From the NCBI GenBank assembly GCA_008087055.1, contig VIEA01000001.1, forward strand, positions 136,514 through 200,513: a stretch of DNA of 64,000 nt. Reading direction: 5' to 3'. The notes under the pieces are model-generated. The model did not search any database, was not told the DNA's origin, and saw nothing but the letters and a program-made list of their open reading frames with translations. A program made the position numbers and the translations under genes. Origin of the DNA: Gammaproteobacteria bacterium LSUCC0096 (GTDB lineage Bacteria; Pseudomonadota; Gammaproteobacteria; Pseudomonadales; Litorivicinaceae). Positions 1 to 64,000 of this stretch are shown here, piece after piece; within the stretch, counting starts at the first letter, position 1; every line of letters begins with the position of its first letter.

Positions 1-1
1 A

Positions 2-292
2 CCGTTACTGAACAAAGTGGGTGACGCGATTTCTAATACAAGTGGCACGGTCACTGTTGAAGGCCATACCGATAACGTGCCGATTGCCTTTAGTGAGCGC
101 TTCCAGTCGAACTGGGATTTGTCAGCTGCACGGTCTGCCGCAGTTGCTGATTACCTCTTGGGTAATACGAATTTGCAGCAAGGTCGTGTGACGGTCGTTG
201 GATATGCGGATAGTAAGCCAATCGCGTCGAATGATACCCGTGAAGGTCGCGCGAAGAATCGCCGAATCGAGGTTGTTGTTGATGGTGGTTAA
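2..292 (+). CDS. motB: Flagellar motor protein MotB-like, C-terminal part (5' truncated by window edge)
   Basis: The reading frame enters from the left edge and ends with TAA at 290-292, giving 96 visible residues. They form most of an OmpA/MotB peptidoglycan-binding domain: EGHTDNVPI, then SNWDLSAARS, then a glycine-tyrosine segment and the closing NDTREGRAKNRRIEV, which contains the conserved arginines. In the family this domain anchors the stator to peptidoglycan while an N-terminal membrane segment, here outside the window, joins MotA in the ion channel. The position directly before flagellar genes supports a motor role. MotB, MotD and PomB cannot be separated from this fragment. Confidence 0.85.
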   Translation, partial: PLLNKVGDAISNTSGTVTVEGHTDNVPIAFSERFQSNWDLSAARSAAVADYLLGNTNLQQGRVTVVGYADSKPIASNDTREGRAKNRRIEVVVDGG

Positions 293-992
293 GCTCTGTA
301 AGTCTGCTGTTGTCACTTTGGCATGTCTGGGAGCAGTGATTCCTGCCGTCGCGAATGTTGAGCCTGGAGTGAAGGCATTTGAGCGCGGCCATCCATCATC
401 GGCACTCAGGAACTGGTTACCTTTGGCCCGTGAAGGGAATCCAAAAGCGCAGAATAATGTCGGGTTAATGTATGAACGAGGCCTTGGTGTCTCGCAGAGT
501 TACCCAGAGGCGATGCGATGGTACCGGTTAGCTGCTGATCAAGGGTTACCTGAAGCCAATCACAATTTGGGTCTTCTGTATTACTCAGGCTATGGCACTG
601 AAGTGAATGATCGCGAAGCGTTCAAGCGATTCCGAGCTGCCGCTGAAAAAGAGCTACCTGAATCACTCTATATGCTGGGTCTGATGGTGTATTTCGGGAA
701 GGCAACGAGCCCAAATCCAGAAACGGCGATGCAATTGTTTGAGTCCGCAGCGACCATGGGCTACGCAGAAGCGCAGTACATGGTTGGCTATCTGATGCAG
801 TCAGGTGATCTAGGAAAACCTCGCCCTGATGCGGCCTTTGTCTGGTCAAAATTGGCAGCGGAAAAAGGGATCGAACTGGCAACGGATCTCAATTACATGA
901 CCACTTTGGTGCTTGATGAAGCAGAGCAGGCGCGCGCTCAGCAATTGACTGATCTGTGTCGTTCGTCAAACTTCACAGATTGTCCGAAATAA
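282..992 (+). CDS. Secreted Sel1-repeat protein
   Basis: The chosen ATG at 282 overlaps the end of the motB-like gene by 11 nt, which suggests translational coupling. It gives a 236-residue protein with a short basic N-terminus, a hydrophobic stretch and an A-X-A-like signal peptidase site near residue 24, so export is likely. Residues about 50-200 contain around four Sel1-type repeats, recognisable by the A-x-x-x-L-G-x-x-Y-x-x-G pattern (for example AQNNVGLMYERGLGV and ANHNLGLLYYSGYG). Sel1 repeats form alpha-solenoid scaffolds. A relation to the stator, as with the Sel1-like motility proteins of vibrios, is plausible from position only. Two cysteines near the C-terminus could form a disulfide. 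Confidence 0.75.
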   Translation: MVVKLCKSAVVTLACLGAVIPAVANVEPGVKAFERGHPSSALRNWLPLAREGNPKAQNNVGLMYERGLGVSQSYPEAMRWYRLAADQGLPEANHNLGLLYYSGYGTEVNDREAFKRFRAAAEKELPESLYMLGLMVYFGKATSPNPETAMQLFESAATMGYAEAQYMVGYLMQSGDLGKPRPDAAFVWSKLAAEKGIELATDLNYMTTLVLDEAEQARAQQLTDLCRSSNFTDCPK

Positions 993-1004
993 TCGAAAAA
1001 ATCC

Positions 1005-1031
1005 TAAAGACTTCCTGACTTCTCCCGATTC
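1005..1031 (+). promoter_or_regulatory. Sigma-28 (FliA) type promoter before fliS
   Basis: TAAA at 1005-1008, a 15-nt spacer and CCCGATTC at 1024-1031 match the FliA consensus TAAA-N15-GCCGATAA except for the first base of the -10. It lies about 40 nt before the fliS start. This would place fliS in the late class with flagellin. Confidence 0.6.
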
Positions 1032-1072
1032 TATAAGTAACTCAAGAACATATAGACAACGAGGATGAGTTC

Positions 1073-1489
1073 ATGGCGTTTCGTAAAAAAGGTCTGGCTA
1101 GTTACGGCGAAGTAAGTGTTCAAGCAGGAACAGCTTATGCCGATTCGGTTCAACTGATTCAGATGTTATTTGACGGGTTGATTGACTCACTGTCAGCTGC
1201 TGAAGGTCAGATTGAGCGTAAAGAAATCCAGGCCAAAGGCGAATCACTGAGCCGTGCGACTCGCATTGTGCTGGGCCTTCAAGGATCTTTGGATCTTGAG
1301 AAAGGTGGTGAAATCGCAGCCAACCTTGCAGATCTCTACGATTATTGCACGCGTCGCTTGATGCATGCCAACCTCAAAAACGATGTTGAGGCAGTACAGG
1401 AAGTAAAGCGCTTGATCAGTGAAATCCGCGACGCATGGTCGCAAGTTCCTGAGCTTCTTCAGCAGCAACAAGTCGCGAGTGTCGGTTAA
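1073..1489 (+). CDS. fliS: Flagellin export chaperone FliS
   Basis: 138 residues, the usual FliS length. The start of the family domain (SYGEVSVQAGTAYADSVQLIQMLFDGLI) and the later LYDYCTRRLMHANLKND segment are typical. FliS is a cytosolic four-helix chaperone that binds the C-terminal D0 helix of flagellin, blocks premature polymerisation and hands flagellin to FlhA. An ATG at 1073 follows the purine-rich GAGGATGAG stretch. It is unlinked here from fliD and the flagellin genes, which lie 46 kb away, but shares the sigma-28 class. The giant flagellins and the small flagellin-tail protein in this window are its expected partners. Confidence 0.92.
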   Translation: MAFRKKGLASYGEVSVQAGTAYADSVQLIQMLFDGLIDSLSAAEGQIERKEIQAKGESLSRATRIVLGLQGSLDLEKGGEIAANLADLYDYCTRRLMHANLKNDVEAVQEVKRLISEIRDAWSQVPELLQQQQVASVG

Positions 1490-1493
1490 TTCG

Positions 1494-1790
1494 ATGTTGG
1501 GGGCTATTGATTCAATCAATACACTAGATGGTGCGGCTGAGTCCCAAGAGGCTCGCCAGCCGATCTCTCCTGGCCCCTTGTTCAAAGAAATCTATGCCGG
1601 CTTGATTGATGTCGAAGATCCATCAGCATGGCGTCCCGTGTTAGACAGGGAAACGCGTTCTTTCCTAGCGCATACCACGGATATTCAGACACTTGATCAG
1701 TTTAAAACGATCCATCAAACACCAGAAAAGTGGGGTACTGCTTTTCATCATCGCACCTATGTTGCAACTCTTGAGTCACTTCAAGGCTAG
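1494..1790 (+). CDS. Small protein downstream of fliS, unknown function
   Basis: 98 residues from the ATG at 1494, four bases after the fliS stop, so it is very likely co-transcribed with fliS. I do not recognise the family. It has no signal peptide, membrane segment or clear motif; the sequence is mixed-charge and begins with a low-complexity hydrophilic stretch. The place directly after fliS is where FliT or a second FliS-like chaperone is often encoded, so a chaperone-type role is possible, but the sequence does not resemble FliT clearly. An upstream in-frame ATG at 1419 lies inside fliS and is less likely. Confidence 0.55.
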   Translation: MLGAIDSINTLDGAAESQEARQPISPGPLFKEIYAGLIDVEDPSAWRPVLDRETRSFLAHTTDIQTLDQFKTIHQTPEKWGTAFHHRTYVATLESLQG

Positions 1791-1807
1791 AAGATTGCAC
1801 TAAAATT

Positions 1808-1835
1808 TTGAGGTCGAGGCCTCCTCCTCTATACT
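1808..1835 (+). promoter_or_regulatory. Sigma-70-like promoter before the FleQ-like gene
   Basis: TTGAGG at 1808-1813, a 16-nt spacer and TATACT at 1830-1835 resemble a -35/-10 pair. It lies about 40 nt before the start codon of the FleQ-like gene, as expected for a master regulator that must be made before sigma-54 and sigma-28 flagellar classes. Confidence 0.5.
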
Positions 1836-1876
1836 CCTGAAGTTATAACGATTAACTCTCTAGGAATTTGCCGCCT

Positions 1877-2968
1877 ATGGCGCTTGATTTGATCATCGGT
1901 AAGAGCCGGGCGGTCAGTGAACTACGTGGTCTGATACGCCAAGCGGCAACATCAGATGCAAGCGTTTTAATCCTTGGAGAAAGTGGCACCGGTAAAGAGC
2001 TTGTAGCTCGGGCGCTGCATACCGGTTCGTCTCGATCTTCTCGACAATTTGTGCCCGTGAACTGCGGTGCAATTCCAAAAGAGTTATTGGAATCGGAATT
2101 ATTCGGCCACAAAAAGGGAGCGTTCACCGGAGCGATCTCGGACCGAACCGGCCGCTTTGAACTGGCAAATGACGGCACATTATTCCTCGATGAAATCGGG
2201 GATATGCCGCTTGAAATGCAAGTTAAGCTGTTACGCGTACTTCAGGAACGCAGTGTTGACCCGGTAGGTTCAACAAAGTCAATTCCAGTGAATGTTCGAG
2301 TGGTTGCGGCAACACACCGAGATTTGGATAAGTACATCGATCGCGGTGATTTCCGTGAGGATTTATTCTACCGATTGAACGTGATTCCGATTGTCCTCCC
2401 CGCCCTTCGTGAGCGACGCGAAGATATTCCGGAACTGATCCAGCATTATTTAAGGAAGCATGCGACTAACGACGGTGTGCCCATGTTCGATGGCTCGCTG
2501 ATCGAAGCGCTGTGCGAATACGATTGGCCAGGCAACATCAGAGAGTTGGTGAATTTAGTGCATCGACTGAGCTGCTTCTTTCCGAATCAAAAGGTGTCTT
2601 TGTCACAAGTGCCGGCAACTTTACTTCCGAAGTCAGTAGCAGCTTTTGGTGCAACCTCTACGCACGAGTTTACTGACGGGGCGCCAGTCCAGACGGAGCT
2701 CGACCTCTCTTTATACACGCCGGATGCCGATAATCCGGTTGAAGATGCCATTATGCGTGCCCAGGGTTTTGCCTCAGAGTCTGCGGCAACCACCCATTCG
2801 TTTCCAGAAGACGGTGTTCATCTGAAAGATCACCTCGCAGACATTGAGAAAAATTTAATCATCAAAGCGCTTGAGGAATCGAATGGCAATGTCTCTCAAT
2901 CGGCGCGGCTATTGAATCTCCAGCGCACAACGTTGATCGAGAAAATCAATAAATACAAGCTCGCCTGA
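1877..2968 (+). CDS. fleQ: FleQ/FlrA-like sigma-54 activator lacking the N-terminal domain
   Basis: 363 residues from the ATG at 1877 (AGGA at 1862-1865 favours it over a TTG at 1868). The protein starts almost directly with the AAA+ sigma-54 interaction domain: Walker A GESGTGKE at 34-41, the sigma-54 contact loop GAFTGA at 81-86, Walker B LFLDE at about 102-106, then R-finger and sensor regions and a C-terminal Fis-type helix-turn-helix over the last 40 residues. Sequence around the AAA+ core and the LKDHLADIEKNLI linker is FleQ-like. FleQ proteins are usually about 480-490 residues with an N-terminal receiver-like domain, absent here; nothing like it is encoded upstream. Expected role: switches on early flagellar operons from sigma-54 promoters. 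Confidence 0.85.
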   Translation: MALDLIIGKSRAVSELRGLIRQAATSDASVLILGESGTGKELVARALHTGSSRSSRQFVPVNCGAIPKELLESELFGHKKGAFTGAISDRTGRFELANDGTLFLDEIGDMPLEMQVKLLRVLQERSVDPVGSTKSIPVNVRVVAATHRDLDKYIDRGDFREDLFYRLNVIPIVLPALRERREDIPELIQHYLRKHATNDGVPMFDGSLIEALCEYDWPGNIRELVNLVHRLSCFFPNQKVSLSQVPATLLPKSVAAFGATSTHEFTDGAPVQTELDLSLYTPDADNPVEDAIMRAQGFASESAATTHSFPEDGVHLKDHLADIEKNLIIKALEESNGNVSQSARLLNLQRTTLIEKINKYKLA

Positions 2969-3062
2969 CGCTTGTCGAAAACCCGTCAATTCGCGATTGC
3001 CGGATTCCCCGGATTTGAATTGCCACCCTTGAAATAGCCATCTGGCGCCAACTTGCCGCTTC

Positions 3063-3078
3063 TGGCATGCCGCTTGCT
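3063..3078 (+). promoter_or_regulatory. Sigma-54 promoter before fleR-fliE operon
   Basis: TGGCATG-CCGC-TTGCT matches the sigma-54 consensus TGGCACG-N4-TTGCW at nearly every position, with GG at 3064-3065 and GC at 3076-3077 exactly 10 nt apart. It lies 37 nt before the fleR start. No other strong promoter was seen until after flhB, so this site may drive the whole 14-kb fleR-to-flhB series. Confidence 0.85.
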
Positions 3079-3115
3079 TCCGTTGATGCAGAACTTAACT
3101 AGGTGAACGGAACTC

Positions 3116-4552
3116 ATGTATTCATCAACTGCATCAAAAAGACTGTTAGGCATAGCGGATGCCGCTTGGCCTGAATCCGCTCCGATTGAACAATTGGCTA
3201 TGGGCTTAGGATTTGAAGCTGTAGTGTCGACCCAAGTGGAGGGCCTGACGCGTCAGAAAGATTTGGGCATTGTTGTGACCAAACTACAGCCAGGATCGTC
3301 GTTACAGTCGATGATTGAATCGATGCGAGCGTTCGGTGAAGACGTACAATTTGTTATTCGTGCCGATGCATCTGACTTACAAACGGTGACAACGCTCGCT
3401 CGTATTCCCGGGGTTCATGTCGTCGGTGATGCAGATTTTTCTGAAACAACTTGGAAGCCAATTTTTGATGCGCAGTTGGTTTCGGTAGTTAGTAAAGAAG
3501 CGAATAGCAGCGAACCACAATCTGTTCAGACTGAGTCTCTTAATTACATTTTTGTCGATCCTAAATCACAGCACTTACTCGCGTTAATTGAGCGCCTCGC
3601 CGTGACAAAAGCAGCTGTTCTTCTTCAGGGTGCAACTGGATCGGGTAAAGAAGTTCTTGCGAGAACACTGCACGAATTATCTGACCGTTCAACGAAGCCG
3701 TTTGTTGCGTTGAATTGCGCGGCAATGCCAGAGCACCTTGTGGAAGACATGCTATTTGGTCATGAAAAAGGTGCTTTTACTGGTGCGACGCGTGAGTTGG
3801 CCGGTGTGTTCGAGCAAGCCCAGGGTGGCACCGTCTTCCTTGATGAAATTGGTGAAATGCCGATTCAACTGCAATCCAAATTACTCCGAGTTCTTCAAGA
3901 AAAAGAAGTGGTGCGCTTGGGCGGCAGAGATTCAATTCGCTTGGACTTCCGATTGGTGGCAGCTACGAATAAAGACTTGAAAGCTGGTATCGCAGACAAG
4001 ACTTTCCGAGAAGATTTGTACTATCGAATTAGCGCTTTCAAACTTCAGGTACCAACGCTCGCCGAACGGCGTGGAGATATTGTTCCACTCGCCAATTCGC
4101 TGGCAACCAAACACGGTGTTGCTCGTGCTGAATTTACAGAAGGCGCCCTGAGACAACTCTACAGCTATCACTGGCCAGGTAATGTACGTGAGCTCGATAA
4201 CGTGATTCAACGAGCGGTTGTATTCGCTGATTACGGTCGGATTGATGCAGAGCATATTTTCTTTGATGAGCCAATGGCTCGCACTGATGTGGATCTGTCG
4301 CAGGCCATGATGACGCCCTCATTTGAGGCGCCTCGGATGCCAGTATCGACTCCAGAAATTCCCATGATGGCCCGTCCTCGTGACCTACAGTCTGCTGTTC
4401 GGGCCAGTGAATGCGACGTGATTATGGATGCGATTCGCTCAACGCGAACGCGAGAGGAGGCGGCGAAAAAGCTTGGAATCAGTCCCCGCACACTCCGCTA
4501 CAAGATGGCCAAGTTGAGAGAGTCCAGTTCTGGACTGTCTCATTGCGCGTAA
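3116..4552 (+). CDS. fleR: FleR/FlrC-like sigma-54 activator with degenerate receiver
   Basis: 478 residues. Residues 1-125 have the length and alternating hydrophobic pattern of a response-regulator receiver, but the acidic pocket near the start, the phospho-acceptor aspartate (the beta-3 end reads [11 protein letters not shown]) and the beta-5 lysine are not visible. Residues about 145-390 are an AAA+ sigma-54 domain with Walker A GATGSGKE at 172-179 and GAFTGA at 219-224. A Fis-type helix-turn-helix ends the protein ([18 protein letters not shown]). Expected role: activates middle flagellar genes (hook-basal body). In Pseudomonas and Vibrio a kinase gene (fleS/flrB) lies before it; none is here. 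Confidence 0.85.
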
Positions 4553-4563
4553 GGAGCTGACTC

Positions 4564-4905
4564 ATGATTGACAAGACAGGATCAATGCACGCGCAACTGG
4601 TAATGGATCAGATTAAGGCTTACCAGGGCAGAGTAAATCAGACGCGTGAGCCAGAAGCGGCAATCGCCCCAACAGAAATTCAAAAGCCCACGTTTGGTCA
4701 AACCATTAACCAGATGGTGACGGACGTGAACAGCGCTCAAATGCAGTCTGCCGAATTGCGCGCTGCTTATGAACGGGGTGAAAACGTTCCTCTCACCGAT
4801 GTGGTGATTGGAATGCAGAAATCATCTCTCGCATTCGAAGCGACGCTTCAGATCAGAAATAAGGTTCTGAAAGCGTACGAAGAAATTATGAACATGCCGG
4901 TTTAA
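4564..4905 (+). CDS. fliE: Flagellar MS ring-rod junction protein FliE
   Basis: 113 residues, normal length. The C-terminal two thirds match FliE: FGQTINQMVTDVNSAQMQSAE, then the amphipathic LTDVVIGMQKSSLAFEATLQIRNKVLKAYEEIMNM. FliE connects the MS ring to the proximal rod and is among the first substrates of the flagellar export gate. The residue pattern is ordinary. It begins 11 nt after fleR and ends just before fliF, in the standard fleR-fliE-fliF order. Confidence 0.95.
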   Translation: MIDKTGSMHAQLVMDQIKAYQGRVNQTREPEAAIAPTEIQKPTFGQTINQMVTDVNSAQMQSAELRAAYERGENVPLTDVVIGMQKSSLAFEATLQIRNKVLKAYEEIMNMPV

Positions 4906-4921
4906 GGATTAGGTGACGACG

Positions 4922-6883
4922 ATGGCAACGACCACAGCAGATATGCAAGCAATGCAAGCAGCTGATCAGGCGACTGACAATACGCCTACGACTCAGGCGG
5001 CCTCGCCTGCCAGTCAACCAATTGCGACTCCGGCAGTCTCAGGTGCACCTGGGCTTTTGGAAAATACAGTAGGCCGCGCATTCCCAAATATGAAGGAAAT
5101 GCTCGCACAGCCTGCGGTTAAAAAAGCAACGCCGATGATTATGATCGGTATTTTGCTCGTTTTCTTCGTCGCATCTTATATGGCAATGCAAGAGCCTGTG
5201 TATCGGCCTGTATTTCCTGGAATGACTGATGCTGATCGTCAATCAGCAATGGAAGCATTGAAAGAAGGTGGTTTTTCACCACAGCTCAATCGTCAAACTG
5301 GGCAACTTGAAGTGAATGCGAGCGCATATCACGAAGCAAAGATCTATCTTGCGTCTCAAGGTATTCCTTCTGAGGGTTCAGCAAGTGGATTTGAGGCGTT
5401 GAGTCAGTCTGCTTCAATTACGACATCACAGTTTATGGAACAGGCGAACTACGCTGCCGCTGTTGAGCAGGAGTTGGCTAAATCCATTCTCCGTATCTCA
5501 ACGGTGAAGCACGCGCGCGTTCATTTGGCCTTGCCTCAGCAATCTGTATTCGTGCGCGATCGCACGCCACCGAAAGCGTCTGTCGTTATTACACGGTATC
5601 CAGGGCGTCACATGGATGCGAACCAAGTGAATGCGATTATTAATCTGGTTGCTTCAAGTGTGCCTTATTTGAACCCGACAGACGTGTCGGTCGTCGATTC
5701 ACTGGGGAATTTGTTGAGTGATACGAGTCAAGAGAATCCGTTGGGTATGACGAGCGCACAGCTACGCCATAAGCAGCAGATTGAAGACACGTATCGTAAT
5801 CGTATTTATCAGTTATTGGGTCCAATTTACGGTGAAGATAACGTGCGAGCGCAGGTCGATGTTGAGCTTGATTTCACTGAAGTGGAAAGTACGTTTGAGA
5901 CCTATGACCCAAATGAGAAGGGTGAAAAGACTCGATCTGAAGTGTTGTCTTTAGATCGCATGGCAACCGCCGATGCACAAGGTGTTCCTGGATCAACGAC
6001 AAACCAGCCGCCAATGGATCCTGAATTTGATCAGGATGGTCGGGCCACTTCAAAGTCATCATCCAATATTGGTGAAACGGTAAGTTCGCGGACAACGCGT
6101 AACTATGAGCTTGATCGAATTATTCGCACTGTTAAAGACGCGAATGGGGAAGTTTTAAGAGTTTCAGTGGCTGTTGCTGTGAATCGAATTGCACCAGGTG
6201 AATATCCGCAGCCACCCGAAGGAGTTGCCCCTGAGGACTTTGAGGGTCCGGCCTTGGCTGAAATGAGCGAGCCTGAATTGACTCGAGTGAATAATTTGGT
6301 TCGCGGTGTTGTGAACTTTGATCCTGAGAGAGGTGACCAGGTGACTGTGGTCGCGACACCTTTCGATCCGGCTGCCGAATTGGAGAATCTTATGCCGTGG
6401 TATGAAAACGTAATGTTATTGAATGCAATCAAGGGCATCGTTGCAATGGTTGTATTCGCAATGATCGCATTTATCTTGATTCGTCCAGTCGCTTATAAGC
6501 TTCTTGGTATTCCATTACCGCATGAGCGTAAGGCTGCTGAGCAGGCTGAGGCAATGCGTATAGCTGAAGAGCAAGCGTCGGCACCTGTTCTGGGCCCAGA
6601 TGGTCAGCCGCTTCCAGCTGGTGCTGTCGGTGTCAACGCAGATGGTGTACCGGTTGGCCCTGATGGAGAACCAATTATTAACGAAGGTGAGATTGAAATT
6701 GGTGAAGGTGAATCGCTTGAAGAAATTCGAGCGAAGCTCAAGCCGAAGAAGTCGTCAATCTCTGCTGATTTGTTAGATACTGCGAACACCTACGACGATA
6801 AGGTCGCACTGATCCGGATGCTGGTCCAAGAAGACTCAGGCCGTGTGGCGACCGTGTTGAAGTCAATGATTAAGGCGAGTTAA
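4922..6883 (+). CDS. fliF: Flagellar MS-ring protein FliF
   Basis: 653 residues from the ATG at 4922 (a GTG at 4913 is the alternative; the AGG at 4911-4913 fits the ATG better). Family features: an N-terminal membrane segment around residues 72-92, periplasmic ring-building motifs including YHEAKIYLASQGIPSEGS and VKHARVHLALPQQSVFV, a second membrane segment around 503-525, and a C-terminal FliG-binding tail ending in MLVQEDSGRVATVLKSMI. FliF forms the inner-membrane ring. It is longer than the usual 550-580 residues because of a Ser/Thr-Ala-rich N-terminus and a glycine-proline-aspartate-rich insertion at about 557-590 (GPDGQPLPAGA, later GPDGEP) between the membrane segment and the FliG-binding end. 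Confidence 0.95.
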   Translation: MATTTADMQAMQAADQATDNTPTTQAASPASQPIATPAVSGAPGLLENTVGRAFPNMKEMLAQPAVKKATPMIMIGILLVFFVASYMAMQEPVYRPVFPGMTDADRQSAMEALKEGGFSPQLNRQTGQLEVNASAYHEAKIYLASQGIPSEGSASGFEALSQSASITTSQFMEQANYAAAVEQELAKSILRISTVKHARVHLALPQQSVFVRDRTPPKASVVITRYPGRHMDANQVNAIINLVASSVPYLNPTDVSVVDSLGNLLSDTSQENPLGMTSAQLRHKQQIEDTYRNRIYQLLGPIYGEDNVRAQVDVELDFTEVESTFETYDPNEKGEKTRSEVLSLDRMATADAQGVPGSTTNQPPMDPEFDQDGRATSKSSSNIGETVSSRTTRNYELDRIIRTVKDANGEVLRVSVAVAVNRIAPGEYPQPPEGVAPEDFEGPALAEMSEPELTRVNNLVRGVVNFDPERGDQVTVVATPFDPAAELENLMPWYENVMLLNAIKGIVAMVVFAMIAFILIRPVAYKLLGIPLPHERKAAEQAEAMRIAEEQASAPVLGPDGQPLPAGAVGVNADGVPVGPDGEPIINEGEIEIGEGESLEEIRAKLKPKKSSISADLLDTANTYDDKVALIRMLVQEDSGRVATVLKSMIKAS

Positions 6884-6893
6884 GAGGTTCGTC

Positions 6894-7937
6894 ATGGCAG
6901 ATAACGACCAATTAGAGATGACAGATGCCCTTCGAGAAGAAATCGAAGGGTTAACGTCAACAGACCGAGCGGCAGTATTGTTGTTGCTTCTTGGTGAGCA
7001 AGAGGCGGCCAACATCATTAAGTACATGGATCCCAAAGAGGTTCAGAGAATTGGTGCAGCGATGGTGAGTGCTGCAGACATGTCTCAGGAAGCGGTTAAC
7101 TATGTATTGGATGAGTTCGTTTCGACGCTTAAAAAGCAAACGAGTCTCGGCCTTGGAACCAGTGATTACGTAGAAGATGTTTTAAAGCGTGCACTTGGCG
7201 AAGATAAAGCTGCTTCAGTCATGGGGCGGATTCTTCCAGGGCAGGCGTCGAAGGGTCTCGATATCCTGAAGTGGATGGACGCGCGTGCGATTTCTGACAT
7301 GGTTCGAAATGAACATCCCCAGGTGATTGCAATTATTTTGTCGGTGCTCGAATTCGAGGTCGCAGCTGATGTGCTGAGCTTTTTGCCACAGCCAATCAGG
7401 CCTGAAATCATGCAACGGGTTGCGGCCCTTGAGACTGTTCAGCCTGCAGCGATGCTTGAACTTGAGAACATCATGAAAAAGCAGTTCAGCAATAATTCAT
7501 CCGCTCGCTCCTCAAGTGTTGGCGGTGTGAAGCAAGCCGCCAAAATCATGAACTTCGTGAAAGTCGATATGGAAAGTCAGATCATGGACGGCCTGTCGAA
7601 CCTTGACGAAGACATCATGCTACAGATTCAAGACAACATGTTTACCTTCGAGAATTTGGTTGACGTGGATAATCGGGCGATTCAGACCATCATGCGTAAC
7701 GTGGATCAGGATCTCTTGATGACAGCGCTGAAAGGTGCGACCGAATTTGTTAAAGAGAAATTCTTCGACAACATGTCATCTCGTGCGCGTGTCATGTTTA
7801 TTGATGACATGGAGGCCAAAGGTCCTCTTCGTATCAGTGATGTGGAAGATGCGCAGAAGACGATCATGCGTACTGCGCGAAAACTCTCTGATGCAGGTGA
7901 ACTTGTGCTAGCAGGCCGTGGCGATGACTTCGTCTAA
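6894..7937 (+). CDS. fliG: Flagellar motor switch protein FliG
   Basis: 347 residues. N-terminal part contains STDRAAVLLLLLGEQEAANI, the middle has the EHPQVIAIILSVLE segment typical of the FliG armadillo-like domain, and the C-terminal domain includes the charged torque helix region (DQDLLMTALKGA through MSSRARVMFIDDMEAKGPLR). FliG links FliF to FliM and FliN and takes the force from the stator. It overlaps the start of fliH by 14 nt. The C-terminal tail after residue 335 is ordinary in length. Confidence 0.97.
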   Translation: MADNDQLEMTDALREEIEGLTSTDRAAVLLLLLGEQEAANIIKYMDPKEVQRIGAAMVSAADMSQEAVNYVLDEFVSTLKKQTSLGLGTSDYVEDVLKRALGEDKAASVMGRILPGQASKGLDILKWMDARAISDMVRNEHPQVIAIILSVLEFEVAADVLSFLPQPIRPEIMQRVAALETVQPAAMLELENIMKKQFSNNSSARSSSVGGVKQAAKIMNFVKVDMESQIMDGLSNLDEDIMLQIQDNMFTFENLVDVDNRAIQTIMRNVDQDLLMTALKGATEFVKEKFFDNMSSRARVMFIDDMEAKGPLRISDVEDAQKTIMRTARKLSDAGELVLAGRGDDFV

Positions 7938-9072
7938 AAAAGCGGCTTATGTTGCTAATGGGGCTGAACTTGATCAGCCCTTTGAAGACAACGAGTTATT
8001 GAATCGAAAAGATGATTTTCCTTTCGAGGATCCTCCTTGGCGTGTGCTGGATACCGAAGCGACATTTGAACCAATGGAAATTAAGGTTGCATCAGATGTT
8101 ACTGATGCTTCTGAACCAGCAGGTGAGATCGAATCGCTTGCAGACTCCTCTGAGCCAGAAGGACTTGAATCGACGATGGAATCTGTCGACGGCTCGCTAG
8201 ACGACTCGGAAGAACGTACTGAGGACGCTGCCGAGGCGACGGTAGAGCCAACTGTCATTGGAATTACCGAAGAGGAAGCTGAGGCTCGTGTCGCAGAAGC
8301 AGTTGCAGCAAAGCAGGTTGAGCTGACTGAACAATATGAACCTCGTATTAAAGAGCTCGAGGCACAATTAGCCGATGCGCAGGCTCAGATAGAACAAACG
8401 CGAATCGAAGTCCGTGAATCCGCTGAAAAAGAATTTCAAGAGCAGCTCGAATCGAGCCGTAAAACCTATGATGGATTAACTCAAAAGTTGGCGCACGCAA
8501 GTGACAACGTAAGCGAGTTTTTCGAGCCATTGTCGCGTTTGGCAGTGCATGTTGGAACACAACTAGTTCGAGGTGAGCTGACTGTTGGGCCAACTGCAAT
8601 CGCGCGCCTCGTCCAGGGCTGTTTAGATCAATTAGAGGGCTATCAGCCAAAAAATCCCCCAATTCTGAAAATGCATCCGGAAGACTTGGCGATGTATCTA
8701 TCATCAATTGATGGTGAGCCTGAAGGCGTTCAACTTCGTCCTGATGAGACTATGGCTCGCGGAGATGTATCGCTACAAATGGATGACACAGCCGTTGAAG
8801 ATTTAATTGAAAATCGTTTAGAGCGATTGGCCAATCATATTTTTGGCCTGGGTCATGGTTTTACTGACGAAATATTTCGAACACCCTTAAGTGGCCAGTC
8901 AGATACTGAAGCTGCATTTGAAGACATCGAAGACTACATCGAACACGAAGTTGTCGATGTATCGGAAGTCGCCGAGCCAGAATTAAACATCGACGATACA
9001 GTTGAAGACGACATAATCTTAGCCGAAGCCGAAGCCGAAGCCGAAGCTAGTGATGAAGAGAAACCAGAATGA
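7924..9072 (+). CDS. fliH: Flagellar export ATPase regulator FliH, long acidic form
   Basis: 382 residues from the ATG at 7924 (AGG at 7913-7915 favours it over the GTG at 7918). Most FliH proteins are 230-280 residues. The middle is FliH-like: a long Ala/Glu-rich coiled coil (residues about 115-190), then the DNVSEFFEPLSRLAVHVG and MHPEDLAMYL regions that precede the FliI-binding end. Added are an acidic N-terminal stretch of about 100 residues rich in Glu, Asp and Ser, and an acidic C-terminal tail of about 60 residues ending in repeated Ala-Glu. FliH dimers hold FliI and dock it at the C ring through FliN. Position between fliG and fliI confirms identity. Confidence 0.9.
   Translation: MTSSKKAAYVANGAELDQPFEDNELLNRKDDFPFEDPPWRVLDTEATFEPMEIKVASDVTDASEPAGEIESLADSSEPEGLESTMESVDGSLDDSEERTEDAAEATVEPTVIGITEEEAEARVAEAVAAKQVELTEQYEPRIKELEAQLADAQAQIEQTRIEVRESAEKEFQEQLESSRKTYDGLTQKLAHASDNVSEFFEPLSRLAVHVGTQLVRGELTVGPTAIARLVQGCLDQLEGYQPKNPPILKMHPEDLAMYLSSIDGEPEGVQLRPDETMARGDVSLQMDDTAVEDLIENRLERLANHIFGLGHGFTDEIFRTPLSGQSDTEAAFEDIEDYIEHEVVDVSEVAEPELNIDDTVEDDIILAEAEAEAEASDEEKPE
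9021..9047 (+). repeat. Hexanucleotide tandem repeat inside fliH
   Basis: Four perfect copies of AGCCGA followed by a partial copy. It encodes an Ala-Glu run in the FliH tail. Because the unit is six bases, slippage would change tail length without shifting the frame. Confidence 0.9.
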
Positions 9073-10385
9073 TGGACTTTTCTTCCGTCGTCGAAACTGT
9101 CTGTTCAGATCTGAAAAGTCCAGCTCCTGAGAGAACTGGTACTCTTGTTAGAGTGGTCGGGATGACCCTCGAAGCCCGAGGAATACTGGCTCCAGTTGGC
9201 TCCCTGTGTCGAATCGAAACAACGAACCATGAAAGCTTTGATGCAGAAGTGGTTGGCTTTCATAACGATATTTTGTACTTGATGCCATTTACCGATCCTT
9301 CGGGAGTTTCGCCTGGAGCACGCGTGAGGCTAATCAGTGCAACTGCAAAAGCGGCAGTAGGTAATGCGCAGCTAGGCCGGATTTTAGATGGATTGGGGCA
9401 ACCTTTGGATGGGAAGCCTGCACCTGCGTCCGATAAGTTATTAGGTCTTCAAGGCCTCATTATTAATCCTATGGAACGAGGCAGTATTGATTCACCGCTT
9501 GATGTTGGCGTGAAAACAATCAATGGCCTTCTAACTCTCGGTCGTGGTCAGCGTGTTGGATTGATGGCGGGATCTGGAGTTGGGAAAAGCGTTCTTTTGG
9601 GAATGATGACCAAATACACCGATGCCGATATTGTTGTGATTGGCCTAATCGGCGAGCGTGGACGGGAAGTCAAAGAATTTATTACTGAAACGCTAGGTCC
9701 TGAGGGGCTCGAGAAATCGATTGTGATTGCCTCGCCCGCGAATGAATCTCCTGTATTGCGTCTTCGTGCGACGATGCTTGCGCACCTGGTGGCTGAGTAT
9801 TGGCGAGACCAGGGAAAGAATGTATTGCTCTTAGTTGATTCCATGACACGTGTCGCTCATGCGCAACGAGAGATTGGTTTAGCTGTTGGCGAGCCGCCCA
9901 CTTCTAAAGGATATCCGCCGTCGGTTTTTGCCTTGCTACCGAAGTTAATCGAACGTTCAGGTGTTGGGCGTCATGGTCATGGCTCGATAACGGCAATTTA
10001 CACGGTGTTAGCTGAAGGCGATGATCGCTCGGATCCGATCATTGATATTACGCGAGCTTCGTTAGATGGCCAGGTAATGCTCTCACGCGAATTAGCGGAC
10101 GCAGCATTTTATCCTGCCATTGATTTAACGGGTTCTGTTAGTCGCGTTATGAATCAACTGGTCAGTCCTGAGCAGCTAAAGCGCGCAAATCATTTTAGAC
10201 GCCTGTGGACTCTATATCAGCAAAATAAAGATTTGATTCAAGTGGGTGCTTATGAGCAGGGAACAAACCCTGAGCTCGACGAAGCGATTCAGAAGCGACC
10301 TCAATTAGAAGCGTTTATGCGTCAAGACGAATCGGAGCGATTTGATACTGAATCGACGCAGAATGCGCTCAATGGGGTCGTATGA
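9069..10385 (+). CDS. fliI: Flagellum-specific ATPase FliI
   Basis: 438 residues. Walker A GSGVGKS at about 168-174, the conserved GLIGERGREVKEF segment, Walker B LLLVDSMTRVAHAQREIG and the GEPPTSKGYPPSVFALLP region identify the FliI/YscN type of F1-like ATPase. It forms a hexamer under the export gate and helps unload substrates from chaperones. The start overlaps the fliH stop (ATGATG), and its stop overlaps fliJ, so fliH-fliI-fliJ are translationally coupled. Confidence 0.97.
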   Translation: MMDFSSVVETVCSDLKSPAPERTGTLVRVVGMTLEARGILAPVGSLCRIETTNHESFDAEVVGFHNDILYLMPFTDPSGVSPGARVRLISATAKAAVGNAQLGRILDGLGQPLDGKPAPASDKLLGLQGLIINPMERGSIDSPLDVGVKTINGLLTLGRGQRVGLMAGSGVGKSVLLGMMTKYTDADIVVIGLIGERGREVKEFITETLGPEGLEKSIVIASPANESPVLRLRATMLAHLVAEYWRDQGKNVLLLVDSMTRVAHAQREIGLAVGEPPTSKGYPPSVFALLPKLIERSGVGRHGHGSITAIYTVLAEGDDRSDPIIDITRASLDGQVMLSRELADAAFYPAIDLTGSVSRVMNQLVSPEQLKRANHFRRLWTLYQQNKDLIQVGAYEQGTNPELDEAIQKRPQLEAFMRQDESERFDTESTQNALNGVV

Positions 10386-10825
10386 TGAGTTGTTGGGATA
10401 TTTTAGAAAGACGAGCGCGAGTTGATCGGGATAAAGCTGCTGAAGCGGTTTCTGAGGTTCGAGGAAAAATTTCAGAGCAGCAAGCGCTTTGTGATCGAAC
10501 GCGAGAAATTGCCGAGCAATACCAGAAAAAAATCACTGCGACTCAGGGCGCTGCGACTCATTTCGGGGATATTCAATTGTATCGCACATCACTGAAGCAA
10601 ATGCAGCAAGCGATCAGTTACATTCAAACGCAAATTGCCACTTTAGAAATGGAATTATCTCGGAAGCAACGACTCTTGACGCAGGCTGAATTGGAGCGTC
10701 AGAAATATCAAAAGCTGATCGAGCGTGAGAAGGCTCATATTGCTCAACTTGCGGCGCACCGGGAGGCTCGTGAGTTGGACGAGATTGGTGGGCAACTGCA
10801 CTATCGAAAAACAAAACTGGCCTAA
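10382..10825 (+). CDS. fliJ: Flagellar export stalk protein FliJ
   Basis: 147 residues, entirely helical and highly charged with an obvious coiled coil, the expected FliJ size and make-up. It begins in the ATGATG overlap with fliI. FliJ is the central stalk of the FliI hexamer, resembling the gamma subunit of F1, and contacts FlhA. Assignment rests on length, coiled-coil character and gene order more than on a sharp motif. Confidence 0.9.
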   Translation: MMSCWDILERRARVDRDKAAEAVSEVRGKISEQQALCDRTREIAEQYQKKITATQGAATHFGDIQLYRTSLKQMQQAISYIQTQIATLEMELSRKQRLLTQAELERQKYQKLIEREKAHIAQLAAHREARELDEIGGQLHYRKTKLA

Positions 10826-10873
10826 ACCTTGCTCTAGTCCTTGTAGATAATTTTTGGAAGGACTGAGTCGGCC

Positions 10874-12133
10874 ATGGCGTCTACTTCAAATATCACTATT
10901 TCTTTGCAATCAGCCGCACCATCAAAAAGCGATGATTTAAATAAAACGAGTAAAAATAGTGATTTAGACACTAATGCGCATGCGGGTGGATTTGATCGAG
11001 CGTTAGAAAAAGCGCAGTCAGATCGAGCTCCTGCTACCGGCAAAGATTTGCCGCGGGAGGATGTGATGCGCGAAGAAAGGCCGATTTCTGACGAACAGAT
11101 CAAAGTCGACCTCAACGCCTTGCAGACACGGAAGGCAGGTAATGTGAATTTGTTGACGTCTGCTGATCAAAGCGCCGGAGTATCTGATGAATCGCTGATC
11201 GCTTTTATGCAAGATCAAGGTTTTTCCCGCGCTGATATGGCGCAACTGCTGATGGCTAAGAGAGATCCTCAGTCGACAGAACTTCAATCGACCGCGTCTT
11301 GGTTGAAAATGAAGGGCGGAGACGATGTTGGTGCCCAAATCGAGAATGTGCTTGTCGATGAGATCAAGCCGACAAATCTTGCAGAGGCCTTGGCTGCCCA
11401 ACTGACTGATCCCAAGCACCCCATCAAATCGTCAGCAATTGTTGAGGTTTTGGCATTAAAAGATATATCGCAATTTGTAAAAGCTCAGATTGCGAGCGAA
11501 TCGTCAGATCAGTTCGCAATTAAGTTTTCTGATCTATTGCCGTCACTGACCAGGAAGCCAGTTCTTGGTGCCTCGACTAACCAGGGCGGTGCATCCGAAT
11601 CGGGTTCATTTTCATCGAATCAGTTCGACGCCAAATCCTTAGCTGAAATGGCTAAAACATCAGGTCCGCAGGAATTTCGTGAATTTCTCGTGGAGCATTT
11701 GAAACGAGCTGAATCACTCCGCGAATTGACTGATAAGCTTGGTAATATGGTCGCTAGACAAATCGCAGGTCAAATTGGGCGGGGCCGATGGAGTTTGGAA
11801 ATAGCCATGCATCCCGCTGAATTGGGTTCGATTGAAATTGAAATGGAAATGACAGAGCGCGGACTTGAAGCAAGCTTCCGTGCTTCCCATTCTGTAACTC
11901 GAGACTTGTTGATGGAGTCTATGCCCCGTCTAAAGAGTTGGTTTGAAGAAGGTGGCATTGATGTTGCATATGCAGGGTTAACCCAAGATTCTGGGGCCCA
12001 AAATGGCGGAAATTCGACAGGTGAGCAGCGTGCTCAGTCGAATATCCAGGCCACAGAATCTGAAGAATCGTCCGATTCAACTGATAATCAGTTGTTCGAT
12101 GATGGTTCGACGGGATTGGATATACGCGTTTAG
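10874..12133 (+). CDS. fliK: Flagellar hook-length control protein FliK
   Basis: 419 residues. The N-terminal two thirds are low-complexity Ser/Gln/Asp-rich, as in FliK rulers. The C-terminal Flg_hook domain begins near residue 290: IGRGRWSLEIAMHPAELG, then IEIEMEMTERGLEASFRAS, and LLMESMPRLKSWFEEGGI. FliK is secreted during hook growth and its C-terminal domain flips the FlhB specificity switch. The hook protein of this organism is very large, and a second FliK-type gene lies at 29130, so this may be one of two length-related proteins. Confidence 0.92.
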   Translation: MASTSNITISLQSAAPSKSDDLNKTSKNSDLDTNAHAGGFDRALEKAQSDRAPATGKDLPREDVMREERPISDEQIKVDLNALQTRKAGNVNLLTSADQSAGVSDESLIAFMQDQGFSRADMAQLLMAKRDPQSTELQSTASWLKMKGGDDVGAQIENVLVDEIKPTNLAEALAAQLTDPKHPIKSSAIVEVLALKDISQFVKAQIASESSDQFAIKFSDLLPSLTRKPVLGASTNQGGASESGSFSSNQFDAKSLAEMAKTSGPQEFREFLVEHLKRAESLRELTDKLGNMVARQIAGQIGRGRWSLEIAMHPAELGSIEIEMEMTERGLEASFRASHSVTRDLLMESMPRLKSWFEEGGIDVAYAGLTQDSGAQNGGNSTGEQRAQSNIQATESEESSDSTDNQLFDDGSTGLDIRV

Positions 12134-12148
12134 TGAAGAGGATTCAGC

Positions 12149-12730
12149 ATGGCTGACGAGCAGATTGAAGAAGAAGAAGGCGGTGGCAAAAAAGGTGGTC
12201 TAGTGAAGATCATTTTATTGGTTGTCGGTGTTGTGCTGGTGGTCCTTTTGACCATTGGTTTGACGCTGTATTTCACTGGATTCTTCGATCCAGGCCCTGA
12301 AGAAGTGGCAGAAGAGCAGATCAGTGCTCTTGAAACAGAGGCTGCTGCGGCTGCTGAGGAAGTTTCACAGCAACCTGCGAAGATTCAACTTGAAGCTCCT
12401 GCTGTCGAAAAATTTGAGACGGTGTATTACGAGCTTGAACGCGAGTTCTTGGCGAATGTTGCAAACTCTCGCAAGGTGATGCAAATCAAGATTGCGATCA
12501 TGACGCATTATGACGAGCAGGTGATTGCGAATATTGAAAAGCATTCGTTTGCGATTCGTTCTGTAGTGCTCGACATCATGCGACAGGTGACAGAGCAAGA
12601 TATCGATCAGCCGGATTTTCGAGTCAATATGGCCGAAGATATTCGCTTGGCGATGAATGCGACACTTGAAGAGTATGAAGATTTCGGTGGCGTTGAAAAA
12701 GTATATTTCAACGAATTCATCGTTCAGTAA
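12149..12730 (+). CDS. fliL: Flagellar basal-body protein FliL
   Basis: 193 residues: a short cytosolic Glu/Lys/Gly-rich start, one membrane segment at about 22-45 (VKIILLVVGVVLVVLLTIGL), an acidic periplasmic linker and the FliL domain with YYELEREFLANVANSRKVMQ and the later ATLEEYEDFGGVEKVYFNEFIVQ. FliL rings surround the stator and help torque under load. It stands 15 nt after fliK and 13 nt before fliM, in standard order. Confidence 0.95.
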   Translation: MADEQIEEEEGGGKKGGLVKIILLVVGVVLVVLLTIGLTLYFTGFFDPGPEEVAEEQISALETEAAAAAEEVSQQPAKIQLEAPAVEKFETVYYELEREFLANVANSRKVMQIKIAIMTHYDEQVIANIEKHSFAIRSVVLDIMRQVTEQDIDQPDFRVNMAEDIRLAMNATLEEYEDFGGVEKVYFNEFIVQ

Positions 12731-12743
12731 CTAGGGGAGCATC

Positions 12744-13739
12744 ATGGCTGAGAGTCTGCTAACACCAGAAGAACTCGAAGCGCTTGCTGAAGGCGTCGAT
12801 TCTGGCGATCTGGAAACAGATACAGGATTCAATTTGCAAGCTCGTGTTGTGAAACACGATCTTGCGTCAGAAGATTCGACGCTTGGCGTGAATCTCTCGT
12901 CGATCGATATGATCAACGAGCGGTTTATTCGGATGTTTCGGTTGGGTCTTTTAGAGGTTTTGCGAACAAGCCCTCGAATTAACCCTGCCCGGGTCCGGAT
13001 CATGAAGTTCGGTGATTATCTTCCAGATTTGAAAGCACCGCTGTCGGTGACAACAATTCGGACTCCACCACTTCGCGGTTCGTCGATGGTTTTGATTGAG
13101 CCGAATATTATTTTTTCAGCCCTTGATAACTTTTTTGGCGGGTTTGGTCGCGGAATTGGAGCACTGCCTCCTGGGCGTTTGTTTACGCCGACCGAGACTC
13201 GGATCATTAAAATGATGCTGGACCAACTATTTCTGTCGCTACAGGAAGCTTGGGCTCCTTTGATGCCCATCGAGATCGAAACTGTAAGCTCAGAGATCAA
13301 CCCTCAGTTTGCGCAGATCGTTGATGAGAATGATTTGATCATTCTTTCACGTTTCGAGGCTGAGCTTGGTGATAGCGTCAAGGGTTTTATTGACATCGTT
13401 TATCCATACGCTGCTCTGAAACCGTTTAGAGAGCTTCTGAGAAGCCGATTGCAAACAGGCGATGGGAATGAAGAATCGGATCGTTTGTGGCTTGAGAATA
13501 TGGAATTGGCCTCTGGAGACGCGGAAGTTCAAGCGAGAGTTGAGTTGGCTAAATTGAAAGTCCCAGTCCGCGAGTTTGAAGCGTTAGAAGAAGGCCAAGT
13601 GCTCTTCTTTAAAAAACCAGATTATGCGCGTTTGATCGTGAATGAAGTTCCAATTTTTGAAAGCTCTGTTGGTACGCATGGTACTCAAGTGGCAATCAAG
13701 ATTGAGAATCCGATTAAGCCTGAAGAAAAGAGTGATTAA
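12744..13739 (+). CDS. fliM: Flagellar motor switch protein FliM
   Basis: 331 residues. The N-terminal motif LLTPEELEALAEGV resembles, but is looser than, the CheY-binding peptide LSQDEIDALL of other FliM proteins. The middle domain has RVRIMKFGDYLPDLKAPLSVT and GGFGRG, and the C-terminal SpoA-type domain contains LKVPVREFEALEEGQVLFFKKP. FliM builds the C ring and receives CheY-P. No chemotaxis gene lies in this window, so its signalling partner must be encoded elsewhere, if present. Confidence 0.96.
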   Translation: MAESLLTPEELEALAEGVDSGDLETDTGFNLQARVVKHDLASEDSTLGVNLSSIDMINERFIRMFRLGLLEVLRTSPRINPARVRIMKFGDYLPDLKAPLSVTTIRTPPLRGSSMVLIEPNIIFSALDNFFGGFGRGIGALPPGRLFTPTETRIIKMMLDQLFLSLQEAWAPLMPIEIETVSSEINPQFAQIVDENDLIILSRFEAELGDSVKGFIDIVYPYAALKPFRELLRSRLQTGDGNEESDRLWLENMELASGDAEVQARVELAKLKVPVREFEALEEGQVLFFKKPDYARLIVNEVPIFESSVGTHGTQVAIKIENPIKPEEKSD

Positions 13740-13765
13740 GTCGATCCGACTGATGGAGGTGGATT

Positions 13766-14116
13766 GTGAGTGAATTTGAAGCAGATGATGCTGTAGACAA
13801 TACAGAAGCGGTAAGTGCCGAAGATCAGGTCGAGGGGGCTGAGGCGAAGATCCCTTCAAAAATGAACCGTGAAGTGATCGAAAATATCCCGGTCACACTG
13901 GCAATTGAAGTTGGTCGTGCATCATTAAAGATCCGAGATTTAATGCGTTTAACTCAAGGTAGTGTCGTTGAATTGGATCGTCTCGCTGGAGAGCCCCTAG
14001 ATATCGTAGTTAATGATACAGTAGTGGCCCAGGGAGAGGTGGTTCTGGTGAATGACCGTTATGGTGTTCGCTTGACGCAGGTTATTTCAGCGGCCGACCG
14101 GATCAAAAACCTCTAA
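13766..14116 (+). CDS. fliN: Flagellar motor switch protein FliN
   Basis: 116 residues starting with GTG at 13766, preceded by a strong GGAGGTGG site at 13755-13762. An acidic N-terminus of about 40 residues leads to the SpoA domain: IPVTLAIEVGRASLKIRDLMRL, LDRLAGEPLDIVVND and the closing RYGVRLTQVISAADRIKNL. FliN forms the lower C ring and docks FliH-FliI. Ordinary length for the short FliN class. Confidence 0.96.
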   Translation: MSEFEADDAVDNTEAVSAEDQVEGAEAKIPSKMNREVIENIPVTLAIEVGRASLKIRDLMRLTQGSVVELDRLAGEPLDIVVNDTVVAQGEVVLVNDRYGVRLTQVISAADRIKNL

Positions 14117-14140
14117 TCACTTGATTTTGGAGGTGTATGA

Positions 14141-14461
14141 GTGGAATACGTTGACTGGGTATCTTTTGTCTTAAGTTTTCTACTCGTTATTGCACTACTT
14201 GGGGCAACACTTTGGGGCCTCAAGCGTTTCGGTCGGATGCAGTTAAACAATCGATCTGGCCAATCGTCTATTCAGTTAATCGATTCATTTAGCCTTGGTG
14301 CTCGCCAACGTATTATATTAGTTGAGGCCGATGGCCAAAGGATCTTAGTGGGCGTATCGCCTCAAGCGATGTCTGGTCTCGGCCAATGGCCAAAACAGGA
14401 CGCGCCTGAATTCTCGGAGATGCTCCGCGATGCAGGGGCGCAGACGGGGACGTCTCAGTGA
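14141..14461 (+). CDS. fliO: Flagellar export-gate assembly protein FliO
   Basis: 106 residues from a GTG at 14141 with a GGAGGTG site upstream. One membrane segment near residues 6-28, then a short cytosolic domain with SIQLIDSFSLGARQRIILVEADGQRILVGVSP, the typical FliO core. FliO helps FliP-FliR form the export pore. An ATG at 14137 is out of frame and yields only five codons. The stop overlaps the fliP start by 4 nt. Confidence 0.9.
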   Translation: MEYVDWVSFVLSFLLVIALLGATLWGLKRFGRMQLNNRSGQSSIQLIDSFSLGARQRIILVEADGQRILVGVSPQAMSGLGQWPKQDAPEFSEMLRDAGAQTGTSQ

Positions 14462-15189
14462 TTAGACTCATTCTAGTACTCTCATTTTTTGTGACACCAG
14501 CGGCGTTTGGTGACGCTCTTCCTATTGTTACCGTCACAGAGGAGCAGGGAGCGACCCAGTACAGCTTGACCCTTCAGTTGCTGGCATTGATGACATTGCT
14601 GTCCTTACTGCCGGCGATGCTTCTTGGCCTGACTTCATTTGTACGAATTATTATTGTCTTGTCCTTGTTACGACAAGCGCTTGGAACCATGCAAACACCG
14701 CCGAACCAGGTGCTGTTGGGCATCGCTTTATTTCTCACCTTCTTTGTCATGGCTCCGGTTTTTAACAGTGTGTATGACACGGCCATTCTTCCGTATCTGA
14801 ACGAAGAGATTTCGATAGAAGCCGCGATTGCTGCGGCAGAGATACCAGTTCGCGGGTTCATGTTGAACCAAACACGCCAAGAAGATATCGGCATGTTTGT
14901 GCAGATCGCCGGAATGGAGGCAATTCCTGCTCCAGAGGACGTGCCCTTTTCAATTCTGGCACCAGCTTTTATTACATCAGAGTTGAAGAGTGCCTTCATT
15001 ATTGCGTTCATGATTTATATCCCTTTTGTGGTGATTGACCTGATCGTGGCAAGTGTTCTGATGTCGATGGGTATGATGATGCTTTCTCCAATGATGATTT
15101 CGATGCCATTTAAATTGATGTTATTTGTATTGGTTGATGGCTGGACTTTGATCATGGGATCGCTTGCTGCAAGCTTTGCGATGCCGTAA
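14458..15189 (+). CDS. fliP: Flagellar export-gate protein FliP
   Basis: 243 residues from a GTG start inside the GTGA overlap with fliO. A cleavable signal-like N-terminus precedes four membrane segments, with FliP signatures LLSLLPAMLLGLTSFVRIII, LSLLRQALGTMQTPPNQVL and the C-terminal SMGMMMLSPMMISMPFKLML. Five FliP, one FliR and four FliQ form the pore of the export gate. Normal length. Confidence 0.97.
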   Translation: MIRLILVLSFFVTPAAFGDALPIVTVTEEQGATQYSLTLQLLALMTLLSLLPAMLLGLTSFVRIIIVLSLLRQALGTMQTPPNQVLLGIALFLTFFVMAPVFNSVYDTAILPYLNEEISIEAAIAAAEIPVRGFMLNQTRQEDIGMFVQIAGMEAIPAPEDVPFSILAPAFITSELKSAFIIAFMIYIPFVVIDLIVASVLMSMGMMMLSPMMISMPFKLMLFVLVDGWTLIMGSLAASFAMP

Positions 15190-15198
15190 GGAGGATCG

Positions 15199-15471
15199 AT
15201 GTTAGACACAGCATTAGTTATTGAATTGGGCCGAGAGGCTTTATGGGTTGCTGTATTAATTTCAGGTCCTTTGCTCGCGATTGCGTTGGTTGTCGGCTTG
15301 ATTATTGGGATCATTCAAGCGGCCACATCTATCAACGAAATGACCCTATCCTTCATTCCAAAACTGGCAGCTCTCGTTATCGTGTTGATCGGTTTAGGAT
15401 CTTGGCAAATCTCAGTGCTTGTTGATTTCACACGAAGGATTTACGAGCGTATTCCGACGTTCTTCTTTTAA
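15199..15471 (+). CDS. fliQ: Flagellar export-gate protein FliQ
   Basis: 90 residues with two membrane helices, preceded by AGGAGG. The sequence AATSINEMTLSFIPKLAAL is the conserved FliQ centre. FliQ wraps the FliP-FliR core of the export pore. Ordinary in size and position. Confidence 0.97.
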   Translation: MLDTALVIELGREALWVAVLISGPLLAIALVVGLIIGIIQAATSINEMTLSFIPKLAALVIVLIGLGSWQISVLVDFTRRIYERIPTFFF

Positions 15472-15480
15472 GGCCAGTCG

Positions 15481-16260
15481 ATGGAGCTCTTTGTTGCAGA
15501 TTTGATCGAGCGGTTTTATACGGCGCTCTGGCCATTTCTGCGGATTGGCGCGATGTTGATTGCTGTGCCTGTTCTCTCTATTGATGCCGTCTCTGTTCGC
15601 ATTCGTGTTTTGCTTACGCTTGCTCTGACACTGATGATCTATCCAATGGTGGACTGGCCGACCATCGACCCTGTGTCTGCAGAAGGGTTATCTGAGATTG
15701 TGAATCAAATCTTGATTGGTGTTTTGATGGGCTTTTTCCTGCAAATCGTAACAGCTGCGGTCGTAGTTGGTGGGCAGGCAATCGCAAACGCGATGGGGCT
15801 ATCAATGGCGACTATGGTAGATCCCGGTCTTGGCACAGTTCCATTGGTTTCCCAATTTCTATTGATTATAGCAACCTTGATTTTCTTAAGTGTTGGTGGC
15901 CATGTATTGGTGATCGGCATTCTATTAAGGAGTTTTGAGACCTTTCCGGTCGGCGTTGCGTTTATTGGAGAAGCTAACTTTGCGGCTCTGATTGAGTGGA
16001 GCGCGATGATGTTCTTAGGTGGTGTTTTGATCGCACTTCCAGTGATGGTTGCCCTGTTGTTGGTTAATGCTGGTGTGGGCGTTATTACCCGAGCTGCGCC
16101 GAGTTTGAATATTTTCGCAGTTGGTTTCCCAGTGTTTTTCTTAACCGGCTATGCCATTTTGATTCTATCGATGGCAGGAATTGGTGCGCGAATGCAATGG
16201 CTTTGGATGGAAGGTATTGAGCGCGTGAAAGACTTTGTTCTTGTCCCCGGAGTGCTTTAA
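15481..16260 (+). CDS. fliR: Flagellar export-gate protein FliR
   Basis: 259 residues, about six membrane segments. Motifs include FLRIGAMLIAVPVL near the start, the MGFFLQIVTAAVVVGGQAIA and MGLSMATMVDPG segments, and GVITRAAPSLNIFAVGFP. FliR is the single-copy subunit that closes the FliP-FliQ pore. Its stop (TAA) shares its last base with the ATG of flhB (TAATG), so flhB translation is coupled. Confidence 0.97.
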   Translation: MELFVADLIERFYTALWPFLRIGAMLIAVPVLSIDAVSVRIRVLLTLALTLMIYPMVDWPTIDPVSAEGLSEIVNQILIGVLMGFFLQIVTAAVVVGGQAIANAMGLSMATMVDPGLGTVPLVSQFLLIIATLIFLSVGGHVLVIGILLRSFETFPVGVAFIGEANFAALIEWSAMMFLGGVLIALPVMVALLLVNAGVGVITRAAPSLNIFAVGFPVFFLTGYAILILSMAGIGARMQWLWMEGIERVKDFVLVPGVL

Positions 16261-17408
16261 TGGCTGAAGACGCACCAGACGACGACGAAAAAACAGAAGA
16301 GCCCACCGCCAGGCGCCTAGAAAAGGCGCGTGAAGACGGTCAGGTTCCACGGTCTCAGGAGCTCGGTGTGGCGGCAGTCATGATTAGCTCCATGGCCGCT
16401 TTGTATCTGATGGGTGGCTGGCTTATTGGTAATTTGGCTGATCTTTTTGCATCCGGGTTTGTGATCGATCGCCGTGAAATCTATTCAGAAAATTTGGGGG
16501 TGGTTCAATTTGCCGATATCGGTCGCGAGGCATTCTTACTAATTGTTCCACTTCTCTTACTCACGTTTTTTGTCGCTATTTTCGCTTCTTCTGCAATGGG
16601 TGGGCTTAATTTTGCCTGGAAGGCAGCCGCTCCAAAGGCTTCAAAACTAAACCCTCTTAACGGCTTCAAACGCATGTTTGGTCTGAAGGCATTGGTCGAG
16701 TTAACCAAATCATTATTGAAGTTTTTATTGGTTGCGGGTGTCCTCGCTTATTTCGTTTATGACTTTTCTGATGAATTGGTCGCGTTGTCGGGAATGGCAA
16801 TCCAGCCTGCGTTGGTTGCGGCTGGAGAAATGGTTGGACTGACCACTCTTGTGGTAACGGCGACTCTTGTTCTGATTGCGGCGATTGATGTTCCTTTTCA
16901 GGCATTCGAATTCAATAAGCGCATGCGGATGACGAAGCAAGAAATTAAGGATGAATATAAAGACATCGAAGGTCGTCCTGAAGTGAAGGCGCAAATCCGC
17001 CGCAAACAGCGTGAGATGGCAGAACAGCGGATGATGGACTCTGTGAAGGATGCGGATGTGGTCATCACGAACCCGGAACACTTTTCAGTGGCTTTGGTTT
17101 ATGACCCCGAGTCTGACGGCGCGCCGATCGTAGTTGCCAAAGGCGTCGATCATGTTGCTCTTCGAATTCGTAATGAGGCGAAAGAGCATGGTGTGGTTCA
17201 GGTTGAGATTCCACCATTGGCTCGCGCACTGTATTTCACAACAGAGATTGATCGTACAATTCCCGAGGATCTCTATTATGCGGTTGCTCAGGTGATCGCG
17301 TATGTATTTAGTCTGGCAAGCGTCCGTCGAGACGGGCAAACTGCTACAAAGCCAAACCCTGAGATTCCAGAGAATTTCCGGTTTGATGCGGAAGGTAATC
17401 CCGAATAA
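16260..17408 (+). CDS. flhB: Flagellar export specificity switch protein FlhB
   Basis: 382 residues. N-terminal EEPTARRLEKAREDGQVPRS, four membrane segments to about residue 210, linker EIKDEYKDIEGRPEVKAQIR, and the autocleaving cytosolic domain. The cleavage motif reads N-P-E-H (VVITNPEHFSVAL) rather than the textbook N-P-T-H; the Asn-Pro bond itself is kept. FlhB switches the export gate from rod/hook to filament substrates after FliK acts. A separate small protein resembling only this C-terminal domain is encoded at 30788. Confidence 0.97.
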   Translation: MAEDAPDDDEKTEEPTARRLEKAREDGQVPRSQELGVAAVMISSMAALYLMGGWLIGNLADLFASGFVIDRREIYSENLGVVQFADIGREAFLLIVPLLLLTFFVAIFASSAMGGLNFAWKAAAPKASKLNPLNGFKRMFGLKALVELTKSLLKFLLVAGVLAYFVYDFSDELVALSGMAIQPALVAAGEMVGLTTLVVTATLVLIAAIDVPFQAFEFNKRMRMTKQEIKDEYKDIEGRPEVKAQIRRKQREMAEQRMMDSVKDADVVITNPEHFSVALVYDPESDGAPIVVAKGVDHVALRIRNEAKEHGVVQVEIPPLARALYFTTEIDRTIPEDLYYAVAQVIAYVFSLASVRRDGQTATKPNPEIPENFRFDAEGNPE

Positions 17409-17426
17409 TGAAAGGTATGCATAGTC

Positions 17427-18983
17427 ATGTTTGACGACTCCCCCTCGAAACTCTGCCAGGGTAATGGCGAAATTTTCTTTCGGGACTCCGATATTTCTCG
17501 CTTCCAGCGTGTTTTTGATGCGGTTGTCGATGACGCGCAGCATCTGTTGGTGACCAGTCACTACGATGGGGTGATCGACCATTACGGCAAAATGATGCTG
17601 AATCGTTTGAAAATGCGATCAGGTATGGCGGTCGAAACCTACATGCCAGCCAGTACTGAAGCGCTTGTGACTCGTTTCAATGAACTCGTTAATTCGATGT
17701 CTATGGAAGAGGCGCGAGGCGAGCAAGAGTCACAAACCCCGGGGCGAGTGATTGTCGTTAATGACCCCAAAGCGATTGATAGTGACGGGTGGGCTTTGTT
17801 GTCGCGCATGGTGACTGATTTTCCAGGTCTCAATATGAGATTGGTTTTCTTACTGGATCGTATTCCATCACATATCGAAAAGGCTTTAGACCGCTTCGGT
17901 TCTCGATTACTTCGTTGGGAAGTTGAACCGCCGACACCTGACGAGCAATTGGCGCTCCGGAAAGAAGGGATGGCTGAAGGACTTGAATTTCAGGTTGAGC
18001 GTGTGTTGTCACGAATTAACCAAACCGTGTCTCAGCAGCTTGAACCGAGCTTGTCGGCAGATGACAGGTCACCATCATTACAGTTGGATGTGGACGAGGC
18101 GCTTGGTGGTGCGAGTGAAGCCGGTGAGCGTGAAGCAGACGACATGCGGGCTCTGTTTGAGGAAGAAGAGCCTAAGAAGAAAGGGAGTGGTTTAGGTCTT
18201 CTTTTGCTCCTTGTTGTGCTGGGGGTCGGTGCTACAGCTATTACTGGTTTTGTGAACCCAGATGTTGGTCAGCAATTAGATCGTGCGTTGAAGCTCGCTG
18301 GTCTTGAAGATAACTTATTTACGCGCAAGGAGAGCGGGCAATCAGTTGTTGATGCGGCCTACGATTCAAGCATTCAGACAACACCTCAATCGACTCTCCC
18401 AGAGCTGCCTCAATTACCGCCATTGCCCAATGATGAAGGTCGACTCGCCGATCAACAGTCTGCGACACCTGCGCAAGTAGAACGCACTGACTTGGCTACT
18501 CAGATCGCATCAGCACCACTGGGGTCAGTTCCAGCAATTGATCCGATTCCAGAGTCAACACAACCCAGTACAGAAACAGCCCGCCCGCCAGAGTCCTCTG
18601 AGGTTGTGGCGACTGAGCCTGCAGTAACGCCCGCTCCAACTCGCCCAGAACCCGCCGCAGTCACAACACCTGCTACCCAGTCTGAGCCAACAGATCCGGC
18701 CATTGCGCTGGTAAAAAATGCGGGTCCGCGAGAGCAGTTTGTTCAGCATATCGTACTGGCATCCCGAGCTCGCGCACAGGCTTGGATTGAGACACAAACT
18801 GGCGCCAGTCGCGCGATCGTTGTTCCGGTCAATGTGAATGGAGCGACCCGTTACGCAGTTGTGAGCGGACCTTTCCAGAACCGAGCAGAGAGTCGAACCT
18901 ACATTCAAGGATTGGGCCAAGGTGCCGATTATTGGGTGAGAACAGCAGGTTCGCTCCAGAGGATCCTGCAAGACGGGGAGTAA
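17427..18983 (+). CDS. Membrane protein with degenerate ATPase-like N-domain and SPOR-like C-domain
   Basis: 518 residues, 18 nt after flhB. Residues 1-200 look like a worn AAA/ExeA-type ATPase: hydrophobic beta-strands and a Walker B-like strand (RVIVVNDPKAIDSDGWALL), but the P-loop position reads LLVTSHYDGVIDHYGK without G-x-x-x-x-G-K-S/T. A membrane segment lies near 255-272 (SGLGLLLLLVVLGVGATAIT). A long Pro/Thr/Ser-rich linker follows to about residue 430. The last 80 residues (FVQHIVLASRARAQAWI ... TRYAVVSGPFQNRAES) have the two-repeat SPOR pattern that binds denuded septal peptidoglycan. The architecture recalls DamX. A link to flagellum placement or cell pole is inference from position. 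Confidence 0.65.
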   Translation: MFDDSPSKLCQGNGEIFFRDSDISRFQRVFDAVVDDAQHLLVTSHYDGVIDHYGKMMLNRLKMRSGMAVETYMPASTEALVTRFNELVNSMSMEEARGEQESQTPGRVIVVNDPKAIDSDGWALLSRMVTDFPGLNMRLVFLLDRIPSHIEKALDRFGSRLLRWEVEPPTPDEQLALRKEGMAEGLEFQVERVLSRINQTVSQQLEPSLSADDRSPSLQLDVDEALGGASEAGEREADDMRALFEEEEPKKKGSGLGLLLLLVVLGVGATAITGFVNPDVGQQLDRALKLAGLEDNLFTRKESGQSVVDAAYDSSIQTTPQSTLPELPQLPPLPNDEGRLADQQSATPAQVERTDLATQIASAPLGSVPAIDPIPESTQPSTETARPPESSEVVATEPAVTPAPTRPEPAAVTTPATQSEPTDPAIALVKNAGPREQFVQHIVLASRARAQAWIETQTGASRAIVVPVNVNGATRYAVVSGPFQNRAESRTYIQGLGQGADYWVRTAGSLQRILQDGE

Positions 18984-18986
18984 TAA

Positions 18987-19457
18987 GTGTCTGACGAGCT
19001 TTTCCGCCAGGACAGAAAAAATTCGGGTGAGCGCGCGGTTATTCAAGGTGCTGATGGAGTTAAGCCTGCCGAGAAACATCAAGGGCCACTGACTGGCGTT
19101 GATTCATTTCGCGACCGATTTGAGCGAGTCGAGGCGGGTCACCGTGACTTGGGTGAGTACCAATCCAATCGCACCCCAATGCGCCGTGTTCCGGATTATT
19201 CGTCTGCAGACCAACTCAAAGCGGAAATTGCTGAAGTTGCGGCACTTGGTTTGACGACTTGGAATTTGCCTGTATGGCGGCCTGCAGAATTGAGTCGTGA
19301 AATCTTAAAAAGACTCTCCGATACCGTGAATCAACTTAAAGTCGTGATGCGTGCGTCCGATTCTTTAAGTGACCAAGTAGAAGCATTGTATGAAGTAGAG
19401 AAGCCGGCAGTGGCTTCCGATGCTGAAGAGACAACAGAAGAGACGAAAGATGAGTGA
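18987..19457 (+). CDS. Unknown soluble protein, third gene after flhB
   Basis: 156 residues from a GTG at 18987, three bases after the previous stop. No signal peptide or membrane segment. The first 60 residues are hydrophilic and basic; the centre contains DYSSADQLKAEIAEVAALGLTTWNLPVW, and the end is acidic and Glu/Thr-rich. I do not recognise a family. Tight spacing and an 8-nt overlap with the next gene indicate co-transcription and probably translational coupling in one unit. Confidence 0.65.
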   Translation: MSDELFRQDRKNSGERAVIQGADGVKPAEKHQGPLTGVDSFRDRFERVEAGHRDLGEYQSNRTPMRRVPDYSSADQLKAEIAEVAALGLTTWNLPVWRPAELSREILKRLSDTVNQLKVVMRASDSLSDQVEALYEVEKPAVASDAEETTEETKDE

Positions 19458-20532
19458 GAACGAGACTCCAAAAGACGAAGAACTTAAGGATGACATTCCT
19501 GCAGAGGAAGAGTCTGAAACAGTCGACGGCGCTGACGAAGTCTCTGAGGACGCTTCAGTAGCCGAAGACGCTGACGAGTCGTCTGAAGAATCTAGCGATG
19601 AAGAAGCTGAAGAGCCTGAGGAGGCTGGGGAAGTTGCTGTTGCAGCTACTGATGCAACCTTGGCTGAGGCAATCCATCTCGCTGATGAGCTCGTTAAAAC
19701 ACGAATTGAAAAAATTCATGAAGCAGGAGAGCGCTCGGTTTCTCAGGCTGTTCAGTCGATGGAAACCCTAATGGGTTCTGTTTTGGATTCTGCTGAAGCG
19801 GCAACAAAAGCCTCAGCGACAGCAAACGTCTCTACTGGCAATTTAGTAAAGGCGGCTCGCAAACTTGACGATGCATCGCATCGGTCATCGAAGGTTTCGA
19901 CAATCGTTTTGTCAGTGGGTGGAGCGATGTTATTCGTTTCGGTCGCTGTATTTGGATTTATGGCTGCGCAATTGTCAAAACGCTCTGCTGAACTGGAAAG
20001 CATGGTGTTGGCTGTGGGTAAACGCGTTGTTGAAATGAACGTCGGTCTGGAACAATTCCAGATGATCAATGATTCGATTGAGCAATTACGTCTTACCCAA
20101 GAAGCATTCCGTGATGCACAGATTCAATTGACTGAGCGGATGAACGAACTCAACGGATCGTTACAGATTGTCCAAAACGAATTGCCAGCGAAAGCGGCTG
20201 AGTCTGTTGGTCGCCAGAGTGAAGCCTTTACCGCGCGTGTCGGTGAAGTAGAAGCGCAAATTCAGTCTCAGCAAAAAGTGACTGCTGATCTGGCGAAGTC
20301 TATGCAGGGAGTAGCAGGTCAGGTCTCGTCATTGCGAAAGCAGATCTCAAACGTGAGTGAATTGAATAAAGACGTTCAAGCGTTGGTCACGTTGCAAAGA
20401 GAGCGGTATTACGAATTACTGCAATCACAGGCCCAAAAGGCAACTGCTTCTGAGAAAAAGGAAACGGTTGTGATTCAGTATCCAAACCCTGAGGCACCAC
20501 TTCCGATGCCAGAAGAGGTCAAATCTCAGTAA
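19450..20532 (+). CDS. Single-pass membrane protein with acidic N-terminus and long coiled coil
   Basis: 360 residues from the ATG at 19450, which overlaps the previous stop by 8 nt; an ATG at 19420 is less likely. Residues 1-70 are almost all Glu, Asp, Ser and Ala. A helical stretch leads to one membrane segment near residues 145-172 (STIVLSVGGAMLFVSVAVFG). The remainder is predicted coiled coil (LNGSLQIVQNELPAKAAES, VEAQIQSQQKVTADLAKSM), ending in a Pro-rich tail. The layout suits a cytosolic acidic arm and a periplasmic coiled-coil rod. Family not recognised. It ends 5 nt before a convergent gene. Confidence 0.65.
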   Translation: MSENETPKDEELKDDIPAEEESETVDGADEVSEDASVAEDADESSEESSDEEAEEPEEAGEVAVAATDATLAEAIHLADELVKTRIEKIHEAGERSVSQAVQSMETLMGSVLDSAEAATKASATANVSTGNLVKAARKLDDASHRSSKVSTIVLSVGGAMLFVSVAVFGFMAAQLSKRSAELESMVLAVGKRVVEMNVGLEQFQMINDSIEQLRLTQEAFRDAQIQLTERMNELNGSLQIVQNELPAKAAESVGRQSEAFTARVGEVEAQIQSQQKVTADLAKSMQGVAGQVSSLRKQISNVSELNKDVQALVTLQRERYYELLQSQAQKATASEKKETVVIQYPNPEAPLPMPEEVKSQ

Positions 20533-20537
20533 TCTGC

Positions 20538-21230
20538 CTAGCTGGCGTCTTTCTTGGCGTCAGCGTCTTCATCACCAGGTGGTAGCGCTAATTGGTCATC
20601 AAGACCTGGCGCATCTGGCAACTCCAAATCATCTAAGTCGTCGCTGTCATTACCATCTGTGTCGTCAGTCATAGGGAGTAATGAACGTCCAAATGAAGTT
20701 CTGCGCTCGAGCTGAACTTTCCCAAATAATTCATCTACGATTTCATCGACTTCGGCGGCTAGCTTTTCAGCGTTTTCAGGTTTTGCCTCGACTTCTTGGC
20801 CAATTTCATAAAGACGCGAAGCTTCTACGAATGGGATGAATGATTCAACAGAACCACGAAGCATCGGGATGCGGAGGGTGGGTTTTACAGCCGTACGCTC
20901 ACCGTTTCTGGCATCAAATCGGCCGTCTTCTAACATCATTTCGATATGACGAGTGATGACGAGTTCATAACGCGGCCTTAATGTATCCACGTCACCTACC
21001 TCGATATCGTCATCAATATCTTCACCGATCATGGCTTTCCAGAGGTTTTCACCTGAGAGATCGCCAAAAGGGTTTGGCCCGAAAGCAACATGTTCAGCAA
21101 GCTTATCGCTGGTGACTTTCGGATTAAGTCCGAGCAGGGTTTCGAAAATGCTGATTCGCTCGCTTAGATAGATCACGACAACAGCCGCACCACCAAGAAC
21201 GATAATCAAAAGACCGAGTATCCACTCCAT
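20538..21230 (-). CDS. Unknown membrane-anchored protein with acidic tail
   Basis: 230 residues. One N-terminal membrane segment at 3-22 (WILGLLIIVLGGAAVVVIYL), a globular middle (about 30-170) with PTLRIPMLRGSVESFIPFVE, and a low-complexity Asp-rich end. I do not recognise it. It is the last gene of the minus-strand flhA-flhF-fleN-fliA series, 9 nt from its neighbour, and meets the + strand series with only 5 nt between stops. Relatives usually carry cheY/cheZ after fliA, so this gene occupies a position of interest, without evidence for a chemotaxis role. Confidence 0.65.
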   Translation of the reverse strand: MEWILGLLIIVLGGAAVVVIYLSERISIFETLLGLNPKVTSDKLAEHVAFGPNPFGDLSGENLWKAMIGEDIDDDIEVGDVDTLRPRYELVITRHIEMMLEDGRFDARNGERTAVKPTLRIPMLRGSVESFIPFVEASRLYEIGQEVEAKPENAEKLAAEVDEIVDELFGKVQLERRTSFGRSLLPMTDDTDGNDSDDLDDLELPDAPGLDDQLALPPGDEDADAKKDAS

Positions 21231-21239
21231 GCGCCGATA

Positions 21240-21779
21240 TCAGACCTCGTCGAGGTCTTCTCCATCGTCGGGTTCGAGCGCTGCAATTTCTGCTTCAACA
21301 TCAACCCCTTCTTCTTCGAGCTGATTTCTTAAGAACTCAAGCGCGATGAGTGGTTGTTCGAGTTTAAGTTCGATTCCAATGGCGTCACTGATCTTTTGGA
21401 CTTGAGAGATGGCCTTTGGGCCAGTCACATTCATCCCTTGATAGAGCATGCCGTATTTGAAAACGATACTTGCGTATTCTTCCGGAAGATAAGACCACAC
21501 CTCACCAGAGGCTGTAACAAGCTTCATATAATTTGATGGTTTTGGTGGCTCAGGAGCAGGTTTCCCTTCCGCGATACACATCATCGCGATATCGTTAAAT
21601 TTCTCTGCTTTCTGAGCTGCCTCAACGAAGAGCTTGTCGATGTGACCGCGCGCTCTGAGCGCAATCCGCATGCGGTAAGCGTCTTCTTTGCGTGAGTCAC
21701 CTTTTAGTGAGACTGCTTTGTCGTACTCTTTCTTTGCAGTCGCTTTCAGTTCTTTGTCACTTGGACCAAACAATGCCAT
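21240..21779 (-). CDS. Unknown soluble protein directly after fliA
   Basis: 179 residues, starting 10 nt after fliA. No membrane segment. Begins with a helical, lysine-rich region (KELKATAKKEYDKAVSL) and KEDAYRMRIALRARGHIDKL, a Pro-rich hinge near residue 80, a mixed region (ASGEVWSYLPEEYASIVF) and an acidic tail. No family recognised; the helix pairs in the first 75 residues could be TPR-like, but this is weak. Confidence 0.6.
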   Translation of the reverse strand: MALFGPSDKELKATAKKEYDKAVSLKGDSRKEDAYRMRIALRARGHIDKLFVEAAQKAEKFNDIAMMCIAEGKPAPEPPKPSNYMKLVTASGEVWSYLPEEYASIVFKYGMLYQGMNVTGPKAISQVQKISDAIGIELKLEQPLIALEFLRNQLEEEGVDVEAEIAALEPDDGEDLDEV

Positions 21780-21789
21780 TCGTCTATCT

Positions 21790-22503
21790 CTATCGCTCAG
21801 GAAGTGCCATCATTTTTCTCAGCTTTTTCACATTTGCTGAGAGTAATTGGCTGACACGGGACTCGCTTATGTCGAGCACCGCACCGATTTCTTTTAAATT
21901 CATATCTTCAGTGTAGTAAAGCGCCATGATGATCTGATCGCGCTCCGGCAACTGCTCGATCGCTTGACTCAAGGAGTCCATCAGCATCGCATCCCCAACT
22001 TCTTGTTCTGGTTCATAACCATGTTGGGCTGGCGCGTTCATCATCTCGTCTTCAGCCGCTTCGGAGTCTACCATGAGCATCTGATGGGCGTGAGACCGTT
22101 CTTTTTGATATTCCGAGGATTCTTTGCCCATGAATTCGGCAAGTTCACTCTGCGTTGGTGCTCGACCAAGCGCAGTGGCGAGCTCTTGGGTCGCTTGATT
22201 AGTTTCTCGAATATGAGAAATCGCCGAACGGGGAAGCACTGAAATTCGACGAACTTCGTCTAAAATTGCTCCACGAATTCGTGTTCTGGCAAAGATCTCA
22301 AAATCAACACCACGGGTGGCATCAAAACTTTGTGATGCCTCAATTAAGCCAATCATTCCAACCTGGATCAGCTCATCAACCTCCATGACCTGAGGAATGC
22401 GGGCTTTCAGGTGCAGTGCGGTTCTTTTGACTAAACCAACATGTGCGAGAATCGGGTCGCGACCGTTTTGTGCGACTTGGTTATAGAGATCTAAATCAGC
22501 CAT
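21790..22503 (-). CDS. fliA: RNA polymerase sigma factor FliA (sigma-28)
   Basis: 237 residues. Region 2 shows HVGLVKRTALHLKARIPQVM and MIGLIEASQSFDATRGVDFEIFARTRIRGAILDEVR; region 4 has MALYYTEDMNLKEIGAVLDISESRVSQLL, a helix-turn-helix for -35 recognition. It overlaps fleN by 8 nt. FliA transcribes late flagellar genes and is held back by FlgM (32038) until the hook is complete. Matching promoter sites are visible before fliS, flgP, flgM and the first flagellin. Confidence 0.97.
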   Translation of the reverse strand: MADLDLYNQVAQNGRDPILAHVGLVKRTALHLKARIPQVMEVDELIQVGMIGLIEASQSFDATRGVDFEIFARTRIRGAILDEVRRISVLPRSAISHIRETNQATQELATALGRAPTQSELAEFMGKESSEYQKERSHAHQMLMVDSEAAEDEMMNAPAQHGYEPEQEVGDAMLMDSLSQAIEQLPERDQIIMALYYTEDMNLKEIGAVLDISESRVSQLLSANVKKLRKMMALPER

Positions 22504-23320
22504 GAGTCGCCTCCGGATCAGTATTCAGCATCCGCTCGACGAAGAATTGAAGTCCACCTGATGCGCGTTTCGTGACAGGTAGCAGTTGAACTTCTTTGGC
22601 AAGCTTTCTGAAATCTCGGGCTGCGGTTGAGCCAGGGGAATGGGTTAGAACGGGCGTATATTTTCTGGCTGCTTCCAATACAGTTTCATCGGATTCAATC
22701 GAGTAGGTGTACTCAAGATCCAGATTTAAAAATTTAACGGCAACAGCATTCAGTCGTTGATATAAGAGTTGGCCCGACCGTTGATCTGGCACGGCATTGG
22801 GAATTAACCCAATATTTTTGTAATCGTGTTCTGTTGCCAAGACCTTGATGATTCCGTAAGCGTCGGCGATTGATGATGGTTCATCACGAACCACTACAAG
22901 TGTTTCATGGCATGCCTTCAAAAATGTGGTAACAGAAGGCGCGATGCCAGCTGCTGCATCGACGATTAGATAATCCAGCGGCTCTTGGAATTCTGAAAAG
23001 CTCTGTACGACCCCGCGAAGCTCGGCTTCGCCTAGGTCCGCCATCTTGCCGATACCCGATGCGCCAGGAACAACAAAAATTCCTGATGGGCCACGAACAA
23101 CGATTTCCTTGAGGGATTTTTCACCACTGATGACGTGGCTGAAGTTGTATTCAGCCTGAATACCAAGAGCGAGCTGGGCATTGGCCAAGCCTAAGTCACC
23201 ATCGAACAACATAACCTGATGCCCGCTTTCAGCGAGTGCGACAGCAAGGTTCGTGGAAATCGTCGTTTTGCCGACTCCACCTTTGCCGCTTGCTATGCCA
23301 ATAATTTTTAGGTCGCTCAT
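22496..23320 (-). CDS. fleN: Flagellar number regulator FleN/FlhG (MinD-like ATPase)
   Basis: 274 residues. The deviant Walker A GKGGVGKTT at 12-20 is followed by NLAVALAESGHQVMLFDGDLGLANAQLALG and the switch YLIVDAAAGIAPSVTTFL, all typical of MinD-type ATPases of the FlhG group. FleN limits the number of polar flagella by restraining FlhF and, in Pseudomonas, by binding FleQ. As the FleQ here lacks its N-terminal domain and shows altered ligand motifs, whether that last contact remains is open. The usual N-terminal FlhF-activating extension (a short Gln-containing segment) is very short here, as MinD homology begins by residue 5. Confidence 0.95.
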   Translation of the reverse strand: MSDLKIIGIASGKGGVGKTTISTNLAVALAESGHQVMLFDGDLGLANAQLALGIQAEYNFSHVISGEKSLKEIVVRGPSGIFVVPGASGIGKMADLGEAELRGVVQSFSEFQEPLDYLIVDAAAGIAPSVTTFLKACHETLVVVRDEPSSIADAYGIIKVLATEHDYKNIGLIPNAVPDQRSGQLLYQRLNAVAVKFLNLDLEYTYSIESDETVLEAARKYTPVLTHSPGSTAARDFRKLAKEVQLLPVTKRASGGLQFFVERMLNTDPEATHG

Positions 23321-23332
23321 GATACTGGTCCG

Positions 23333-24631
23333 TTAAAACGCCGGCTCTTGTGTTATGTCTGAGCCACCTGAACGCTTTGTTCGGAGACCTGTCAGAAACT
23401 CAAGTGTAGACACTGATTCATTCTCTTGTCGACCTTCGCTTTGTGCGTTTTGGTCGGCCTGGGGTTCGCGTGTTTCAAGTGTTACCGACTCAATGATACT
23501 TGCAATCCACTTCGCTGTGTTCAAGAGTTTCACTGGGCGGTTTAACTGACTGGATGATGACTGCAACCAGAGTTGTATATCGTTGTGTTGTAATACTGCA
23601 TCGAGTAACACCCAAGCATCATTTGACTCATCGAGTTTGGTGACATTAACGCTATCCCAGGCAAGACCTTCATTGAAGAGTCTTTCCACGGATGAACGAG
23701 AGATTTCTGTGGCAACCACTAGGTGAATCAGTGCCTCTGGAGCGTATTGCGATACTTCAGCGTGATGCTTGGCGATATCGACACCACTGGTATCGATTAA
23801 GATGCACTCAAAGTCAGCGACTTCTCGCAGTACCGTTTTCAGCATATCTGGCGAATTTGCACGGTAGCATTGGACGCCCCATTGCGATGCCATCAGTTGC
23901 ATTTGGTTCCAAGCACCAATTTTTTGATCAGCATAGCTGATCACAGCTACGCGCTCGGGATTGATGCGATCTGTCGCCATGCGTGCAAGCTTGCCGATCA
24001 ATGTAGTTTTGCCTGAGCCTGAAGGGCCAAAAAATGCATGTGTCCCTGAGATGTCTTCTGGGAGTTCTGTTGCGGCCGAGACGCCTTCATTGAGGATGGC
24101 GTGTAATTGGGCTTCTGCTTCATCTGTCTTTTCGATATCAGCAAGTGAATCGATTAATAGAGTGCGTAAGCGGCTTGGCATTGGATGATCCATCAAAGCC
24201 TTCTGCCAAACGGTCAATGTTTGGGGATTCGCCATCTGCATGTGCCATGCTGATGCCTTTCTGGTTTCTTGGATTTCGCGCTTTAAGACTTGGATTTCTT
24301 CTCTAAAGAGATCAACAATTTCCTTTGCGCGCATTGAGTCATGAGCTGACGGTTCGTGTTCAACAAGTTGTTCTGCATCGTCACCATGCAACACCTTTTT
24401 AAACGATGAACTCGCGATCTTGGCTGCAGGTGCCTTCGGCTCATCAACAGTAAGCTCTGAATCCGGCACATCAATCAACGCAGCGTCTGCCTCGATATCA
24501 ATGGCAACGATGAGTTCAAACTTTCCGTTCACTTTGTGGCCTGAGACCACCAAAGCATCTGGTCCATACAAACGAACGACTTCTTCCATCGCATGTCTGT
24601 TGTCTTTTCCGAGTACGCGTTTCAGTTCCAT
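23333..24631 (-). CDS. flhF: Flagellar placement GTPase FlhF
   Basis: 432 residues. N-terminal basic B region, a middle helical N domain, then the SRP-type GTPase: P-loop GPSGSGKT at 202-209, RVAVISYADQKIGAWNQM, the DTSG switch and TKLDES for guanine recognition. FlhF marks the cell pole and recruits the first MS-ring components; it works against FleN. It sits 9 nt after flhA and 12 nt before fleN, the order common to polar flagellates. The C-terminal 40 residues are an unconserved Gln/Ser tail. Confidence 0.95.
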   Translation of the reverse strand: MELKRVLGKDNRHAMEEVVRLYGPDALVVSGHKVNGKFELIVAIDIEADAALIDVPDSELTVDEPKAPAAKIASSSFKKVLHGDDAEQLVEHEPSAHDSMRAKEIVDLFREEIQVLKREIQETRKASAWHMQMANPQTLTVWQKALMDHPMPSRLRTLLIDSLADIEKTDEAEAQLHAILNEGVSAATELPEDISGTHAFFGPSGSGKTTLIGKLARMATDRINPERVAVISYADQKIGAWNQMQLMASQWGVQCYRANSPDMLKTVLREVADFECILIDTSGVDIAKHHAEVSQYAPEALIHLVVATEISRSSVERLFNEGLAWDSVNVTKLDESNDAWVLLDAVLQHNDIQLWLQSSSSQLNRPVKLLNTAKWIASIIESVTLETREPQADQNAQSEGRQENESVSTLEFLTGLRTKRSGGSDITQEPAF

Positions 24632-24640
24632 GTGACGTCC

Positions 24641-26752
24641 TTACGCTTGTTGCCCGACTTGAGCTGTCACTGTGGCAACCACATTGACGGCCTGATCTTC
24701 AGGGATTTCTGTATATGACAAGACTGTGAGATCTGGAATTCGTGGACGTGCCAGATTAGCGAGCCATGGGCGGACCGCTGGAGACACAACCAGAATGGCA
24801 GGTTTGCCTTGTTCTTCAATTTTTTGTGATTCTTGACGCATCGATCTAAACAGGCTCTCAGCCAATTCAGGATCAATGGTCAGCGTTTTTGTTTGATGCG
24901 ACTGTTGGACAGCGTTGTGCAACATTTGCTCAAGCTGCGGATCCAATGTCATGACCGGCATTTCTTCAGTCATGTCGACCAGGCTTTGTACGATCATACG
25001 ACCAAGCTTTGGTCTGACGAGCGCTGTCAGCTCATCTGGATCTTGAATCTTCGCGCCTTCTTCGTTGAGAACTTCAAGAATGGTGCGCATGTCACGGATT
25101 GGAACACCGTCGCGTAACAAGTTCTGAAGGACTCGCGTGACAGAAGCGAGGCTTAACTTATTCGGTACTAAGTTTTCAATTAGTTTCGGTGAGCGTTCAG
25201 CTGTCTTATCCAAAAGCTGCTGGACTTCATCATGACCTAGAAGCTCAGGGGCTGCTTGATAGAGGATGCTATTCAAATGTGTCGCAATGGCAGTGGGCGC
25301 GTCGACCACTGTATACCCTAGAGTCCGTGCGTAATCACGCTGCGAAGGCTCGATCCAATAGGCGTCCAGGCCAAAAGCAGGCTCTTTTGTTGCAATTCCT
25401 TCGAGTGGAGTTGAGACATGACCTGGGTTGATCGCGAGCTCTTTACCAGCATGGCTTTCACCGCGGCCACGAACGACTCCATTGACCATCAAATGATAGG
25501 TATTTGGATCGAGATCTAGATTATCCCGAATGCGGACGGGTTGGACTAAGAAGCCGAGTTCAGTTGAGAGTTTCTTCCGAACACCTTTCACGCGTGTGAG
25601 CAACTGTCCGCCAGTTTCTGTATTGACGAGAGGAATCAAACCGTAGCCGATCTCGAGACTGACGAGATCGACTTGGCTGACATCTTCCCAATTGATCTCC
25701 TGCTCTTCTTTTGATTGCGCTTCACGTTCAACCAACGCTTCTTCTTCAGCTGACATGTCTGATACAGGGCCTGAGCGCATGACTAGGTAGCCGATGCCTG
25801 CACAAAGCGCCGCTAACATAATGAAAACCATGGATGGCATGCCTGGGATAATCCCCAAAAGGGTAAGGATTCCAGAGGTGATGAATAGAGCACTTGGATT
25901 CGCTAATTGGCTTGTCGTTTGGTCAGTCATTGATTCACTTGTTGTGACGCGTGTGACAACGATCGCTGTTGCGAGTGATAGGACCAATGATGGAATTTGG
26001 GCGACAAGTCCGTCGCCGATTGTCAATAAGACGTAGATTTCACCAGCTTCTGTAAATGACATGTCGTACTGCGTCATGCCTATGATCAGTCCGCCGATGA
26101 TATTAATGATCAGAATCAGTAGGCCAGCAACCGCATCACCTCGGACGAACTTACTTGCACCATCCATCGAACCAAAGAAATCCGACTCTTGTGCGATTTC
26201 TGCGCGACGCTTCTTGGCTTCATCTTGATCGATAACGCCGCTATTCAAGTCAGCATCGATAGCCATCTGCTTACCAGGCATGGCATCCAATGTGAATCGT
26301 GCGATGACCTCAGAGACACGCCCCGCGCCTTTAGTCACAACGATAAAGTTAATAATCATCAAAATGCCGAAGATGATGAAGCCGACGAGATAGTTTCCAC
26401 TAATGACGAAGTTACCAAACGCTTCGATCACTTTACCTGCGGCATCTGTTCCTTCATGACCATTAACCAAAACAATACGCGTCGATGCTACGTTGAGGGA
26501 TAGACGTAACATCGTCGCGAAAAGCAATACGGCTGGGAATGATGAAAAATCGAGAGGTCGCTCGGTATGAATTGCGATCATAATGACGATCAAGCCAATC
26601 ATGATGTTCAGGGTAAATAAGATGTCGAGCAGGAATGTAGGCAGTGGCAAAATCAACATCGCAATGATCAATAGCACGAGCGCAGGAATACCCAATGGCT
26701 TCCAGTCCACTTGTGGAATTGACTGTCGAATATCTGACAGAGCGAGTTGCAC
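24641..26752 (-). CDS. flhA: Flagellar export-gate protein FlhA
   Basis: 703 residues. About eight N-terminal membrane segments, the FHIPEP-type signature (RVSEVIARFTLDAMPGKQMA followed by IDADLNSG) at about 150-170, and a large cytosolic domain from residue 330 that includes EPSQRDYARTLGYTVVDAPT and LIENLVPNKLSLASVTRVLQNLL. FlhA forms the nonameric ring that accepts chaperone-substrate complexes. It heads the flhA-flhF-fleN-fliA unit, with a sigma-54 site 72 nt upstream. In Pseudomonas flhB and flhA lie in the same direction; here they converge across five unknown genes. Confidence 0.97.
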   Translation of the reverse strand: MQLALSDIRQSIPQVDWKPLGIPALVLLIIAMLILPLPTFLLDILFTLNIMIGLIVIMIAIHTERPLDFSSFPAVLLFATMLRLSLNVASTRIVLVNGHEGTDAAGKVIEAFGNFVISGNYLVGFIIFGILMIINFIVVTKGAGRVSEVIARFTLDAMPGKQMAIDADLNSGVIDQDEAKKRRAEIAQESDFFGSMDGASKFVRGDAVAGLLILIINIIGGLIIGMTQYDMSFTEAGEIYVLLTIGDGLVAQIPSLVLSLATAIVVTRVTTSESMTDQTTSQLANPSALFITSGILTLLGIIPGMPSMVFIMLAALCAGIGYLVMRSGPVSDMSAEEEALVEREAQSKEEQEINWEDVSQVDLVSLEIGYGLIPLVNTETGGQLLTRVKGVRKKLSTELGFLVQPVRIRDNLDLDPNTYHLMVNGVVRGRGESHAGKELAINPGHVSTPLEGIATKEPAFGLDAYWIEPSQRDYARTLGYTVVDAPTAIATHLNSILYQAAPELLGHDEVQQLLDKTAERSPKLIENLVPNKLSLASVTRVLQNLLRDGVPIRDMRTILEVLNEEGAKIQDPDELTALVRPKLGRMIVQSLVDMTEEMPVMTLDPQLEQMLHNAVQQSHQTKTLTIDPELAESLFRSMRQESQKIEEQGKPAILVVSPAVRPWLANLARPRIPDLTVLSYTEIPEDQAVNVVATVTAQVGQQA

Positions 26753-26823
26753 GTTAAAAACCTCTATTTTTCAATAATTTACACATCCGCATTCAACGGG
26801 CGTTTGTGCTTCATAAGAGCTGT

Positions 26824-26839
26824 TGCAAGAGGGGTGCCA
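26824..26839 (-). promoter_or_regulatory. Sigma-54 promoter before flhA
   Basis: On the minus strand the bases read TGGCACC-CCTC-TTGCA, a full match to TGGCAC-N5-TTGCW with the required 10 nt between GG and GC. The predicted start of transcription is about 60 nt before flhA. Confidence 0.85.
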
Positions 26840-26884
26840 ACTTTTGCCGCTTTGATTCCGTAGAGAAACAAATTGGTGTTTGCG

Positions 26885-26911
26885 TAAAATTTTCTGAGCT
26901 CCTGCCGATAT
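26885..26911 (+). promoter_or_regulatory. Sigma-28 promoter before flgP group
   Basis: TAAA at 26885-26888, a 15-nt spacer and GCCGATAT at 26904-26911: near-perfect FliA site, about 90 nt before flgP. Confidence 0.8.
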
Positions 26912-26935
26912 AAGTGTCAGAGGCAATGAATCCCT

Positions 26936-26951
26936 TGGCATCAAACGTGCT
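26936..26951 (+). promoter_or_regulatory. Possible sigma-54 promoter before flgP group
   Basis: TGGCATC-AAAC-GTGCT has GG and GC 10 nt apart and differs from consensus at the first T of the -12 box. It lies between the sigma-28 site and flgP, so the operon may have two flagellar promoters. Confidence 0.5.
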
Positions 26952-27002
26952 TCAGGGATGGTATTGATAACGAATTCGGCAATTGAAATTGAGGATTTTG
27001 CA

Positions 27003-27503
27003 ATGCGTACGATGGTTAATTTGGCTGTAATCGCCCTAGTGACAGTGGTTTCAGGCTGTACGATGACCATGGCTCCTCCGGGGCAAGGGTCTGCCGCTAT
27101 GATGCAGCCGCAGGTTGAGACACGTGTCGAGACAAAGGCGATTCCTGTTGTTGAACGTCGCAGTGCGATCCGTTCGACTGGCTATGCTGTTATTAGCGTT
27201 CAGCCATCAGATGTTGATGCGCAGCAGCGTTTGCTTGCAATTCGCGCTTCAAAGTTAGATGCCTACCGAGGTCTGACTGAGCAGGTGTATGGTCAGTACC
27301 TTGATGCAACAACAACGGTTGCTGATATGGCTGTATTGAGTGACACATTCCGCACGCAAGTCGAAGGTGTGATCTACGGTGCGAAAGTCGTAAGCATCGC
27401 GCCAGTCGGCGAAGACACCTACGAGACAACATTGTCGCTTGATCAAGACGTTGTTGATGATCTGCGGGCACTTTATTTAGCATCATTGGCGAGCCGGTCG
27501 TAA
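27003..27503 (+). CDS. flgP: Flagellar outer-membrane lipoprotein FlgP (LPP20 family)
   Basis: 166 residues from the ATG at 27003, with GAGGA seven bases upstream. A short signal peptide ends in the lipobox VVSGC, so Cys at about residue 17 should be lipidated. The body shows AIRSTGYAVISVQPSDVDAQ and LLAIRASKLDAYRGLTEQVYG, the LPP20/FlgP pattern, then YGAKVVSIAPVGEDTYET. In Vibrio and Campylobacter, FlgP forms outer-membrane rings or disks around the P/L rings of sheathed or high-torque motors. No FlgO gene is seen beside it. Confidence 0.88.
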   Translation: MRTMVNLAVIALVTVVSGCTMTMAPPGQGSAAMMQPQVETRVETKAIPVVERRSAIRSTGYAVISVQPSDVDAQQRLLAIRASKLDAYRGLTEQVYGQYLDATTTVADMAVLSDTFRTQVEGVIYGAKVVSIAPVGEDTYETTLSLDQDVVDDLRALYLASLASRS

Positions 27504-27506
27504 TCG

Positions 27507-28643
27507 ATGTATCGGTTTGGTTGGGTGACTGGGCTTGTGATGCTCAGTCTTGGAATCTCGATCCAGTCTATGGCTGAAAGCCATGGAGCGGGTGTTTCTG
27601 CTCCTAACCATAACGAAGCGACGCTGGTTGCGATCAAAGAAGCGTTAGTGGCGGAAGCCCAGTCGACCGAAAGTAAGGTGATTAATACCTCGTGGTTAGA
27701 TGCCAAGGGCCAATTGCATGAGAGCACGATGGTGCATTCTGCAATGCGTGTTCGTGGTATCCAAGTTCAAGCGTATCTTGACGAGATGCAAAAACCGCGG
27801 GTCGAAATTGCGCTTGATGAGAAGAAAGGGCTTCTTCCCGAATGTTTCGCGAAAGACGATCATTTAAAGCGCACTGTTCGTGTGTTGCCAGTGCGGATGC
27901 AAGGACATTTTGCGACCGAACTGCAACCAGTAGCAGTTGAGAGTGCTCGCCTATTCTCCGATGAGTTCACAACCTATTTTGAAGATTCGCCGCATTGGCA
28001 CGCAAAACCTCCTGTGCAGCAAGCAAGTGCCTATCAGAGCATGGTGTCTGGCTTACGCGAAGATCCCGTTCGTTATGAGTTGACGGTGACAGTTGCGAAG
28101 GGGCTGCTCCCGACCGGGCATAAGGCTGAGACAATTCCAGGATCTGATCCTGTGAGTTCATTCTTTATGGGTGAGCCTTCAGCTTTTGCTGAAGATTGGG
28201 TTCATCTAAAAGCGCAGTTGACCAAGTTTGCCAATGGTGAATTGATTTGGACGGGCACGTCAGATGTGCGAGTTCCGGTGCGCCCTGTCGCTTATACCAA
28301 TGCTGGATTGCCCGATGTGATGGCGAGCCAGATTCGTAACAATGTCAGTTCATGGATTACGCACTTAGATGATTACGCAAAGTGCCAGCCAGTGAATTTT
28401 GGAATCACTGAGTCGGGTGAATCAGTGCGGATTGATGGTGGGTCAACTTCCGGTTTGAAGATAGGTGATCGTTTACTCATACTCGATCAAACTCGTATTC
28501 CGGATCGAGTGTTGGAGCCTGGTGCATTGGCTGAACTTTCTCTCGCGCAAGTGGTCAGAGTAGAGAATGACTCAGCGATTTTAGAATATGCCGCTGGGGC
28601 TCCATTGATAGAAGCAACTGGTAAAGTTGCATTGCCATTTTAA
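27507..28643 (+). CDS. flgT: Flagellar H-ring protein FlgT-like
   Basis: 378 residues with an N-terminal signal peptide ending near residue 23 (SMA-ES), so periplasmic. The first part with NEATLVAIKEALVAEAQS resembles the FlgT N-domain; the middle has RVLPVRMQGHFATELQPVAV and the end a small beta domain (GESVRIDGGSTSGLKIGDRLLIL). FlgT is known in Vibrio as the base of the H ring that helps hold the stator. It begins 3 nt after flgP. The match is by pattern, length and company; I cannot run a profile search. Confidence 0.8.
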   Translation: MYRFGWVTGLVMLSLGISIQSMAESHGAGVSAPNHNEATLVAIKEALVAEAQSTESKVINTSWLDAKGQLHESTMVHSAMRVRGIQVQAYLDEMQKPRVEIALDEKKGLLPECFAKDDHLKRTVRVLPVRMQGHFATELQPVAVESARLFSDEFTTYFEDSPHWHAKPPVQQASAYQSMVSGLREDPVRYELTVTVAKGLLPTGHKAETIPGSDPVSSFFMGEPSAFAEDWVHLKAQLTKFANGELIWTGTSDVRVPVRPVAYTNAGLPDVMASQIRNNVSSWITHLDDYAKCQPVNFGITESGESVRIDGGSTSGLKIGDRLLILDQTRIPDRVLEPGALAELSLAQVVRVENDSAILEYAAGAPLIEATGKVALPF

Positions 28644-28657
28644 AGAGGATGAATGTG

Positions 28658-29128
28658 ATGCGTTGGGTTGTATCGATCGTAACTGTTCTATTCGCAGGAA
28701 CTGCGATGGCAGCTGACATGTCCGTTGATCAGGCAGTGACACGACTATTAAAAGATATTAAAGATGTTGAGGTGATGCGTGTTCCTGTCCCTGGTGGTCC
28801 GCAACAGGGCGTAGCTAAGGGAAAGCAAACGTTACCTGCGACTGTGAAAACTGGCGGAACATACCAGGTTCGACGCGGTGAAACTCTCGATATGGTGATC
28901 CGTAAAGTCGCTCCGAATACACCACTACAGCGGGATTTATTGCGTCAGGCGTTTGTGAAGGCGAATCCGCACGCATTTCGTCGCAATAACCCAAATTGGA
29001 TGTATGCAGGTGTCATGTTGAAGGTGCCTGATGTTGATGATTTTCGGCGCGTGATTTTCAAAGATGCCACAGGCAGTTTGAAGAAAAACGTGTCTGAAGA
29101 AAAAGCCGGATGGGTCCGGTTCCCTTGA
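28658..29128 (+). CDS. Exported LysM/FimV-like peptidoglycan-binding protein
   Basis: 156 residues from the ATG at 28658, chosen because AGAGGA lies 8 nt upstream; an ATG at 28649 is too close to it. Signal peptide ends near the A-M-A site (AGTAMAADM). Residues about 70-130 form a LysM-like domain as in FimV: GTYQVRRGETLDMVIRK, then LLRQAFVKANPHAFRRNNPN and MYAGVMLKVPD. FimV-type LysM domains bind peptidoglycan and act at the cell pole. As it sits in the flgP-flgT unit, it could help position or anchor the outer rings; that is inference. Confidence 0.7.
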   Translation: MRWVVSIVTVLFAGTAMAADMSVDQAVTRLLKDIKDVEVMRVPVPGGPQQGVAKGKQTLPATVKTGGTYQVRRGETLDMVIRKVAPNTPLQRDLLRQAFVKANPHAFRRNNPNWMYAGVMLKVPDVDDFRRVIFKDATGSLKKNVSEEKAGWVRFP

Positions 29129-29129
29129 T

Positions 29130-30791
29130 ATGGACTTGGCTGCACCGGGCGGTGTTGGCCTTGAACACACCGCTCGAGGACTCACACACACATTAAGACT
29201 TGTCATCTCCGATGAAGCAGCAGCCTCGATCATTCGTTCTCACACTGAGACTTTGGTTCTCACCAAAGATCCGATTAAACATGAGCCTGTAATTCAATTT
29301 AAGACTCAGACCGCTCAGGTCAATATTCCTATCGCTACAAATCCTGAGTTACTTAGAATCTTGGATGCAAACTCTGAGATCAAACTTCATATTCGGGTGA
29401 CACCGGAGAATCAGTTGATATTGGTCGGTCAAGTGCTGCGACCAGAACCAACGCGGATCATTTTGCGCACAGAAGCTGCGCATCCTGCACTGAGCCAAAT
29501 GCAGGTATCAGTAACGTCAGCACTTGATGATGGTTTGCCGCCGGTATTAAAAGCAATTACCCAAGTAACGCCCACGCAAGTGACTCACGCATTGGCTTCC
29601 AATACTGCTCTAGCGAACCCGATACCTTTGAACTTCGATGGGTCTTCGGCCTCTTCAGAACATGCTAAATTAACAACAGAACTGGCGAAATCGGTCGTGC
29701 AGTCGATACAGACTGTGGGGGGCGAAAAACCAATGTTAATTCCAGATATCTCTGCTGCAGTGCCGCGCGCAATTGCACCGGATGCATTGCCGCAATCTGT
29801 CCCAATCCGTCAGCCGATTGCAGGTGAGCTCGGTTTGAAAGCGGGGCAGGTGATTCAAGCCTTGGTTGCATCAAGTGGCGATAAAATGGCGTTGCAATTA
29901 GGCCAGCACCAGTTGCCTCTCCCGCAGCAAATGAAATTGCCAGCCGGTGAACTGACTCTGCGTGTCATTCAAACCAAAGAAGGTTTTGCCTTGGTTCCAC
30001 AATCGGCGAGTCAACCCCAGGCGGGTCAAGCGGCCGCAACGTCTGGTTTGTCTGCTGCGCTGGCTGCGGTTTTGACTCGGAATACCGCGAGACCTCAGAC
30101 ACAGAGCTTGTTTGCACCCCAGGGCCTGGAAAGTATCCTCAGTGCATCTGGGTTATCAGACGAGGCGAAAAAACTGGCTGCCAATCGTCTTTCATCGAAC
30201 CAATTGAGCGGCGAATTGATCAAGAGTGCGGTTCAATTTGGTGCACTTGGTAATGAAAAGGCATTGCTTGAAGGAGTGGCTTTCCAGGGAGGTATGTTGA
30301 AACCTTGGCTGCGACAAATCCTCAAATTATTACCACAACAATCAGAACTCACAGCCCGAGTTGGGAGTCTTGTCAGTGAACTCGAAAGTTTGCAAATTGA
30401 GGCATTGCCGCAGTCTCACGTTCGAGATTCGGGCCTGGCAGCGATTTTGCTGTTTCGTGATCAATCACCTGTTGAGCTCTTATTTGAGAGAGAGAATGTG
30501 GTTGATGGTGATGAGGTGAAGCGGTTATGGATTTTGAATCTGCATACAACACTGGATCGTTTGGGTGAGGTTTGGATGAAATCGACGTTTGCTGGAAAAG
30601 ACGTTGATCTCACATTTTGGGCGCGCGAAGAGCAGACGGCGACGCTCGCAAAAAAATCAAAAATGGATCTTGAAGAAGCATTGTCTGAGCATGATCTGAA
30701 TGTGAAGTCGATGCAGATTTTTGCATCACCACGTCCCGGATTTGATAAGCCATCTGGTGATGGGATGCCTCATTTGGATGCTAGAGCATGA
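29130..30791 (+). CDS. Second FliK-type hook-length control protein
   Basis: 553 residues. The C-terminal 110 residues carry an Flg_hook-like domain: RLWILNLHTTLDRLGEVWM, STFAGKDVDLTFWAREEQ and a closing helix and strand. The N-terminal part is rich in Ala, Gln, Pro and Leu with two beta-rich blocks (TPENQLILVGQVLRPE; GLKAGQVIQALVASSGDKMA). Such proteins commonly precede a small FlhB-like gene (FlhX), as here with a 4-nt overlap. It begins 1 nt after the LysM gene. Function in this setting is little studied; a role in export switching beside the main FliK (10874) is possible. Confidence 0.75.
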   Translation: MDLAAPGGVGLEHTARGLTHTLRLVISDEAAASIIRSHTETLVLTKDPIKHEPVIQFKTQTAQVNIPIATNPELLRILDANSEIKLHIRVTPENQLILVGQVLRPEPTRIILRTEAAHPALSQMQVSVTSALDDGLPPVLKAITQVTPTQVTHALASNTALANPIPLNFDGSSASSEHAKLTTELAKSVVQSIQTVGGEKPMLIPDISAAVPRAIAPDALPQSVPIRQPIAGELGLKAGQVIQALVASSGDKMALQLGQHQLPLPQQMKLPAGELTLRVIQTKEGFALVPQSASQPQAGQAAATSGLSAALAAVLTRNTARPQTQSLFAPQGLESILSASGLSDEAKKLAANRLSSNQLSGELIKSAVQFGALGNEKALLEGVAFQGGMLKPWLRQILKLLPQQSELTARVGSLVSELESLQIEALPQSHVRDSGLAAILLFRDQSPVELLFERENVVDGDEVKRLWILNLHTTLDRLGEVWMKSTFAGKDVDLTFWAREEQTATLAKKSKMDLEEALSEHDLNVKSMQIFASPRPGFDKPSGDGMPHLDARA

Positions 30792-31054
30792 AGCGATTGA
30801 CCAAAGAAGCTATCGCGCTTGAATATGGACAGCAGGATTCTCCGACGGTTCTAGCCAAGGGGTCAGACGAGCTTGCGCTCGATATTATTGAAGAAGCAAA
30901 AAAGCATGGGATATTTATTGCAGAGGACCCGGCATTAGTCGCTGCGTTATCGCAAGTTGGATTGTCTGAAGAAATTCCCGAAGAGTTGTACCACGCCGTT
31001 GCCGTGATGCTCTCATGGGCCTATTGGATGAAAGGCCTTAAGCCACAAGATTAA
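30788..31054 (+). CDS. flhX: FlhX: small FlhB C-terminal-domain paralogue
   Basis: 88 residues matching only the part of FlhB after the cleavage site: AIALEYGQQDSPTVLAKGSDELALDIIEEAKKHG aligns with the VALVYDPESDGAPIVVAKG region of FlhB, and EEIPEELYHAVAVMLSWAYWM with the final helix. It has no membrane segments. In Salmonella-type studies FlhX can substitute for the FlhB C-terminal piece. Overlaps the second FliK gene by 4 nt and the convergent gene by 4 nt (stops share TTAA). Confidence 0.85.
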   Translation: MKRLTKEAIALEYGQQDSPTVLAKGSDELALDIIEEAKKHGIFIAEDPALVAALSQVGLSEEIPEELYHAVAVMLSWAYWMKGLKPQD

Positions 31055-31611
31055 CGATTGCCATCCCTTACTGGATGGTATTGGGGCGTTGTCGAAATTA
31101 AAGGCTTTGCATGAGCTGGCAATTCTTGGGTTTGCAGCAATAAATCGACAGCTTTAGAAATCCAGTGTGGCCGATATAAGGCCATCAATAATCCCAATCC
31201 ACCAACCACGAGTAGACCAAGGTAGACGAGTTTCATGCGTCCAGCGAGTGGTTGTTCGGGGAGGAGTGTAATGAGTCCTGTCGAAATCCAAGTCTCTGGG
31301 CCAATCTCCAGTAAGTCAATACGCGACCAAACCCCAAATTCACAAACAACCGTGACCTGATCTGGAGCCGTTTTTTGGGTTAATACGTTGGAGAATACCG
31401 TCGGTAGATCCCGAATATTGACCCGGGTTGCATTGACTTCAGCGTACCGATGAACCGTTTCCCCATTGTCACACTCGATTCCGGGCCGAGGGCTCCATTG
31501 GGACATGCTCGTCTGAATGAGATTGAGTAACGCAATTGCCAAAAACATGCCGAATATCGCAATTGAAACGCGAGGTAGACCGCTTGATTGTGTGAGCTGT
31601 GGTTTATGCAT
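31051..31611 (-). CDS. Membrane protein with bacterial SH3-like domain, in flgM-flgN operon
   Basis: 186 residues from the ATG at 31611 that overlaps the flgN stop by 8 nt. Two membrane segments: about 18-36 (VSIAIFGMFLAIALLNLI) and about 125-147 (MKLVYLGLLVVGGLGLLMAL). Between them a periplasmic domain shows an SH3b pattern: ATRVNIRDLPTVFSNVLTQ, then VTVVCEFGVWSRIDL and WISTGLI. SH3b domains often bind peptidoglycan. It follows flgM and flgN directly, a place where I know no standard flagellar gene. Confidence 0.7.
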   Translation of the reverse strand: MHKPQLTQSSGLPRVSIAIFGMFLAIALLNLIQTSMSQWSPRPGIECDNGETVHRYAEVNATRVNIRDLPTVFSNVLTQKTAPDQVTVVCEFGVWSRIDLLEIGPETWISTGLITLLPEQPLAGRMKLVYLGLLVVGGLGLLMALYRPHWISKAVDLLLQTQELPAHAKPLISTTPQYHPVRDGNR

Positions 31612-32029
31612 CCCCAGAGAGTATCGAACGTCGCGATGATTTAACACGTCCAAGCTTTGTATAAAGCTCTAGGGTGCCCGCAGGATCCTGGTTTTGAAGC
31701 GTGGACAACGCGCCTTTTATGGCATCGAGTTGTTTTGAGATGAGAAGTTCGTTGCGCTGGTGTGATTTTTTGCAACGCTCAAGAATTTCAGTGATGCTAT
31801 TCCACAATGGATCTTTGATGATCGCCTGGAGTTGCTCTGGATCTGCTGTTTGGTTTGGGTCTTGGACAACACCGCTTGAAGCGAGCGTCTGGAGGAGCGT
31901 CATCTTTTCCTGCTGTAATGCCTCAAATGCATCAAGCTTTTGAGTTTTCAGTGCTTCGTATTCGTCGGTGAGGAGAGAATCCAAGCGCTGCACAGACTTC
32001 AACAGAGCCTGTAGATCAGGAAGATGCAT
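31604..32029 (-). CDS. flgN: Flagellar chaperone FlgN
   Basis: 141 residues, all helical. LQALLKSVQRLDSLLTDEYEALKTQ near the N-terminus and the later KKSHQRNELLISKQLDAIKG fit the FlgN family. FlgN escorts FlgK and FlgL to the export gate; both are unusually large here. It lies 8 nt after flgM, the common order. The C-terminal segment LYTKLGRVKSSRRS resembles the FlgN tail that binds FlhA. Confidence 0.9.
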   Translation of the reverse strand: MHLPDLQALLKSVQRLDSLLTDEYEALKTQKLDAFEALQQEKMTLLQTLASSGVVQDPNQTADPEQLQAIIKDPLWNSITEILERCKKSHQRNELLISKQLDAIKGALSTLQNQDPAGTLELYTKLGRVKSSRRSILSGDA

Positions 32030-32037
32030 TATGCTCC

Positions 32038-32331
32038 TTACAACAGTTTTTCGATGTCCGAAAATCCTTCAGCAATACGACGTGAATCGATAGGATAGTT
32101 TCCATCGGCTAACGCTTGCTTAATTCGGTCAACTTTTTCTGCGTCAAATCCGGCTTTATCAAGCTCGGCACGTGCTTCTGTGCTCAATTCAACACGATCA
32201 GTGTCGAGCTGAACGACATTAGACGAACTTTCGCTCTCTTCTGAGCGGATCCGAGCCACATCACCTTTCGGCTGCTCTGATTTAATTGAGGTTAGTGGAC
32301 GACCACCAACACCTGAAATTGAATCTGCCAT
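32038..32331 (-). CDS. flgM: Anti-sigma-28 factor FlgM
   Basis: 97 residues, mostly disordered in the N-terminal half, with the sigma-binding C-terminal helices: DRVELSTEARAELDKAG, VDRIKQALADGNYPIDSRRIAEGF and SDIEKLL. FlgM holds FliA until it is exported through the finished hook. A perfect sigma-28 site precedes it, giving the usual feedback loop. Length and sequence are ordinary. Confidence 0.95.
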   Translation of the reverse strand: MADSISGVGGRPLTSIKSEQPKGDVARIRSEESESSSNVVQLDTDRVELSTEARAELDKAGFDAEKVDRIKQALADGNYPIDSRRIAEGFSDIEKLL

Positions 32332-32370
32332 TTCCGTCTCCTCACTGCCGGAAAAATCTATACAAACATA

Positions 32371-32397
32371 GGATCGGCAAGCTTGCTGAAAACTTTA
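32371..32397 (-). promoter_or_regulatory. Sigma-28 promoter before flgM
   Basis: On the minus strand: TAAA (32397-32394), a 15-nt spacer and GCCGATCC (32378-32371). Ideal spacing, about 40 nt before the flgM start. Confidence 0.85.
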
Positions 32398-32431
32398 ACA
32401 CTTTTTTCAAAAAAAATATTGAAGCGCGAAC

Positions 32432-33490
32432 TTATGGTGAAATCCCTTTCGCTCGATGCCGCCCAATGACGATACCGCGAATGACTCGTCCTGACTCTGA
32501 GTTTGTCAGTTCAACTTGTTCACCCATTTTTCCATCTTCCATTGCGATGGTGTCGACCGTGATCGTGAGGGCCCCTCGCGATACTGTGAGCGTTACTTTT
32601 TCTCCTTTCCGAACGAGATCAGCCGCTACCAAGTCTGAAATAGTCAGTGGGGTACCGGCCCGGATTGTTCGGGTCGCTTCGAGGCCGATGGCCTCCTCGA
32701 GTGATGACAGTGTTTGCGCGCCAAGTTGTTGTTTGGGTCGCAATTGAACTTCAACTAATTCTTCGTCGATCACTTGTCCTCTTACAATATTGGTGGCACT
32801 GACCACAACTTCTTCTGACAGTTCGATATTGGATTTTAAGATTGTCTGTCCTGGCTCGATATATTCGAGAGCGGTCACAATACCCGTTGGCCATGCCGCG
32901 AGAGCCCCAGCCTCAGGGCTTTCTGTGTCCAGTTTTATAATGCTCTCTCGTTTGATGACTTCTCCAGCCTCATAGGCTCTGTCGGTCACAAAAATAGCGA
33001 TTTCAGACATCACCATCGACGGTTCGATCACGGCGTTTGAATCGACAGCAACTTTAAGGGTCATACCGATTAATTGCTCCGGATCTGAAAACCCGTTTGT
33101 AGTTGATCCAACCGATACGAAATGCAGGTCCGACAACGTGAGCACTTGCCCTGCATCCAATGCCTTTGCCGATCCAACTACGCGCAAACCTTCTTCAATT
33201 TTGACGCGTATGAACCGTTTCCATTGAGGGGACTCACAACTCGCTTCCACAGTTCTCAGATTGCCTTGAAACGGAAAGCGGAAGTTGAGTGGTTGTTGGC
33301 AGGCTTCAACTGCGACTGTTCGGTCCGGCGCAGACATCGTGATGGATGCTTCGGGGTAGCCGGTTTCTTGGCTTACCCAGCGAGTCGCTTCACTAACAAG
33401 TGCGTCACCGCCGCCAGAGAATGCGTCAGCATACAGCGGCATTGGCGCGAGTAACGTCATCAGAAATAAATACAAGCGTGTCATTTGCAT
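32432..33490 (-). CDS. flgA: Flagellar P-ring assembly chaperone FlgA, long form
   Basis: 352 residues from the ATG at 33490 (33484 is also possible; neither has a strong ribosome site). Signal peptide with MTRLYLFLMTLLAPMPLYADA. The C-terminal half is the FlgA/SAF type: VVSATNIVRGQVIDEELVEV, IRAGTPLTISDLVAADLVRKGE and VTLTVSRGALTITVDTIAMEDG. A second SAF-like set (DAGQVLTLSDLHFVSVGS; YEAGEVIKRESIIKLDT) precedes it, which explains a length about 100 residues over the usual 220-250. FlgA escorts FlgI into the P ring. It lies divergently from flgB. Confidence 0.88.
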   Translation of the reverse strand: MQMTRLYLFLMTLLAPMPLYADAFSGGGDALVSEATRWVSQETGYPEASITMSAPDRTVAVEACQQPLNFRFPFQGNLRTVEASCESPQWKRFIRVKIEEGLRVVGSAKALDAGQVLTLSDLHFVSVGSTTNGFSDPEQLIGMTLKVAVDSNAVIEPSMVMSEIAIFVTDRAYEAGEVIKRESIIKLDTESPEAGALAAWPTGIVTALEYIEPGQTILKSNIELSEEVVVSATNIVRGQVIDEELVEVQLRPKQQLGAQTLSSLEEAIGLEATRTIRAGTPLTISDLVAADLVRKGEKVTLTVSRGALTITVDTIAMEDGKMGEQVELTNSESGRVIRGIVIGRHRAKGISP

Positions 33491-33614
33491 ACGTTCAGTA
33501 TGAGATGGGTGTTTGAGATTGCAACTGCAAATAACGGCAAGTGGTTGCCGAATTCCTTGCAACGCGATTGCCGCCCCGAATCAAACCTGCCGGTTTCTAG
33601 TGATTTCGCTTACT

Positions 33615-33630
33615 TGGCACATCAATTGCT
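33615..33630 (+). promoter_or_regulatory. Sigma-54 promoter before flgB
   Basis: TGGCACA-TCAA-TTGCT fits the sigma-54 consensus fully, with GG at 33616-33617 and GC at 33628-33629. It lies 71 nt before flgB. The flgBCDEFGHIJ-KL run that follows is tight enough to be one unit. Confidence 0.88.
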
Positions 33631-33701
33631 TTAACGAGCCTGTAAATGTCATTTCTCTGACAAGTAATCGACGAGATGACACAGAACTTTAGAGGCTGAA
33701 C

Positions 33702-34085
33702 ATGAAATTGTTTGAAAACCCATTCGGAATCCATGAGCAGGCGGTCTCTGTTCGTAATAAGCGAATGGAGTTGATCGCAGCAAATATTGCAAACGCCGAT
33801 ACACCGCATTTTAAGGCGCGTGATCTGGATTTTAAGAAGATCTTAGCGTCATCTGACCCAGCGCCAATGGCTGCAACAAACGTACGTCATTTTGGGACTG
33901 GAGAGACAGAGAACCCGAGTGGTCTGGTCTATCGTGTGCCCTATAACTCATCGGTGGATGGCAACACGGTAGAAATTGCAGTTGAACAAGCGCAATACGG
34001 TCAAGCAGCTGCTGATTATCAAGCAACGCTTCAGTTTCTAGAAAGTCGAATTTCCGGAATTCGGAAATCGCTGCGTGGTGAATAA
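33702..34085 (+). CDS. flgB: Flagellar proximal rod protein FlgB
   Basis: 127 residues. RMELIAANIANADTPHFKARDLDFKK is the rod-protein N-terminal signature (ANN-A-T/P-GF type), and the C-terminal helix follows YGQAAADYQATLQFLESRI. FlgB forms part of the proximal rod with FlgC and FlgF after FliE. Ordinary length. First gene of the flgB operon. Confidence 0.96.
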   Translation: MKLFENPFGIHEQAVSVRNKRMELIAANIANADTPHFKARDLDFKKILASSDPAPMAATNVRHFGTGETENPSGLVYRVPYNSSVDGNTVEIAVEQAQYGQAAADYQATLQFLESRISGIRKSLRGE

Positions 34086-34096
34086 GGAGAGTTCTG

Positions 34097-34519
34097 ATGC
34101 TTAAGAATGTATTTGGAATCGCTGGAACGGCGTTGAATGCGCAAACGATCCGGATGAACACCACAGCCTCAAACTTGGCGAACGCGGGTTCGGTTTCTGG
34201 AAATGAAGACGAGGCTTATCGAGCTAAACGCCCAGTTTTTCGAGCGCTCGTAGACCAGGCTGATCTCAACCAAGGCTTTAAGAGTTTGGGCGGTGTCAAG
34301 GTGAATGAAATCGTCGATACCACAGATCCCGTGCGTCAAGTCCACGATCCCGGCAATCCTGAGGCGAATGAAGAAGGATTTATTTGGTTATCGAACGTGA
34401 ATGAAGTCACAGAAATGGTTGAAATGGTTGCAGCCTCTCGATCGTTCCAAAACAACGTTGAAGTCGTCAACACAGCCAAGCAGCTGGTCATGCGCACATT
34501 AGATATTACGAAGGCCTGA
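34097..34519 (+). CDS. flgC: Flagellar proximal rod protein FlgC
   Basis: 140 residues. N-terminal GIAGTALNAQTIRMNTTASNLANAGSV and C-terminal NVNEVTEMVEMVAASRSFQNNVEVVNTAKQLVMRTLDI are classic FlgC. Conserved VKVNEIVDTTDPVRQVHDPGNP lies between. Starts 11 nt after flgB, with GGAGAG upstream. Normal length. Confidence 0.97.
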   Translation: MLKNVFGIAGTALNAQTIRMNTTASNLANAGSVSGNEDEAYRAKRPVFRALVDQADLNQGFKSLGGVKVNEIVDTTDPVRQVHDPGNPEANEEGFIWLSNVNEVTEMVEMVAASRSFQNNVEVVNTAKQLVMRTLDITKA

Positions 34520-34521
34520 TT

Positions 34522-35259
34522 ATGTCTGAAATTTCACTCGCAAATACTGGAATCATGACGACGAAGGAGTACGACGAGTCGCAATTGATCTCGAGTGCCG
34601 CCGACGACACATTGGATCGGAATGCGTTTCTCACACTGTTGACGACGCAATTACAGAATCAGAACCCTTTGGATCCAATGAAAAACGAAGCTTTCGTTGC
34701 GCAATTGGCTCAGTTCTCACAATTGGAAGGAATTACAAACATGTCTACATCGCTATCTGATGTAGCCAATGTGATTAAGTCAGACCGGATTTTGGCTGGT
34801 GCAAACCTTGTCGGCAAATCGGTCTTTGGGCAGACAGGCCAAATCGAAACTGATGGATCAACGCCATCTGCAATCGAATTTGAACTTCCTTATGGGGCTG
34901 AACAAGTTGAAGTCGGCATTTATGACCCAGCATCCGGTTCGTTGATTCGCTCTATGGTCGTTGGACCTCAAAGTTCCGGTGTCGTTGAGATGGCCTGGGA
35001 CGGAGTTATGGCAAACGGATCAGCAGCGCCTGCTGGGTCCTACATTATTCGAGGAAATGTTGTTGTCGGCGGAAATTCCCAAGAGGCTATTCCATCGACT
35101 TATTCCAAGGTGAAAACAGTGTCTTGGGATGCTCTTAATTCAGATCTGAATCTTAATCTTGCTGGCGGGGTATCAATCCCAATGGCAAACGTGTCTCGCA
35201 TTGGACAAGAGTCATCCACTGCAACTAATTCAACCGAAACCGTGACCGCTGGAGAATAA
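34522..35259 (+). CDS. flgD: Flagellar hook scaffold protein FlgD
   Basis: 245 residues, ordinary for FlgD. The N-terminal motif DRNAFLTLLTTQLQNQNPLDPM and AQLAQFSQLEGITNM is diagnostic. The Ig-like/FLG domain includes YGAEQVEVGIYDPASGSLIRSM and the Gly/Trp segment VVEMAWDGVMANGSAAPAGSY. FlgD caps the growing hook and falls away when it is complete. Of note: it has normal size while its client FlgE is nearly three times normal. Confidence 0.96.
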   Translation: MSEISLANTGIMTTKEYDESQLISSAADDTLDRNAFLTLLTTQLQNQNPLDPMKNEAFVAQLAQFSQLEGITNMSTSLSDVANVIKSDRILAGANLVGKSVFGQTGQIETDGSTPSAIEFELPYGAEQVEVGIYDPASGSLIRSMVVGPQSSGVVEMAWDGVMANGSAAPAGSYIIRGNVVVGGNSQEAIPSTYSKVKTVSWDALNSDLNLNLAGGVSIPMANVSRIGQESSTATNSTETVTAGE

Positions 35260-35262
35260 GCA

Positions 35263-38200
35263 ATGTCGTTCTTTACCTCATTAACTGGTCTTAATGCTGC
35301 AACCACGCAGTTGGCTGTGACATCAAACAATATTGCGAACTCGGGGACGACCGGCTTTAAGCGATCGCGCTCGGACTTCGGTGATATTTTTGCAACATCA
35401 CCACTTCAGAAAGCGTCTACCGTTGTGGGTCAGGGTACCGCTCTGAAGCAAGTAACTCAGGAATTTTCTCAGGGCAACATTGTCTTGTCTGGTAACTCTC
35501 TTGACTTGGCGGTTACTGGTGAAGGTTTCTTCCCAATGCAGTCTGCAGATGGGCAGTCACTCTACACTCGAAATGGTTCATTCTTGCTCGACGATAGAAA
35601 CACGGTTGTGAACTCAGCAGGTCAGTTTCTTCAAGTGGCGTCGGTTGACTCCCTGGGTAAAGCAGACTTTGAAGCGGATTTGGTTCAATTACAAATTGCA
35701 CCGCAAACCGTTGGCGAAGCGATAGCGACTTCAGCGATTGATTTTGAAATCAATTTCCCAGGAGATTCAGAGCCGGTCTATGAAACCGACCCTGAGACTG
35801 GAGCTCAATCGATTGTCGATTTCAATCCAAACGATCCGAACACCTACGCAAAGTCCGCTGCAATCACAATCTATGATGCAAACGGTGAAGACTTCTTGTT
35901 GACCTTCTATTACAGAAGAACTCAGGTGGCCACTTCAGAAAAGCCTGAAAGTAAATGGCAAACGCACATTCTTCTGAATGACCAAGAACTCACTCCAACG
36001 CTGTCTCAGGCGACTGACTCAGCTGGGAATAAGCTGTTCGTCAATAAGTACGGTGTTATCAAAACAGAAAATGATAAAGAAGTTAGTGGGTTCACAACAA
36101 AGACATTCTTCAAAAAGTACAACCTTGATGACCTGGGCCCCGTTATTCAGTCTACGCCAGCAACAGCGATTGGTTCGATTGTAGATGGTCTGGAATATCA
36201 AAAAGGAGCTGAAGGCGTTCAGTTCTCCGCAACGGAATCAGAGTACACATTTGCTGCATCGGACTTAGGTGAACTCGAGCATGGCGGAGTCATAAGCTTC
36301 GATATCTCTGTAGACGGTGGAACAGCGGTTGCTATTCAGGCTTCTTTTACTGAAAAGCCTACGTTGACTGAACTCGCTCGCGCTGTCGATGATGTTTTGG
36401 CTTCTACAGCTGGAACAGAGAACGTCTACGCCTCAGTCGTGAACGGCAAGCTTGTTTTGAAAAATAAAGATGGTGCTTCTACGACTGTGTCTAACATGGA
36501 AGCGAAGGCAGTCGCATCGATTACCCCAACTATTGGGACTGGTGGTACGGCGCTGGCAAACGCGTCAGATATTACCATCTCCAGTGGTTCGACAGGATTC
36601 TTGGCTGATGATACTTATACGATTTCTTTTGCTGCAGCGACTGATGGTTCAGCCTCGAAGCGTAATGTGCTGATTAAAGACTCGAGCGGAGCCACCGTCG
36701 ATACAGTAGCGAATGTCGATGACACAGCTACTTCAGTCACTTTCCCCGCTCAATCCGGAAAGTTCGGTGCGTTTACGATAGCTCTAGGCGAAGACGATAC
36801 CTTATCTAAATTCGATGAGACTAACGGCTCAATCGCCTTAGAAGTTCTCGTTGGAGCATCCACCGTTCTAACTGGTGGTGCGACCACAGTGACTGGAAGT
36901 TCGGCTCCCGATTTGACTAATGCGTTCAGTCTGCTGATCGATGAGGATCTCGATAATCCTGTCGCTAACCCGGTATCGATTGATCTTTCAGCGCTGAATG
37001 ATGTGACCAAGAATTTAAGCGGTCAGGAAGTTGCTGAAATTATGACGAGCGAGATCAATCGCCAGCTCGGTGATGGACGCTACTTCGATCTATCAAATGC
37101 AACGTATCAGAAGTTCACTGTCAGTTTGAACGGAGTTGACCATAACGTATCAATCAGCTCCGGAAGTTATACGCCAGAAACACTGGCTCAAGAAATTCAG
37201 GATCAATTACGGTCAAGTGCTGATGCTCGAATTGATGTGAAATATAACTACGCTCAAAAGCAGTTTACGTTTAAAACACCAGATCTTACTGATGTGTTGT
37301 CGCTCAAAAATACGGGAACAAACGTCAACACTCTATTTGGACTGAGTTCTCAAGCTCGAGTCTTGTCTGTTGATCCAGCTACTGGTGTTCCCGGTGCTGA
37401 GGTCATACCTCAAGGAACGTTCATCAGACCAGAGGTTCAGCAGCGAACTGGTATTAAAGTTGAGTTTTTCCCGAACTCAGAAGCTGGTGCAACCGACGGA
37501 TATTTCCAGATCTCATCTGGTACAACCGGCGACGATTCATCGATTCAGGTGAGTGATGTTTCTGCCACTGCGCTTTCATTCTTTGGATTTGATGTGGATG
37601 CAGCGACTGTGGACGCCCCATTGGCGGTTGGTAAGGCATCTGGTGACTCGGCAGTGAGGGGGGTTTCCTCAACTGCTGCAAAAGTATATGGAACGCCGAT
37701 CCAGTTTGATCCGGATGAGACGTTTACCGTCGATGACCTATCGAATGAATTTACGATCACGGTCGATAACGTCACTGAGACATTTAATTTGTCGACAGGT
37801 GATTACAATCTCAACTCGTTCATTGATGCACTTGAGTTACGAATTAACTCCATGGCCGACGCTAATGGGAACAGTATCTCAGGCGCCAAGGTTGAGTACG
37901 ACGAAACCTTGGGCGTTTTCACAATAACCTCAGGCACAACAGGTGATGATTCTTTCGTTCAGGTGGAAGGGTCTCCGAAGTTTGGTCTTAATGATTTGGG
38001 CTCATCGGTCGGTTCAACAGGTACGTTCCGTCGACCTGTCGCCGAGACATCAACAGCTAACAATCAGACCGTTTACGTCCAGTTGGAGCAAACTGAAGGC
38101 GTCGCCCCATCCGATAAAATATTCACGGAATATGATCGTGACCCTGATACGACTGCGCCTGAAATGCCGACAGATGCCGATGGCTTGGACTCAGAACCTG

Positions 38201-38751
38201 AGTGGCGTCCTCTGTTCCTTGATAAGGGTGAATTGACTTTCGATACAGCGGGCAAGCTAGTTTCACCACTGAACGGTATTAATCTTCAAGATGTGATCGT
38301 TGGTGCTGAAGAGATCTCAATTGACTATGCGGGATCAACTCAGTTCACAGGTGATTTCTCGGTTAATACTCAATCGCAAGATGGGCAACCTAACGGCTCA
38401 TTAGTATCTGTTGATATTGCTGATGACGGTCTAGTGACAGCTTCATACTCAAATGGTACGCAGGATCTTAAAGGAAAAATCGTACTTGCCACTTTCTCGA
38501 CACCGAATGGTTTGCGTCAGTTAGGTGACTCAACCTTCCTAGAATCAACGGATTCGGGGGTTGCAACACTTGGTGAACCGGGTGGCGCTGGGTTTGGCAC
38601 GATCCGTGCAGGTGCACTGGAAAGGGCCAATGTTGATTTGACATCAGAGCTGGTTGACCTGATTACCGCGCAGCGGAACTTCCAGGCCAACGCAAAAGCG
38701 ATTGAAACGTCATCAACCTTGACCTCCACGATTATTAACATCAGGAGCTAA
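35263..38751 (+). CDS. flgE: Giant flagellar hook protein FlgE (1162 residues)
   Basis: The N-terminus (SLTGLNAATTQLAVTSNNIANSGTTGFKRSRSDF) and the C-terminus (ERANVDLTSELVDLITAQRNFQANAKAIETSS) are ordinary FlgE rod/hook helices, so the core is intact. Typical FlgE has 400-450 residues; here about 700 extra residues sit between. They are Thr/Ser/Asp/Ala-rich, without cysteine, and beta-rich in appearance. A duplicated piece is visible: ISSGTTGDDSSIQVSD at about residue 749 and ITSGTTGDDSFVQVEG at about 891. The frame is uninterrupted. FlgE forms the universal joint; insertions would lie on the outer hook surface (D2 and beyond). Confidence 0.95.
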   Translation: MSFFTSLTGLNAATTQLAVTSNNIANSGTTGFKRSRSDFGDIFATSPLQKASTVVGQGTALKQVTQEFSQGNIVLSGNSLDLAVTGEGFFPMQSADGQSLYTRNGSFLLDDRNTVVNSAGQFLQVASVDSLGKADFEADLVQLQIAPQTVGEAIATSAIDFEINFPGDSEPVYETDPETGAQSIVDFNPNDPNTYAKSAAITIYDANGEDFLLTFYYRRTQVATSEKPESKWQTHILLNDQELTPTLSQATDSAGNKLFVNKYGVIKTENDKEVSGFTTKTFFKKYNLDDLGPVIQSTPATAIGSIVDGLEYQKGAEGVQFSATESEYTFAASDLGELEHGGVISFDISVDGGTAVAIQASFTEKPTLTELARAVDDVLASTAGTENVYASVVNGKLVLKNKDGASTTVSNMEAKAVASITPTIGTGGTALANASDITISSGSTGFLADDTYTISFAAATDGSASKRNVLIKDSSGATVDTVANVDDTATSVTFPAQSGKFGAFTIALGEDDTLSKFDETNGSIALEVLVGASTVLTGGATTVTGSSAPDLTNAFSLLIDEDLDNPVANPVSIDLSALNDVTKNLSGQEVAEIMTSEINRQLGDGRYFDLSNATYQKFTVSLNGVDHNVSISSGSYTPETLAQEIQDQLRSSADARIDVKYNYAQKQFTFKTPDLTDVLSLKNTGTNVNTLFGLSSQARVLSVDPATGVPGAEVIPQGTFIRPEVQQRTGIKVEFFPNSEAGATDGYFQISSGTTGDDSSIQVSDVSATALSFFGFDVDAATVDAPLAVGKASGDSAVRGVSSTAAKVYGTPIQFDPDETFTVDDLSNEFTITVDNVTETFNLSTGDYNLNSFIDALELRINSMADANGNSISGAKVEYDETLGVFTITSGTTGDDSFVQVEGSPKFGLNDLGSSVGSTGTFRRPVAETSTANNQTVYVQLEQTEGVAPSDKIFTEYDRDPDTTAPEMPTDADGLDSEPEWRPLFLDKGELTFDTAGKLVSPLNGINLQDVIVGAEEISIDYAGSTQFTGDFSVNTQSQDGQPNGSLVSVDIADDGLVTASYSNGTQDLKGKIVLATFSTPNGLRQLGDSTFLESTDSGVATLGEPGGAGFGTIRAGALERANVDLTSELVDLITAQRNFQANAKAIETSSTLTSTIINIRS

Positions 38752-38776
38752 TAGCGAAAGCTAGCGGAGAGTCACC

Positions 38777-39544
38777 ATGGATCGTTTGATATTCACAGCG
38801 AATATGGCGATGTCGGAATACCGACTGGATCGGCAGAACATGACGCATGAACTTGCGAACGTGTCGACACCCGGATTTAAGAAAGCATTTCAGGTGGCTA
38901 ATCGTCCGATCCGTACGGAGGGTGACGGTTTCGACACGCGCTATTTACCGCGTGCAGTGACGTCCCCTTTAATTGACTTATCTCCCGGTCCACGGTCTCT
39001 GACTGCGAATCCACTTGATGTTGCGATGGATAATCGGACTCTTTTGCCTGTGCAGGCAGATAACGGCGATCTAGCGTGGACACGTCGTGGCGATTTACGA
39101 CTAGATCCCGAAGGTTTTCTGAGAACAGGCGAGGGGCATTTAGTGCTAGATCAGTCCCTTAAGCCTTTGCAGTTACCTCAAGGGTCGGTGATTTATGAAA
39201 TTGCGGGTGACGGGACAATTTCTGTTCTTGATCCTGCGAACCCTGCGGCAGGCTCTCAACAAATTGCTGCCTTAGGTATCCGTGATGCTACCGGTGTAGA
39301 TATCGCGCGTCGTGAAGATGGTTTATTCATGCCAATTTCAAGCACGGAAGACCGTAAAGATTTTACCCCTGGAACGGGGGTTGCCTCGTTGACTCCCGGA
39401 TCTCTTGAGGGTTCTAACGTGAGCACAGTTCATACGTTGGTCAAATTTATTGATCACATGCGCTCATTTGAGATGCAAACCAAGATCATTCGAGAAATGA
39501 AAGATAACGACACCAGCGGCGAAAGCATGCTGCGGTTGTCATAG
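38777..39544 (+). CDS. flgF: Flagellar proximal rod protein FlgF
   Basis: 255 residues. N-terminal DRLIFTANMAMSEYRLDRQN and VSTPGFKKAFQVANRP, the basal rod middle domain (AWTRRGDLRLDPEGFLRTGEG) and C-terminal SNVSTVHTLVKFIDHMRSFEMQTKII mark FlgF. Normal length. It starts 25 nt after flgE and ends 10 nt before flgG. The N-terminal motif is less exact than in FlgG, as is usual for FlgF. Confidence 0.95.
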   Translation: MDRLIFTANMAMSEYRLDRQNMTHELANVSTPGFKKAFQVANRPIRTEGDGFDTRYLPRAVTSPLIDLSPGPRSLTANPLDVAMDNRTLLPVQADNGDLAWTRRGDLRLDPEGFLRTGEGHLVLDQSLKPLQLPQGSVIYEIAGDGTISVLDPANPAAGSQQIAALGIRDATGVDIARREDGLFMPISSTEDRKDFTPGTGVASLTPGSLEGSNVSTVHTLVKFIDHMRSFEMQTKIIREMKDNDTSGESMLRLS

Positions 39545-39554
39545 GAGACAGTAG

Positions 39555-40340
39555 ATGGAAGCGTCACTTTGGGTTTCTAAAACAGGCCTCGATGCGCAGC
39601 AGATGCGCATGAGTGTGATTTCTAACAACCTAGCTAACGTCAATACTGTTGGCTTTAAGCGTGATCGCGCTGTCTTCGAAGACTTGTTATATCAAAACAT
39701 CCGTCAAGCGGGTGGATCTACCGGGGGTGACAATATCGCGCCAACTGGTCTGATGATTGGTACCGGTGTCCGGATTGTATCGACTGAAAAATTGCATATG
39801 CAGGGTTCGATGATCCAAACCAAAAATGCTCTTGATTTTGCGATTCAGGGGGAGGGGATGTTTCAGGTGCTTCAGCCTGATGGAACGCTCGCCTATACCC
39901 GCGACGGGTCTTTCAAATTATCAGTGGACCGTGAATTAGTCACGGCGAACGGGATGCCGATTCAGCCGTCGATTGTTATCCCGGCTAATGCTGAATCCAT
40001 CAGTGTTGGCGAGGATGGCACTGTAACCATCCAACCGTATGGCAATGCTGAAGAGCAAGTTGTTGGTCAGATGCAGTTGGTTCGATTTGTGAATTACGCT
40101 GGTCTTGAACCGATGGGTAAAAATTTGTACCGCGAAACGTCTGCGTCTGGAACGCCGGTTGTTAGTGCGCCCGATACGGATGGCGCTGGTCGCGTTGCAC
40201 AAGGCTCTTTAGAGGCAGCGAACGTGAACGTTGTTGAAGAGATGGTCAATATGATCGAGACACAACGTGCCTATGAAATTAACTCAAAAGCGATCTCGTC
40301 GGTTGACTCGATGCTTCGCTTCTTGAACCAGAACTTGTAG
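39555..40340 (+). CDS. flgG: Flagellar distal rod protein FlgG
   Basis: 261 residues, the near-invariant FlgG length. SLWVSKTGLDAQQMRMSVISNNLANVNTVGFKRDRAVFEDL, the middle FAIQGEGMFQVLQPDGTLAYTRDGSF, and ANVNVVEEMVNMIETQRAYEINSKAI are full matches to the family pattern. FlgG forms the distal rod that passes through the P and L rings. Its fixed length suggests a normal rod and periplasm width, unlike the expanded hook. Confidence 0.98.
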   Translation: MEASLWVSKTGLDAQQMRMSVISNNLANVNTVGFKRDRAVFEDLLYQNIRQAGGSTGGDNIAPTGLMIGTGVRIVSTEKLHMQGSMIQTKNALDFAIQGEGMFQVLQPDGTLAYTRDGSFKLSVDRELVTANGMPIQPSIVIPANAESISVGEDGTVTIQPYGNAEEQVVGQMQLVRFVNYAGLEPMGKNLYRETSASGTPVVSAPDTDGAGRVAQGSLEAANVNVVEEMVNMIETQRAYEINSKAISSVDSMLRFLNQNL

Positions 40341-40351
40341 GGGGCTGATCG

Positions 40352-41029
40352 ATGCGTTTTGTTTCAGTCCTATGTTCAGCATTGGTTCTGTCTGGTTGTG
40401 CGGCTCAGCAAGTGGCTGGACCATCGCCAGAATTTGCACCGGTTATTCCGCAACCTGTTGCTGCTTCATCGATTCCTACAGGATCGATATACAGCGCTGC
40501 TAATGCAGATAGTTGGTTTGGTGAAAAGAAAACATACCAGGTTGGCGATGTAATAACCGTATTGCTCTCAGAGTCAGTGAATGGATCAGCTTCTGCAACA
40601 AATGAAGCATCACGTGAGACTTCGACAGATGTTTTAACTGCTGCTCAATTGGCTCGAATCGGCAGTCCAGGCGGACTGTTATTAGATTCGACTGGCGGTA
40701 CGCCGATTGACACAACGATTGAATCTTCGGGCTCTGGCTCAACTGGTCAGAGTGCTTCTCTAACGGGAACGATGACAGCTCAAGTCGTTGAGGTTTACCC
40801 AAATGGCAATTTGATGATTCGCGGCGAAAAAATTGTGAATTTCTCGACTGGATCGGAGGTGATTCAGGTGAAGGGAATTATCCGTCCTCAGGACGTTCAG
40901 CCAGATAATTCAGTGCAGTCGAAGCGCATTGCAAGCGCACAAATTACCTACAAAGGAACGGGTCAAAACGCGAATGCGAGTAAGACTCCGTGGGGTACGA
41001 ATCTCTTGATGGCCATCTGGCCGTTCTAA
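40352..41029 (+). CDS. flgH: Flagellar L-ring lipoprotein FlgH
   Basis: 225 residues with a lipobox LVLSGC, the cysteine near residue 16. Body motifs: SIYSAANADSWFGEKKTYQVGDVITVLLSES, later LTGTMTAQVVEVYPNGNLMIRGEKIV and the C-terminal VIQVKGIIRPQDVQPDNSVQS. FlgH builds the outer-membrane L ring. Length is normal. Neighbours flgG and flgI fit the standard order. Confidence 0.97.
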   Translation: MRFVSVLCSALVLSGCAAQQVAGPSPEFAPVIPQPVAASSIPTGSIYSAANADSWFGEKKTYQVGDVITVLLSESVNGSASATNEASRETSTDVLTAAQLARIGSPGGLLLDSTGGTPIDTTIESSGSGSTGQSASLTGTMTAQVVEVYPNGNLMIRGEKIVNFSTGSEVIQVKGIIRPQDVQPDNSVQSKRIASAQITYKGTGQNANASKTPWGTNLLMAIWPF

Positions 41030-41033
41030 GGAC

Positions 41034-42161
41034 ATGACGATGCGTTGGTTAGCTTTCACACTCGCTTTGATCACGACAACAGTTTCGGCCGATCGAATTA
41101 AAGATCTTACGAGTGTTGCTGGTGTTCGCTCGAACCAACTGATTGGCTATGGATTAGTCGTTGGCTTGAACGGGACGGGTGACGGCGGCGATGTACCTTT
41201 TACTGGCCAGTCACTTCGTTCAGTGTTGAGCCGATTGGGCGTTAATGTAGATGGTGTGATTTCTGACTTTGACGTCAGTGGAGTTCAGGCAACGAGTATT
41301 GCAGCTGACAACGTTGCTGCAGTTATGGTGACAGCAGATCTCCCACCATTTGCGAAACCGGGTCAGACCATTGATGTCAATGTATCAACTATCGGTGCTG
41401 CTGAATCACTTCGCGGTGGCACTCTTATCATGACACGTCTCCGTGGTGTCGATGGTGAAGTATATGCACTTGCTCAAGGTGCATTGACATCAACTGGTTT
41501 GGAAGTAAACGCTGCTGGTGATGAAATCACGATCGGTGTTCCTACGGCTGGGCGGATTCCAAATGGTGCTTCTGTGGAACGGATGGTTGAGTCTCCATTC
41601 AATCGCTCTGAGCATATCGTTTTGAACGTAAGAACGGGCGACTTCACAACCGCCAAAGAAATTGTCGACAAGGTAAATTCAGTATTTGGTGAAGGCACAG
41701 CTAACGCGATCGACGGAGTTTCGGTCGCAGTCAGAGCGCCGGAAGATCCAAATGCGCGCGTGTCATTCTTGTCGCTGATTGAAAATTTAGACGTCAACCC
41801 AGGTGAACCATCGGCCAAAGTTGTAATCAACAGTCGTACAGGGACCGTTGTTATTAGCCGGAACGTCCGGGTCACCGCTGCCGCAGTTACCCACGGCCCT
41901 ATCACGGTCACGGTCTCCGCGACCAACGAAGTGAGTCAAGCAAATCCGTTTGCTGATAACGGCCAAACTGTTGAGGTTCAGAACGCAGAAATTGATGTGA
42001 CTGAACCCAACAACAAAATGTTTTTATTCCAGCCTGGAATCGATTTACGCGAAATCGTTGATGCGGTGAATCAGACTGGCGCAACCCCGTCCTCGTTAAT
42101 TGCGATTTTAGAAGCATTGAAGTCTTCTGGAAGCCTTAGAGCGGAGCTCGTGGTGATCTAA
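41034..42161 (+). CDS. flgI: Flagellar P-ring protein FlgI
   Basis: 375 residues, typical. Signal peptide to about residue 20 (TLALITTTVSA), then DRIKDLTSVAGVRSNQLIGYGLVVGLNGTGD and VAAVMVTADLPPFAKPGQTIDVNVSTIG, both diagnostic. The end, EIVDAVNQTGATPSSLIAILEALKSSGSLRAEL, is also conserved. FlgI forms the P ring in peptidoglycan with help from FlgA. The stop directly touches the flgJ start. Confidence 0.98.
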   Translation: MTMRWLAFTLALITTTVSADRIKDLTSVAGVRSNQLIGYGLVVGLNGTGDGGDVPFTGQSLRSVLSRLGVNVDGVISDFDVSGVQATSIAADNVAAVMVTADLPPFAKPGQTIDVNVSTIGAAESLRGGTLIMTRLRGVDGEVYALAQGALTSTGLEVNAAGDEITIGVPTAGRIPNGASVERMVESPFNRSEHIVLNVRTGDFTTAKEIVDKVNSVFGEGTANAIDGVSVAVRAPEDPNARVSFLSLIENLDVNPGEPSAKVVINSRTGTVVISRNVRVTAAAVTHGPITVTVSATNEVSQANPFADNGQTVEVQNAEIDVTEPNNKMFLFQPGIDLREIVDAVNQTGATPSSLIAILEALKSSGSLRAELVVI

Positions 42162-42632
42162 ATGACTGACGCGATCGGACCTAAATCATCATACGACTTT
42201 GCGGGTCTTGGCGAACTTAAGGCCAAGGCAGCGAGTAATGGTCAAGATGATGCTGCAATCAAAAAAGCAGCGCAGCAGTTTGAGGCGATGTTCCTTCAAA
42301 TGATGATGAAGTCGATGCGCGCGACTGTCGAAAAAGGCGGCCTGTTTGACTCAGCGTCTTCAGAAACTTTTGAACAAATGTATGACCAGCAAATTGTGAT
42401 GGCGATGTCTGAGCGCGGTTCGACTGGTCTTGCACAAATGGTCGAGAAGTTTATTCGCCAATCGTATGGTCAGATCGATGCGATGGAAGGCCAAAAATTT
42501 TTACTTGATGGTCAAAAGAAAGACGCACTTCCCCTAGTAGATAAATCGGATGCTTTCAAACTTCCTGAAGGGGCGACTCAACAATTTTTGCTGAACCGTA
42601 ATCGGTTCTTGCTCGGTGGAGGTGAGTCATGA
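42162..42632 (+). CDS. flgJ: Rod-assembly protein FlgJ, rod-binding domain only
   Basis: 156 residues. The N-terminal FlgJ domain is clear: KKAAQQFEAMFLQMMMKSMRATVE, then SSETFEQMYDQQIVMAMSERGSTGLAQMV. The C-terminal glucosaminidase domain found in gammaproteobacterial FlgJ (total about 300 residues or more) is absent; only a 60-residue hydrophilic tail follows. The stop overlaps the flgK ATG by 4 nt, so this is a true short gene rather than a frameshift product. A separate peptidoglycan hydrolase is needed to let the rod pass; none is seen in this window. Confidence 0.93.
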   Translation: MTDAIGPKSSYDFAGLGELKAKAASNGQDDAAIKKAAQQFEAMFLQMMMKSMRATVEKGGLFDSASSETFEQMYDQQIVMAMSERGSTGLAQMVEKFIRQSYGQIDAMEGQKFLLDGQKKDALPLVDKSDAFKLPEGATQQFLLNRNRFLLGGGES

Positions 42633-45600
42633 CAGACCTTCTCTCTATCGGAGCCAGTGGTATCAATGTCTATAAGCGCGCTCTTTCAACTGTATCCAAC
42701 AACATCGCGAACATGGGCACGGAAGGATATAGCAGGCAAGTCACTGACATTAAGCAAACAGATCCGACGGAATCTGGTGGCAGTTTTATTGGCAACGGCG
42801 CTTATTTTGATCGTGTCTCCCGTCAGTACGATGCGTTCTTAGAGTCATCGTTACAACAGGCGACAGCCGATCTTGAATCGCAGGGTGCTTCTGTCGAATA
42901 CACCAACAGACTTTTGGATGTGATTGGTGACGAAAAGATTGGAGCGACTTCAGCGCTCACTCAGTTTTTTGCGGCTGCCAAAGCTCTTTCCACCGATCCT
43001 GCATCAACAGCCCTTCGTGGTGCGATGTTGAGAGACGCAGAGCAATTAGTATCTCGTTTCAATGGTTTATCTGCTGAGTTTGATTCGTTAAACGATCAAG
43101 CGTTTTCTGCGATGGAAGCTGACGTTAAATCATTGAATGGTTTAGCTGAGCAAATTGCGTCAGTGAATCGTAATTTGCTGAAGAAAAAGCTGGAGAAAGA
43201 TCAGTCTCCACAGCTTCTCGATCAACGCGATCAGTTATTGAGAGATATCAGTCAATATGCCGGCATCACGACTAATGTAGACAGCCAAGGTTTGGTGACG
43301 GTTTCCCTTGGGCAGTCGACCAAGAAAGGGCTTCTTGTGAAAGGGGTTGATGCGTTTCAGTTATCAGTTTCTCAGCCTGACCCTCAATCTTCAGCACTCG
43401 CATTTGAGGTCAAGGGCGGTATCGAGAACGAGACGCTGTCATCAGTTCTCTCAGGCAGTATTTCTGGGTATGCGAATTTTATTGAAAACACTCTGACCCA
43501 GGTTCGTAGCCAACTCAACAATCTTGTCGGTGTATTGGCGAATGAAGTGAATGCTATTCAAACCACGGGCTTGGATGCATTTGGTGATCAAGGCGCTGAT
43601 TTCTTCCAGATTGAACCAGGAGTTTTGATCGATAAAGGTGCATCTCGTGGTGATTTTGAAGTGCTTTCATCGGTGACAGATATTGAACAACTTCAGCCAG
43701 GGTCTTACGCATTCACTTGGAATGCGGCCAGCCAATCTTGGGTTGCTGATTCGTCGGTAAAAGGTGCTCAAAGTAGTTTAGATGCCAGTGTCTCAATCGA
43801 TGGTCTACTCTTGAGATCTTCTGGACAGCCATTGGATGGAGATCGTTTTGTTGCGACGGTCTTTAGTGATCCAGCGTCCGGATTTCAACTTGGCATCACT
43901 GATGGCGCTCAGATAGCGACAGCATCATTGTTCCGGATTACGCCGGCAACACAGAATTCAGGGTCGGTAAATCCTCAGATTACTTATGAAGAGCCAACGA
44001 TTTCTGAGCCAGTGCTTAAGCCAGGGTCACAAACAGTTGCTGCTTCTTCGTTATCCCCGGTGGGTGTTGTTGAAGCAGGGCAATCGCAACTGAGCTTGAC
44101 TCTTGATCCCGCTCGCGATGCATCGCTTGCAATCAATTTGATAACCCGTGACGGTCGTCATTTGGTCGGCGGCACGGGAGTGAGTGATTTCGGTACACTC
44201 GTAGAAAGTTCTGACTTTTTCGCCACCAATGCCAGCTATACAGATCTTTATTTGAATAAGAGCGGTTCCTCGAACAATAGCTATAACGATTTTAATATTG
44301 AAATAGGAGCCTTTGGCAGTACAACCTCTGTTACAGAGGTATTGCCGATTTCTGGCGAAGTAGTTGCTCTTCCATCATCGGTCGATTTCACTTCGGGCTA
44401 TCTTGAATTTACAGCCCAATTGTCTGAAGAGAATATGGCTTTGGGTTTCCAGCAGAGTCAGTTTAAAGATACGACAGCTGGTGCTATTTCGATCGTTGGG
44501 ACTTCGATATATCGAGGTCTCGGCTCTACAACTGAAAAAATTGCTGACATTCAAGCTCCAAGCGGACCATCCAATCCATCTTATGACACGGTTAAGGTGT
44601 CTTTTGTCGATGATTTATCTTCTGTCGAAGTATCTGTTTTAGATCAAATAGCGAATCGACTTACATTCTCAAACGGCTCCGATCTGACGGCAACGAATTA
44701 TCATGTCTACTCGTCAGTCAGTGTAAAGGCTGTGTCTGGAGATGAGTTGAGTCAGTGGGCGGGAAGCTTCTCAATTAATACAGAAGAGCTTGTAAAAGCT
44801 GGCGCAATTAATCCGGTCGAAAAATATGTTTCCACTTTGCGCGGCAAAGATATCCCAGCAGCATCTAGCGGCTTGGGTGATGTCATTGAAGCATCAAAAG
44901 TATCAGTAAACGGTTCGGTCTTGGGTGCTTTGACCGTAGGCCAATCGGGTATCGATGGATACGGGAAGCTTTCTGTGCTCGACATCAAAAATTGGATTGA
45001 ATCATCAAGCCCTTCTGGCGTTACCGTTTCTGTCCAAAACAATATTTTAATTAATCCTGCGAACGTTCAACTGCTGGGTGCCGGTCTCACTATCAATGGT
45101 CATGATGTCATTTCGGTGGACAGTGGTACGAACACACAATTTTCAGATTTGGATGATTTGGTTGATTCAATCAACGCAAAGTCTGCAGTGACGGGTGTTG
45201 CTGCATCGATCGATTTAAATGGTGATTTGAGGTTGTCTGACCCAAGTGGTGGGAATATTCAGTTGGGCTCGTCAGTCGATAATTTGAGTGCAAATTTATT
45301 AGGTGTCTCGAATGGTGTGTTTGTGGGCCAGTACGAAATTGAACAGATATCGACGTCAGAGACACCGCTAAAAGTTGAGCTGACTCCAAGTGGAGCTCCT
45401 TCTGACCTTAATGCTGTTGGGCTCGACACAACGGTCATTGTTTCTGGCGAGATTACTGAAGATATTGGTGTATTCATTCAAGGAAGTGACGGAACATCAA
45501 CGTCAACATTGACCACTGCACTGACTACCTCGGGCGAGAGTTTTTCTGACGGAGTGCGCAGCCGCGTCTATGAATTAGAATTCGTGAATAGCTCTACTTA

Positions 45601-46084
45601 CCGAATTACTGATCAGGCAACGAATACCATCATGGCTGAGCGCGCCTATGCTGGCGAAACTACTATTAAATTCCAGGGAATGGTGATCGAGCTTGATCGT
45701 CCAGGTGAGGCTGGTGATAGCTTCTCGATTGATGGCAATAACACTGGACCGAATCAAACATTTGATGCGCAGGGTAATAATTCAAATATTTTAAGAATGG
45801 TTGCTCTTGAGAGTGAGCCCGTGGTCAACGGAAGCATGTCGATGACAGAGGCATATCTCGATTTTGTTGGGGATGTCGGGAATCAGGCAACTCAAGCACA
45901 AATTTCACAAGATGCATTATCAATCGTTAAAGATCAGGCTATCGAGGCACGTGACCGGGTTTCTGGCGTCAACCTTGATGAAGAGGCAGCGGATCTGATC
46001 CGTTTTCAGCAGGCTTACCAAGCATCGGCACAAGTTATGCAAGTCGCTACGAAGTTGTTCGACACGATGTTGCAGGTTCGTTAA
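42629..46084 (+). CDS. flgK: Giant hook-filament junction protein FlgK (1151 residues)
   Basis: N-terminal SIGASGINVYKRALSTVSNNIANMGTEGYSRQV and C-terminal SGVNLDEEAADLIRFQQAYQASAQVMQVATKLFDTML are standard FlgK. The usual length is 450-650; here about 500-600 residues are added in the middle, Ser/Thr/Asp/Val-rich and without cysteine, as in FlgE. The stretch GLTINGHDVISVDSGTN and VDSINAKSAVTGVAASIDLNG resemble Flagellin_IN motifs. FlgK is the first hook-associated protein, exported with FlgN. Reading frame intact over 3.4 kb. Confidence 0.95.
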   Translation: MTDLLSIGASGINVYKRALSTVSNNIANMGTEGYSRQVTDIKQTDPTESGGSFIGNGAYFDRVSRQYDAFLESSLQQATADLESQGASVEYTNRLLDVIGDEKIGATSALTQFFAAAKALSTDPASTALRGAMLRDAEQLVSRFNGLSAEFDSLNDQAFSAMEADVKSLNGLAEQIASVNRNLLKKKLEKDQSPQLLDQRDQLLRDISQYAGITTNVDSQGLVTVSLGQSTKKGLLVKGVDAFQLSVSQPDPQSSALAFEVKGGIENETLSSVLSGSISGYANFIENTLTQVRSQLNNLVGVLANEVNAIQTTGLDAFGDQGADFFQIEPGVLIDKGASRGDFEVLSSVTDIEQLQPGSYAFTWNAASQSWVADSSVKGAQSSLDASVSIDGLLLRSSGQPLDGDRFVATVFSDPASGFQLGITDGAQIATASLFRITPATQNSGSVNPQITYEEPTISEPVLKPGSQTVAASSLSPVGVVEAGQSQLSLTLDPARDASLAINLITRDGRHLVGGTGVSDFGTLVESSDFFATNASYTDLYLNKSGSSNNSYNDFNIEIGAFGSTTSVTEVLPISGEVVALPSSVDFTSGYLEFTAQLSEENMALGFQQSQFKDTTAGAISIVGTSIYRGLGSTTEKIADIQAPSGPSNPSYDTVKVSFVDDLSSVEVSVLDQIANRLTFSNGSDLTATNYHVYSSVSVKAVSGDELSQWAGSFSINTEELVKAGAINPVEKYVSTLRGKDIPAASSGLGDVIEASKVSVNGSVLGALTVGQSGIDGYGKLSVLDIKNWIESSSPSGVTVSVQNNILINPANVQLLGAGLTINGHDVISVDSGTNTQFSDLDDLVDSINAKSAVTGVAASIDLNGDLRLSDPSGGNIQLGSSVDNLSANLLGVSNGVFVGQYEIEQISTSETPLKVELTPSGAPSDLNAVGLDTTVIVSGEITEDIGVFIQGSDGTSTSTLTTALTTSGESFSDGVRSRVYELEFVNSSTYRITDQATNTIMAERAYAGETTIKFQGMVIELDRPGEAGDSFSIDGNNTGPNQTFDAQGNNSNILRMVALESEPVVNGSMSMTEAYLDFVGDVGNQATQAQISQDALSIVKDQAIEARDRVSGVNLDEEAADLIRFQQAYQASAQVMQVATKLFDTMLQVR

Positions 46085-46094
46085 GGGGATCTAA

Positions 46095-48065
46095 ATGACA
46101 GTTTCAACGAGTCTATTGTTTAGTCGCGCTGTTGGTTTGATGAATCAAAGTCAGTCTGAGCTCGCCTCTATGCAGGAAAAGGTAGCAACTGGTAAACAAA
46201 TCGTTCGTCCGAGTGATGGTGCTGATTCTGCTGTTAACGTGGCTCGTCTTAAAAACATGATTGCCCAGTTTGATGGATATAAAGCGTCTCTGCAGTCAAC
46301 AGGCGATCGGCTCAAAGTTGAAGAGGCTTATCTCCAAAGCGCGACGGATGTCCTTTCTTCTCTCAAGCAACTGAGTATCCAGGGTGCTAACGGTACACTT
46401 GCTCCTATTGATCGATTGGCAATTGCAAAAGAAGTTGATGAGTTAACTTCTGAAATGATCAATATCGCGAACGGTACAGATGCTAACGGTAATTTCTTGT
46501 TTGGTGGATCGCGGAGTCAAACTGCTCCCTATCAATTGGACGCTGATGGAGTTGCTCGGTATCAAGGTGATATCTTTCAGTCGAATTTGGACTTTACTTC
46601 ACAACGACGTTCCGCTGTTGGCCGAACAGGCCTAGAAATTTTCGAGCCTGTATTAACCGGCGAATACACCGAGGCTCTAAACGAAATTCAACGTATTGAG
46701 TTCGCTGGAGCGGTTGAGGTTGGTGATTCTTATACCATTAAAATTGATGGTATTTCTTTTGATCACACAGTTGTTGTGGGTGAGGATCTCGGTGATGTAG
46801 TCGATTCACTGGTTGCCGATATCAATGCCGCTAGGGATGCTGGAACGTTGCCTTTTGTGAGGGCATCTAACAATGGAATCGATGATCTTGTGATTGAGGG
46901 TTTGGGTGGAACACAACATGACATCCAGCTATCAACAGCGAATACCTCCGAATCTCTGAAAGCTGGGTCAGTTACAGCCCTAAATCCTGGTGATGAAATT
47001 GATGATTCCGAGCTTGAATTTGAGTCGCGTTCACTCGATTTTTCATCAGTTTCGTTTACATCGGGATCAAATGATATCGATGCAGAGGTTACCTTAACAA
47101 TCGGCAACACAGCATTGGTGACTTCTGGAACAAGCTTTTCTGATCTTCAAGCATTGGTCGATGATTTAACTGACCATGCCGACTATGCAAGTGCCGAATT
47201 TACTTTGTCTGTTGATCAAACTGGCGACCAGTTGATTATCGATTGGAAAGATGCGAAGGCAGTTCCCGCTAGCACAAAAGCGCTTCTGTCAGGCGGTGGT
47301 CTTGCAGCCGCTGATCTCATTGATGTTGCCGATAACCATTTGACTGTGTTGAATGAAGGTCTTGATCTTGACTACGGCATCAAGCTTGAGGGACCTTTCG
47401 AGAAAGGTGATAGAGTCAGCATAAATTTCGAAGGGGTATCCTTTGAATACGTTGTGACCGGCCTAGAAGATGGGGCTTCCCAACCCGCGGATACCGTTTC
47501 TTTGACAAATGTTCGCACTGCTGTCATTGCAGGGATCAACTCCGATACATCAATGTCTGCCAAGCTTGTCGCTAGTCAATACGAAGTGACCTCTCCGATT
47601 ATTCGTTTTGTGCCTCAGAATCTTGCTAATCCAGGAGTTGTTGGGGCATCTATGATTGATCGTGGAGATGTCAACAACCAGTCGATGAATATATTCACGG
47701 ATCAAGTTCCGGCGCCATCGATGCCAGAGCGCATTGAATTTTTTGAGGTACTTAAAAATCTTTCTAATGTATTGAAGGCTGATGACCAACCAGGAATACA
47801 GGCAAGTATTGATCAAATTAGTCAGATGATTGACTCAATGACTTTGGGCTTGGCCGATATTGGTGCCGAAATGAAGACCATCGATGATGAGATCTCAATC
47901 AACGAAGATCTAAAGCTGCAGCTTCAATCAGCGCTATCAAGCGAGGAGGATCTCGATTATGCGACGGCGATTACTAAGCTGCAGGCAAAGATGCTTTCAC
48001 TGGAAGCAGCTCAGTCGAGTTTTGCAAAAATCTCGCAGTTAAGTTTGTTCGATTACATCCGATAA
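46095..48065 (+). CDS. flgL: Large hook-filament junction protein FlgL (656 residues)
   Basis: The N-terminus (VSTSLLFSRAVGLMNQSQSELASMQEKVATGKQIVRPSDG) and the C-terminus (LSSEEDLDYATAITKLQAKMLSLEAAQSSFAKISQLSLFDYI) are standard FlgL. Typical FlgL is 300-420 residues; extra beta-rich material lies between about 200 and 520. The NFLFGGSRSQTAPY segment is the family's central signature. FlgL sits between FlgK and the filament. It starts 10 nt after flgK with a GGGGAT ribosome site. Confidence 0.95.
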   Translation: MTVSTSLLFSRAVGLMNQSQSELASMQEKVATGKQIVRPSDGADSAVNVARLKNMIAQFDGYKASLQSTGDRLKVEEAYLQSATDVLSSLKQLSIQGANGTLAPIDRLAIAKEVDELTSEMINIANGTDANGNFLFGGSRSQTAPYQLDADGVARYQGDIFQSNLDFTSQRRSAVGRTGLEIFEPVLTGEYTEALNEIQRIEFAGAVEVGDSYTIKIDGISFDHTVVVGEDLGDVVDSLVADINAARDAGTLPFVRASNNGIDDLVIEGLGGTQHDIQLSTANTSESLKAGSVTALNPGDEIDDSELEFESRSLDFSSVSFTSGSNDIDAEVTLTIGNTALVTSGTSFSDLQALVDDLTDHADYASAEFTLSVDQTGDQLIIDWKDAKAVPASTKALLSGGGLAAADLIDVADNHLTVLNEGLDLDYGIKLEGPFEKGDRVSINFEGVSFEYVVTGLEDGASQPADTVSLTNVRTAVIAGINSDTSMSAKLVASQYEVTSPIIRFVPQNLANPGVVGASMIDRGDVNNQSMNIFTDQVPAPSMPERIEFFEVLKNLSNVLKADDQPGIQASIDQISQMIDSMTLGLADIGAEMKTIDDEISINEDLKLQLQSALSSEEDLDYATAITKLQAKMLSLEAAQSSFAKISQLSLFDYIR

Positions 48066-48092
48066 AAAGACGAGCGCAGGTGGAGATGTTAA

Positions 48093-49457
48093 GTGGTTGA
48101 TACGAACATTCTGAACACATTGGGAGCTGGTTCTGGTCTCGATACGATTGCGATGGTGGATGCCATTGTTGCTGCTGAGAAGGCGCCTAAAGAAGCGTTA
48201 CTAAATTCGAAAATAGAATTATCGGAAGCCAAGATTTCGGGCTTAGGTGCGCTCAAGTCATCACTTGGAACTCTGCAAAGTAGTTTCGACACTCTAGCTG
48301 ACCCTGAGTTTTTTAAGGCGAATATTTCTGTCGACGCAAATACCTATGCTTTTACAACATCTCCATCTGAAGGTGCTGAGCCAGGGGTGTATTCAGTGAC
48401 TGTGCAACAGCTTGCGGCTCCTCAGCGCGAAGTAAGTGAGGGGTTTGGTGCTGTTGATGTAGATTTAAATAGCGGATCGCCATTGATGGTAAATATTCAG
48501 GTTGGTGATGATCCAGAGTTTGGTGTGTATGCCTCGCCACCAACTCCAGAGGGAATAGCAGAAGCTATCGCGAACGCAGGCTCGGGACTATCTGCTCGGG
48601 TAGTGGATACTGGGGATGGCGATACTCCGTTTATCATTCTGATTACGGGACAAGAAGGATCTGATAATGCGTTTGAGGTATCAGTCAATGGAATGAATTG
48701 GTCCACGGTCAATGAAGCCCTTGATTCGAAGTTGACAGTGGATGGTGTGCAATTGACACGCCAGTCAAATCAAATCTCAGACGCAATCAATGGAGTTGAC
48801 TTGGATCTACTGATGACACAGGCCATGCCTGTTTCGGTTGTTGTAGAGCGAGATATGCAGCCTATCGAAGATGCTATTGTCGAATTGGTGGATTTATATA
48901 ATTCGTTTTTGGAAGTCACGACCATTTTGGGTGATAAATCATTATTTGATGCTGACGGTAGTGGCAGTCTGGCAGCCGACTCTACATTAAGGTTCGTTAA
49001 GCAAGCAATCCGCCGATCAATGACGGATTTGGTGGGCTCGGGTGTGATATCCAATATTTCCGACCTAGGGCTTAGCGCAAATTTAGATGGAACTGTCGAT
49101 GTTGATAGAGAGCGATTGACTGCGGTTTTGCAGTCTTCCGAGGCTGATGTTGCTGCTTTCTTTTCAGGGCTTGGTGAGAATACCGACAATGTTGATGGAT
49201 TTGCTGGAGCTGTTAGTTCGCGTATCGGGCAGATTATCGAAGATGGTGGAATAATCGACGGTAAAATTGATACAGCTGAAAATTCGGTTGATCGTTTCCA
49301 GGAGCAGCTTGAGAAGTTGGAGATGAGAATGGAGGCTGTTCGTGCTCGTTACATGATGCAGTTTACAGCGATGGAACAGGCGGTGGATCAGTTCAATTCA
49401 TTAAAAGACTCCCTCAAAACCCAGTTTGAGAACATGCCTTTCACAAATAAAAATTAA
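48093..49457 (+). CDS. fliD: Flagellar filament cap protein FliD
   Basis: 454 residues from a GTG start with AGGTGGAG at 48078-48085. N-terminal LGAGSGLDTIAMVDAIVAAEKAP, the middle with Flagellin_IN-type YSVTVQQLAAPQREVS and C-terminal coiled coil (VDRFQEQLEKLEMRMEAVRARYMMQFTAMEQAVDQFNSL) are typical. FliD pentamers or hexamers cap the filament tip and fold incoming flagellin. Normal length despite the very large flagellins. Also acts with FliS/FliT in regulation in some species. Confidence 0.96.
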   Translation: MVDTNILNTLGAGSGLDTIAMVDAIVAAEKAPKEALLNSKIELSEAKISGLGALKSSLGTLQSSFDTLADPEFFKANISVDANTYAFTTSPSEGAEPGVYSVTVQQLAAPQREVSEGFGAVDVDLNSGSPLMVNIQVGDDPEFGVYASPPTPEGIAEAIANAGSGLSARVVDTGDGDTPFIILITGQEGSDNAFEVSVNGMNWSTVNEALDSKLTVDGVQLTRQSNQISDAINGVDLDLLMTQAMPVSVVVERDMQPIEDAIVELVDLYNSFLEVTTILGDKSLFDADGSGSLAADSTLRFVKQAIRRSMTDLVGSGVISNISDLGLSANLDGTVDVDRERLTAVLQSSEADVAAFFSGLGENTDNVDGFAGAVSSRIGQIIEDGGIIDGKIDTAENSVDRFQEQLEKLEMRMEAVRARYMMQFTAMEQAVDQFNSLKDSLKTQFENMPFTNKN

Positions 49458-49515
49458 AGTTTGACTGTGACCAGTCGATTTAGTCCCATATAGTGGTACT
49501 TGTGAGGGTGGTCGT

Positions 49516-49902
49516 ATGGTCGATCAGGTTTCGAATTCGAATGTCTTGATTCAGGCTGCGTTAGAGTCAGGAAAAAAAGTACCTGTGGTTCCAGGATCTA
49601 ATCGAACCGCTAGTGCTGTTGAATCTAATGGTTCTGAGAGCGGACGCCCAATTGTCGAGACCATCTCGTATCAGGACGCATTGAAAGAGATAGATGCTGC
49701 GATAGCTAAGCTGAATGAGGTATTAGCTTCCAAGGATCATTCGATAAGATTCCGTCGTGATGAGACACTGAATCGTTCGATTATCACAGTCGTAAATGAC
49801 GATACCGGAGAAGTGGTTCGTCAGCTGCCCACTGATGAAATGTTGCAGGTTGCTCGTAATATTGAGAACCTCAAGGGAGTTTTAGTCAAAGAGTGGGTTT
49901 AA
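49516..49902 (+). CDS. flaG: FlaG family flagellar protein
   Basis: 128 residues. The C-terminal 75 residues are FlaG-like: LKEIDAAIAKLNEVLASKDHSIRFRRDETLNRSIITVVNDDTGEVVRQLPTDEMLQVARNI. The N-terminal 50 residues are Ser/Asn-rich and unconserved. FlaG is linked to filament length control in some polar flagellates. Usually it sits between flagellin and fliD; here it lies between fliD and a glycosyltransferase gene. Ribosome site GAGGGTGG before the ATG. Confidence 0.93.
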   Translation: MVDQVSNSNVLIQAALESGKKVPVVPGSNRTASAVESNGSESGRPIVETISYQDALKEIDAAIAKLNEVLASKDHSIRFRRDETLNRSIITVVNDDTGEVVRQLPTDEMLQVARNIENLKGVLVKEWV

Positions 49903-49911
49903 ATAAATTTT

Positions 49912-51393
49912 ATGGTGCAAGTCGCTGGGTCTGCTGGGGCCAAAATACAAGAGCTGAATGAAGCGTTAAAGACCAAAGATTTCAAGAAAGCATTCGAGAT
50001 CTCCTCAAAATTACTCAAAAAAGATCCAAGTAATCAGGAGTGGATCAAAATCAATATTTATTCCTGCAAGTATGACAAAAAAAATTATTATGATGTCATC
50101 CGATTCAAGGACGTCGTTAGATTTCCGAAACCCTTGGCTGAAGACCTTGATTGTGAAGCATTATTGATGATGATGGACATCATCGAGGGAGTGGAGTCGA
50201 CTCTTGCATCTGTGCAATACGCCGTCCCATTCATTGCTGATGTTGGTGAGGTGTCTCCCTATTACGCCGAACTATTGTTGACAACGCTTGGGGTTAAGTT
50301 TGCCGAGTTAAATGATTTTGATACTTCCATGAAGTATCACGATCTCGCGATCAAGCGAAGTTCTACTGGATTTATCAGTCATTATAATCGCGCCATGGGA
50401 TTAATGCGTTTTGGTCGATTTGCTGAAGCGATTCCTGATTATGAATACCGGTGGAAGTGGCCTGATTTTCCGAGCCAACAAAGGCTATTTGGATTCCCAA
50501 AGGCTGACTTATCCGATCCTCAGACTAAAAATGCACGGATGCTTGTCTGGGCTGAACAGGGAGTTGGAGATCACCTTCTTTGGTCCCAGGCAGTTCGTAT
50601 TCTTGTGGATGAGGGTTGGACTAATATTACGCTCGAAGTGCATCCTAAAATGCAGAAGCTTATCCAAGCAGGCTTCCCAGAAATTGAAGTCATCAGTCAA
50701 CCTGTAGTCAGAGATGCGTTTGATAGCTCACACGATGTCTCTTTTAACTTTAATTTCGATTTTCATATTCCGTTGGTCGAGGTTTACATGCATGTCCACA
50801 AAGATATTGAAAATTTTCGGACGCATGCTCCATATGTTAACGTCGATAGTACGCCAGCTAGGGAATTCCGGCGGGTTATTCTTGAAAATCAACCAGGTAA
50901 GGTGATTATAGGTGTTTCTCTTGGCTCTCAACTCTGGGATCCGTTTAGAGGAAAGTTGTATTTAAGCAAAGATGATTTACTTCCACTGAAAGAATTAAAT
51001 GACCGTGCAGTATTTATTTGCTTCGATTATTCATTGAGTGTTGAGCAAGTAGAGATTCTGCGTAATGAAACGGGATTGAATCTCATGGCGATTCGAGGTG
51101 TGGATCAAAAAAATGATCTGTATACGACTACTCAAATGATGCAGGCTTGTGATGGATTTGTTGGTGTTAGTACGGCACCAACATGGCAGGCTGCTTACTC
51201 AGGGTTGCCAACCCTTGTATTGTGGTTTACCTCATTACCGGGTAACGCACCTCAATTTTTTCCTAAATGGGTTTCATCAATGAATGTATTTGTTTCTGGG
51301 TATGATCAAAAAACTGAGTTGATGAATACAATCGTGAATAATTTCGACGGGCTTTGCGCTTGGTTTAAGAACATCAGGTCGCCTCTAAGCTAG
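49912..51393 (+). CDS. TPR-containing glycosyltransferase-like protein, candidate flagellin glycosyltransferase
   Basis: 493 residues, 9 nt after flaG, so it belongs to the same unit. Residues 1-190 are helical and TPR-like (AFEISSKLLKKDPSNQEW; FNDFDTS-type pair; EAIPDYEYRWKWPDFP). From about 200 the GT9-like core begins: ARMLVWAEQGVGDHLLWSQ, VDEGWTNITLEVHPKMQKLI, later CDGFVGVSTAPTWQAAYSGLPTLVLW, the typical acceptor/donor region. TPR-GT fusions of this kind are often encoded beside flagellins and may O-glycosylate them; that role is inferred. The segment FNDFD is written from residues 128-132 of the local helix (LNDFDTSMKYHDLAIK). GC is slightly below its neighbours. A terminator follows. 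Confidence 0.75.
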   Translation: MVQVAGSAGAKIQELNEALKTKDFKKAFEISSKLLKKDPSNQEWIKINIYSCKYDKKNYYDVIRFKDVVRFPKPLAEDLDCEALLMMMDIIEGVESTLASVQYAVPFIADVGEVSPYYAELLLTTLGVKFAELNDFDTSMKYHDLAIKRSSTGFISHYNRAMGLMRFGRFAEAIPDYEYRWKWPDFPSQQRLFGFPKADLSDPQTKNARMLVWAEQGVGDHLLWSQAVRILVDEGWTNITLEVHPKMQKLIQAGFPEIEVISQPVVRDAFDSSHDVSFNFNFDFHIPLVEVYMHVHKDIENFRTHAPYVNVDSTPAREFRRVILENQPGKVIIGVSLGSQLWDPFRGKLYLSKDDLLPLKELNDRAVFICFDYSLSVEQVEILRNETGLNLMAIRGVDQKNDLYTTTQMMQACDGFVGVSTAPTWQAAYSGLPTLVLWFTSLPGNAPQFFPKWVSSMNVFVSGYDQKTELMNTIVNNFDGLCAWFKNIRSPLS

Positions 51394-51413
51394 TAAGCTT
51401 TCATCGAGACTCT

Positions 51414-51440
51414 AAGGGTGCCGCTGGCACCTTTTTTTTT
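51414..51440 (+). terminator. Rho-independent terminator after the glycosyltransferase gene
   Basis: GGTGCC (51417-51422), loop GCT, GGCACC (51426-51431), then nine T. Closes the flgB-fliD-flaG-glycosyltransferase run before the flagellin. Confidence 0.93.
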
Positions 51441-51504
51441 ACGTAAATTTGCCGTTTTGCCGGCACTGCTTTTCCTACTCCGGTAGTATTTTCTAAATAA
51501 CGGC

Positions 51505-51531
51505 TAAAGATTGCCAAATCTCTGCCGATTC
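51505..51531 (+). promoter_or_regulatory. Sigma-28 promoter before first flagellin
   Basis: TAAA at 51505-51508, 15-nt spacer, GCCGATTC at 51524-51531. A near-perfect FliA site about 55 nt before the start codon. Confidence 0.9.
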
Positions 51532-51586
51532 ACTTCTCAAGCGGCAAATTGCTGCCTGATATTCGAAAACTCAAGTGAGGTGAATT

Positions 51587-54142
51587 ATGGGTTTGGTAGT
51601 CAACACAAATGTGTCATCACTGATGACTCAAAAATCGGTTCAAGCTAATCAGTTGGACCTCAATCAAGCAATCGATCGCTTGAGTAGTGGTAAGCGAATC
51701 AATTCGGCGGCAGACGATGCGGCGGGATTATCAATCGCGAGCCGGATGGAAGCACAAGTGCGCGGCCTTGACCAGGCAGTCAGAAACGCCAATGACGGTA
51801 TTTCACTCGTTCAGGCTTCAGAAGGGGCGATGGAAGAAATCACAGCAATGCTCCAAAGAATGCGCGAACTGGCTGTCCAGGCGTCTAACGGGGTCTTAAC
51901 TGCAGAAGACCGCACTAACCTTCAAGAAGAAGTCTCAGCATTACAGGCTGAAATTGATCGCGTTGTGGATACAACGACTTTCAACAATCAAAAAGTCTTA
52001 GATGGTTCGTTCGGTAAGTCCTTGCAGATCGGAATGAATGCTGGTCAGACCGTTTCGGTAGACATCGCCAATTTGTCTGCATTGTCACTTGGCGGGGTCA
52101 CCGGCGCAGCCGACACTAACGCCATTGTGACTGCAAATGCTCGTGGTACAGAAGCAACTCCTACCGAAACGCGCCTAGACTTCAGCAACAACGATGATTA
52201 CACGTTCACGGTAATGTTCGAGGTTGATGGAAAAGAATATTCGTTTGCAATTGATGCTTCAGTCGAAGACGGTAGTGCCAAGCAAATCGTCGACGAAATC
52301 AATGACAAGTTGACCGGCAAGCCAGATGGTTACGATATTACAACGACAGCTACTACAGCGGTCGCTGGAACTGCAAACAGTGTGGTCGATCTCTCATCTG
52401 TTATCGAGGTTAGTTACGTCGGTAAGCAAGTGACTTTGAAAAACTTACAAGGCGGAGATATCAAGATCAGTCAGGGCGCTACAGTTTCTGTCGCAAGCGG
52501 AGACATTGCAGTAGCCGGTAATATCTCTGCTGGTGGAGGACAAGTGACTGTTACGTCTGTTGCCGGAGGAGCTAACTCTCAAAATGCGATTATCGGTGAT
52601 GATCGTTTCGCGACACGCACATTTGCGAATACTGGTAAAACGGGAACCGCTGCTGTTACTGCGGCAGATGCTGTGGCGACTGAGGTTGCGGTTAACTTCA
52701 GCGGCGCTACGATTGCTGCGTCGGGTGGTACAATTCAATTGATAATTGGTGGAACTACTGGGGCTTCGATTACCGTTGCCGCTAGTGCTACCGCCGCCAC
52801 TTTGGCATCTACAATTGCAACCAATGCCTCGGTGACTGGATTTACATTTAGTGCTTCAGGAAATGTGTTAACAGTTTCGAAAACGGATGGCACGGATTTT
52901 ACGTTTGATATCGCTGCAGGTAGTGTCGCTTCGGGCTCAACGCTCTCTGTCGCAGACACCGGAGGCGCATCAACTGCATTTTCGATAGGAACTGCTGCAA
53001 GCCTCTCGGGCGGTACAGAAGCTATCGAAGCAGTTGATGCAATTGATGGCGGCACAATGTACTTGGACTTCTTAGCAAACGATAAGTATACGTTTGAATT
53101 CGCTAACAGCTCAGGAACAGTTCTGTCTACAGCCATCAATCTTACGTATGAAGGAACTGCTGCGTCACTGACAGATGCTGCGACTACTATCAATACGGTG
53201 CTTCAATCAGCAGGTGGTACGTTCGACTTTACTGCAACAGTAGATGAAAACCGAATCAAGATCGTGGAAAACGGCGGTAATGCATTCAAGATCCAGAACT
53301 TTGCATCTGATGGGGCTGGCAAAGCTATTGCTTCAGTTGCATCTGGCCAGGCGAGTGGTGTCGAGGCTGTTTTACTTGATGACACTACTTACACAGGTAG
53401 CGTGATTACTAACGCAAATGGTGTGGCTACAGCAACTAAGCTTAACCTGACTACATTTGGCTCTGAAGACACGTATTCGTTCACCATCTCTGATGGCACA
53501 GCAACAGCGGTTGTCAATCCAACATTGCTTGACACAGCCGATGGAACTTCTGCTGCAGGATCTGCGGCAGATATGAAAAATGCTGTAGCAGTCGCTCTAG
53601 CACGTGCCGGCCTAGATGATGTGATTTCGGTTACCGCTAGCGCAGCAAATACTGCTGGTAACGCGACTGGTGACTTCACGCTTCAACTGACACATAAGCT
53701 GGGTTACAAAGTTACTATTGATGACTTTGCTTCAACAGGCGCTGGCCAAATGTTGGTTCAGGCAGGATCTGGATCTACTGGTACTGCGGCTTACTTGAAT
53801 GACAATTTGAATGGCGATTCAAATACGCAGGTAGTATCAAACGTCAACGTTGGATCACAAAGCCTCGCGAGCGACTCAATATCCATCCTTGATAGAGCGA
53901 TTGCGGACGTTGATAGTCAACGGTCTAAGCTTGGTGCGATTCAGAACCGCCTAGAGCACACTGTTAGCAACTTAACCAACATTTCGGTTAATACTTCTGC
54001 AGCGCAGTCTCGCATCATGGATGCTGACTATGCAGTTGAGTCTGCTAATCTAGCAAAAGCACAGATTATGCAGCAAGCAAGTGCGGCGATGCTCGCGCAA
54101 GCTAATGCATCTGGTCAAATTGTATTGTCACTATTGGGATAA
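51587..54142 (+). CDS. fliC: Giant flagellin 1 (851 residues)
   Basis: N-terminal D0/D1 is textbook: LVVNTNVSSLMTQKSVQ, LSSGKRINSAADDAAGLSIA, NDGISLVQASEGAMEEI and LQRMRELAVQASNG. The C-terminal D1/D0 (LGAIQNRLEHTVSNLTNISVN; AKAQIMQQASAAMLAQANA; IVLSLLG) is also intact. Between lies about 570 residues against about 200 in Salmonella-size flagellins, Ala/Thr/Gly-rich, with no cysteine. Three related pieces recur at about residues 198, 496 and 624, each with a D-x-Y-x-F core (NNDDYTFTV; ANDKYTFEF; SEDTYSFTI). A sigma-28 promoter and terminator make it a single-gene unit. It is related over its length to the next flagellin. Confidence 0.96.
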   Translation: MGLVVNTNVSSLMTQKSVQANQLDLNQAIDRLSSGKRINSAADDAAGLSIASRMEAQVRGLDQAVRNANDGISLVQASEGAMEEITAMLQRMRELAVQASNGVLTAEDRTNLQEEVSALQAEIDRVVDTTTFNNQKVLDGSFGKSLQIGMNAGQTVSVDIANLSALSLGGVTGAADTNAIVTANARGTEATPTETRLDFSNNDDYTFTVMFEVDGKEYSFAIDASVEDGSAKQIVDEINDKLTGKPDGYDITTTATTAVAGTANSVVDLSSVIEVSYVGKQVTLKNLQGGDIKISQGATVSVASGDIAVAGNISAGGGQVTVTSVAGGANSQNAIIGDDRFATRTFANTGKTGTAAVTAADAVATEVAVNFSGATIAASGGTIQLIIGGTTGASITVAASATAATLASTIATNASVTGFTFSASGNVLTVSKTDGTDFTFDIAAGSVASGSTLSVADTGGASTAFSIGTAASLSGGTEAIEAVDAIDGGTMYLDFLANDKYTFEFANSSGTVLSTAINLTYEGTAASLTDAATTINTVLQSAGGTFDFTATVDENRIKIVENGGNAFKIQNFASDGAGKAIASVASGQASGVEAVLLDDTTYTGSVITNANGVATATKLNLTTFGSEDTYSFTISDGTATAVVNPTLLDTADGTSAAGSAADMKNAVAVALARAGLDDVISVTASAANTAGNATGDFTLQLTHKLGYKVTIDDFASTGAGQMLVQAGSGSTGTAAYLNDNLNGDSNTQVVSNVNVGSQSLASDSISILDRAIADVDSQRSKLGAIQNRLEHTVSNLTNISVNTSAAQSRIMDADYAVESANLAKAQIMQQASAAMLAQANASGQIVLSLLG

Positions 54143-54160
54143 TAGGAACGACCGAAGAAA

Positions 54161-54187
54161 AAGCGCCTCTTGTGGGCGCTTTTTTTT
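54161..54187 (+). terminator. Rho-independent terminator after flagellin 1
   Basis: AAGCGCC (54161-54167), loop of 7, GGCGCTT (54175-54181), then a T run to 54187. Confidence 0.95.
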
Positions 54188-54190
54188 GGT

Positions 54191-54217
54191 CAAAATATTG
54201 ACGCTCATTGCCGCAGG
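54191..54217 (+). promoter_or_regulatory. Weak sigma-28-like site upstream of flagellin 2
   Basis: CAAA at 54191-54194, 15-nt spacer, GCCGCAGG at 54210-54217. Keeps GCCG and spacing but departs from the consensus in both boxes, and lies 118 nt before the gene. Probably weaker than the site before flagellin 1, or a relic of it. Confidence 0.3.
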
Positions 54218-54266
54218 CAGATATATACAATTTAAAATTCCATATAAATCAAATACTTATAAAAGT

Positions 54267-54282
54267 TGGCATGAGGTGTGCT
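54267..54282 (+). promoter_or_regulatory. Sigma-54 promoter before flagellin 2
   Basis: TGGCATG-AGGT-GTGCT: GG at 54268-54269 and GC at 54280-54281 are 10 nt apart, with one mismatch in the -12 box. It sits about 50 nt before the ATG at 54335, so a longer reading frame starting at 54278 would begin inside the promoter and is unlikely. Confidence 0.65.
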
Positions 54283-54334
54283 AAAAGAATTCCGTAGAAA
54301 GCGTAATACGACTAAATCTGCTGGAGGATTCAAT

Positions 54335-56998
54335 ATGGCGCTTACGGTTAACACCAACTTATCTTCGCTGGTAACACAGCGAGCACTTGGTTCGTCTAAG
54401 AGCGAATTGGATCAAGCTATGGAGCGTTTGGCTTCTGGTAAACGCGTTAATTCGGCTGGTGACGATGCAGCTGGCTTGTCAATCAGCGCGCGAATGGAGG
54501 CACAGGTAAGTGCTTACCGGATGGCCATCCGTAATTCGGAAGACGGCATTTCACTTGCGCAAACAGCTGAAGGAGCGATGGAAGAAATAACAGAGATGTT
54601 ACTTCGGATACGCGAGCTTGCTATGGCGTCTGCCAATGGTACCTACAGTGATAATGATCGAAAGTCTCTTGATCTTGAGGTTCAGCAGCTCAAGGAAGAG
54701 ATTGATCGTATTACGCAGAATTCAGTATTCAATGGCCGTAACCTCCTTGATGGGACTTTTTCCTCCATCATGCAGGTTGGTACGCAGTCTTCCGAGGCTG
54801 TTACTGTTGATATCGCAGATATGACAACGGCTTCGTTAGGTGGCATTACCGGTGCTACGGTGACAGAGGCGGTTACAGGTGTTTCTTTCAAAGGTAAAGA
54901 AGCTCAGCCGACAACTACTCAGCTTACATTTGAAGCAAATGATGATTACACCTTCGTTCTTAAAGTAACCTTACCGTCGGATACAATTCCGACTTTAAAC
55001 TCTCAAGATGACATTACGTTGAGTTATAACATTGCCGCCAGCGTGGTGAATGGAGGAGCTGGCGATGTTGTTTCGGAAATCAACAGAGCGCTGAGAGAAG
55101 CTCCTGATCACATTGCTTATTCGACAGCGGGTGCCTCTGCGGGCGCTGCGACTGCGGCAGGTACATCGCCGACGGCAGCTGTTAGCCCAATTACTGAAGC
55201 AGTGGCAGCGGCGGCAGATTCTATCCGGGTCAGTTACATCGGTAAGTCTGTTTCAATTTCTAATCTTAATGGTATGGGAATATCTGTTGAGGCGGGCCAA
55301 GTTCCGACAAGCGTTGCGAACAACGCGACTTACACTACGACGGGATCAATTTCATCCTCCGGGGCTCGGATCACATATACGTCGATCGATGGTGGCATTG
55401 GACCGGCAAATGCGCTGTCTGATACGGCAGTGATTGGTAGTGCGAGGGCTGCAGAGACTTCCATTACAAATAACGGGGTTACGCTTGTGCCAACCTCGGC
55501 AGAGGTTGATTTATCCTCCATTACGGCTTTGTCAGCAGGAACAATTACGGTCGGTCTAGACGCAGTGAATTACACAATTACTGTCTCCGACGTTGACGGT
55601 GTTGGCGGTATCACTTATTCAGATATTGCTGAATCGGTATCGAAGCTTAATAACATTTCCCCAGCGTTGCCTTCTGAATATACAGTCGGTTTTTCGACTG
55701 ATGGGATAGTCATTACGAAAGGAGATGGTGAGGATTTCGATCTCAACTTGGTGAGCTATGTTAGCTCTGGAAGTACTAATAAATTCAGTGGAGTTGCTAT
55801 TACCGTCGCTGACACTGGTGCAACAGCAGCAACGGCCACTATCGGAACTGCCGCTACAATGTCCGGTGGTACTGCAACCGATTCGGCAACGCTCGAATCC
55901 ATCATGTATTTAGACTTTCTTGGAAATGACTCTTACAAGTTTAAATTTGCAAAAGGTGATGGAACGTCACAGACAGAATTTGTGGATGTCTATCATAACG
56001 GAACTACGAGCTCCCTCGAGGCCATTGCGATCGAATTAGAAACAAATCTATCTCTTCTCGGGGTGAACTATGATTTTGATGTATCAGTCGTCGATGATCG
56101 CATCAAGATTACCGAAAAGGGTGGGTTAAGTTTTAAAATTTCTGACTTTGAGTCCGAGTCTCGTGGGCGAGTTATGGCGTCCAACGAATATGGGCAGACT
56201 CCAGTTGCCGGCAAATCAGCGGTACTCCTGGATGACACCGAATATGTCACTAGTGCGGTGACTTATGCAAAACAAGCACCGACACGTACCGATGTGACCT
56301 TGTCTTTTTCTCAAGACGATACTTACTCGTTTAAGATCAGTGATGGAACTGCAACTGCGGTTGTAAATCCTGCGGTAGCGGATGCAACCGACTTGGCGTC
56401 TTACGCAGCTCAGATCCGAGTAGCTCTTAAACAGGCCGGAATGGATGGAGTTATTGACGTTAAGGTAAATGCTAACTCGGCAACTACATCTACTATTAAT
56501 CCTGTATCCGGCCACCAAACGATTCAGTTGATTCACCGGTTAGGATATGAAATATCAATACGTGATTTCGCATCTATCGAAAATGGTGAGATGTTCGCAG
56601 AGGCTACAAAGAAAGCCTCTTCAGATGATATGAGCGTAGGTGTTACTCGCATCCTAAATGATGACACCGGTACATCCGCTTCTAGAGTCAAAGATATTGA
56701 GATTACATCAGAGTCGCTTGCGTCTGATGCATTAGAGATCATCGATCGAGCGATTGAAGACGTGAATATGGAAAGGGCTTTCTTGGGTGCGATCCAAAGT
56801 CGTCTGAATCATACGATTGATAACTTGGGCAATATCGCAACCAACACTGAGGCTGCAAAGTCGAGAATCGTTGACGCTGATTACGCATCTGAGTCTGCAA
56901 AACTAGCTAAAGCTCAAGTTCTGCAACAAGCAGGTACCGCGATGTTAGCGCAGGCCAACGCATCTTCGCAAACAGTATTGTCGCTACTGCAGGGATAA
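54335..56998 (+). CDS. Giant flagellin 2 (887 residues)
   Basis: Starts at the ATG at 54335 with GGAGG at 54323-54327. D0/D1 is conserved (LTVNTNLSSLVTQRALGSS; LASGKRVNSAGDDAAGLSIS; LLRIRELAMASANG; LDLEVQQLKEEIDRI), as is the C-terminus (LGAIQSRLNHTIDNLGNIATN; AKAQVLQQAGTAMLAQANA; TVLSLLQG). The middle is over 600 residues. It shares modules with flagellin 1 in the same order: DDYTFVL at about 198, NDSYKFKF near 528, DDTYSFKISDGTATAV near 658, plus IGTAATMSGGTA. The two are tandem duplicates that diverged. Promoter differs (sigma-54-like), suggesting other timing or position in the filament. Confidence 0.95.
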   Translation: MALTVNTNLSSLVTQRALGSSKSELDQAMERLASGKRVNSAGDDAAGLSISARMEAQVSAYRMAIRNSEDGISLAQTAEGAMEEITEMLLRIRELAMASANGTYSDNDRKSLDLEVQQLKEEIDRITQNSVFNGRNLLDGTFSSIMQVGTQSSEAVTVDIADMTTASLGGITGATVTEAVTGVSFKGKEAQPTTTQLTFEANDDYTFVLKVTLPSDTIPTLNSQDDITLSYNIAASVVNGGAGDVVSEINRALREAPDHIAYSTAGASAGAATAAGTSPTAAVSPITEAVAAAADSIRVSYIGKSVSISNLNGMGISVEAGQVPTSVANNATYTTTGSISSSGARITYTSIDGGIGPANALSDTAVIGSARAAETSITNNGVTLVPTSAEVDLSSITALSAGTITVGLDAVNYTITVSDVDGVGGITYSDIAESVSKLNNISPALPSEYTVGFSTDGIVITKGDGEDFDLNLVSYVSSGSTNKFSGVAITVADTGATAATATIGTAATMSGGTATDSATLESIMYLDFLGNDSYKFKFAKGDGTSQTEFVDVYHNGTTSSLEAIAIELETNLSLLGVNYDFDVSVVDDRIKITEKGGLSFKISDFESESRGRVMASNEYGQTPVAGKSAVLLDDTEYVTSAVTYAKQAPTRTDVTLSFSQDDTYSFKISDGTATAVVNPAVADATDLASYAAQIRVALKQAGMDGVIDVKVNANSATTSTINPVSGHQTIQLIHRLGYEISIRDFASIENGEMFAEATKKASSDDMSVGVTRILNDDTGTSASRVKDIEITSESLASDALEIIDRAIEDVNMERAFLGAIQSRLNHTIDNLGNIATNTEAAKSRIVDADYASESAKLAKAQVLQQAGTAMLAQANASSQTVLSLLQG

Positions 56999-57001
56999 GG
57001 C

Positions 57002-57020
57002 CATGCTTATGATAAGCGTG
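57002..57020 (+). other. Hairpin after flagellin 2 with weak terminator character
   Basis: CATGCTTA, loop TGA, TAAGCGTG: eight pairs including one G-T. No strong T run follows (TATAAATTCTTTT), so it may be a processing or partial termination site between flagellin 2 and the small downstream frame. Confidence 0.5.
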
Positions 57021-57060
57021 TATAAATTCTTTTCTAGGGTTGGACCATTGGATTAGGCCA

Positions 57061-57177
57061 ATGAATGAATTGAAAAATGCATTAATCGGCAAAAACCGCC
57101 CTGCTGGTGATTCCCAAGCGTTGCTCGCGCAGGCTAATAGAACCAGCCAGCCTATCTTGAGCCTGTTACAGGGGTAG
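57061..57177 (+). CDS. 38-residue protein ending as a flagellin C-terminus (mini-gene or remnant)
   Basis: ATG at 57061 to TAG at 57175-57177. The first 20 residues (MNELKNALIGKNRPAGDSQA) do not look like flagellin, but the last 18, LLAQANRTSQPILSLLQG, match the end of flagellin 2 (MLAQANASSQTVLSLLQG). A weak AGG lies seven bases before the ATG. It is followed by a strong terminator and lies 62 nt after flagellin 2. It may be the 3' remnant of a third flagellin gene lost by deletion, or a functional small protein carrying the flagellin tail recognised by FliS and the export gate. The sequence alone does not decide. Confidence 0.6.
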   Translation: MNELKNALIGKNRPAGDSQALLAQANRTSQPILSLLQG

Positions 57178-57204
57178 GGGTGATAAAAAGCTAATATCAA
57201 ATTA

Positions 57205-57238
57205 AAGCCCCACAGGTCAAAACTTGTGGGGTTTTTTT
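57205..57238 (+). terminator. Rho-independent terminator after flagellin 2 and the mini-gene
   Basis: CCCCACA (57208-57214) pairs with TGTGGGG (57225-57231), followed by seven T. It marks the end of the flagellar cluster; from here the DNA becomes much richer in A and T. Confidence 0.92.
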
Positions 57239-57398
57239 AAGAGAAATATTTGCTAGAAGTATTGAGTTCAATATCAAATATTAAACCATTTGTAATGGTT
57301 ATTTTGGTTTTATAAGGAAATCCAATTTTTGTTTGAACAAAAATTGCAATTATTACGTTGAGATACCGCTATAGAAATTTGGCCTACGGAGGATTATT

Positions 57399-58091
57399 TT
57401 GGAAAAGATAAATTTTATAACAGTTTGCACAGAAAAATATTCATCTGAGTATGCAATTAAAAGCTTAAATATGTTTTCTAGGAATTATAGAGGCTTATTT
57501 TCTCCCTTTTGTATTACCGATAAATCGCATGAACTTCTGGGAAAATATAGCATTGTGAGTAAAAACCCTAACTTAACAGGTTGGTGGAATAAAATATCAG
57601 TATTCGGTCAAAATTTACCTCATGAATATACGCTATATGTAGATTTAGATTTGCTTATTTTAAATGACATCACGGATGTTGTTGAGTTTTGCTTTAACAA
57701 AAGAGATGATTATGAGATTGCTTGCTTTGGAGATCACATAGGGTGGATGGGAGAAAAATTTGGTAGCGCATTCATGTTTTTCAAGCAGGATCAAATGAAA
57801 TGGCTTTATTACGAATTTGAAAAAGAAATAGCTAGCAATATGGAAACTAAAGGTGGTGACCAAATTTGGATTGGAAGCAAGCTCTCAAAAATTTTGTATA
57901 TAGAAGAAGAATTTTCAAATTTTGTTAAATCATTAAAATTTGACATTGGCAAAATGCAAGAGAACAACACTAAACTCTCAATCCCAAAGGACATCGAAAA
58001 GGATTTTATGTTGCTAAATTGCCATGGGCAACCGAAACCTCATCAATTACGAGAAATAGGTTGGAAGCCAATTGAAAACATTTGGGTTTGA
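57399..58091 (+). CDS. Glycosyltransferase-like protein (GT-A fold with D-x-D)
   Basis: 230 residues from a TTG at 57399 with a good GGAGGA site at 57388-57393. Acidic motif YVDLDLLIL (about residues 83-91) is the D-x-D of a nucleotide-sugar transferase, the segment GDQIWIGSKL and the end motif NCHGQPKPHQ resemble GT8-type enzymes. No membrane segment or signal peptide, so cytosolic. A+T-rich DNA, about a third GC, unlike the flagellar genes: probably acquired. Three bases separate it from the epimerase gene, so the two form an operon; placed after flagellins, it may modify flagellin or another surface glycan. Confidence 0.7.
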   Translation: MEKINFITVCTEKYSSEYAIKSLNMFSRNYRGLFSPFCITDKSHELLGKYSIVSKNPNLTGWWNKISVFGQNLPHEYTLYVDLDLLILNDITDVVEFCFNKRDDYEIACFGDHIGWMGEKFGSAFMFFKQDQMKWLYYEFEKEIASNMETKGGDQIWIGSKLSKILYIEEEFSNFVKSLKFDIGKMQENNTKLSIPKDIEKDFMLLNCHGQPKPHQLREIGWKPIENIWV

Positions 58092-58093
58092 TT

Positions 58094-59224
58094 ATGTCCT
58101 CTAGGAAAATTGCGATAGTTGCTGGAACAAGACCTGAAGCCATAAAACTTGCGCCCGTATATTGGTCTTTAAAACAAAGAGGTCTTGACGTAGATTATAT
58201 TAAAACTGGGCAACACGATGAACTTCATGATCAAGTGACTAGCTTCTTCAAAATTGAGCACTCTGTATCAATGCAAATCAGCATGAGAAACCGGAATTTA
58301 TCGATTTTATGTGCTGAACTTTTTAGTGCTCTTGAGAAAATCATGTCTGAAAAAGATTATGAAGCAGTTATTGTTCAAGGTGACACAGCATCTGCTTTGT
58401 GTGCTGCTCAAGTGGCATTCCTAAATAAAATAAAAATTTATCATGTAGAGGCTGGTTTAAGGTCACACGATTTGACTGAGCCATTTCCAGAAGAGGCATT
58501 TAGAAAAATTATCAGTGTTATTGCAGATAAGCATTTTTGCCCCACAATAGGTGCTTATAATAATTTAATTGATGAAAACATAGCTAAAGAAAAAATAATT
58601 GTAACAGGCAATACTGTTGTAGACTCAATCAGAACCGCTAAAGTGAAAGAAATCTCCTCGCAGTATCTTAAAAATGAAATTGGTGAAAAAGCATTTTCTG
58701 ATTTAGACGCAAACCCTTTTTTCTTGCTTACTGTGCATAGAAGAGAAAACCACGGCAATAGGCTTGAAGAAATTTGCGAAATGGTAAAATCTTTTTGTAA
58801 AAAATCAAAAACGAAAATCATCTGTCCTCTGCATCCTAATCCAGTTGTTAAACAAAGAATTATCAAGGAATTGGCAACACTTGAAAACATTCATTTAGTT
58901 AATGCCTTATCATATCCAGCCATGATTTGGGTTTTAGAAAATTGTAAATTCATTGTTTCGGATTCTGGTGGAATTCAGGAGGAAGCGCCTAGCTTTGGGA
59001 AGAAAATATTAATTCTCAGAGAGCAAACAGAAAGACCGGAAGTAATTGATAGTGGGTGGGGTGAATTAATTGGTACAAAATACGAAAATACAATTTTATC
59101 AGTCCGCAATCTAGACCAAAAAATCACAACCGAGTCTGATATTTTTCCAAGCCCTTTTGGAGATGGTTTTGCGTCAGAAAAAATATGTGAGGTAATAATG
59201 AAGGACTTAAAATTCAAAAACTAA
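58094..59224 (+). CDS. wecB: UDP-N-acetylglucosamine 2-epimerase, WecB type
   Basis: 376 residues from the ATG at 58094; a TTG at 58082 overlaps the preceding gene and is less likely. The family pattern is clear: IAIVAGTRPEAIKLAPVYW, the GQHDE motif, VIVQGDTASALCAAQVAF, YHVEAGLRSHD, TVHRRENHG and the C-terminal SDSGGIQEEAPSFGK with REQTERPE. The enzyme interconverts UDP-GlcNAc and UDP-ManNAc, a precursor of ManNAc-containing glycans. With the transferase before it this could feed a surface or flagellin sugar. A+T-rich like its neighbour, so likely gained by transfer. Confidence 0.93.
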   Translation: MSSRKIAIVAGTRPEAIKLAPVYWSLKQRGLDVDYIKTGQHDELHDQVTSFFKIEHSVSMQISMRNRNLSILCAELFSALEKIMSEKDYEAVIVQGDTASALCAAQVAFLNKIKIYHVEAGLRSHDLTEPFPEEAFRKIISVIADKHFCPTIGAYNNLIDENIAKEKIIVTGNTVVDSIRTAKVKEISSQYLKNEIGEKAFSDLDANPFFLLTVHRRENHGNRLEEICEMVKSFCKKSKTKIICPLHPNPVVKQRIIKELATLENIHLVNALSYPAMIWVLENCKFIVSDSGGIQEEAPSFGKKILILREQTERPEVIDSGWGELIGTKYENTILSVRNLDQKITTESDIFPSPFGDGFASEKICEVIMKDLKFKN

Positions 59225-59233
59225 AAACATTAA

Positions 59234-59524
59234 TTGATAAGTTTAAGTTTCGTTGCTTTTAATCCTCTTCAGAACAATAACCCTATCGCTGTACGTCGTC
59301 GCAAGTTGTTTGCAAAGATTGATGAACAAATCCAACTTGCAGCAAACAAAGACTACACACCTACGCAACACAAGTGGGTTACTGATGAAGATGGTAACCA
59401 ACGCAAAGTAGAAGTTGCTAAACGTGTTAAGCGCTGGTGGACTGCTAGTGTTGATGGAAAGATAAATCTTGTAGTGCGCTATGGAAGCAAGCCTTTAGAG
59501 TTTGCCAAAGGTAAGAATGCCATC
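59234..59524 (+). pseudogene. Truncated DUF6641-like (phage-type) gene fragment
   Basis: The frame from 59234 has NPLQNNNPIAVRRRKLFAKIDEQIQLA, then VEVAKRVKRWWTASVDGKINLVVRYGSKPLEFAKGKNAI, the pattern of small phage-associated proteins I know as DUF6641. No ATG is present at the 5' end, only a TTG with no ribosome site. The similarity stops near 59524, about 50 residues before the family's usual C-terminus; the frame then runs on to 59665 in unrelated sequence. The later stretch reads better on the opposite strand. I infer a fragment joined to another by rearrangement. Confidence 0.55.
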
Positions 59525-59623
59525 TTCTTAGCGAGTGCTACAACACTGCTGCTTGTGCCTAGCATTAACTCAAGTGCAGCCCACTTTGTCTCGTCATCAA
59601 CACGTTCAATCTCTTCACGTATC

Positions 59624-59661
59624 GCATTCAATGCTCTTTTTTTCGCGCGAAACAATGTTTT
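59624..59661. repeat. Dispersed short repeat, copy 1
   Basis: Begins GCATTCAATGCTCTTT and holds the palindrome TTTCGCGCGAAA. Shares the GCAT-AATGCTCTTT...TTC-CG--AAA-A pattern with copies at 59800 and 60823. Confidence 0.5.
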
Positions 59662-59799
59662 GTAATCAGTCTGTCATAAACGGCAAAAATAGCGATAAAA
59701 AACTTTTAAATTCAATTACTTAATGCTGTCAGCCAGGGCCTCGCCTAAACTCCCTTTTTTCGCACAAGTTATTGATATATAACGCAAAAAATCCATTTC

Positions 59800-59835
59800 G
59801 CATAATGCTCTTTGCTTCACGTTAAACAAAAACTA
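59800..59835. repeat. Dispersed short repeat, copy 2
   Basis: Begins GCATAATGCTCTTTGCTTC; the palindromic centre is worn (CACGTTAAAC). Lies 55 nt from the 3' end of the GNAT toxin gene, same orientation as the other copies. Confidence 0.5.
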
Positions 59836-59890
59836 GTATCCGGCTAATAAATGAGGAGCGCGATTCAAGCAAAAACCAAAACATGAATGA

Positions 59891-60433
59891 CTAAACGTTT
59901 AGCAACAATCGCACTTGTTTCATAGTCATAAACATACGAGCGGAATTGCTCGGAAATTCCTGAAATCCAAAGGATCGATACCAGTTCTTTCGCTTACCGA
60001 AGGCCTCGTCCCCTCCATCAGACATGACGTCCAAAACCAACGCAAAACAGCCTGCTTGATCGGCGATCGCGACTGCTTTTGCAAAAACATGAGCCATAAG
60101 TATCGAACCAATACCACGCCCTTGAAACTGGTCGCTGACAGCAATTTGTCCCACAAATAATACTGGCAATTCTCCGTGAGCAGGAGCGTTTCGCGGTCGC
60201 TTTTCCAAAAGGTCTATGTTCATAACGCCCAGGTTGATCGCGTGATATCCAAGAATCCCAGACTCGCCATTCTCGACCACAACGTAAACCCGAGTCATGT
60301 CATCTTTTTGCTGTTTTTTGGCCGACAGCCGGAGAAAGTTATCTAATCGCGATACGCCACAGGAAAATGCGGCACGGTCATGTTTCGAGGGATCGAATTG
60401 CTCAATGCGTAGGTCCGCAAGCTCACTCCGCAT
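59891..60433 (-). CDS. GNAT acetyltransferase toxin of a toxin-antitoxin pair
   Basis: 180 residues from the ATG at 60433, which overlaps the upstream antitoxin gene by 11 nt; a start at 60499 would lie deep in it. GNAT motifs: IEQFDPSKHDRAAFSCGVSRLDNFL (typical N-terminus of TacT/AtaT-like toxins), then VGQIAVSDQFQGRGIGSILM with acetyl-CoA loop Q-G-R-G-I-G, and WYRSFGFQEFP with the catalytic-type tyrosine. Such toxins acetylate charged tRNAs. The pairing with a DUF1778-like antitoxin supports this. Lies in an accessory region with gene debris. Confidence 0.85.
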   Translation of the reverse strand: MRSELADLRIEQFDPSKHDRAAFSCGVSRLDNFLRLSAKKQQKDDMTRVYVVVENGESGILGYHAINLGVMNIDLLEKRPRNAPAHGELPVLFVGQIAVSDQFQGRGIGSILMAHVFAKAVAIADQAGCFALVLDVMSDGGDEAFGKRKNWYRSFGFQEFPSNSARMFMTMKQVRLLLNV

Positions 60434-60731
60434 AAACAATGTGTGCCCTATACAACTCGACTGCTGTTTTCGCTCGAGGTGTTGGTTCTGGAGGCGCATC
60501 TAATGCCAACGCAAATTTTTCAGCATCTTCGGACGTTAAAACGTGACGTGATTGTCGTTCCAATACACGCTCCGCTTCTCGGGCAATTGCTGTACGCAGG
60601 AATACCGACTTATCAACAGCTAGCGAAATTGCAGCGCGCTCGATCAAATTGTAAAGCGTATCGCCGTGGCGTATTTGCGTTGTACGAGACTGCGCCTCAC
60701 TTTCGAGATCGCTAGGTTCAAAATCTTGCAT
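60423..60731 (-). CDS. DUF1778-like antitoxin (ribbon-helix-helix type)
   Basis: 102 residues. The segment NLIERAAISLAVDKSVFLRTAIAREAERVLER is the RHH-helix region of DUF1778 antitoxins, followed by LTSEDAEKFALALDAPPEPTPRAKTAVELYR, the C-terminal piece that wraps the GNAT toxin. The N-terminal 25 residues are acidic and longer than usual. It lies first in the operon and overlaps the toxin. The promoter region holds an imperfect palindrome at 60758-60777 suited to autoregulation. Confidence 0.85.
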   Translation of the reverse strand: MQDFEPSDLESEAQSRTTQIRHGDTLYNLIERAAISLAVDKSVFLRTAIAREAERVLERQSRHVLTSEDAEKFALALDAPPEPTPRAKTAVELYRAHIVYAE

Positions 60732-60757
60732 GTTTTACCCTCCCACAATTGATCAAT

Positions 60758-60777
60758 AGTGTAATGCATATTGCACT
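60758..60777 (-). promoter_or_regulatory. Candidate antitoxin operator palindrome
   Basis: AGTGTAATGC-ATATTGCACT is an imperfect inverted repeat (AGTG-AAT / ATT-CACT), 27 nt before the antitoxin start. RHH antitoxins commonly repress their own operon at such sites. Confidence 0.5.
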
Positions 60778-60822
60778 ACATCGCAAAAAATCAAGGCGTA
60801 TCAGAGGATAAGTAATTGAATT

Positions 60823-60860
60823 GCATAAGGGGTCTTTGCTTCGCGCGAAAAAACGCTCGT
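60823..60860. repeat. Dispersed short repeat, copy 3
   Basis: Begins GCATAAGGGGTCTTTGCTTC and contains TTCGCGCGAA, matching copy 1 in the centre and copy 2 on the flank. Together with copy 2 it brackets the toxin-antitoxin pair. Confidence 0.5.
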
Positions 60861-60877
60861 TATTCCCAGCGAAGCAA
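60836..60877. repeat. Perfect inverted repeat overlapping repeat copy 3
   Basis: TTGCTTCGC (60836-60844) and GCGAAGCAA (60869-60877) are perfect 9-nt complements around a 24-nt centre, so the DNA or RNA can fold into a hairpin. No T run follows. Confidence 0.7.
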
Positions 60878-61147
60878 CGTTTCACATGAGGTGACAATGG
60901 AGTTGATCCAACGATCCTAAAAGTAGCTCATCTGAGAACCATGCAATCGAATCCATTTAAATGTACTTGCATGCGCTAGCTTGGAAGCCAACAGATGCCT
61001 GTTATGCGCGAATAATTTGCGTGAATTGTACGAACCACACTGTTAACCTTCGTCTATCTTGATTTAGGCATCCCGTGCCATCAGATATCGACCAAGGGTT
61101 TACCCGCCTTGGCAAAATTAAAAAACCGAAACAATCGGAGATAAAAC

Positions 61148-62137
61148 ATGAAAAAAATCCTCGGAACTCTTTCTGCTGTTGCTTTTGCAGTCAGTGCTTC
61201 TGCTTCATTCGCTGCATGTGATGCTGGTGAGAAAGTAGTTAAGCTGTCACACGTTACTGGTGGTACAACTCACCCTAAAGTGGTTGCTGCAAATAACTTC
61301 GCTGAGCGCGTTAACAAAGACTTAAACGGCAAGTTGTGTGTAGAAGTTTATCCAAACAGCACACTGTTCGGTGACTCAAAAGAACTCGAAGCACTGCTTT
61401 TAGGTGACGTTCAGTTGCTTGCGCCTTCACTGTCAAAGTTCGGTTCATACACTAAGAAATATGGTGTGTTCGATCTTCCATTTATCTTCAAGGATATGGA
61501 TGCAGCAATGGCTTTCACTGCGTCAAAGACTGGTAAAGATCTATTGAATGCCATGGAAGACGTCGGTTTCGTTGGTCTTGGTTATTGGATGAGTGGTATG
61601 AAGTACTTCTCTGCTAATAAGCCACTGATCGTTCCAACAGACGCGAATGGTCTTAAGTTCCGTGTTCAAAACTCAGACGTTGCAAAAGCAATGATCGCTG
61701 CGATGGGTGGTTCACCACAGCCAATGGCATTCTCTGAAGTTTATGGCGCACTGCAGACAGGCGTTGTTGATGGTCAGGAAAACACTTGGTCAAACATCTA
61801 CACGAAGAAGTTCTTCGAAGTTCAGGACAGCACAACTCAAACAAGCCACCAGTTGCTTGCGTATTTGTTCATGACTTCAAAAGAGTTCTTGGATAGCTTA
61901 GATGCGGATACTCGTGCGAAGTTCATCCAGATTGCTGATGAAGTGACTGTTGCTGCGAACAACTCTGTGAAGCAGAAAGAAGAAGGCAACCGTAAGAACA
62001 TCCTTGATGCTGGCGGAAAAATCAACGAATTGACACCAGCACAGCGTAAGCAGTGGGTTGATGCGATGAAGCCTGTTTGGAAGCAGTTTGAAGACGAAAT
62101 CGGTGCAGATATTATTGCTGCAGCTGCCGCGTCTTAA
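61148..62137 (+). CDS. dctP: TRAP transporter solute-binding protein DctP (C4-dicarboxylate type)
   Basis: 329 residues with signal peptide ending near residue 22 (SASASFAAC). Matches DctP: LSHVTGGTTHPKVVAANNFAERV, SKELEALLLGDVQLLAPSLSKF, the arginine-containing GLKFRVQNSDVAKAMI that binds the substrate carboxylate, and GALQTGVVDGQENTWSNIYTKKF. It captures an organic acid in the periplasm and delivers it to DctQM. A hairpin after the gene probably reduces read-through to dctQM, as is common. Base composition returns to that of the flagellar region. Confidence 0.93.
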   Translation: MKKILGTLSAVAFAVSASASFAACDAGEKVVKLSHVTGGTTHPKVVAANNFAERVNKDLNGKLCVEVYPNSTLFGDSKELEALLLGDVQLLAPSLSKFGSYTKKYGVFDLPFIFKDMDAAMAFTASKTGKDLLNAMEDVGFVGLGYWMSGMKYFSANKPLIVPTDANGLKFRVQNSDVAKAMIAAMGGSPQPMAFSEVYGALQTGVVDGQENTWSNIYTKKFFEVQDSTTQTSHQLLAYLFMTSKEFLDSLDADTRAKFIQIADEVTVAANNSVKQKEEGNRKNILDAGGKINELTPAQRKQWVDAMKPVWKQFEDEIGADIIAAAAAS

Positions 62138-62155
62138 TTCTATTTCTATGTGATT

Positions 62156-62180
62156 AAAGGGGGATGCGTCCCCCTTTTTT
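62156..62180 (+). terminator. Terminator/attenuator between dctP and dctQ
   Basis: AAAGGGGG (62156-62163), loop ATGCGT, CCCCCTTT (62170-62177), then more T. Probably limits but does not stop expression of dctQM. Confidence 0.9.
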
Positions 62181-62201
62181 CTGTTTCAAGAGGGTTTCAA
62201 G

Positions 62202-62882
62202 ATGTCCGGGTATACTCCTCATCTTTTGTTACTTGGGATGGTGATACTTCTATTTATTTGGGAGCGCTTTTCACCTCAAGCAGTCGATAAACTGGAAGAC
62301 AATCTACTCGTTCTTCTGATGGTTTTATTGACCGTTGTATCTTTTGGCCAGGTGATCGCGCGGTATGGTTTTAATACCGGATGGTCTGCCGCTCTTGAAT
62401 TTACGATGGTGACATTTTCTTGGCTCATTCTTGTCGGGATGAGTTACGGCATCAAACGAAGCTCACATTTGGGCGTAGATATTTTAGTAAAGGCTGTCCC
62501 GAAGCCGATCGCAAAATGGTTGGCGATTTTTGGCGCTGGAACCGGGTTGGTCTACGGATTAATTTTGCTTGATGCTTCATGGCTTCAGGCAGTGGGTGTT
62601 GAAACCCGGTCTGGTGCAATCGAGTACTGGGCGAAAATGTACAAAATTAACATCGGTACGGAAGAGTTACGCTGGCCTGTTTGGATCCAGGAAACGTTCG
62701 ATGTCAAAGACCGTGTTCAGCGTTGGTTGGTGCTGATCATTTTGCCAATCAGTTTGGCACTTTTGTCATTCCGAAGTCTTCAGGCGATGGTTCAAATTTA
62801 TCGTGGTGAACGTGACATGGTGATAGCTGGTCACGAGGCTGAAGATCTTGTGAACGAAAACAAAGACGCTTTGAAGGACTAA
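62202..62882 (+). CDS. dctQ: TRAP transporter small membrane subunit DctQ
   Basis: 226 residues with four membrane segments, typical of the larger DctQ class. Motifs: LEDNLLVLLMVLLTVVSFGQVIARYGFNTG, the FTMVTFSWLILVGMSYGIKRSSHLGVDILV region that is the family signature, and LPISLALLSFRSLQAM. A hydrophilic stretch of about 45 residues lies between segments three and four. DctQ pairs with DctM to form the sodium-driven membrane part. It lies 64 nt after dctP, with the terminator between. Confidence 0.9.
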   Translation: MSGYTPHLLLLGMVILLFIWERFSPQAVDKLEDNLLVLLMVLLTVVSFGQVIARYGFNTGWSAALEFTMVTFSWLILVGMSYGIKRSSHLGVDILVKAVPKPIAKWLAIFGAGTGLVYGLILLDASWLQAVGVETRSGAIEYWAKMYKINIGTEELRWPVWIQETFDVKDRVQRWLVLIILPISLALLSFRSLQAMVQIYRGERDMVIAGHEAEDLVNENKDALKD

Positions 62883-62888
62883 TTCATC

Positions 62889-64000
62889 ATGGAAACCTTA
62901 ATTCTATTTGCCATGGTCCTCGGCTTTTTGTTTGTCGGTGTCCCTGTCGGCTTATCGTTGGGTCTGTCATCGATTCTCTATGTTGCATTATTTACGACAG
63001 AATCGTTGTCGTCTGTTGCGATTTCATTGTTTGGGGTCGGCACGCACTACACGTTGCTTGCGATTCCTTTCTTCATCTTGGCCTCCAGCTTCATGTCGAC
63101 CGGTGGTGTTGCGAAACGACTGATTCGCTTTGCAATTGCCTCTGTTGGGCATTTCCGAGGCGGTCTAGCGATGGCCTCTGTTCTCGCGTGTATGATGTTT
63201 GCGGCACTGTCGGGCTCGTCACCAGCAACGGTTGTGGCAATTGGAACGATTGCTATCGCTGGTATGCGCCAGGTTGGATATTCGAAAGAGTTTGCATCAG
63301 GAATTATTGCGAACGCTGGAACGCTCGGAATTTTGATTCCTCCATCAATCGTGATGGTTGTGTATGCAGCATCTGTTGATGTGTCTGTTGGACGGATGTT
63401 CTTGGCAGGTGTCATCCCAGGTGCACTTGCAGGCTTAATGCTCATGCTCGCAATTTATGTTGTTGCTCGTTACAAAAATCTTCCAGCTGAAGAGTGGAAG
63501 GGCATGGGTGAGCTTGTGTCTGGCGGTAAAGACGCATTCTGGGGCCTATTCTTGATCGTCATCATCATGGGTGGGATCTACGGTGGTGTATTTACGCCAA
63601 CTGAAGCTGCCGCTGCCGCTGCAGTGTATTCCGCGTTCGTTGCCCTCTTTATCTACCGTGATATGGGGCCATTTAAGGAAGAGCCTTGGGTTCGAGAGAC
63701 TGATTCTGCTGATGCGGTGGTTGGGTTTAAGGCGACGGTCTACGGAGTCACCTTTCTACTCGTTTGCTTGATCCTGTCTTTCTTCGCGCTGTCGGATGTT
63801 GAAGGGGTGACTCTTGGTGCTCGATTCCAATGGTCACTGATTGCATCACTAGCGCTCATGATCTGGTATTTGACTTGGCGTGGTCAGACTTCAAGCCCTG
63901 CACGCATGTTGTCATTAACCAATCAAGGACTTGTGATTTGGGGACGTAACTTCGGCGTTATGGCGAAAGGTTTCTTCCCGGCATTGGGTGGTGAAGAAAC
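62889..64000 (+). CDS. dctM: TRAP transporter large membrane subunit DctM, 3' end outside window
   Basis: 370 codons are visible; the frame runs off the right edge. Start ATG at 62889, seven bases after dctQ. The N-terminus ETLILFAMVLGFLFVGVPVG, the LLAIPFFILASSFM segment, GSSPATVVAIGTIAI and GILIPPSIVMVVYA are DctM hallmarks. Near residues 270-330 there is a hydrophilic insertion with an extra pair of hydrophobic stretches, known in some DctM members. It forms the sodium-coupled elevator-type transport channel for a dicarboxylate. Confidence 0.93.
   Translation, partial: METLILFAMVLGFLFVGVPVGLSLGLSSILYVALFTTESLSSVAISLFGVGTHYTLLAIPFFILASSFMSTGGVAKRLIRFAIASVGHFRGGLAMASVLACMMFAALSGSSPATVVAIGTIAIAGMRQVGYSKEFASGIIANAGTLGILIPPSIVMVVYAASVDVSVGRMFLAGVIPGALAGLMLMLAIYVVARYKNLPAEEWKGMGELVSGGKDAFWGLFLIVIIMGGIYGGVFTPTEAAAAAAVYSAFVALFIYRDMGPFKEEPWVRETDSADAVVGFKATVYGVTFLLVCLILSFFALSDVEGVTLGARFQWSLIASLALMIWYLTWRGQTSSPARMLSLTNQGLVIWGRNFGVMAKGFFPALGGEE

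Follow-up and report, generated by a model that had tools for sequence, protein, structure and literature searches.

Outer domains of the junction protein FlgK and the size of the flagellar hook in an OM252 bacterium and its relatives

In the flagellar junction whose structure has been solved, FlgK touches the hook protein FlgE beneath it and FlgL on its upper side, and FlgL in turn touches FlgK and FliC; one core runs continuously through hook, junction and filament (parts of PMC12221982). For Campylobacter, divergence of FlgK towards a fit with the hook has been proposed (a passage in PMC5691160). The strain analysed here, LSUCC0096, is 'Ca. Halomarinus pommedorensis' of the OM252 clade, for which scanning electron microscopy indicated a possible polar flagellum (excerpts of PMC8269220). 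Its genome comprises 1,935,310 bases in 4 contigs, 1,442,657 of them in the contig of the window. We analysed 64,000 nucleotides of contig VIEA01000001.1 (positions 136,514 to 200,513), called the window below, in which a single gene run comprises flgB to flgL, fliD, flaG, a glycosyltransferase-like ORF and two flagellin genes.

Enlarged proteins in the LSUCC0096 locus

33702..35259, + strand: flgB, flgC and flgD, ordinary size, flgD slightly long
35263..38751, + strand: flgE, hook protein, 1162 aa
36022..38304, + strand: FlgE outer insertion, about residues 254-1014
38777..40340, + strand: flgF and flgG, rod proteins, ordinary size
42629..46084, + strand: flgK, 1151 aa; AF2 model with a mean pLDDT of 83.2 (good)
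43928..45766, + strand: FlgK outer insertion, about residues 434-1046 (profile positions), between Salmonella FlgK 439 and 451
45086..45235, + strand: Flagellin_IN motif of FlgK, residues 820-869 (PF07196, 24.8 bits, cut-off 22.7)
46095..48065, + strand: flgL, 656 aa; AF2 model with a mean pLDDT of 71.8 (weaker than the FlgK model)
46650..47729, + strand: FlgL outer insertion, about residues 186-545
48093..49457, + strand: fliD, cap, 454 aa, ordinary size
49516..49902, + strand: flaG, 128 aa, ordinary
51587..54142, + strand: fliC-like flagellin, 851 aa
54335..56998, + strand: second flagellin, 887 aa counted from ATG

Both junction proteins were identified by curated whole-protein scores: FlgK reached 276.5 bits with TIGR02492 (cut-off 170.75) and FlgL 228.3 bits with TIGR02550 (cut-off 127.2). 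The helical D1 of FlgK and both of its conserved ends also scored above cut-off (PF22638, 175 bits; PF00460; PF06429). The original prediction had put FlgK at about twice and FlgL at about one and a half times normal, and the measured sizes bear this out: FlgK is 2.1 times as long as the 553-aa Salmonella chain, and FlgL is 1.6 times as long as Legionella FlgL (411 aa) and 2.1 times as long as Salmonella FlgL (317 aa). Among 163 FlgL proteins, 65 measured 290-330 aa, 68 measured 390-430, 17 measured 490-540, one (that of the window) fell at 640-680, two at 750-800 and ten in between; the median was 409 aa in 106 outside the giant-hook clade described below. The window FlgL is the longest of 11 aligned FlgL proteins of its genus, in which lengths rise in steps (416, 522-528 and 656 aa) that correspond in the alignment to blocks of about 105-130 residues. 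The remaining axial proteins had been called ordinary; this holds for FlgB (127 aa), FlgC (140), FlgF (255), FlgG (261), FliD and FlaG, but start-corrected FlgD, at 218 aa, slightly exceeds the typical ~200. The length given for the second flagellin applies if the ATG at 54335 is the start; the mechanical GTG ORF gives 906 aa. Between flaG and the first flagellin gene lies a 493-aa ORF (49912-51393) that by eye combines TPR and glycosyltransferase-like parts. It had no match in NCBIfam and is perhaps a putative flagellin-modifying enzyme.

The extra residues sit in the interior of each enlarged protein. FlgK profile positions 6-433 and 1047-1149 aligned to Salmonella FlgK 8-439 and 451-553, and FlgL aligned to Legionella FlgL residues 3-191 and 313-411. 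With Salmonella FlgL, only the first part (Salmonella 3-190) was significant by sequence; the FlgL model spanned 303 of the 316 residues in the Salmonella FlgL structure. Residues 4-253 and 1015-1161 of FlgE aligned to a hook protein of 437 aa, in which 51 residues separate the two matching parts, and the flagellin matched an ordinary homologue at 2-180 and 732-851. Since both termini of each enlarged protein can be aligned to solved homologues of ordinary size, the tube core (D0/D1) looks normal, with the additions looking like outer domains placed between conserved ends.

Parts of the FlgK insertion resemble flagellin outer domains, with Z scores only moderately above background: model residues 490-935 resembled D2/D3 of P. 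aeruginosa FliC (Z 9.6, rmsd 3.5, 162 aligned) and residues 802-901 a flagellin outer domain (Z 9.5, rmsd 2.3, 89 aligned). The Flagellin_IN motif was present in 34 of 47 FlgK proteins of one alignment, its position being checked for the window FlgK only. In the FlgL insertion, the first module (about 186-285) was well modelled by AF2 and the remainder poorly; an internal repeat (192-230 and 420-458) was weak, with a probability of 65-69%.

We also considered that one domain had been copied among hook, FlgK, FlgL and flagellin. This idea was rejected, as profile-profile comparison of the outer regions of the window genus in six pairs gave a best probability of 1.2%. A profile of the FlgL outer module (~100 aa, built from 69 FlgL) matched 98 of 169 FlgK and 1 of 96 FliD, and gave zero matches in FlgE (146), FliC (130), FlgI (177) and FlgG (168). 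Since the profile missed 9 of the 11 genus FlgL proteins, that of the window included, the window FlgL modules cannot be assigned to this module family.

The ordinary cap had been regarded as a puzzle, for it must still fit a larger tube. It ceases to be one, as the additional residues do not fall in the conserved ends from which the tube core is built; with the core common to hook, junction and filament and the additions outside it, an ordinary cap is expected. FliD would thus dock as usual on the enlarged tube here. In 96 pooled loci, FliD ranged from 447 to 689 aa.

Length co-variation across relatives

Length measurements covered 114 locus sets. Besides the window, these were drawn from 12 genomes of its genus, one of which has a second locus, and from 100 loci of the order. 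The order loci belong to 99 genomes chosen by hand to sample many genera; of 214 genomes, the 157 that carried FlgI formed the pool. Independent contrasts were calculated on a tree of FlgF + FlgG + FlgH + FlgI, with significance from 5000 sign flips. Rows with ORFs running off the stretch or without a C-terminal match were dropped. Flagellin lengths were also obtained by genome searches, the longest per genome being used; flagellin rows were dropped for G006, G016, G017 and G020 (cut, absent or broken) and for G202, whose sole flagellin (274 aa, on another contig) was taken as a second system. One genome of the same family but another genus (G022; FlgK frame 658 aa) lay outside the locus set. 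For a second set, searching with the FlgK alignment of the window genus yielded 80 named loci, of which 10 repeats of the genus were left out; the choice of this set by FlgK similarity biases the FlgK range upwards, and only flagellins within the fetched stretch were counted.

In the order set, FlgE and FlgK lengths were strongly correlated (contrast r = 0.72, n = 93 loci, 0 of 5000 sign flips as large), also without the window genus (r = 0.75, n = 83). FlgE-FlgL gave r = 0.13 (n = 91, p = 0.41) and FlgE-FliC 0.37 (p = 0.19); FlgK-FlgL (0.32, p = 0.007) and FlgK-FliC (0.28, p = 0.001) were modest. In the same contrasts, FliD against four other proteins gave no p under 0.05, and control proteins showed small links (FlgD-FlgE 0.26, p = 0.003; FlgD-FlgK 0.29; FlgF-FlgE 0.24, p = 0.03). 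With FliC held, the partial FlgE-FlgK correlation was 0.71 (by ranks 0.62), and with FlgE held, that of FlgK-FliC was -0.04 (by ranks 0.18; n = 86 for both).

The second set (FlgE 779-1572 aa in 49 loci, FlgK 821-1498 in 63, median FlgL 306 in 57, median FliD 469 in 52) behaved similarly. FlgE-FlgK gave r = 0.77 (n = 45, p = 0.004), FlgE-FlgL 0.17 (p = 0.07), FlgK-FlgL -0.05 and FlgE-FliD -0.18 (p = 0.24; by ranks -0.33, p = 0.03). On a joint tree, FlgE-FlgK was 0.70 (n = 151, 0 of 5000 flips; leave-one-out 0.68-0.72), whereas FlgE gave 0.12 with FlgL, 0.00 with FliD, 0.08 with FlgJ, 0.00 with FlgH and 0.35 with FliC (p = 0.086), and FlgL-FliC was 0.07 and FlgK-FliD 0.04. FlgE is not the only protein with which FlgK co-varies, since links to FlgL (0.24, p = 0.007) and FliC (0.26, 0 of 5000 flips) remained on this tree. 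Enlargement in step, as the original prediction had it, thus stands strongly for hook and FlgK and modestly for FlgK with FlgL and flagellin; it falls for FlgE with FlgL, FlgE with FliD and FlgL with FliC. Coordination is mainly between the hook and the ring atop the hook, not across the entire outer wall.

The relation was also visible in absolute lengths: among 138 pooled loci, all 31 with FlgE of at least 1000 aa had FlgK of at least 918 aa. Loci with FlgE of 750-1000 aa had a median FlgL of 306 (n = 32) and a median longest flagellin of 414 (n = 23). In many loci a giant hook and a giant FlgK occur beside small flagellins and an FlgL of minimal length, as in the SAR92 locus L225 (FlgE 945, FlgK 998, FlgL 306, flagellins 286, 290 and 389 aa); this argues against selection for a single thick, coated hook-filament.

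Over short times the coupling of FlgE and FlgK is loose. Ten complete FlgK copies of the window genus measured 1149-1156 aa, the other nine being 46-48% identical to that of the window, while FlgE spanned 1046-1572, FlgL 416-655 and the longest complete flagellin 883-1678 aa (eight genomes). The window FlgL was enlarged with no change in FlgK length, and the two are not in step there. Seven genus relatives had flagellins of 1585-1678 aa, above the 1000-aa mark; shorter second flagellins were also found. On the joint tree, 27 shallow contrasts showed an FlgE change exceeding 5%; 15 of them left FlgK as it was, 11 changed it with the same sign and 1 with the opposite sign. A locus placed in the window genus (G004, L053) was of another flagellar type, with FlgE 434, FlgK 909, FlgL 308 and flagellin 268 aa, and likewise speaks for loose coupling. 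It grouped with G236, a genome outside the class, with support 1.0; a replacement, a second system and a stray contig are possibilities.

Independent variation of the lengths among relatives, named at the outset as the finding that would refute coordination, was therefore seen when FlgE was compared with FlgL or with FliD, and inside the genus, but not for the pair FlgE and FlgK.

Some genomes showed further peculiarities. In G020 (L034:14588-16547), the flagellin gene beside flgL was frameshifted into ORFs of 132 and 527 aa, possibly an error of the metagenome assembly; a tiny flagellin gene next to flgL was rejected here, as the frameshift splits a longer gene. Farther along the same contig (L035) lay two short but complete flagellin ORFs of 253 and 255 aa. 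G012 carried, besides its giant-hook set, a second partial flagellar set (L044, L045; FlgL 298, flagellin 269 aa). No FlgI match was found in G001, G002 and G009 of the window genus (genomes 92-98% complete), and flagella seem to have been lost in part of this genus.

Outside the order the link was weak. A rough table of 53 of 67 genomes gave a FlgE-FlgK rho of 0.22 (p = 0.11). By hand, 13 genomes had been removed in which usable matches were either multiple or missing, as had G332, whose FlgK lies close to the end of a contig; the lengths are open frames, some of them too long (G258: 865 vs 625 corrected). Thirteen start-corrected loci, ranked without a tree, gave 0.67 for FlgE-FlgK (p = 0.012) and 0.90 for FlgK-FlgL (p = 2e-5).

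Explanations for the relation of FlgE and FlgK

We see roughly even chances that FlgK serves as a collar loosely tracking the outer layer of the hook, that FlgL and the flagellins vary largely on their own and that the cap need not scale. The enlarged proteins keep what looks like a normal D0/D1 core and carry extra outer domains between their conserved ends. The FlgK ring, expected to have 11 subunits, would sit directly on the hook, and where the hook gains an outer layer, FlgK would tend, over long times, to gain one too. FlgL and the flagellins would gain and lose outer domains of their own largely independently, FlgL in units of about 105-130 aa, and a cap working on the core would have no need to scale. 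Direct packing of FlgK on the hook would then cause the size matching. A matched FlgK is not strictly needed, however, because Salmonella carrying the extra domains of Campylobacter FlgE was reported as fully motile (PMC5069557).

The main rival to the collar is shared inheritance of a locus type: a locus with big hook and big FlgK would have had few origins and then been passed on vertically and by transfer, with no functional matching. The 11 window-genus loci and 58 second-set loci formed one clade of 69 (support 1.0) that contains Litoricola-like, Porticoccaceae and Limnohabitans records; as this giant-hook clade crosses order lines, transfer of the flagellar locus between orders is suggested. 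The many shallow FlgE changes with FlgK unchanged fit inheritance as well. The 58 loci, however, were picked by FlgK similarity, which favours a single clade, and giant pairs also occur outside it (FlgE/FlgK 1461/1021 in G071, 1232/992 in G061 and 1193/1003 in G033). Moreover, contrasts remove simple shared descent and the correlation persisted, with or without the window genus; we consider inheritance alone an unlikely explanation. FlgJ is short in the window (42162-42632) and measured 101-178 aa in this clade, against a median of ~317 elsewhere; presumably the muramidase part is absent from the short form.

Alternatively, exposure to phage, grazers, glycosylation or adhesion could diversify the outer domains of each protein separately, FlgE and FlgK appearing linked through their shared cell-proximal exposure. 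The wide variation of FlgL, FliC and FliD at a given hook size agrees with this, as does the lack of cross-homology among the outer regions of the four proteins in the genus profile comparison. The contrast between the strong FlgE-FlgK link and the much weaker links of FlgL and flagellin, equally exposed, is not predicted, and we judge this explanation improbable too.

That selection favouring a thick or coated tube enlarged all outer wall proteins in a coordinated way, from hook to filament, as originally predicted, is very improbable: FlgE, FlgK, FlgL and the flagellins are indeed all large in the window, raw rank correlations in the order set were positive (FlgE-FliC 0.75, FlgE-FlgL 0.61, FlgK-FlgL 0.58), the modest FlgK-FlgL and FlgK-FliC links survived contrasts and giant flagellins give thick filaments in two marine gammaproteobacteria (portions of PMC6248924), but contrasts left little between FlgE and FlgL or between FlgL and FliC and no significant link between FlgE and FliC, loci with FlgE of 750-1000 aa had short FlgL and flagellins and the four lengths varied separately within the window genus, so that coordination survives for FlgE and FlgK and is largely refuted for the whole wall.

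A wider form of the collar reading is somewhat doubtful. In many bacteria, FlgK would be a size-matched adaptor whose outer layer evolves together with that of the hook; pelagic bacteria such as OM252, SAR92 and Limnohabitans would carry a heavily sleeved hook and collar on an ordinary or minimal filament, and the joint type would have spread between orders as a locus.

Comparison with known junctions

The window proteins resemble those of the Salmonella junction. The FlgK model matched 2d4y with Z 35.2 (416 aligned, rmsd 8.2) and 9go6 with Z 33.1 (528 aligned, rmsd 7.8), and the FlgL model matched 9go6 with Z 23.4 (303 aligned, rmsd 3.2); 2d4x is a further structure from this junction. They differ by ~613 extra residues of FlgK between Salmonella 439 and 451 and by several hundred of FlgL past the part matching Salmonella 3-190. 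FlgK of Burkholderia pseudomallei (4ut1, 673 aa; Z 34.2, 496 aligned, rmsd 9.4) also has an added outer domain (a passage in PMC5691160), but a single one, compared with the much larger insertion in the window FlgK. As in giant flagellins of marine gammaproteobacteria, outer flagellin domains are enlarged; the window flagellins (851 and 887 aa), however, stay below the size that defines giants (>1000 aa; both points from portions of PMC6248924). The term 'FlgK' is absent from the main text of that paper, and in open PMC papers we found no report of a FlgE-FlgK length relation.

A further counterpart is Campylobacter jejuni (5jxl, 5xbj, 9gsx), whose hook has extra outer domains and whose junction is said to have changed alongside (a passage in PMC5691160). 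Its chains measure 851 aa for FlgE, 608 for FlgK and 750 for FlgL, sizes that speak against close matching of FlgK to the hook, whereas in the window much of the enlargement falls on FlgK. Once corrected, the finding amounts to a variant of the known junction; the trend seen earlier joined too many parts and missed the strongest pair. The corrected pattern identifies the junction layer that tracks the hook best and points to LSUCC0096 as a cultured strain in which the joint could be imaged. What had been proposed for one organism, a FlgK fitted to the Campylobacter hook, becomes a pattern measured over 151 loci.
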